NCBI GenBank assembly: GCA_005223375.1
Contig: RXOD01004195.1
Span: 1-26,367 of the forward strand
Source of the DNA: Amoebophrya sp. AT5.2
Taxonomy: Eukaryota; Sar; Dinophyceae; Syndiniales; Amoebophryaceae
Reading direction: 5' to 3'
Length of the DNA: 26,367 bases
Below are positions 1-26,367 of the stretch, one piece after another (within the stretch, counting starts at the first letter, position 1; each line of letters starts with the position of its first letter). The notes under the pieces are model-generated. The model made no database searches. It saw only the letters and a list, made by a program, of their open reading frames with translations, and was not told the DNA's origin. Made by a program: the position numbers and the translations under genes.

Positions 1-9
1 TGTTTCGAC

Positions 10-24
10 GGAGACGGGGTCTCC
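10..24. repeat. LTR hairpin
   Basis: GGAGAC (10-15) and GTCTCC (19-24) form a perfect 6-bp stem around a GGG loop. The same hairpin is in the other LTR at 23536-23550. It would be transcribed just downstream of the AATAAA. Its role is unknown. Confidence 0.5.
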
Positions 25-111
25 GTAGACCGGCTCTGCTCGCTTTCACAGCGAAACCAAAGCACGAGCGCGACACTTGTTCAGCGAGCAGACGCCAGCG
101 TGGGTTTTTGT

Positions 112-117
112 TTTATT
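112..117 (-). terminator. Poly(A) signal AATAAA in the 3' LTR
   Basis: The minus strand reads AATAAA within an A-rich stretch about 110 bp into the repeat. A canonical polyadenylation hexamer inside the LTR on the coding strand fits the normal LTR arrangement and supports minus-strand orientation. The identical hexamer in the other copy is at 23638-23643. Confidence 0.5.
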
Positions 118-230
118 TCTTGCTTCGAACTTTCACAGCTCTCACAAAATAGGCTCAAAACTATCTGCGAGTTGTCCAAAAGTTCAATAGAAATTGTTCG
201 TTTTTCAATCGTCAGAGGTATGATCACACC

Positions 231-479
231 ATGACAACAAGAGATGAAGTTGACAGTCAGTAGTTCTGGAAAAAATAAGAGGAGGGCACAAGGTTGGTGT
301 GCTCGACGTTCCCTCATTGTCGTATCGGTGATTCGCTCAATGACAAAAGTGATTGAAGATGAAGACACTGACTCAGCCACGGTCCTCATGCGGCTGTCGC
401 CACTACCTCACATCACTCATATCCACATCTGCCTCTCCATCTTCAATCCCTTTTCTTTCGCCATTGGCAACAGGATTCT
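231..479 (-). other. 3' untranslated segment between the last ORF and the 3' LTR
   Basis: No gene is seen here. In element orientation it contains purine-rich stretches near 441-495 and a long pyrimidine tract ending in CAG (AG at 267-266) that looks like a 3' splice acceptor. There is no purine run directly against the LTR edge where a polypurine tract would be expected. Confidence 0.5.
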
Positions 480-2742
480 TCAATCCCTTTTCGCCTTCAG
501 CAGCAGGCTCTTCACTTTCTTCTTTTGGCGTTCTTTTGCAACCACGCTCCCACTCCCGATGCGCTTCTTGATCCATTGCTCCTCCCGCATGTTGTTCAGA
601 AATTTGTAATAGTTGTTTTCCGCGATCTTGTTCCCCGAGCTGTACACTTTGAATTGCTGGCTTTGATCGTTTTGCGTGATGGGGATTTGGGCTTCGAAGC
701 GTACCCGTAGCGCGCAATGGTCGTGCTGTGTGTGGAGTAGGTAAACTTCTGCTTGTCCTTCTTTGGCGGCTCGAATCCGCTTGCAGTTTCCGAAACAGCT
801 GGTTGTTGGCTGGAAGTATTGTTGGTCAGATTCCCAGGCGCGCAGCTCCTGGAGCTCGGTTTTGTCGGTGTCGGGGTCGTGGGCTTTTGTGCCGCGCTCC
901 AGGTTGTCCAACCGCTCCTGCTCGAGCTGCTGGAACCGCTTGTCCCCCGCGAGGGCCAGCTGGCTCTGGTTCACTTCGTCAGAGCTGATTTCTTGTCCTC
1001 GGATCCGCACGTGCGGACTGGTCCACAACACTGCATGAGTCAGGGAGAACCAGTGACTTGGCGGCTCGGAGATGAGACGGAAAGTGTGCTCGTACCCGTC
1101 TGAGCTCATGGCGATCGGCTGTCGGTCGAACCCCAGCTCCGTGAGCATCGCGCGGAAATCCTCGTGCTCCTCGGGCTGTAGTGATGGGATCCTTCCGTCC
1201 TCGTTCTCAGTCTGCATGTGAGTGCCACTCTCGGCTGGGTCGAAGAGCGCACTGAAGTCCCCGACCAACAATACGACATGGCGCACCTCCTGTGCTGCTT
1301 TGATCATCTTCCCCAAGGAGCGGGTCCATCGCTGCCGCGTCTTGAAGCGGTGGAGGTTGGTGCCGGAATTGATTTGATATAGACCAATACTCAAAATTCC
1401 AGGCCCGTTTTCGACTACCGTTACCCTGCCTTCCAGCCCTGGATCATGGTCAAACTCATCCCCATGTTTGTAGGGCGGGTGGATATCTATCACCTTCCCC
1501 TGCGTCACGCAGGCCACGCCGTAGTTTCCAGGTCGTGTGACGCAGCTCTGGATGGCGACGTTGGTCCGCCCCGGAGGCGAGCCAGCAAGGAGGTGAAGCG
1601 AGGCCTTGGTACGCTGTTCGTCCCGCGCCTGCGTCTTCATCTCCTGTAAATGGGATGTTTCGCACCTGTGCAGCAACTCCGAGAGCATCGCCAGCTTCCA
1701 ACCCCGCTGGGTGGCGGCCCTATACCCGTCCACATTAAAGGTGCCCGTGTCGACGAGGATGGTGATGTAGTCACCGCCCGCGCTGCTGCTTCGGTACGCG
1801 GCGGCAAAGACAGCGTCGGCCCGGCTCCGGATCTCTTCCAGGAAATCGACCCCCAGCTCTTGCAGCTGCTTCATCCGGATCTTCATTTCTTCGTCGCTCA
1901 TGCCGCTCTCGTTCATGTACACCAGAACCGCTCCACGCGTTGACAAAATTTCTTTCACGTGCGCAATCGAAAGCGGATTCCCACCAAAATAGGAACGGCC
2001 GTCCCGACGTTCTAAGTCGACCGAATTACCGTAGACGCGGACCACGATGTAGATCTGTCGTATGAAGTAAGTCTGGAACTTTGTCTTGCTCGGCCTCAGT
2101 CGTAGTACTAGTGTTCCGCGCTGCGCCCAGCCGTAATTGGCTCTTCCTTGTCCAAAATACTTCCGCCGTTCCGCAATGTTCCTCTCTTCGAGTTTTTGCA
2201 GGCGGGCAGCGCAAGCTCGCTCCGAAACCGCTTTCAGCTTTGCTCCGGCGGCGACGCCATCCTCCAAAACTCCTTCACTGAAAATCGGAGGGATATTCAA
2301 CAAGTCGTAGCCGCGCCCCCGATGCATGTGCAAGCAACTACTTCCCTCTTGGTTGCGCCGCGACTTCATGTCGAGCATTATCTTGTTCAGCTGCTCGTCC
2401 CATTTTCCTTCAAAAGGCTCGTCGGTGACTTTCGTTTCTTCGTCCATTTCGTCCGAGCGGAGCTCAGAAGTCGTGACCCGTTTCCAGCCTGTCTCCGGGA
2501 AAAGTGCTGCCCGGATGCTCCGACTCGCGGTTTGGTGGGGGCGTTCTACTTTGGACTGGGCTCTGGCCATGTAGTGCGGCCCGTGTCGCACCTTGGGCAG
2601 CCGGGCTCCTTCCCCCAGTTCCTCTTCCAGCCGCACCCTCAACAATTGTTTGAGCCGCGTCTTGAAATGCGAGCCGTTATCCGACCGGATTTCCTGATAT
2701 GCCTCGCTGAAGTCCACCATTATCTGCACGACTTTCGACTTT
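480..2742 (-). CDS. Polyprotein 3' part: integrase catalytic end, IN C-terminal domain and EEP endonuclease-like domain
   Basis: The open frame runs 2831-480, but the genuine part begins at the 7-bp duplication (2729-2742), where it takes over the integrase from the upstream frame. It has the second catalytic Asp (SDNGSHF, about 2664-2690) and the Glu (QSKVERPH, about 2533-2560), D-x44-E apart. An SH3-like integrase C-terminal segment (about 2150-1960) starts GTLVLRLRP. An EEP fold follows (about 1765-690): FNVDG, LQEMK, a GVACV strand, LYQINSG, GDFSAL and HDHCALRV, matching in order the N, E, D and terminal DH motifs of APE and L1 endonucleases. The usual N after GDF is S, and the SxxD motif is replaced by SLTHAVL, so activity is uncertain. 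The protein ends in a Lys/Arg-rich tail. No start codon of its own is needed; this is the last part of the polyprotein. Confidence 0.8.
690..1765 (-). other. EEP (APE/L1-EN-like) endonuclease domain
   Basis: Motifs in order: TFNVDGYRAA (about 1712-1752), SHLQEMKTQ (about 1632-1652), NYGVACV, GRVTVVE, LYQINSGTN, LLVGDFSALFD (about 1246-1266), EHTFRL and HDHCALRVRF (about 711-733). This is the order and spacing of the endonuclease/exonuclease/phosphatase superfamily. The GDFN Asn is Ser, and the Asp of the penultimate motif is missing from SHWFSLTHAVLW. The assignment is by eye. Confidence 0.65.
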
Positions 2743-5700
2743 CTCCACGGCGAACTCTGCGTTGGCACTTGGGCAAGGATAATACCAAGGCATGCCGGAT
2801 GCTCCGTCGTTCGCCGTAAATACTGCGGCATTACCTTTCCCGGTCAAAGGTAGATTTGTCATATAGTCTATGACTAATGACAAACCAGCACGGGTGGTCT
2901 TCTCTCCCCGACAGGGGCCTTCCAGCGACGGGAAGCGGGTGAGGGACGTGCAGATGGTGCGCCGCGTGATGAGACCAATAACTTCGCGAAGTAAACTGTC
3001 GCAGAAGTATCCCCGCTGCATGACGGCTTCGCACAACCCGGTTTGTTGGATGTGGTTTCTTGCTGTATGTTCAAAATCAACCACTGCTCGACACACACTG
3101 GTCGTCCCGTATTTCTTCGTCAGGTAATTCACGCCCGTCGTGATCACTGTTGGTAACCAGACATGCCACTTCCTGTTGAGGCTCCTGTAGACGAAAAGAT
3201 ATCCGGCCTGGTGCACGAACCTACGTGCGTTCGCACGGGCCTCGCGCACATCCCGTTCGGTGGCGCTCCGACCGGACTCAGTGAGAGCGTTTTTGATGTG
3301 CTGCTTGATCGTCTCTTCCGAGAGCCCTTTGTCCACCCCATCCAGACGCGCGAAGATCTCCGTACATTGGAGACGTTGTCCGTCCTGCAGCGCCCCACGA
3401 AACTCGGGGTCGATGTCCACGTCAAGCTCGCCGATCTTCTTCCCGACATAAAACGCGTATAGGCAGTCCTGCTGGGCGATGAGGTCCCCGCCAGCTGTTT
3501 CAAACCGGAAGAGTGTCCCGCAGCGGAGTGGCTGCCCGTCGTCGCGGAACTGCAGGATCCGCGTCGTATGCGGCGGATAGGCGACAAGCAGATCGTCGGC
3601 CTCGCAGTAACGGAAATCGTGCACCGCGACCTCTTCCGGCTCGTACACGTGGCTGCGCGGGAAATAATGTTCGAGACACTGCGTGTACTTCTCGTACAAG
3701 CTCTCCCCCTGTCGATACGTGGCGCGTCCACTAGGTTTCGCGTGCAGCAGATCCGCCATTTGCGAGAGGATTTTCTTCACCCCGTCTCGTGTAACACGCG
3801 CACGCGCAGGTTCGTTGCCACCCTCCGTTTCTTCCGAGTCCAGAAAAGGGTTGTCAGCCACGTCCTCGCAGAACAAGTCTTCCACTGTCTCGCTCTCGCC
3901 GGTCTCGGCCTCCCGGGGGGCAACTAGACCTTCGTCGACCCCAGCAGGCAGACCAGTGACCGGGTCCAGCTCGGCAGGGTCAGGCTCGACAGCCTCAGCG
4001 GGGGCAGGGGCGTCCACGTCACGTCCATCAGGATCATCAGGAGCGGGGGCGCTCGATTCGGGTTCGACAGGACCAGCAGGAGCGGAAGCGTCCGGGCTCG
4101 TACCGACAAGGTCAACAGGGTCGTCTCCGTCCTTCGGGGCCGGCTCCCATGGGACGTGCACGAGGTCGGGGCAGACGTCGGAGTCACCGGCCGCCACTCC
4201 CAGGTCGTCCGCAGTCACGTCCTTCTTCTTTTTGCGCCCGCGGCGTCCTTTTGCTTTCGGCGCGGCCTTCACCTTCGGTTCCGCGGCGCTCCGGCCACTC
4301 GCGTCGTTGCTCGCGTTCGGGGAAACACCCTTTTCTCCCTTCTCCTCGACAGCAGGCGGTGCAAACTTGTCTGCTTCGACTCCGAGCCCAGCGTCCCCAG
4401 AGAGGGAGCCACAACTGTACACCGAGTACTGCCCCGGGACTCGCTCTGTCAGCACGCAGCCGGGACAGCGGAACACAGGACCCGGGAATCCCAGGCGGGT
4501 GGTCTGCGGGTCTGCTCCTTTGATGGTGAGGATCCGCCCCCCTGGTCTGTTCACCTGTTCGAGGAATTCGGCCTCCGTGTCCGGCATAACTTCCCACGCC
4601 TTGTATTCGCAGGGCTTCGGCGGGTGGACAGCATGCCGCGGGTCCCCGCGTTTGAAGAGCCGGAGGAGCCGCGGGAAAGGCCGCCACTCGTCTGTCCACT
4701 TGAGGTTCACCCAGCGTTGTCCGCTACCGGAGGCTTTCTTGATGTCTTTGTCCGTTTTCTGGTTCTTCGTGGGCGCGAAATTCGCCTTGGGGTCCTTCGG
4801 GGGCGGTAGTGCTTCGAGCGGTGAAATTTGTAGTTTCGCGCTATCTCCGTTCTTGTCCGAGTTCTCCAAATCGGTGTAGCGCGTCATTCGGATGACGACC
4901 GGCACCCGCGATGCGATTTCCGGCAGGTCTCCAATCTCTTTCTTTTCCATCAGCTTCTGGTCCTCTGCGTTTTTCGGTCCCGTCCCCCGGTAGCCCTTGG
5001 CGACCTCTTCGGCCCACTCGCGCAACTCCTCAGCGGCAGCTTCGTCGACTTCGCGGAGGCGTCGGTACTCCCGGCGGGTGATCGCGGCGATTTCCGAACT
5101 TAATTTCTTCCAAATGTCCGTTATCTCGGCCAGGGGGTATACGGCGTCCTCAAATATCGTATTGAGGAACGTCGCATCAACTATCAGCCTACCGAGGGCT
5201 GATAGTTTCCTCACCGCCAGAAACAAAGCCGATAATTGGACTGGTAGTCCCATCGACACTTCGTACTCGCGCGCCATCCCTTCTAAAAAGTGCTCGAGGA
5301 GCTGGAATCTCAAGATTCTGTCGAGGATGGGGGCCAAAGCTATTTTCCGGAAGCCGTGAAACCGCGCGTCCTTGCGTACAACGTGGTAAGCACTTCCATA
5401 CAAACAAGTGGGGAAGTCCCTCCCTTCCGACCAGAAGGAGTGTCGTAGCGTGAGCAACAAACGCCGCACCAACTGGCGTCCTGCGACCGGGTAGTCCCGC
5501 ATCTCTTCGTCCGCGCGTTTGAGCACCAGGTTGAAGAAATCGTCCTCGTTGATCTTGAGTTTGCCTTTCTTCAACCTGTCGCGTATTTCGTTGTTGACCT
5601 GCTCGACGTTGGCTCCTTGTAGTATCGGCGAATCACAGACCGCGGCCTCGAGTTCTTCGACCGTGCACTCGTGCACATTCCGGTAGCTCCGCTGCGACGA

Positions 5701-7200
5701 TTTCCGGTGCTCGTCCTCCTTGCTGATTCGGTCAACCACTTCAACTCGGGTGAGACCCTTGAGATCATAACGCTTTCCTCCGTGGAGCTCCACAGCTCTG
5801 AAGATAGGCGTCACCGCGACGTCCCGGGTCGGCGAGGCTTTGAACAAGACTCCGAGCATGAGGTCAACTTTCGTCACCAGCGGGCACACGGGGGTGGCCG
5901 TCACATGGTCCACAGAGGGCGGCGCCAAATCGGCGCTGTAGACCTGTCCGTCCTCCCGCTCCCGGAAATCTCCGGTGGTGACCCGCAAGGTGGTGACCTC
6001 GTTTGCGCGCATCTCGATCTTCGGCACCGTCCACAAAGACGCGTATGTTTGGAGGGCGAAGATCCTCTGTAGACCTTGCTCCGCGTCGACGGAAACCGCA
6101 CTCGGCACCTCCTCCCCGAAGTCCTCGTCCTGCTCCTCAGTGGGACCACCAGCAACACGGTCTTCCGCCTCGAGGTTTGCCGCTTCGGCTGCGATTTCTT
6201 CCTCGGTGATCTTCCCGGTGCCGAAAAGCTCGATCAACTTCTGCTTCAACTGTTCATACGTCATTTCGGATCCCGGCGGCGCCGCTTCATCCATTTTTGT
6301 TCCCGCGTCCGCCATAATCCCTGCTCCGTTTACTGCCGAAAGATAAGTCTCACGCTCTCCAAATGCTCCCAGTATTTCTGTAGTCATTGAGACTAGCGAC
6401 CTGATGGTCGTGACACTCGTCGCCAGCGTCCACAACTGCGAAGTCGAAAGCGTCGCGTTGTCGTGATATATGGCCACCGCGGCGTGGGGTAACCTCGGGA
6501 GTATCGACCTCGCGAAGTACAAAAGGCCGGCGACTTCCATCAGGACGGAGCTCGCACCGATGCGCTGCACTTGTTCGCGGGAGAACTTCCGGGTAGACGC
6601 GAGGAACAGGCGCAGTTTGCCGTTCTGCAGCTGGAGGCCGTACACGTTCACCCGCACGCGCGAAGAGTCGATGACGATGCGGATGATGGGTGACTGCGAG
6701 GGAGGGTAAAGTTTCCAGTTTCTCGCGGCAGCCACATCCGCGGTGGTTATTTCGATCATGTCCGAGACCGCTCTCCGGATCCGCACAAATGCGGCTCGCG
6801 CACGCGGGTCGTCCCGCATTTGTTTGAGCGTTTTCTTGTCCAAAAGGTACCCTTTCAGCACATCTTCATCCGGGGAGAGGTACGCTTCGCGCAGGTAATT
6901 AACCTGACACAAGAACCGTTTTAGCGCCTTCGGCGACGCGCTTGCTTTCGCCCAGGAGAATTTGCGGATCGCGCTAGCCTTGTCGCGGCTCGGTATTCTG
7001 CAGCGCCGGGGGAAGTCTATTGTCCAGCCCAAACATTCTACGACCCGGGCTATCCTCAACTTCTTTATGCTAAACAGCATCCCGCCCTGGCTCGCGCGCA
7101 CGCACACCCAACCCATGCGTGTTAGTAGACGATATAAACCAGAGAAGGAGAAGTTTATGTCGTCTACATAAGGTATCAGGTGTTCCTCCCCTGGCACCGC
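2677..7200 (-). CDS. Polyprotein middle part: RT motif C and thumb, RNase H, pre-RT/fingers, linker, integrase N-terminal half
   Basis: The frame is open directly after the TGA at 7203-7201 and is in phase with the upstream ORF; it lacks a convincing own start (the first candidate is GTG at 7197). Order: YVDD (7170-7159); thumb with LGWTID and VNYLREAY; RNase H with catalytic D in VIDSS (6669), E in LMEV, D in YHDN and D in MADAGTK (about 6294-6325); a pre-RT linker (about 6070-5740); an RT fingers block (about 5420-5080); a C-x2-C pair (FRCPGC); an acidic Pro/Ala-rich linker (about 4150-3850); an unrecognised domain; a degenerate zinc finger (about 3085-3001); and the first integrase Asp (IDYMTNLP, about 2873-2848). 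The last residues before the stop at 2677 are out-of-frame product of the 7-bp duplication. The enzymes are those of Ty3-like Pol, but the fingers are out of order. Confidence 0.85.
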   Translation of the reverse strand, partial: AVPGEEHLIPYVDDINFSFSGLYRLLTRMGWVCVRASQGGMLFSIKKLRIARVVECLGWTIDFPRRCRIPSRDKASAIRKFSWAKASASPKALKRFLCQVNYLREAYLSPDEDVLKGYLLDKKTLKQMRDDPRARAAFVRIRRAVSDMIEITTADVAAARNWKLYPPSQSPIIRIVIDSSRVRVNVYGLQLQNGKLRLFLASTRKFSREQVQRIGASSVLMEVAGLLYFARSILPRLPHAAVAIYHDNATLSTSQLWTLATSVTTIRSLVSMTTEILGAFGERETYLSAVNGAGIMADAGTKMDEAAPPGSEMTYEQLKQKLIELFGTGKITEEEIAAEAANLEAEDRVAGGPTEEQDEDFGEEVPSAVSVDAEQGLQRIFALQTYASLWTVPKIEMRANEVTTLRVTTGDFREREDGQVYSADLAPPSVDHVTATPVCPLVTKVDLMLGVLFKASPTRDVAVTPIFRAVELHGGKRYDLKGLTRVEVVDRISKEDEHRKSSQRSYRNVHECTVEELEAAVCDSPILQGANVEQVNNEIRDRLKKGKLKINEDDFFNLVLKRADEEMRDYPVAGRQLVRRLLLTLRHSFWSEGRDFPTCLYGSAYHVVRKDARFHGFRKIALAPILDRILRFQLLEHFLEGMAREYEVSMGLPVQLSALFLAVRKLSALGRLIVDATFLNTIFEDAVYPLAEITDIWKKLSSEIAAITRREYRRLREVDEAAAEELREWAEEVAKGYRGTGPKNAEDQKLMEKKEIGDLPEIASRVPVVIRMTRYTDLENSDKNGDSAKLQISPLEALPPPKDPKANFAPTKNQKTDKDIKKASGSGQRWVNLKWTDEWRPFPRLLRLFKRGDPRHAVHPPKPCEYKAWEVMPDTEAEFLEQVNRPGGRILTIKGADPQTTRLGFPGPVFRCPGCVLTERVPGQYSVYSCGSLSGDAGLGVEADKFAPPAVEEKGEKGVSPNASNDASGRSAAEPKVKAAPKAKGRRGRKKKKDVTADDLGVAAGDSDVCPDLVHVPWEPAPKDGDDPVDLVGTSPDASAPAGPVEPESSAPAPDDPDGRDVDAPAPAEAVEPDPAELDPVTGLPAGVDEGLVAPREAETGESETVEDLFCEDVADNPFLDSEETEGGNEPARARVTRDGVKKILSQMADLLHAKPSGRATYRQGESLYEKYTQCLEHYFPRSHVYEPEEVAVHDFRYCEADDLLVAYPPHTTRILQFRDDGQPLRCGTLFRFETAGGDLIAQQDCLYAFYVGKKIGELDVDIDPEFRGALQDGQRLQCTEIFARLDGVDKGLSEETIKQHIKNALTESGRSATERDVREARANARRFVHQAGYLFVYRSLNRKWHVWLPTVITTGVNYLTKKYGTTSVCRAVVDFEHTARNHIQQTGLCEAVMQRGYFCDSLLREVIGLITRRTICTSLTRFPSLEGPCRGEKTTRAGLSLVIDYMTNLPLTGKGNAAVFTANDGASGMPWYYPCPSANAEFAVEKVESRADNGGLQRGISGNPVG
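2729..2742. repeat. 7-bp tandem duplication that breaks the integrase frame
   Basis: CGACTTT occurs twice in tandem (2729-2735 and 2736-2742; AAAGTCG on the coding strand). With one copy, the upstream and downstream frames join directly between the first and second catalytic Asp of the integrase, giving normal spacing (D-x59-D). Two copies shift the frame by one. Confidence 0.85.
5080..6070 (-). other. Pre-RT linker and RT fingers subdomain, downstream of RNase H
   Basis: LAVRK, then 5 residues, then RLIVDATFLN, then YPLAEITDIWKKL match the Ty3 fingers consensus VKKxDGxWRxxVDYRxLN...YPLPxIDxLLxxL at identical spacing: V to R +8, D to LN +4/+5, N to Y +8, Y to final L +12. The D codon is at 5178-5176. 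The preceding 300 residues resemble the beta-rich and helical region normally found between protease and RT. No RT motif A follows; a charged helix does. Confidence 0.7.
6290..7175 (-). other. RT motif C, thumb and RNase H
   Basis: IPYVDDINFSFSG is the RT catalytic motif C. It is followed by the K..I....V..LGW.ID pattern and a connection ending FLCQVNYLREAY, as in Ty3-type RTs. RNase H shows all four expected acidic residues: VIDSS, LMEVAGLLYF, IYHDN and GIMADAGTK. Confidence 0.85.
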
Positions 7201-7203
7201 TCA
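7201..7203 (-). other. Lone in-frame TGA inside the RT domain
   Basis: The codon after it (GCG) and the whole downstream Pol are in the same frame. The stop sits between RT motif B and YVDD, about 30 nt upstream of YVDD. It is either a nonsense mutation, a readthrough site or part of an intron. Confidence 0.9.
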
Positions 7204-10200
7204 CAGCACGCCTTTTATTCGTTCGCGAAGGCGTTGCTGGGCAGCGCGTTGCTCTTCGGACCGCGCCGGCGCGTTGTTCTGCAGGAAGGGATTGGTGGCG
7301 AGCAGCACATCGCACGCGTCTGTGAACCCTGCAGCTGCGGCGACTTCGGCAGCGCTCCGGAAGACGGTGTCGCACATGCGATTGCCCGTTGTTTTCACCC
7401 AACCAAAAACAACTTGTCCTCCTTGTTCTGCAATGGACTTCCCTTCTGCAGCTTTGTCGCGTAGGCCTCGTAGGCACCCACGCAAAAACCCGTCCGGCTC
7501 CTCGAGCTCGAGAAAAGACAGTTTCTCGCCGAACGTCATTTCTCGGGCCTCGCCAGCGGTTTCCCCGTCCTCCATGTCAAAGACGGGGCAGGTCCCAACG
7601 TCCGGGAGCGGTTCGGTACAGGCCGTCCAGTCAGCGTCCGCAGGAGCAGCGACCGGTTCGTCAGGAGGGTGCGCGCGACGGTAACTTTCGTCACAGGAGA
7701 AGACCTCTCCCTCGTTAAATTTCGAGAAGACGTCCCCCTCGTTCCCGACGATGTGGGCGGCTCCGTACTTGGAGGCGAATTCCGTTTCCGCAGCAGCGAG
7801 GCTGGCTTCACTAAAAAATTCCCGCCCTTTGTCGAAGGCCTCAAACCCTATGCAGGGGTCCCGGACCGTGCCGAAGGTCAGTTGACTGCTGGCACAGAAC
7901 AACTGCGGGGCCCAACGTACCCCTAAGAACAGGCGACGGGGACTTCGTACCACTGATCGACACACCCAACCAGTAAAACGCCGTAAGCGTGTGGACAGAT
8001 GGAATTGGGAAAAACCCTTCGCCATGTCCTTCTGGCAGACGCCCTCGCACTCCTTCGCATCACTTGCTAGCAGGTTTTTGATGGCGATGCGGGTCTGCTC
8101 CTGCGTCAATTTTCCGGTCCCGCGATTCGGCACTTTGAAGACGTTGCGACCCGGGTCAGCAGCGTCAATCGCCTCCACGTATTCTGCGAGTAGTGCAAAG
8201 ATCAGTCCGCAGACGAGTACTATTAACTTCCACCCGAACGCTGTCGGTCCGAGCGCCCGTACCCGCTTTGCGTCCCGATCGATCCCCTCTCGATCTTTGC
8301 TCCAGGCGTCCCCCGCTTCCTCCTGCTCGGCTGAGAGGTTCAGTTCGCTCACCGCGGGGCGCGCCGCGCGTGCACAAAAGTCGCGGTCGTCGTCTTCGGA
8401 GTCCGTGTCCGAAGCCTCGTCGTCCGAATAGGCTTTCTGGTGCTGTTCCAGTACGCGCCCGTGCGACCGAAACCCGTTGGACTCCGTCTCCCCTTCGTAG
8501 TAGCTGACGCGGTGGAAGTTTGTGCTTTGCAGCTCCTCGTCCTCGTCGAGTTTGTCGCCCGCCACCTCGTCCAAGAGCGGACCACTCCAGCGCAGCACCG
8601 GGTCAACGGCGAAGCGCGCGCGCCGGACCCCGGTCTGGGTGAACAGCTTCTGCAAGCGCCCAGCTCCCCGTGCAAGCAGACCGAGCGGTGGGAGGTCTTC
8701 CTCGTCCTCGGCGACCCGCGTCTCTTCTTCCTTGTAGGAGCACAATCGGTTGTATGTTCCTCCCGGCGTCACCGTTTGCTGCAGGGGCGGCGTCTCCTCT
8801 TGCAGGCCCGCGAGGATGCGGCAGTGGCGTGTTGGCGGGGCCTCGACCTTCCCGCATTTCTTTTCCGCAAGGCTGCGGAGCTCGACCGCGGAGATTTGCT
8901 GTCCCTTGCGGCCCACGGACTCTTTGAGCAGTTCGTTGTAGCTCTGGTTTCTCTCCCGCAGAGGAGTTCGCAGTACATAGGTCGGCACAACCCGGCTCAA
9001 GGCGACGCTGTAGAGGTGGGTAAACAAGTACGCTCCGTACTGGTCTGCGATGGTGCCCGAACTCCCCATCGCATATCCCATTCTCGCCATTGTGGCATGT
9101 CCGCCAGCAAGGCTGTCGTCCTCAAAAAGCCAACTGACCACCATGACCTGCGCGCCGCGCTGCTCCGTGTCGTGCCCCACGATTCGGCTGTATATGATCC
9201 CTTTCTGCAAGTGGTCGAAAAAGTCGCGCTCCTCGACCAACTCCCGGCTCCCACCAGGCACTGCACCGTCGGGGACGCGGAGCCCGCTGTTGGAGCCAAT
9301 CCCCGAGAACCGCATCGACCCGTCCGCTGCGGCCGTATGCCCCGCGAACCACAGGAACACAGTAGCGACCTTGCAGCTTTCGGATTGCGCCCCCGCGTCC
9401 GGAGTCCCAAAGTGCGCCTTTTCTTGCACCCCATCGATGACGACGAAGGGCAAACCGAACGTCGCGAAGAAGTAGAGGTTTCCGAGCATGTGGCCGCTCG
9501 GAATGCGACCGGTGGCACATCCACTATCCCACATCACTTGGGTGACGGGTGTGGCACCTGTTTCGGAGTGCGCCGCTAGGTATGTGCGATTGGAGAGTGG
9601 GTCGCTCTTCACCTGGACTGTTCTCCCATTCGGCGACATCCCGATTTGCATGCACGCTTCGTTGGCGAGCTTCGCTAACTGCTCCGCGGAGTATTCGCAG
9701 CTGCTTTCCCGCCCGTACCTCTGTCCGGCGTCGTTCCCCGCGACAGCAAAACCATCCAGGTCGAGCAGCAGGTTGTGGCACCACCGCAAAGCGCGACCAA
9801 AAGGCCCGCGTGAGATCCAGCCTGCTATTCCGCGTCTACAGCTGCGGCGACTTCTGCCCCGCGACTCGGCCCCGACTGGCGTTCCGTCGGAGGGAGGAGG
9901 TTCGGGTCCGAAAGCCGGCCGGTCCCTGTCTCCCGTCCGTTGTGCCTCCAACCACTGTCCCTGGGCGTAGGTCTGATCGGCAGCAGCCTTGATTTCTGGC
10001 TGGGCGTAGTGGGTCCGCCGTTTCAGTTCTCGGACGAATCCAGTGTCGCTTTCCCCAGTGGTGAGCCGCCCGGTCAACAACCGGTCCTCCGTCAAATTGC
10101 ACAGCGGGTTCCCTCCCGACAGCAGTTGCCGCAGCACCCGAGACCCCAAACCGCCTTCGACTTCAAAATGGCAGACGCCGCGGTCACGCATGCTCAGGCT

Positions 10201-13200
10201 ACACTTTTGCCCCGTGGTCTGCCAGACTCCATCGTAGTCGCGCGTCCCCGCTGATCCCCGATCCCGAGGGAGCAGACACAGGTCCTCGCGCTGCTGGAGC
10301 GAGGCTGCTTGCTCCAAGCTCAGTCCGACACCGTATTGGTAGTAATCGTCTTCGTGCCCGACGGTTTGCAAGAGGTTCCGCACGAACCCCCGCTCGGCCT
10401 CGTCACCCTGCCCTGCACGCGCGGCGACGAGGTAGGTCCCACTGTCGAATTGTGCGCGCACTTCTGATTTGAGGTGCGTCATGTTCTGGATCGTCTGCTG
10501 CATCTTGAGGCGTGCGTCGCAGCACAGTTTCTCGAGGTCGGTGTCAGTCGACTGGAACTCCAGTAAAATGATCACTACTGTTCTCGCGCGATCCCCCCAG
10601 TCTTTCTCCTCGGTGTCGTAGCTGATCCCATGGAGAAATCGCTCCACGTTCTCACTGATCCGCCCCAACAGATATTTCTGTTCGACCTGCTGGCTGACCG
10701 CAACGCGGTGGACGACGTAGTTGATTCGACTTCCCAACTTCGGCCGGGCAAGTTCTTCTTTCAGTGGTAGTTTGGCCCGGACGAAACGCGAGTCCCAGCG
10801 CGTCTTGTCGAGGGGCTCATATCCACAACGCTGCGTGAACTGGTCGAATGTTTCCCCTTTTGTTTCAGCAAAGATCCCGGTCAGTTCGCAGCTCACGTCC
10901 ACGTAGGAAACCCCGACTTCGTACCCACGGGTGGCTAGTTCGTCCAGGGAAGCAAACCATCCGTGGTCGAGGAAAAAGTTGGCCCCGCGGCTATTCGGAC
11001 GTCCTTCCCCGTTGTGCTCGATGCAGTCGTTGTCGTAGATCGTCGTCCGCCGGGTCTCTGAGGTGGCATCCTCTTCGATCGTGCGGACCAACACTGCGAT
11101 CCCAACTCGAGCGCCCCACCACAGTATTTCAAAAAGAAGCGCGGCACCGATCACCGTCACACTATCTCCCGCGACGGCCAGCCAGCCCCACACCGAGACA
11201 AAACACCAGAACAGCACGCCAATTAAGGTTCGGCTGCGCTCCGCGCTCGGTAGTTGAGGTTTTCCGACGAGACTCTGCCCCCCCCTGTCGGCGGCCGCGT
11301 GACAGCAGACATGGACGGCTCCTGCATAGCCCCCTACACTCACGAAGATCAGGTAGAGCGTGAGCAGCACTAACAGCGTCAAGTTCGATACACTGCGGTC
11401 AGTAGGCGTACTTCGGCCTTCGAGGTGCAGTTCGTTTTTGCCCAGGACGAGAATAACTCCCGGCGCGGTGGTGTCGGGGATTTTTATCAGTCGACAGTCC
11501 CGCTCTTTCTGTTTGCGTTTTGCAGCGGTCGGCGGCTTCCACACTTTCTTCCCGGGTTCAGCGGCCGCCTGGGATGGTGGTCCTGCGTCCCCACCTCCTA
11601 TCACGTCGCTACCAGGTTTGTGATCTGTCTCGGCTTGCAGAGTCGGCAGAGGGACCCCTATTGCGGGCGGGGTGAGAGTCGGCTCGACACCTCTCGCCAC
11701 CTCTTCAACACCTGGTCGCGGGCTCGCGGCTACTGGCCCTGCTGGCTCGGGTCTAGCTCCCCGGATCCACCCCCCTGTGGCAACTGGTTTCGCCCGCGGG
11801 CTCCCATCGACTGGTCGGGAGAGCGCGACCAACGCACCACTGCATCTTCCCCAGTCAACGTCAGGGGCATCCAGCTTTTCGCCGCTCGACATGTGCATGA
11901 GGTAGCGGCGGTTCCAAGCCGGCGGATCATTCCCGATGTTGCAGAAAACGCGCCCGGCTTTGTCGACGAATCGGCGTTGTTTCCTCTCGGCACACCGCCT
12001 TGCTAGCTGCTGCCAGGCTGCGTCCTGTAAGATGTCGACGCCAACATCCTCGAGCACTTGCACCAAGTCGTCCGTCCAATAGTGGCAAATCTCCCAGCCT
12101 TCAGGCACCTTTGACTCCGCGGCGGGCGCCGGGTGCTCTTTCTCCCAGCGCGCCAAGTCGGCAGTGCTGCCCCATACTCGTCCCGCGACTACGTGTTCAG
12201 GTCCTTTCATTTCGACGGGCGCGTGGTACGGGTCTCCGACGTAATATTTTCCACACACCGCTGGCGTCTCTGGCCACCCCTGGTTCGCGTGACGGCTTTG
12301 ATCGAGGAGGTTCTGGGGCGAGGAGTTTGCGCGGAGCATCTGGTGGTATTTGGTAGGCGGGACGATCTCCGGCAAGCCGCGGGCGGTGTCCACGATCTTG
12401 CGCTCCCACCAGCGATGCAACCCGCCCGGTTGTACTAGCACCGCGAACTTCGTGTAGTGGAGGTCTTCGTACTCGAAACACAGCTGGAATTCATCTTCCG
12501 CGTCTCTGCGTACGCGATTCCAGCCCTCGTCGTAGACTATTTCTTCAGCGACTTCGGTGTAGGCGATGATGATTCCGGGTACCGGGCTACGGCTCCACTG
12601 CACACGCCCGTGGAACCCTTCGAACACCTTCCCTTTGGAGGGTCGTCGGAGGTCGACCTTCAGCTCGTTCTGGACCTCGCTGCCCCCGCACTTGTCGACT
12701 TCACGCGCCCAGTAGGCACGCCAACCCGCGACCTCGTCAGGTTTTCCCCAGAGAGGACTGGCGCCGGTCGGGTGCGGTTTCGGTGCATCTTCGGCCTTGT
12801 TGGGCTCCCCTCGGTACCAACGGGCTAACCGATCCAAACCTTCTTCGGTGCCCGCCGCCTGATGTTCGCGCAGTCTCCTGCCGTACTCATCCCGTGTCAC
12901 GATCCGTTCGCTCTCCGCGTCGACCGCTACCCATTCCATCCAGTAATAAACGTCTTTCCCACCTCGGTCAAAAAACACTCGGACGAAACGCCGCCCACAC
13001 CCGTCGTCGAACGCAAGCCGTCCTTCTCGCTGGTTTGTATCCCGGTGCAGGTCCCAGTCCGGGTCCGAGAAACGTTCCGCAGCCACCTCTTCGTGAACGA
13101 TAACGACTCCCGGGACAGCACTACGACTCCAGGTTTGCTCACGGAACCCCCTGAAGGTCCCGCCCCGAGGGGATTGTCCAACGACGGCGCGAATACTGAG

Positions 13201-16200
13201 GCGACTGTCCTTGCTGTAGCTGCGCGTCCCGAGGTTACTGGCAGGTATTTCCCGGGGGAGCGGCTGCAAGCGATTCCCCCCGCTCACGTCTCCGGTCGAG
13301 TTCACCGGTCCTTCTGCGGCAGTTCCTCCTCCCAAACCAACCGCGGCAGACGAGGAACTTGCAGCTGCAACGACAGCGCTAGGCACAAGGGCCCCAGCCT
13401 CCGAGGACTGCTCTTCCCACCAAGGCAGAGGCTCTTCGACAACAATCGTGCTCCAGGTGCGGCACGAGTCCCAGTCGACGTTCGGAGCGTCCAGCCTGTT
13501 GCTACTAGGTGTGTGCACGAGGACCCGACGGCTCCACACCGCGAACTGCGTCCCGATATCACGGTAGACGCGCCCACGCACGTCCGCGAACTGCCGGATC
13601 CCGTTGTGCCGGCAACCCCCTGCGAGCGCACGCCAGTGAGCGTCGTTCAACGTATCTCTGTCCACGGGTTCCTGCACTTCCTGCAACTCCGAGCACAAAT
13701 AATCTTTGAGACGCCACCCGGCGCGGGACCCGAGACAGGGGGCAGGCCGGCTTTCCTCCTCGATATTGCCGCTCCGCATCGAGGAGTAGTATCTGTTGCA
13801 GCCTCTACCCAGGTTAGGGTCGGCGGGGGTGAGTGTGGTTTTGAGTTCCCCCCCCAGTGTGTTGCTGAAATTCCCCGCCCCGAGGTGTTTGTAGAAGTTA
13901 CTGCTAGTGGCTCCTCCGGGAGGCGCGGGAGCAGGGACACCTGCACTCGGTCTTGTTTCGGTCGGCAGAATGCTCGGTTGCAACTTGCTGAACACGTCGT
14001 CGATTCTAGGGGCAGGCGTATCGGCGGTCGGTTCGCCAGGAGCGGGCGGAACAACGCGGGTGGCCGCGCCCGGTGGGCCCGGTTGGGGAAGAGCCGGCAA
14101 CTGCACAGCCGTCCCAGCCCGGTACACTACTGCCGCGTCGTCGTATTCACCTCCGCTCAGTTCGTTCAGGATGCGTTCATACTCGGTGTTGTCGTGGACT
14201 CGGGCGGCAGCGTAAGCTCCGTGGAGGTCCCCGTCGAGGCTGGCTTGCAGGAGCCACCAATAATCCGCGAGGAAGTCCCACTCGTCCTCCGTCCCGACGC
14301 TATAAAGATACGCGCGCATGGCCTCCTTCTTCGATCCGTCCATCGCGACAGATGGCGCGGCCTTGGCCCTGGCGATGGCTTGGTCAAGGTATCCGACATC
14401 CTTCGGGACGGCCTTGAGCTCTCCGCTGCGCCCTTCTTCCAAAAATTTACGGAAGGCGTCTTCTCCTGAACGGCAGACGGCGGTCACCTTCGCGGAGAGG
14501 GCTGAAGGCTCGGAAGCTTTGGTCCTCCTCCCGCACAGCTGACCTGTAGGCAGATCCTTCTTGGTCAGTTTCATGCGGCGGTCCTGCAGTGACCCCGGGC
14601 AGATCCAGACGTCGACGCTGTTCACCTTTGCCATCAACCCGAGACGTTTCTCCATGCAGAACACACAGCCTTTCATCACGATCACCCCGGTCCCGGCCGC
14701 GATGTTCACACCGACCAGCACATCGAACGCGCTATGGACCTCGCTTGAGTGCTGCTTCCCGCAGACCAGCCGGCTCTTCCAGGCTGGGCCCCCTCCTTTA
14801 CCCTTGGCGCGGTTTTCTCCCGCGGCACCAGTAACCGCCCCGGGGCTTTCCGTGTTACCCTTCGCTGAGGAGGCGTGTCCCTTCTTTCCGCCTCCTTTCT
14901 TGCCACGCGATTTGCCTTTCCCTTTCAGGGCGGCACCTTTGACGCGGTCCGCCATCGCCAGCCGTTCACGGTCGGTCTCGTCTGAGGCAAGTTCTTCTTC
15001 GTAGGTGTGGGCGTCGCAATCGATCGCGAGGAGCCCCCCGTTCTCGGAAAGGTCTTGTATTTCCACCCCGGCATTGTTGTAGATGGTGCTGTGTCCGGAG
15101 CGGTAGCCTGCGAAAGCCGACCCATCAGGCGCCAAACCCAAGCGTCCGAAAGAAAGGAAAAGTTCCTCTTGCGCGTTCTGCAGTCCGTCGAAGCCCGCAT
15201 CAAACCCGCAAAAACTACCACCGTCGAACCGTTTCTGCCCGCGGCTCCCAGTACCGCTGCTGCTACCTCCCCAGCTGCTGCTCCCCTTCGGTCGCCGGGT
15301 GATCTTCCGTCCGAGGGTGGAGTTCACCGCCTCACCTTTCCCTTCGCACCACTGCAGTACTTCTTCCAGCGTGATGATCACCGGTTCGTTCGGATCGAAC
15401 TGGCGACCCTCGAATCTGGCTTCATTCTTTTTCGCGGTTTGCAGCTGTATCGAAAGCTGCTCGATGAAGTGGTAAGACAGCACGCCCGGCCCCAGTACAA
15501 TCGCGTTGAAGCAAGCACTACCTAGCTTCGGCGGAGGGGCGTAGTACCCGTATTCCTCGATTTTCTTCTGCTGTCGCCGGTGAGCGTCCGCCCAGTCGTT
15601 GTGCGCCGTGACAGTTGAGTCGTAGGCGCGATCAGTGGGGATGTACCTGTCGCGCAGCAGGGAGGACAACGCGCTTTGGTAATCCAACTCGCAGTCGCTG
15701 GCCAGACCGAGCTCAAAATCCATGAATTGGCAAAGCTCCTGGTCCGGTTGATACGCGGTCCCCTCCACGCGAGTATAGGCTGACTTCGCCTCTTTGCTCT
15801 CGAATTTCATCGTCTCGAGGGCTGTCGGGTCAAAATCGTACGCCGCGTAAAATTTGAGGCGTTGTTCCAGGTTTTCGATGAACTTGATCGGATGGGCTGC
15901 TGTTTCTTTCAAGGTGTCCTTACACACCGGTGCGACAAGCGCCAGCGGAGGCAAAGATGTGTTCCCGGTGCGGGTGACGGTAGCACGGCGGCGGACGGCA
16001 TTCGAGACGAGGGTCTGCAGGCTCTTGCAAACAGGCCAGGATCGTGGCAGCTCGTCTGGAACACATTTGTCGCGGATCTGATCGATCTGCTCGGGCGAGG
16101 CGAAGACCTCATTGCGTCGACCGCAGAGCCCGGCACTACTACTGCTTGCCCCAGCCCCATCTTGGTCGGCGCGGAGATGGTAGAACCCCCGCATTTCCTC

Positions 16201-19200
16201 CCGGAATTCGAGGCGGCGATAAGCTCTCTGCGCTGTTCCCACCTTGGTGGCGTCACCATCTGTTCGCGACGGTACTCTCGAGGAGCGGTAGGTGTCGTCG
16301 TCTACCCCGTCGCAGAAACTACTGTAGTCTTTCCCGGCACAGATGAAACGATAGCTCAGCGCCTCCCGGACATTGTTCTGATATTTCTGCAGGCGCATGA
16401 CGACGTCCGCCTTGGCGGCGTCACTCAGCTGTCCCTTCACGACCCGCTCCTGCTCTTTCCCGAGCCAAGCAATTGTGCCTCGGAAACCAAAAACTGCTCC
16501 GCCGCGCTCCTCGAACTCCGGTTTCCCGGGCGCACGCCCCTCCCGATTGGGATGCTCACCTTCCCCATCACCGTAAATTTTCCTATCCCCAGGTATGATT
16601 GCGCCACCGCGTTCTTCTTCACGCCGCAGCAGGCGTCGCCGCTGTGCCCCCCCATCATAAGGGTGCCCAGTCGTCCCGAAGTCGGCGGTACAGTTCAGGT
16701 CGTCGGTGGGTTGTGAGGTAATCGGAGGGCGACCCTCCTGGTTCCCTCCCAGTTTCAAAGCCACGGCGTCAAGGGCTTGATTGATGTCGTTCCGGACACG
16801 GTCCTGCTCCTTTTTCTGCTCCGCGATGGAGGCCTGGATGGCCTGGTCTGTCGCAGTGCGGTGATCTTCGAAGGCGCGCTGGATCTGTTCAAGGAACGGG
16901 TTGACCGGAGTCGCCGAGAGTCCGGGAGCTGGTCTGATGCCGGGGCTGCCTCCAGGGAGGAGCGTGTGGCTCTGCTGGTATTGCTGTGCCTCGTCCGTCA
17001 CGAGCAACCCTCCAGACACCCCTTCCGGACTGGCCACGGGGCCGACTGCGGTTGTTCCCTGGGTAGCATTCCGGACGGCGTCCGGCAGCTGCGCGAGAGC
17101 TGAGACCACACCCTCAAGCTGGGCCCCAATGCGATCCTCCAGGTCAGCACGTCCTTTCTTCACCTCCTTGGCTCCGCCGGAAGGCGACGCATTTCCCCGG
17201 GATCGCCTTTCTTTTGCCTCCAACAACGCAGAGCGTCGCTCAATCTCTGCTAGGGTTTTTGCGTGACCATCTGCCTGCGCTTTGGCAGTAAGTTCGATTT
17301 CGTTGCGTAGCTTCCGCTCCGCGGCAAGCGCTCTCTCCGAAGCAGTCTCCCTCTCCATCCGCAGTCGTCGTTCAGCTAGTAATTCACGCTCCTGGCCTGC
17401 GGAGGCCTTCTGCGAGAGATCGAGCCGTGCTTCCAATCCCACGACTTGAACGCCGAGAGTGCGACACTCATCGTCGCGGAGACGCAACTCCGCCTCCCTG
17501 AGCACGAGTGCCTGCTGCTCCTCTTCGTCCCCGATCTGGGATTTGTCGTCCCGTACCGACTGAAATTCGATTTCGGTGAGTTTCTGTTCGGCAGCGGCTT
17601 GTCGAGACAAAGCCTCGTCCAGTTCTTTCTCCAGCCGGTCTGCTCGAGCATTCGCTGTGGTGGCGCGTATCTGCAGTTCTCCGCGATCGGCTTGGGCACG
17701 AGCCCCGACAGTCTCAGCAGCGGCTTGGCGGGCGCGGACCTCGGCTAACTCTTTCTCCAACTGCCCCGCTCGAGCGTTCGAGTTGTCGACCCGAGTCAAC
17801 AGCGCCTGCTGGTTCGCCTGCGCTCGCGCATCCAACATCTGACGTTCTCGAGCAGCTTCGGTCCGGGCGGTCTCGAGGTGGGCCAGTTGCTGCCGGTGCT
17901 CGGTCTGGGCCTGGGCCACCTTCGTTTGTGCGAGAGAATCAAACTCAACTTTTTGCGCCGCGAGTTTCTGCTGCAGCTCTAACTCCAACGCCTGCCGTGC
18001 TTCGAGTCCCCCTTCGGTTCGAGCCGACTCCCACGCGAGGGAATCAAACTCAACCTTTTGCGCCGCGAGTTTCTGCTGCAGTTCCGTTTCCAGCGCCCTC
18101 CGTGCTTCGAGTGCCCCCTCAGAGCGGGCCGACACCAATACGACCTGCTGGCTTGCCTGGAGTTGTTGGACAGTCGACTGGTGATGCGACTCCAACTCTA
18201 CCTTTTGTTGCGAGAGCCGCTCCACCGCCTCAGCCCGATAGGCCTCGCGCTGATTTTCTTGCTGTTGAGCTAGTTCGACTTCAAACTGCTTGCGTATCAT
18301 CAGTTCCCGATTCTGCAGCTCGGAGGCGAAGGCTTCTTCGCGGTTGGTGACGGACTGTTCGTTTCCCCGTATGACGCTCTCCAGGGCGTCACGGTACTCC
18401 GTTTGCTGTTCAACCATTTTCTGCTGCAGTCCCTCCATTTGTTGTTTCATTTTCTTCTCTTGCTCTGCCTGTTGCCGAACGATCTCCGCTTTCAGCGTGT
18501 CAATCTCGCGTCGTCGCTCGTCATCGACCGCGTCCGGATGGACGGCCGAGCCCACGCCTCCTTTGACCCCGGGACGGCTCATGATCCCAGAGGAGATGGA
18601 GCTGACCTCGTCCCCCTCCGTGTTATACCATTCGGCCAGCTGGTCCGCTTCGGCACTTTCCATGCTACTGCTCCCCAGACCCTCGTCCTTCTCTTTCGGG
18701 TCCATGAAATCGTCGCTGTCCATGGCTGTCACCTCGACGTCCCCTTGCGTCGCGGGTGTTGGTTGCTCGAGGACCCGTATATCGGCGACGAAACTACTGC
18801 TACTCCCAGCGCGGCTGGCTCGCTTCGGCAGCGGCGACCCGGTCTCCCCCGGACTCCCACTTCCTTCCTGGGCTGCGGCGGAAACGGAAACCCTTTTGGA
18901 GCTACTGGACCTCGGCCGGTCGGTCGACGGCGGACTTTCGATCAACAACCCCCCTTCGGGAGAAGTGGGGTTGACTGGGGCAGCTACCAGCCCACTCGGA
19001 GGCGCCGTTCCGGTAGTGTCGGCGCTCAATGAAGATCGCGAGGCGGCGGCTGATGAAGGGCCGGCTTTCTGGGAAGCCTTCTTTGGAACGTTCGCCTCGA
19101 TCGAACCCCCACGGCCGAGGCCACCAAAAACCGTCTGCAGTATGATCCCCGGATCAACCCGGATCTGTGGGGCGCACGTCCCAGGCTTCGGCGGCTCCGC

Positions 19201-19800
19201 CGTAGTGGTGGGAACCGTTCCACCGTTTCCGGACGCAGAGGAACTATTCCCTCCTGCAACAGGGGCGTCATCCGGACCCACCTGGACCTCTCCTTTCCCG
19301 TCGACGGGTGTAGCAGTCTTCACGGGATCCCCTCGCGAGCGGCCCACGCCTTTCGTCGTGGGTCTGCCTCCACTCCGCCAGTTCAGGTCCGCTTCACCTC
19401 GAGTCCCTCCCTTAGACTTCGCCCCACCTTTATCCGGCGGCTCGGGCTGCAAAGGCGCGCTGGATACTGCGCCAGTGGGTGACGTTTCACGCGGAGTGTT
19501 AGTCCCGCTTCGCGATCCACCAAACATCACGCACGCTGACGCTACGTCTTCTCTCGTCAGTTGAGTCAGCTCCCGCTTCCGGACCGGGTCGTCCCGCAGG
19601 TTCGCGCGAAGTTCACGGGGCACGTCGGTGTCTTCGATCGAGGTAGCCACCCAGGGGCTCTCCCCTTGCTTCCGACACGACCAGCTGAACAACCCCCTGT
19701 CACCTCCCACTTCCCGTAGGAATAGAGACGATCCGCGATATCCAATCCGCTCGAAGTAGCGATCCCCGTGCTTGAAAAGGCTCCCTTCTGGCGGGGCCAT
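7201..19800 (-). CDS. Giant Gag-protease-RT(palm) polyprotein, 4199 aa to the TGA
   Basis: Start chosen at the ATG at 19800 (MAPPEG), 5 nt after the stop of the upstream frame; the frame is open from about 19938. Rough residues from this ATG: Ser/Pro/Gly-rich 60-420; coiled coil 426-867 with a 35-aa tandem repeat; capsid-like helical region 1292-1497; basic KGKGKSRGKKGGGKKG about 1620-1645, then CGKQH and CVFC Cys/His pairs to about 1735; Pro-rich linkers; duplicated domains A and B between 2030 and 2653; hydrophobic helices 2805-2828 and 2857-2906; Cys-rich region; VMWDSGCATG protease-like motif with Asp 3425; acidic region; hydrophobic stretch 3856-3877; RT motif A Asp 3925 and motif B about 3960. 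The last 230 residues are an insertion inside RT. About 1,900 residues between Gag and protease have no family I recognise. Confidence 0.85.
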   Translation of the reverse strand: MAPPEGSLFKHGDRYFERIGYRGSSLFLREVGGDRGLFSWSCRKQGESPWVATSIEDTDVPRELRANLRDDPVRKRELTQLTREDVASACVMFGGSRSGTNTPRETSPTGAVSSAPLQPEPPDKGGAKSKGGTRGEADLNWRSGGRPTTKGVGRSRGDPVKTATPVDGKGEVQVGPDDAPVAGGNSSSASGNGGTVPTTTAEPPKPGTCAPQIRVDPGIILQTVFGGLGRGGSIEANVPKKASQKAGPSSAAASRSSLSADTTGTAPPSGLVAAPVNPTSPEGGLLIESPPSTDRPRSSSSKRVSVSAAAQEGSGSPGETGSPLPKRASRAGSSSSFVADIRVLEQPTPATQGDVEVTAMDSDDFMDPKEKDEGLGSSSMESAEADQLAEWYNTEGDEVSSISSGIMSRPGVKGGVGSAVHPDAVDDERRREIDTLKAEIVRQQAEQEKKMKQQMEGLQQKMVEQQTEYRDALESVIRGNEQSVTNREEAFASELQNRELMIRKQFEVELAQQQENQREAYRAEAVERLSQQKVELESHHQSTVQQLQASQQVVLVSARSEGALEARRALETELQQKLAAQKVEFDSLAWESARTEGGLEARQALELELQQKLAAQKVEFDSLAQTKVAQAQTEHRQQLAHLETARTEAARERQMLDARAQANQQALLTRVDNSNARAGQLEKELAEVRARQAAAETVGARAQADRGELQIRATTANARADRLEKELDEALSRQAAAEQKLTEIEFQSVRDDKSQIGDEEEQQALVLREAELRLRDDECRTLGVQVVGLEARLDLSQKASAGQERELLAERRLRMERETASERALAAERKLRNEIELTAKAQADGHAKTLAEIERRSALLEAKERRSRGNASPSGGAKEVKKGRADLEDRIGAQLEGVVSALAQLPDAVRNATQGTTAVGPVASPEGVSGGLLVTDEAQQYQQSHTLLPGGSPGIRPAPGLSATPVNPFLEQIQRAFEDHRTATDQAIQASIAEQKKEQDRVRNDINQALDAVALKLGGNQEGRPPITSQPTDDLNCTADFGTTGHPYDGGAQRRRLLRREEERGGAIIPGDRKIYGDGEGEHPNREGRAPGKPEFEERGGAVFGFRGTIAWLGKEQERVVKGQLSDAAKADVVMRLQKYQNNVREALSYRFICAGKDYSSFCDGVDDDTYRSSRVPSRTDGDATKVGTAQRAYRRLEFREEMRGFYHLRADQDGAGASSSSAGLCGRRNEVFASPEQIDQIRDKCVPDELPRSWPVCKSLQTLVSNAVRRRATVTRTGNTSLPPLALVAPVCKDTLKETAAHPIKFIENLEQRLKFYAAYDFDPTALETMKFESKEAKSAYTRVEGTAYQPDQELCQFMDFELGLASDCELDYQSALSSLLRDRYIPTDRAYDSTVTAHNDWADAHRRQQKKIEEYGYYAPPPKLGSACFNAIVLGPGVLSYHFIEQLSIQLQTAKKNEARFEGRQFDPNEPVIITLEEVLQWCEGKGEAVNSTLGRKITRRPKGSSSWGGSSSGTGSRGQKRFDGGSFCGFDAGFDGLQNAQEELFLSFGRLGLAPDGSAFAGYRSGHSTIYNNAGVEIQDLSENGGLLAIDCDAHTYEEELASDETDRERLAMADRVKGAALKGKGKSRGKKGGGKKGHASSAKGNTESPGAVTGAAGENRAKGKGGGPAWKSRLVCGKQHSSEVHSAFDVLVGVNIAAGTGVIVMKGCVFCMEKRLGLMAKVNSVDVWICPGSLQDRRMKLTKKDLPTGQLCGRRTKASEPSALSAKVTAVCRSGEDAFRKFLEEGRSGELKAVPKDVGYLDQAIARAKAAPSVAMDGSKKEAMRAYLYSVGTEDEWDFLADYWWLLQASLDGDLHGAYAAARVHDNTEYERILNELSGGEYDDAAVVYRAGTAVQLPALPQPGPPGAATRVVPPAPGEPTADTPAPRIDDVFSKLQPSILPTETRPSAGVPAPAPPGGATSSNFYKHLGAGNFSNTLGGELKTTLTPADPNLGRGCNRYYSSMRSGNIEEESRPAPCLGSRAGWRLKDYLCSELQEVQEPVDRDTLNDAHWRALAGGCRHNGIRQFADVRGRVYRDIGTQFAVWSRRVLVHTPSSNRLDAPNVDWDSCRTWSTIVVEEPLPWWEEQSSEAGALVPSAVVAAASSSSAAVGLGGGTAAEGPVNSTGDVSGGNRLQPLPREIPASNLGTRSYSKDSRLSIRAVVGQSPRGGTFRGFREQTWSRSAVPGVVIVHEEVAAERFSDPDWDLHRDTNQREGRLAFDDGCGRRFVRVFFDRGGKDVYYWMEWVAVDAESERIVTRDEYGRRLREHQAAGTEEGLDRLARWYRGEPNKAEDAPKPHPTGASPLWGKPDEVAGWRAYWAREVDKCGGSEVQNELKVDLRRPSKGKVFEGFHGRVQWSRSPVPGIIIAYTEVAEEIVYDEGWNRVRRDAEDEFQLCFEYEDLHYTKFAVLVQPGGLHRWWERKIVDTARGLPEIVPPTKYHQMLRANSSPQNLLDQSRHANQGWPETPAVCGKYYVGDPYHAPVEMKGPEHVVAGRVWGSTADLARWEKEHPAPAAESKVPEGWEICHYWTDDLVQVLEDVGVDILQDAAWQQLARRCAERKQRRFVDKAGRVFCNIGNDPPAWNRRYLMHMSSGEKLDAPDVDWGRCSGALVALSRPVDGSPRAKPVATGGWIRGARPEPAGPVAASPRPGVEEVARGVEPTLTPPAIGVPLPTLQAETDHKPGSDVIGGGDAGPPSQAAAEPGKKVWKPPTAAKRKQKERDCRLIKIPDTTAPGVILVLGKNELHLEGRSTPTDRSVSNLTLLVLLTLYLIFVSVGGYAGAVHVCCHAAADRGGQSLVGKPQLPSAERSRTLIGVLFWCFVSVWGWLAVAGDSVTVIGAALLFEILWWGARVGIAVLVRTIEEDATSETRRTTIYDNDCIEHNGEGRPNSRGANFFLDHGWFASLDELATRGYEVGVSYVDVSCELTGIFAETKGETFDQFTQRCGYEPLDKTRWDSRFVRAKLPLKEELARPKLGSRINYVVHRVAVSQQVEQKYLLGRISENVERFLHGISYDTEEKDWGDRARTVVIILLEFQSTDTDLEKLCCDARLKMQQTIQNMTHLKSEVRAQFDSGTYLVAARAGQGDEAERGFVRNLLQTVGHEDDYYQYGVGLSLEQAASLQQREDLCLLPRDRGSAGTRDYDGVWQTTGQKCSLSMRDRGVCHFEVEGGLGSRVLRQLLSGGNPLCNLTEDRLLTGRLTTGESDTGFVRELKRRTHYAQPEIKAAADQTYAQGQWLEAQRTGDRDRPAFGPEPPPSDGTPVGAESRGRSRRSCRRGIAGWISRGPFGRALRWCHNLLLDLDGFAVAGNDAGQRYGRESSCEYSAEQLAKLANEACMQIGMSPNGRTVQVKSDPLSNRTYLAAHSETGATPVTQVMWDSGCATGRIPSGHMLGNLYFFATFGLPFVVIDGVQEKAHFGTPDAGAQSESCKVATVFLWFAGHTAAADGSMRFSGIGSNSGLRVPDGAVPGGSRELVEERDFFDHLQKGIIYSRIVGHDTEQRGAQVMVVSWLFEDDSLAGGHATMARMGYAMGSSGTIADQYGAYLFTHLYSVALSRVVPTYVLRTPLRERNQSYNELLKESVGRKGQQISAVELRSLAEKKCGKVEAPPTRHCRILAGLQEETPPLQQTVTPGGTYNRLCSYKEEETRVAEDEEDLPPLGLLARGAGRLQKLFTQTGVRRARFAVDPVLRWSGPLLDEVAGDKLDEDEELQSTNFHRVSYYEGETESNGFRSHGRVLEQHQKAYSDDEASDTDSEDDDRDFCARAARPAVSELNLSAEQEEAGDAWSKDREGIDRDAKRVRALGPTAFGWKLIVLVCGLIFALLAEYVEAIDAADPGRNVFKVPNRGTGKLTQEQTRIAIKNLLASDAKECEGVCQKDMAKGFSQFHLSTRLRRFTGWVCRSVVRSPRRLFLGVRWAPQLFCASSQLTFGTVRDPCIGFEAFDKGREFFSEASLAAAETEFASKYGAAHIVGNEGDVFSKFNEGEVFSCDESYRRAHPPDEPVAAPADADWTACTEPLPDVGTCPVFDMEDGETAGEAREMTFGEKLSFLELEEPDGFLRGCLRGLRDKAAEGKSIAEQGGQVVFGWVKTTGNRMCDTVFRSAAEVAAAAGFTDACDVLLATNPFLQNNAPARSEEQRAAQQRLRERIKGVL
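7203..7890 (-). other. Insertion of about 190 codons between RT motifs B and C
   Basis: Motif B and YVDD are about 243 codons apart; Ty3-like RTs have roughly 40-60. The extra segment is open and acidic (for example MEDGETAGEAREMTFGEK) and ends in a charged helix before the TGA. It could be a lineage-specific insertion or an unspliced intron. Confidence 0.6.
7870..8060 (-). other. RT palm motifs A and B
   Basis: QKDMAKGFSQFHLS (Asp codon 8028-8026) followed by RRFTGW matches motif A and the next strand. FLGVRWAPQLFCAS (about 7929-7890) matches motif B, where G....P..F is typical. Both lie at the end of the first ORF, before the TGA. Confidence 0.75.
9100..9560 (-). other. Aspartic protease-like segment
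   Basis: VMWDSGCATGRIP (Asp codon 9528-9526) fits the retropepsin D-[ST]-G active-site motif with a hydrophobic strand before it, and FVVIDG follows. Its place between Gag-like and RT sequence is right for a protease. A clear flap and the second hydrophobic-G motif are not evident. Confidence 0.45.
11082..11388 (-). other. Two or three predicted membrane helices inside the polyprotein
   Basis: LTLLVLLTLYLIFVSVGGYA (about 11388-11320) and a hydrophobic run starting TLIGVLFWCFVSVWGWLAVA and continuing to LVRTI (11232-11082) are long enough for one plus one or two transmembrane passes. They are followed by a Cys-containing region. An envelope-like or membrane-anchor role is possible but unproven. 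Confidence 0.6.
11842..12101 (-). repeat. Duplicated domain A, copy 2
   Basis: Second A domain with AGRVFCNIG and KLDAPDVDWGRC, matching RGRVYRDIG and RLDAPNVDWDSC of copy 1. It closes the A-B-B-A series. Confidence 0.75.
12388..12665 (-). repeat. Duplicated domain B, copy 2
   Basis: Second B domain, beginning near KVFEGFHGRVQWSRSPVPG. It aligns with copy 1 through the P-G-[VI]-[VI]-I core, the acidic turn and the final aromatic cluster. Confidence 0.75.
12920..13205 (-). repeat. Duplicated domain B, copy 1
   Basis: About 95 residues containing WSRSAVPGVVIVHEEVAAE and a later YYWMEW. Its partner (12388-12665) has WSRSPVPGIIIAYTEVAEE and HRWWERK. The predicted character is beta-rich and the family is unknown. 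Confidence 0.75.
13452..13712 (-). repeat. Duplicated domain A, copy 1
   Basis: About 87 residues with the shared pattern D.L.DA.W..LA..C, F.D..GRV...IG, W.RR.L.H..S and LDAP.VDW..C. The partner copy is at 11842-12101. The family is not recognised. Confidence 0.75.
14600..14944 (-). other. Nucleocapsid-like basic and Cys/His region
   Basis: KGKGKSRGKKGGGKKG (about 14944-14890) is followed by CGKQHSSEVH, CVFC and WICPG (to about 14600). Lys/Gly runs next to Cys/His pairs suggest RNA binding. No canonical CCHC knuckle is present. Confidence 0.4.
15310..15925 (-). other. Gag capsid-like region
   Basis: A helical region (IKFIENLEQRLKFYAAYDF ... TLEEVLQWCEGKGEAV) follows the coiled coil and precedes the basic Lys/Gly tract. 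This is the position and character of a retrotransposon capsid and nucleocapsid. The identification rests on context and composition, not a clear motif. Confidence 0.4.
17200..18525 (-). other. Long coiled coil
   Basis: About 440 residues rich in Glu, Gln, Ala, Arg and Leu with heptad-like spacing and few Pro or Gly. Likely an oligomerisation rod at the N-terminal side of Gag. Confidence 0.75.
17930..18139 (-). repeat. 35-codon tandem repeat in the coiled coil
   Basis: Two adjacent 105-bp units share ELQQKLAAQKVEFDSLA exactly and LEAR-ALE nearly so. A whole number of heptads (5 x 7) keeps the coiled-coil phase. Confidence 0.85.
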
Positions 19801-19805
19801 CTTGA

Positions 19806-20819
19806 TCAGGCTGCAGGCAGCCAAACGCGGTGAACCGGGTATCGAGACAGGAAGAAGACTACTCCACGGCAATATCTGCTGAGGAGACGGAGACCTGACG
19901 ACCACCCCGCAGCGAGGTTCTGGAGAACCCAGCGAAGGTCACGGTAGAGGTCTGAGAGCGGCCCGCGCAGCGTGGAGTCGAGGACCAAGAGGAAAGACCC
20001 GGCCTTCGATACCCAGCGGGGAATTATGTCCGCCCACGCGTAGTGCAGTAGGTTCCGAGTAGTGCGGGCACGAACGGTTTCCGCCTTGGTGTAGGCGATA
20101 TAGAGCTGGAAGAGCCGACAAACTTCGGTCCGGACCGGTGACCAGTGGGTCGAAGGGACCAGACACTCGATCGGCAGGGGCTTCACCCCGTCTCTCCACC
20201 CGACGCTGGGATTGTAGCGGTTCAGGTGGAAACTGGACTCCAACTCCCAAAAATACAGGAGCAGATCGTCGGTGGGCAGGTTTGTTTCCCCGACGTGCAG
20301 CTGGACGTGCGCGCTCAGCCACGACGCGTCAACCGGAAGCCCGCGCAGAAATAGTCGCGCCCTCTCGATGATAGGTCCAGCTGTTGCGATGAGGAACCCG
20401 AAGTCAGTTCCGAGAGTTTGGTACCCCGACCAGAGGTGATGAAGCAGCTCCTTCACAGTAGCGCAGTCGCGGCTCCCAAGCTGGGCGACCCGTGACTCAA
20501 CTGCTACGTGGTCGAGATCCGGTGTGCTGGGCTGAGAAAAACTGACACAGTCGAAAAGCCCACGTCCCACCCAGTCCCGAAGGATGGCGCCGCAAAGGTC
20601 GGGAGATGTCGCGTAGCTCCACAAACTGTTCACGCAAACCCGCTCCGCCTGGTAGGTACCAAAGCAGGTCAAGGATGACACCACTCGAGCCGAAAAGTAG
20701 CAGTTATGCCGGTCTTCGAAATATCGCACGTACTGCTGTACTCGTCCTCCAACTAGACGGCGCGCGGTACTCAGTCTCGAAGTCCGTGAAGCGACGTGAT
20801 CGACGGTTACGCGTCCCAA
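19806..20819 (-). CDS. Upstream frame of 337 codons, no ATG, unknown function
   Basis: The frame is open from about 20837 to a TGA at 19806. It contains no methionine codon; the only start candidate is TTG at 20819. Composition looks protein-like: Trp, Leu, Phe and Arg rich, few Lys, with hydrophobic segments such as GSFLLVLDS and GVVFFLSRY. It overlaps the polyprotein frame for about 130 nt (19806-19938), and a -1 shift would enter it; the stop lies 5 nt before the polyprotein ATG. No slippery heptamer is evident in the overlap. It contains GRGLFDCVSF, similar to the C-termini of the two smaller upstream ORFs. It may be expressed by splicing, a near-cognate start or frameshifting, or not at all. 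Confidence 0.45.
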   Translation of the reverse strand: MGRVTVDHVASRTSRLSTARRLVGGRVQQYVRYFEDRHNCYFSARVVSSLTCFGTYQAERVCVNSLWSYATSPDLCGAILRDWVGRGLFDCVSFSQPSTPDLDHVAVESRVAQLGSRDCATVKELLHHLWSGYQTLGTDFGFLIATAGPIIERARLFLRGLPVDASWLSAHVQLHVGETNLPTDDLLLYFWELESSFHLNRYNPSVGWRDGVKPLPIECLVPSTHWSPVRTEVCRLFQLYIAYTKAETVRARTTRNLLHYAWADIIPRWVSKAGSFLLVLDSTLRGPLSDLYRDLRWVLQNLAAGWSSGLRLLSRYCRGVVFFLSRYPVHRVWLPAA

Positions 20820-21854
20820 GGGTGCTCGGTCGGCCCATCAGGGGCGACGGTCATCGTCGGGAGAAGTAAAAAGTTAGCGTCGCGTCCGCAAGCCTCGGTG
20901 TTTACCGGATCAGTAGGTCAGGGATGAAGAGACAGAGGAAGCCTCTCTACCCGTTTCTCCAGGGTAGTCCTACTAGTTGGTCGGCGTCCGACGGCAGCAA
21001 CACAGGTAGTGCAAGATCAGGTGGAGACAATCGGAGCGGTAGCTGCTGTTGTTCACCGTTTCTGTGGGCGTGCGGAGAAGCGTGCGCAGGCGCTGGCTCT
21101 CCTCGAAAAATCCTCTAGCTGCTTCTGAGTTTCAGTTGAAGCCTCTCTACCCGTTTGTCCCGGGTCGTTGTCGCAGCAGGAACAGCGGGGCACCGCAGAA
21201 ACGAGCGGTGAAGCCGGTCCGGTGTCGCGAGGACGACAGCACGGTGGAGCTAGGAGGTGAGGTATTTCTGGGGCGGTGACACACTGGTCCACGGCCGATG
21301 GTGTATTTGCGATGCGTTTATCCAAAAATTGTATTCCAAAACTTGTTTCAAAACCAGGACAGGCAGTGCAGCACAAACAGGTCCTTGTAGTCTTGTCGTT
21401 GAACGTGTCGTAAAAGTTGTAGGAAAGTAGACTTAACCACAAGAAAGTAATCAAATAATCGAGTAGAAGGTCCCCTAGTTTCCTGCGCAGCAAAAGGATT
21501 GCGGTCTCGAGTTAGTCGGTTTCAACCAGACGCAGGCGCAAAACCGGAGGAGACGAAGAAATGCTTCTGGTTTCCCAACGTTACGACGACGCTAACAGGT
21601 GCTGTATCTCTAACGCGCTAAGGATCTGCGACGCAGGACGGAACCTTCCTTCACTTCCAGAGCAGACCACCAACGATTTCGGTGAGAGGTGTAAAACGCG
21701 TAGGAACGTGGTCTCGGAACAACACAAACTGCCTCTGATCCTCCGACTTAGAGGAAGTCCCGCGGTCGAACTATTCGCGCGACGGCCGGTCTTGTGATGT
21801 CAGGCGAGGTGGTAGTACAAATCTCCGTTTGTCTGTTTGCGAGGTTGGAATCAA
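20820..21854. other. Leader region without a convincing gene
   Basis: About 1 kb with stop-rich frames. A Cys-rich minus frame at 21493-21053 starts only with TTG and is not supported. The region holds a 19-bp direct repeat (20938-20956 and 21138-21156). Confidence 0.5.
20938..21156. repeat. 19-bp direct repeat pair, 200 bp apart
   Basis: GAAGCCTCTCTACCCGTTT occurs exactly at 20938-20956 and 21138-21156, each followed by a similar TCC..GGGT stretch. The function is unknown; it may be a regulatory element or a remnant of duplication. Confidence 0.7.
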
Positions 21855-22349
21855 TCAGGCGAAGCTAGCGGCGTCGAAGACTCCCGCGAGCACCAGGTCC
21901 TGCAGCTGTTGCGCGAAGACGCAAGCGGCAGTGTCTATCCCAAGCTTCACTCGTTTGATGATTTTCAATTCTCCCGCAGTCGACGAGGTGTGGTAGTTCT
22001 TCTTCTTGAGCGCACGGGCGGCACCAGGGCAGACCCCGTCGAAGCCGGGCCCGCTGAAACACCCGCCGTCGAGGACACGCGGCCCTTCCACGATACTCTT
22101 CAGCTGGAGAAAACCCCTCGCAGCGTCCTGCTGTCCCACACCCTCGTACTCCAGAGGAGGGAAACGCTCGTCCAACAGGTACTGCGCCAACACCGCGTCG
22201 AAAGCACGGTGCTCAGTCGACGCGTGCCCCCGGCCACACCGCGAGTACAACGGGTGCGACTTCTTCGGCCACTTCGAGTGCAAATCCCCCAGTGCCTCGG
22301 TAAGAGGGCGAGGGTTAACCGGCACGGGTTTCGAGTGCGAGGAGGGCAT
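21855..22349 (-). CDS. Hypothetical 164-aa leader protein
   Basis: Starts with ATG at 22349 (MPSSHSKPVP). The N-terminal half is basic and Pro-rich. The middle has a helical FDAVLAQYLLDERFPPLEY segment, then a Gly-rich stretch, then KIIKRVKLGIDTAACVFAQQ. The C-terminus LVLAGVFDAASFA resembles the end of the next ORF upstream in transcript order (LVRKGVFDWCTFKKL). It lies on the coding strand between the 5' LTR and the polyprotein, where giant Ogre-type elements also carry an extra ORF. The family is not recognised. Confidence 0.5.
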   Translation of the reverse strand: MPSSHSKPVPVNPRPLTEALGDLHSKWPKKSHPLYSRCGRGHASTEHRAFDAVLAQYLLDERFPPLEYEGVGQQDAARGFLQLKSIVEGPRVLDGGCFSGPGFDGVCPGAARALKKKNYHTSSTAGELKIIKRVKLGIDTAACVFAQQLQDLVLAGVFDAASFA

Positions 22350-22591
22350 GCTGTTTCGTGGTCCGCTGAAGCTCGAAGGAAGAGGAAACTACTACACCAC
22401 TTTCAACCTGATCTGGTCCCTGAACAGAAAGATGGAAAACCGTGGTCATTGTGTGAATATCGGTTCGTCGTGGTGAAAACAAACACTACTGCAGTCCTGG
22501 ATGTACTACAAATCGGAACAGCGAGAAGACGCGGCATTCCAGCAGACGCGGAAGAACCCGGGATCTCGTACGGTCTGAACGGCGGATCTGT

Positions 22592-23098
22592 TCACAGTTT
22601 CTTGAAAGTACACCAGTCAAAAACTCCCTTCCTCACGAGTTTGGAGAGTTTGCCATTCGCCGGATCGTTCTCCGGTACTCCGACACGGGCGCGCAGCTGC
22701 TTGTTCTCGTCCACCAGTCGGCGGATGATTTTGTTGCGGGCCGAGATCCGTTCCTCGAGTTTCAAGACGTGCTCGCGTTTGTCGCCGAGACGGTCGGTCA
22801 GATCGTTGATGTAACGACTCAGCTGGGAAATCTCTCCTCCGCGACTCGCCGCGATGTCCCGCGTACTCTTCAGCTGGTTGGTGACGTCCTCGGAAGTGGA
22901 CAACAGTTTGCGGATGAAACACTCGAGGGCTCCGCTGCGGTCCGTGATGAAAAGCAATTCGTTGGCGATGGCTAACCACCCCTCCTCAGTGATCCGACGC
23001 CCGTCCGTAGCTCCAGGATCTTCGAAGGGGAAGAGCGCCGGGTCCTCGAGATTCAGGACACGGCGAAAATGCCCCGGATAATCGCGCGGTGGGTCCAT
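22592..23098 (-). CDS. Hypothetical 168-aa coiled-coil leader protein
   Basis: ATG at 23098 in a good context (A at -3, G at +4); the frame also extends upstream to a GTG. First ORF after the 5' LTR. The N-terminus (MDPPRDYPGHFRRVLNLED) is followed by a helical region and, from about residue 85, a coiled coil (INDLTDRLGDKREHVLKLEE, then RRLVDENKQLRARVGV). It ends LVRKGVFDWCTFKKL. It may help particle assembly or bind RNA; this is inference from the coiled coil and position only. Confidence 0.55.
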   Translation of the reverse strand: MDPPRDYPGHFRRVLNLEDPALFPFEDPGATDGRRITEEGWLAIANELLFITDRSGALECFIRKLLSTSEDVTNQLKSTRDIAASRGGEISQLSRYINDLTDRLGDKREHVLKLEERISARNKIIRRLVDENKQLRARVGVPENDPANGKLSKLVRKGVFDWCTFKKL

Positions 23099-23526
23099 TT
23101 CGCGGTTCCGGAAAAACAGAAGGTTTGGCACGCCTGGTAGTAGCTGTTATCGAGCAACCTACTGTTAACCCCGACGAGGTTGAACTTCTGCATCCTGTGG
23201 CCAGGCAACGAAGTGAAGAGGAGGAATGAACGAAGCAAGACCCAATTCGTTGTAGACCCAGAGGTGAACCGGAGCTCGTCGCGGGCGTTAACGCAGGAAT
23301 CGGTACTGTTCCACCCCAACTTCTCCACCACTTATGGGAATCGGAAAAATCGTCTTTAGGCTAGGATGGTGGAAACAGGATCGATTTATAGATTTTCAGC
23401 GGAGAACGGCTGAAGTTCGTCTGACCGGATCGGTGGATCGGGTCGGCGGCCGAGGTCGTGCGACGATGAGGCTCGATCGTGGAGATCGACTACTGGCTTG
23501 TTGTTGTTTTAGTCGGAGGACACAGC
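23099..23526 (-). other. 5' leader / inner LTR segment
   Basis: No gene is supported. It contains a candidate primer-binding site at about 23315-23332 and a TATAAAT-like string near 23386-23392 on the coding strand. The LTR inner boundary probably lies in this segment but cannot be fixed because the left LTR copy is cut by the window. Confidence 0.4.
23315..23332 (-). promoter_or_regulatory. Candidate primer-binding site
   Basis: The minus strand reads TGGTGGAGAAGTTGGGGT. It begins with TGG, the complement of a tRNA CCA end, and lies 4 nt after a CA dinucleotide that could end the LTR. The matching tRNA is not identified. Confidence 0.3.
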
Positions 23527-23756
23527 TGTTTCGACGGAGACGGGGTCTCCGTAGACCGGCTCTGCTCGCTTTCACAGCGAAACCAAAGCACGAGCGCGAC
23601 ACTTGTTCAGCGAGCAGACGCCAGCGTGGGTTTTTGTTTTATTTCTTGCTTCGAACTTTCACAGCTCTCACAAAATAGGCTCAAAACTATCCGCGAGCTG
23701 TCCAAAAGTTCAATAGAAATTGTTCGTTTTTCAATCATCAGAGGTATGATCACACC
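23527..23756 (-). repeat. 5' LTR (the part matched by the left copy)
   Basis: This is the second copy of the terminal repeat and marks the upstream end of the minus-strand element. The outer end is sharp: to the right of 23756 the sequence is unrelated to what follows the left copy. The inner end is not defined by comparison. If the primer-binding-site candidate at about 23315-23332 is real, the LTR would extend left to about 23336 and measure about 420 bp. Confidence 0.9.
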
Positions 23757-24745
23757 TGTAACCGGCTATCTTAGCCGATCCTCTTATGTACCTCCGAGCC
23801 CAATACAACGGCCTGGGCGAGGCACCAACTGAATGCTTATGCTACCTTAGCGTTGCCGCTAGCTAAAGCCTGCAAAGAAAAAGTGTCCATTCATGTCATC
23901 AATTGTTTGTGTGTGACATGTGTTTGTCTGTCGTGCGGTCGTGCTTCGCGCAAACGCTCAAAGATCCTTGCGCTTGCATCCCGGTAGGAGCCACTCTCGT
24001 CAGTGCTTTGGAGCTATGTTTTCCCTGAAACAAAGTGAACTGAAGATCGTGGAAAAAACAGTAGGTGCAGAAGATGTGACCGACAGTAGAATCTGCGCAA
24101 GGAAGGGATCAACTACAGTAGATCTCGATAGTGAAGGTGAAGATCTTTGTATGAGCAAAATGCCGCTGACAACCCTGCCTCAAGATCTGAACCTAACTGT
24201 CGAAGAGTGCTGTGAAGTACTCCTGCCTCCCTGATCGTGAGGCATAAAAGTGGTAACTTTTGTTCGTAGAAAAGTTGAAAGCACGTGTTGAACTACTGGA
24301 AAGCCTGACTTTTGGCTATGTACTTAAGTATGGCCATCGACCGCACGGTCTCACTTCATCCTCCACACCTGCTCCACCATTCGCCGCGCCCGCACTGCGG
24401 AAAGGCACTTATGTCGTAGGACCCTGAAGGTAGTCGTGTGGAGAACGTTGAATTTGGAACGATCTCGCAGGGGAACACGAAGTTCCGCAAGGAGCGTCGA
24501 ACCACTATGATAGGCACAGCTCGCAGGGGAGCCCAAGGGATCCGCAAGGAGCATGCGTCTACAGATAGCTCGCTCGGAGATGTGAATCTCGCAGAGGAGC
24601 AATTATGATTACACTGAGACGCGGAGTCTCATGCGCGAGTAAGCTCGCAAGGAGAAGACAACCTGCTCCGAAGAGAAAGGAAAGTCGACTCGCGAGGAGC
24701 GAACCGCGAAAGTGCACACGGCGCAAAGCTGCGTGCAAAAGCTAT
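23757..24745. other. Spacer between the two retroelements
   Basis: No convincing gene. A plus-strand frame (23920-24234) has no recognisable similarity and an ATG only from 24016. The right part carries a cluster of short TCGCARGGAG-like repeats. The spacer is more AT-rich than the elements and may include the 3' end of the second element. Confidence 0.5.
24464..24700 (+). repeat. Cluster of seven degenerate GCARGGAG motifs
   Basis: Copies start near 24464, 24484, 24521, 24541, 24589, 24645 and 24690, all close to T(C)CGCARGGAGC. They alternate partly as TCGCAGGGGA and TCCGCAAGGAGC with a 57-bp larger period (24464/24484 and 24521/24541). Confidence 0.6.
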
Positions 24746-25015
24746 TCACGCTTGGATAGCTGGCTGAATGGAAGTTGGGTAGAAGGTCTTGTAGTCAGTC
24801 AGCGGAATGATCCGCGAGCTGTTCACCTTGAATGAACGCTTCGGCTCACCACCGGAGACAAGGCACGCGCTGCCGTAGTTCTCCTCGACGATGAACGGAC
24901 CGTCCGCGAGCGGCGCTAAGCGGCGGGCGGAACCATCGGCGGTGACGATCTTGGAGCGGGAAACATAAACGCGATCTCCCTTCTTGATGTTGAGGTTGGT
25001 CCCGAAAGTAGGCTG
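24746..25015 (-). pseudogene. Integrase C-terminal (GPY/F-like) domain of the second element, in a shifted frame
   Basis: In another minus frame, from QPTFG (25015) to a TGA at 24748-24746, the sequence gives KKGDRVYVSRSK, LAPLADGPFIVEE, ACLVSGG and VNSSRIIPL. This is the GDxV...GPF.V pattern of the C-terminal domain of Ty3-type integrases. A net one-base change near 25016-25045 separates it from its catalytic core, so this copy is broken or carries a sequencing error. Confidence 0.75.
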
Positions 25016-26366
25016 CGTGCTGCTGCTGGAGCTCCTTACTCTGCTCGCGGAGCTGTTGCTGCACTTCGTCGAGGGTCTCTAACCGCTGAACCCAAAACTT
25101 CTCGAAGTAGCTCTCCGCGGTGGCGCGCGCGATCTCGGAAACCGCGGTCTTCGCGCTGAAGCCGTGAATGATCTGAAACGGCGACAAGCCCCAACGACCG
25201 CATCGCGGGTGCGTCCGGATGGCGAGCTGCGCGGGCTTCACTAAATGCGTCCAAGCCGGCTTCTCGGCGAGGCGCTTGACGTAAGCGCGGAGGAACTCGC
25301 TGAGGACGCGGTGGGAGCGCTCGATCAGCGACTGACTTTTCGGGTTGTAGGCGGAGCCCTTGATGTGCTTAATCCCGTAAACCCGGGCGAGGGCGTAGAT
25401 GACCTCTGCTGTGAAGTGGGATCCGCGATCGGACTTAACCTCCTCGAAGAACCCATACTCGCAGATGAGCTTGTCGTACAAAAACGACGCGACCGTGTCG
25501 GCGTCGGCGTTTTCGGCGAGCCACAACCAGACGAAACCCGAAAAACGACATATACACGTCAGGATGTACGAGAAGCCCTTGTCCTTATGCAGCGGTCCTA
25601 CGAAATCGATTTCGTAGCTGTGGAGCGGGTTGATCAGCACGCTGCTCTGGGGGTAAGACCGGATTCCCGGTCGCGCCTTCGCGGAGGCGCAAACCTCGCA
25701 CGCGCGCACGTACGCCCGCACCTGTCCTGACAAACCAACCCACGTAAACACGCTGCGAACCTTGGCCGTGGTCGCTTCGCGGCCGCTGTGTCCGCCTGCG
25801 TGAATGTCGGCATGATGATAGCGAATAATTCCAGTCGTGAAATTAGACGGCTTCGCCGGCACGAAAACTTTCCAGGAAAACTGGAACTCGTCAAAAACTT
25901 CCTTCGCGAGCACCTTCTTGGTAGGCGGAACCTGCTGCGCGGCGTCGGCGGTCGCGTCGATGGCGGGAATCCACCGGAAGTCGTTCGGTAGGGACTTCCG
26001 CTTCTGATTGGAAACCCACTGATCCTGGGCCTGGATCAGGTCGTCAAGGCTAAACCCGTAGGGCGAAAAATCGAGAAGGAGCTCGTCGGGCGCCTTCGGA
26101 ACCTCGTCGCAGATAAGGTCCGGCACGGCTGGCTCCGGATCCTCAGGCGGTTCGGGGGCAGGAGACTGCGGAAGTTGAAACGAGACCGCCTTTGCGGGAG
26201 CGGCCTTCTTGGGAGCCGCACGTTTGGAGACAGCCTTTTTCGAGGCTGCCTTCCCTGCAGCGGCCTTAGGAGCGGGAGCGGGAGACTTAGCAGGCGGTGG
26301 TGCTTTCCGCACGTCGGGCACCTCGTCGTCCGAACTGGAGGAATCCGCTGCCTCCGCGACCGCTGC
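24846..26366 (-). CDS. Second Ty3-like element: Pol fragment with integrase (5' end outside the window)
   Basis: The frame is open to the right edge, so the true start is outside; GTG at 26321 is not needed. It begins with an acidic Ser/Asp stretch, then a Lys/Ala/Pro-rich segment (about 26310-26170; KAASKKAVSKRAAPKKAAPA). The integrase has an HAGGH ... CEVC zinc finger and D (YEIDFVGPL), D (SDRGSHF) and E (SLIERSHR) with exact D-x35-E spacing, so the core looks intact. The end is out of frame: near the CAG run at about 25020-25045 the frame changes, and the last 50-60 residues here are spurious. It encodes the strand-transfer enzyme of a retroelement distinct from the giant one. Confidence 0.9.
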   Translation of the reverse strand, partial: AAVAEAADSSSSDDEVPDVRKAPPPAKSPAPAPKAAAGKAASKKAVSKRAAPKKAAPAKAVSFQLPQSPAPEPPEDPEPAVPDLICDEVPKAPDELLLDFSPYGFSLDDLIQAQDQWVSNQKRKSLPNDFRWIPAIDATADAAQQVPPTKKVLAKEVFDEFQFSWKVFVPAKPSNFTTGIIRYHHADIHAGGHSGREATTAKVRSVFTWVGLSGQVRAYVRACEVCASAKARPGIRSYPQSSVLINPLHSYEIDFVGPLHKDKGFSYILTCICRFSGFVWLWLAENADADTVASFLYDKLICEYGFFEEVKSDRGSHFTAEVIYALARVYGIKHIKGSAYNPKSQSLIERSHRVLSEFLRAYVKRLAEKPAWTHLVKPAQLAIRTHPRCGRWGLSPFQIIHGFSAKTAVSEIARATAESYFEKFWVQRLETLDEVQQQLREQSKELQQQHAAYFRDQPQHQEGRSRLCFPLQDRHRRWFRPPLSAARGRSVHRRGELRQRVPCLRW

Positions 26367-26367
26367 C

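What the first reader, a model, noticed from the sequence alone, without database searches (positions are those of the whole stretch)
5080..8060. Apparently circularly permuted RT-RNase H module
RT palm motifs A (DMAKGF), B and C (YVDD), thumb and RNase H come first. The pre-RT linker and RT fingers (VRK..., RLIVDATFLN, YPLAEITDIWKKL) come afterwards, directly adjacent. The fingers match the Ty3 consensus at exact spacing. Swapping the two blocks would restore canonical order. A tandem duplication of the module followed by loss of the first fingers and the second palm would give this layout. A hydrophobic stretch before motif A (WKLIVLVCGLIFALL) could be the decayed first fingers. Permuted palms are known in some viral RdRPs; I know of no LTR-retroelement RT like this.
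Basis: partly seen in the sequence, partly recalled or inferred. Interest (0 to 1): 0.88.

Follow-up and report, generated by a model that had tools for sequence, protein, structure and literature searches.

The report
Reverse transcriptase with swapped halves
A family of very large jumping genes in what is very probably a dinoflagellate genome encodes its reverse transcriptase in swapped order, with the fingers part placed after the palm, thumb and RNase H parts, and selection has kept the swapped order in diverged copies, which I do not know from any other retroelement.

Summary
On the minus strand the window reads palm motifs A-B (8040-7855), a ~220-aa insert, motif C-thumb-RNase H (7194-6289), a 217-aa linker, then pre-RT and fingers (5637-5101). 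HMMs of canonical own-genome RTs place fingers only at 5547-5092 (E 3.4e-11; next best in the window 0.66), palm A-B at 8040-7834 (3.4e-5) and C-RNase H at 7185-6304 (1.1e-19). In canonical columns the order is 162-218, 222-508, 14-155: a circular permutation cut just before motif A. No fingers were found upstream of motif A.

Assembly error is very unlikely: the 7 of 7 copies found share the order, and 4 of 7 hold the module in one open frame. The displaced block is under purifying selection (pN/pS 0.049/0.79 and 0.038/0.64); fingers are about as conserved as palm, insert and linker less (4 copies). Host very probably a dinoflagellate.

Best reading: a natural, conserved, circularly permuted Ty3-like RT. 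The "decayed first fingers" idea is not supported. Activity, fold and one- or two-chain assembly are untested; the fold attempt failed.

The parts
23527..23756 (-). 5' long terminal repeat (element runs on the minus strand), about 227-230 bp or more, TG...CA ends
   Evidence: direct repeat with 1-230; 3 mismatches in 230; ends read directly
1..230 (-). 3' long terminal repeat, reaching the end of the contig
7201..19938 (-). 4245-aa open frame: gag-like region (by position), protease-like motif, palm motifs A-B and insert; ends at TGA 7203-7201
   Evidence: TGA read
9508..9528 (-). DSGCATG, aspartic-protease-like D-S/T-G motif
   Evidence: D-S/T-G is in the same alignment column in all 4 copies compared, and the window has DSG in a similar sequence context; motif only, no family match
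8041..8235 (-). extension before motif A, starting with a hydrophobic helix (WKLIVLVCGLIFALL 8232-8188), present in all 7 copies; not fingers
7855..8040 (-). RT palm, motifs A (DMAKGF) and B
   Evidence: canonical palm-RNase H HMM, positions 5-62, E 3.4e-5 at 8040-7834; hhalign to canonical columns 162-218, P 4e-6
7195..7854 (-). insert of about 220 codons between motifs B and C, variable among copies, interrupted here by TGA near its end
6289..7194 (-). RT motif C (YVDD 7170-7159), thumb and RNase H with four invariant acidic positions
   Evidence: E 1.1e-19 to canonical positions 65-311 at 7185-6304; hhalign columns 222-508, P 7e-18; invariant columns
5638..6288 (-). linker of 217 aa between RNase H and the pre-RT/fingers block, with an acidic, length-variable part and a more conserved part of unproven identity
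5101..5637 (-). displaced pre-RT region and RT fingers (fingertip motif 5226-5173)
   Evidence: E 3.4e-11 to the canonical fingers HMM at 5547-5092; hhalign columns 14-155, P 1.2e-10; 179-180 aa in 7 of 7 copies
2664..3075 (-). integrase-like region (zinc-binding-like motif, core), with a change of frame around 2843-2677 in this copy
   Evidence: motifs located, read by eye; the same region in copy C305 matches rve at E 1.2e-4, below the curated cut-off
705..1748 (-). endonuclease/exonuclease/phosphatase-like region after the integrase, in the 787-aa frame
   Evidence: motifs located, read by eye; the same region in C305 and C490 matches Exo_endo_phos at E 1.8e-4 and 4.9e-4, below the curated cut-off

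Best explanation
This is a Ty3-like LTR retroelement, very probably of a dinoflagellate, whose reverse transcriptase is naturally circularly permuted. The gene encodes palm, thumb and RNase H first and the pre-RT region and fingers second, between a protease-like motif and the integrase-like region. The chain is cut in the loop between the last fingers helix and the motif A strand, and the old ends are joined by a 191-221 aa linker. SHOWN: the order, its presence in the 7 copies found, invariant catalytic and fingertip residues, purifying selection on the displaced block. INFERRED: the downstream fingers fold back onto the palm (through the long linker, or after proteolysis) to give a normal right-hand polymerase that copies the element; the layout arose once, by tandem duplication of the module followed by complementary losses.
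For: Block-by-block profile alignment with canonical RTs of the same genome: fingers block to columns 14-155 (P 1.2e-10), palm A-B to 162-218 (4e-6), C-RNase H to 222-508 (7e-18); each of the two subfamilies, and the window copy alone, gives closely the same mapping. Three of the four references match Pfam RVT_1 and RT_RNaseH; the fourth, C1468, has its RVT_1 match. The 7 of 7 copies found have the permuted order; 4 of 7 hold the module in one open frame. pN/pS for C1181-C1939: palm A-B 0.064/0.693, C-RNase H 0.060/0.657, pre-RT/fingers 0.049/0.792; for C1489-C490: 0.056/0.732, 0.024/0.649, 0.038/0.643. Identity C1181 to C1553: palm A-B 90%, C-RNase H 84%, pre-RT 79%, fingers 91%, but insert 53% and linker 64% (4 of the 7 copies). 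Invariant in 7 of 7: motif A Asp, both Asp of YVDD, four RNase H acidic residues, fingers R-K and L-G-R-L-I-V-D-A. The permuted copies stand apart on one branch, 100/100, in the separate trees of fingers and of C-RNase H. The two LTRs of this copy differ at 3 of 230 places, which suggests that it moved fairly recently.
Against: No member of the fingers or C-RNase H block matches an RT family in Pfam by itself, none of the 75 RVT_1 matches lies on the 7 contigs, and no solved RT is found by sequence; the identification runs through canonical relatives of the same genome. The only structure attempt (single sequence) was worthless (pLDDT 37.9). Synonymous sites are near saturation, so pN/pS ratios are rough. 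Three of the 7 copies, the window among them, are interrupted. The two trees disagree on the order of branching inside the permuted group and have long branches. The LTR difference shows that this copy moved, not that its own RT moved it; the window's LTR matched none of the other loci fetched. Nothing shows enzymatic activity. The family was found in one genome only: none among the candidates scored in three protein searches or in viral contigs.
Confidence: 0.85

Rival explanations
1. Two-chain RT (a sub-case of the best explanation, so the odds overlap): the element protease, or separate translation, breaks the linker, so that a palm-thumb-RNase H chain and a fingers(-integrase-endonuclease) chain meet and form the enzyme without a covalent link.
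For: A protease-like D-S/T-G motif lies upstream; the linker is long, length-variable and poorly conserved (191-221 aa in 5 copies; 25-31% identity between subfamilies), as expected of a stretch that need not stay intact.
Against: No cleavage site was identified; part of the linker is conserved as if folded (by eye). The same data fit a covalent permutant.
Confidence: 0.3
2. Assembly error, or a contig built from circular or rearranged copies, makes the order only look permuted.
For: Permuted contigs explained by circles or by fused identical copies are described for rotifer retroelements (passages of PMC5408684 and PMC3846280).
Against: 7 of 7 contigs found, 4 of them with an open frame through all junctions; the copies differ at nearly saturated synonymous sites, so they are not one mis-assembled repeat; only the RT is permuted, between the protease-like motif and the integrase-like region.
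Confidence: 0.02
3. The downstream block is not the fingers of this RT but a remnant or captured piece of a second RT; the palm works with another, unrecognised fingers replacement such as the hydrophobic extension before motif A.
For: An extension of about 69 aa precedes motif A in all 7 copies and could act as a cap.
Against: The downstream block is 179-180 aa in all 7 copies with one gap column, keeps the fingertip motif invariant, its fingers part is about as conserved as the palm and the block is under purifying selection; remnants decay. The extension shows no similarity to fingers and is less conserved than the palm.
Confidence: 0.08
4. The block was displaced long ago and now serves another conserved role (for example nucleic-acid binding beside integrase), the polymerase being inactive or supplied in trans by canonical elements.
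For: RT activity of the family is untested.
Against: Motif A Asp and YVDD are invariant in 7 of 7 and the palm is under strong selection, which an inactive polymerase would not need.
Confidence: 0.05

Closest known systems
Ty3-type LTR retrotransposons (canonical own-genome relatives on C2301, C1238, C1134, C1468; the Ty3 label is from recall, the RT and RNase H matches)
   Same: RT, RNase H and pre-RT region align over nearly the full length; LTRs, protease-like motif and integrase-like core
   Different: RT order is palm-thumb-RNase H-linker-fingers instead of fingers-palm-thumb-RNase H; insert of 174-226 aa between motifs B and C; an extra endonuclease-like region after integrase; LTRs 23.5 kb apart
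Permuted-palm RNA polymerases of birnaviruses and permutotetraviruses
   Same: Right-hand polymerase whose chain order is permuted while the active site stays spatially compatible with a canonical one (passages of PMC4666646; PMC4634563)
   Different: Those have motif C moved before A and B inside the palm; here A-B-C order is kept and the whole fingers block is moved behind RNase H; they are RNA-dependent RNA polymerases, and no close homology is implied
DIRS-like retroelements of the same genome
   Same: RT and RNase H-like region in the same host
   Different: A fingers-like KKVRPIA(N/D)EK motif lies upstream of motif A, i.e. canonical order, in the four frames read (C439, C494, C324, C801, by eye); the DIRS label is from recall, not from a family match

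Membership tests
Ty3-type LTR retrotransposon | Long terminal repeats flanking the element | tested here: met
   230-bp repeats 23.5 kb apart in the window, 3 mismatches, TG...CA ends; the 3' copy ends at the contig end; no LTR pair was found in the flanks fetched for C305 and C490
Ty3-type LTR retrotransposon | RT and RNase H of the Ty3 kind | tested here: met
   Profile alignment to own-genome RTs that match Pfam RVT_1 and RT_RNaseH; no direct Pfam RT match of the permuted members
Ty3-type LTR retrotransposon | Canonical order fingers-palm-thumb-RNase H inside RT | tested here: not met
   Fingers come after RNase H in the 7 of 7 copies found
Ty3-type LTR retrotransposon | Integrase downstream of RT-RNase H | tested here: inconclusive
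   rve matched 1 of 3 downstream stretches scanned (C305, E 1.2e-4, 22.7 bits against a cut-off of 32.6); similar motifs by eye in C490 and the window
Ty3-type LTR retrotransposon | Aspartic protease upstream of RT | tested here: inconclusive
   D-S/T-G motif conserved in position in the 4 copies compared, and present in the window; no Pfam protease match
Ty3-type LTR retrotransposon | Primer-binding site and polypurine tract | tested here: inconclusive
   Sequence beside the LTRs read; no clear purine tract before the 3' LTR by eye; tRNA match not tested
Permuted-palm polymerases (C-A-B) | Motif C precedes motifs A and B | tested here: not met
   Order A-B-C is kept
Circularly permuted protein (general sense) | All blocks of the parent present once, order rotated, old ends joined | tested here: met
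   Canonical columns 162-218, 222-508, then 14-155, in one frame in 4 of 7 copies; sliding scan finds each half once in the stretch scanned
Circularly permuted protein (general sense) | Same three-dimensional fold as the parent | tested here: inconclusive
   Only a single-sequence model was possible, pLDDT 37.9

The most novel reading that the evidence does not exclude
The element makes an obligately two-part reverse transcriptase: the fingers travel with the integrase-endonuclease end of the polyprotein and the palm-RNase H with the gag-protease end, so that DNA synthesis starts only when the two parts meet after processing. It would be a natural split, permuted RT with built-in timing.
Probability: 0.25. 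Interest if true: 0.93.

Novelty: new variant of a known kind. Interest (0 to 1): 0.86.

Why it matters
I know of no natural circularly permuted RT, and searches of the held open-licence library gave none (seen as listings, plus passages of PMC5408684, PMC3846280, PMC4634563 and PMC4666646). If right, the right-hand RT fold can be rotated and kept by selection for a long time. It would show where the chain can be cut (before motif A), inform the study of split or permuted RTs, and warn that annotation by RT family profiles can miss such elements: none of the 75 RVT_1 matches in this genome lies on the 7 permuted contigs. It also gives a direct way to study how circular permutation of a large enzyme evolves in a mobile polyprotein, since canonical relatives live in the same genome.

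Tried and rejected
Pfam on window pieces and on the members of two block alignments: no RT match (the palm A-B block was scanned for the window only). Sequence search of solved structures with the fingers and C-RNase H profiles: only weak non-RT matches. Viral contigs: 24 and 17 pattern matches, none confirmed. Structure prediction of window 7200-5050 as a single sequence: pLDDT 37.9, not used further.

Lead rejected: many of the 75 RVT_1 matches start only near profile position 69, which might have meant more RTs without upstream fingers. Ten stretches were fetched. In 4 of the 10 (C439, C494, C324, C801) a fingers-like KKVRPIA(N/D)EK motif lies upstream of motif A, so these are canonical by eye; for C1175 and C1313 the frame printed was not the RT or began too late to tell, and the other four are other kinds of RT.

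Considered and rejected: assembly error and circle-derived contigs (7 of 7 contigs, open frames in 4); decayed first fingers before motif A. Not shown: that the conserved part of the linker is the region found before pre-RT in canonical elements (P 0.03 to 0.16). No LTR pair was found in the fetched flanks of C305 and C490, and the window's LTR matched no other fetched locus. The literature searches gave no permuted RT; two searches gave papers on permuted RNA polymerases; others (integrase plus apurinic endonuclease; dinoflagellate LTR elements) gave listings that were not followed.

Rows left out: C1468 lacks the start of the pre-RT region but was kept in the canonical set; C2453 was left out of the canonical profile and of the fingers tree because its contig begins inside the fingers, but is in the C-RNase H tree and among the controls. 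C719 and C2259 (pieces of the fingers-side block without palm) are not counted among the 7. One search compares only the 4 uninterrupted copies. hhalign itself kept 6, 5 and 5 of 7 rows for palm A-B, C-RNase H and fingers.


Full report
What is there. The window (contig C399 of an unnamed 50.7-Mb assembly) carries one large retroelement on the minus strand between two 230-bp repeats 23.5 kb apart that differ at 3 places. A 4245-aa frame (19938-7201) ends at TGA 7203-7201 and goes on in the same frame to 2677; the own-genome search reads this as one frame of 5753 aa with a single TGA. Along it lie a protease-like DSG motif (9528-9508), RT motifs A and B (8028-8011, 7932-7897), YVDD (7170-7159), RNase H acidic motifs (6675-6289), and only then the RT fingers motif (5226-5173) and YPLAEITDIWKKL (5139-5101). 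Integrase-like and endonuclease-like regions follow, the latter in another frame.

Host. The 21-base dinoflagellate spliced leader occurs 18 times in the assembly, the reversed control 0 times; PMC7245778 gives this sequence as the dinoflagellate spliced leader (passages). The host is therefore very probably a dinoflagellate; the species was not identified, since the rRNA search did not complete.

Order tested by profiles. Four RTs of the same genome with canonical order served as yardstick (C2301, C1238, C1134, C1468). The frames of C2301, C1238 and C1134 match Pfam RVT_1 and RT_RNaseH; C1468 has its RVT_1 match. Against them the three blocks, aligned over 7 copies, map to columns 162-218 (palm A-B, P 4e-6), 222-508 (C-thumb-RNase H, P 7e-18) and 14-155 (pre-RT and fingers, P 1.2e-10). 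These are P-values for one comparison each. The larger subfamily (5 copies), the smaller (2 copies) and the window copy alone give closely the same mapping; the weakest is palm A-B of the smaller subfamily, P 1.7e-4. With HMMs over open stretches in all six frames of the window, the fingers half hits 5547-5092 (3.4e-11; next best 0.66) and the palm half 8040-7834 (3.4e-5) and 7185-6304 (1.1e-19; next best 2.8). A sliding scan over aa 241-3000 of a C1181 stretch, aligned with up to three other copies, finds fingers only within aa 2488-2841 and not before motif A; all other windows are at P above 0.05 for the fingers. Single-protein searches already show the contrast: at C2301 the fingers part (6687-7193) precedes the palm part (7404-7922), while at the seven permuted loci it follows.

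Copies. P0002 (C-RNase H) has 10 matches in the genome: 7 strong (46-100% identity, the window included) and 3 weak ones in canonical elements. P0003 (linker part, pre-RT and fingers) has 13 matches, which cover the same 7 contigs in the downstream place, two pieces without palm (C719, C2259) and two canonical elements. So the 7 of 7 loci found with the strong palm-RNase H match have permuted order; the tool calls its counts lower bounds. Four (C1181, C1939, C1553, C1489) hold all blocks in one open frame, in frames of 4881, 2403, 4877 and 4976 aa. C305 and C490 have frame breaks between RNase H and fingers, the window a TGA between motifs B and C.

Selection. Between C1181 and C1939 pN/pS is 0.064/0.693 (palm A-B), 0.060/0.657 (C-RNase H) and 0.049/0.792 (pre-RT/fingers); between C1489 and C490 0.056/0.732, 0.024/0.649, 0.038/0.643. 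Synonymous change is at or near saturation in these and in the other pairs, so dS cannot be given precisely; the low pN is plain. Among the four open copies, fingers and palm A-B are similarly conserved (C1181 to C1553: 91% and 90%; C1181 to C1489: 49% and 56%), pre-RT somewhat less (79%, 41%), while the B-C insert (53%, 17%) and the linker (64%, 28%) drift. The displaced fingers behave as part of a working RT. Invariant in all 7 are the motif A Asp, both Asp of motif C, four RNase H acidic residues and the fingers residues R-K and L-G-R-L-I-V-D-A, the region that in known RTs grips the incoming nucleotide (established knowledge, not tested here).

Origin. The permuted copies stand apart on one branch with 100/100 support in separate trees of fingers (7 permuted, 4 canonical) and of C-RNase H (7 permuted, 5 canonical), which fits one origin. 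The trees are unrooted, have long branches, and disagree on whether C399 or the C1489-C490 pair branches first. The cut lies between the last fingers helix and the motif A strand, within about seven canonical columns (155 to 162). Tandem duplication followed by complementary loss is the simplest route; no intermediate was found.

How it would work. The linker of 191-221 aa (5 copies) should be long enough for the fingers to fold back onto the palm in the same chain; equally a protease could cut it and leave two chains. Neither is shown.

What is known. A permuted palm with order C-A-B is known in birna- and permutotetraviruses (PMC4666646, passages; PMC4634563, passages). Searches for permuted, split or rearranged RTs gave no such RT (listings). 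In PMC5408684 and PMC3846280 (passages) permuted scaffolds or contigs are put down to circles or to fused identical copies, which the open frames and seven diverged loci make very unlikely here. Within the limits of that library I found no natural permuted RT.

Limits. One genome; no activity data; no usable structure; identification of the blocks rests on canonical relatives of the same genome, because Pfam and the sequences of solved structures do not reach them.

Noticed in passing
window 1748-705; L035, L036: An endonuclease/exonuclease/phosphatase-like region lies after the integrase-like region in the permuted elements (2 of 3 downstream stretches scanned: C305 E 1.8e-4, C490 E 4.9e-4, both below the curated cut-off), so one element seems to carry both an integrase and a LINE-type endonuclease fold.
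   Followed up: partly
window 7854-7195: An insert of 174-226 aa sits between RT motifs B and C in the four open permuted copies, about 220 codons in the window; the canonical relatives have almost nothing there (columns 218 to 222). Its role is unknown.
   Followed up: partly
L039 2986-2988 and L040 2005-2007: In the canonical elements C2301 and C1238 a single in-frame stop separates a long upstream frame from the RT frame, which might be stop-codon read-through between gag and pol.
   Followed up: no
window 24846-26366, minus strand: A second element's integrase-like frame (506 aa, open at the contig end; label by eye) lies upstream of the 5' LTR.
   Followed up: no
window 17930-18139: Tandem 105-nt repeat (82% alike) inside the region before the protease-like motif, probably coiled coil (coiled coil by eye).
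   Followed up: no
window 19806-20837, minus strand: A 343-aa frame overlaps the start of the 4245-aa frame in another reading frame; whether it is expressed is unknown.
   Followed up: no
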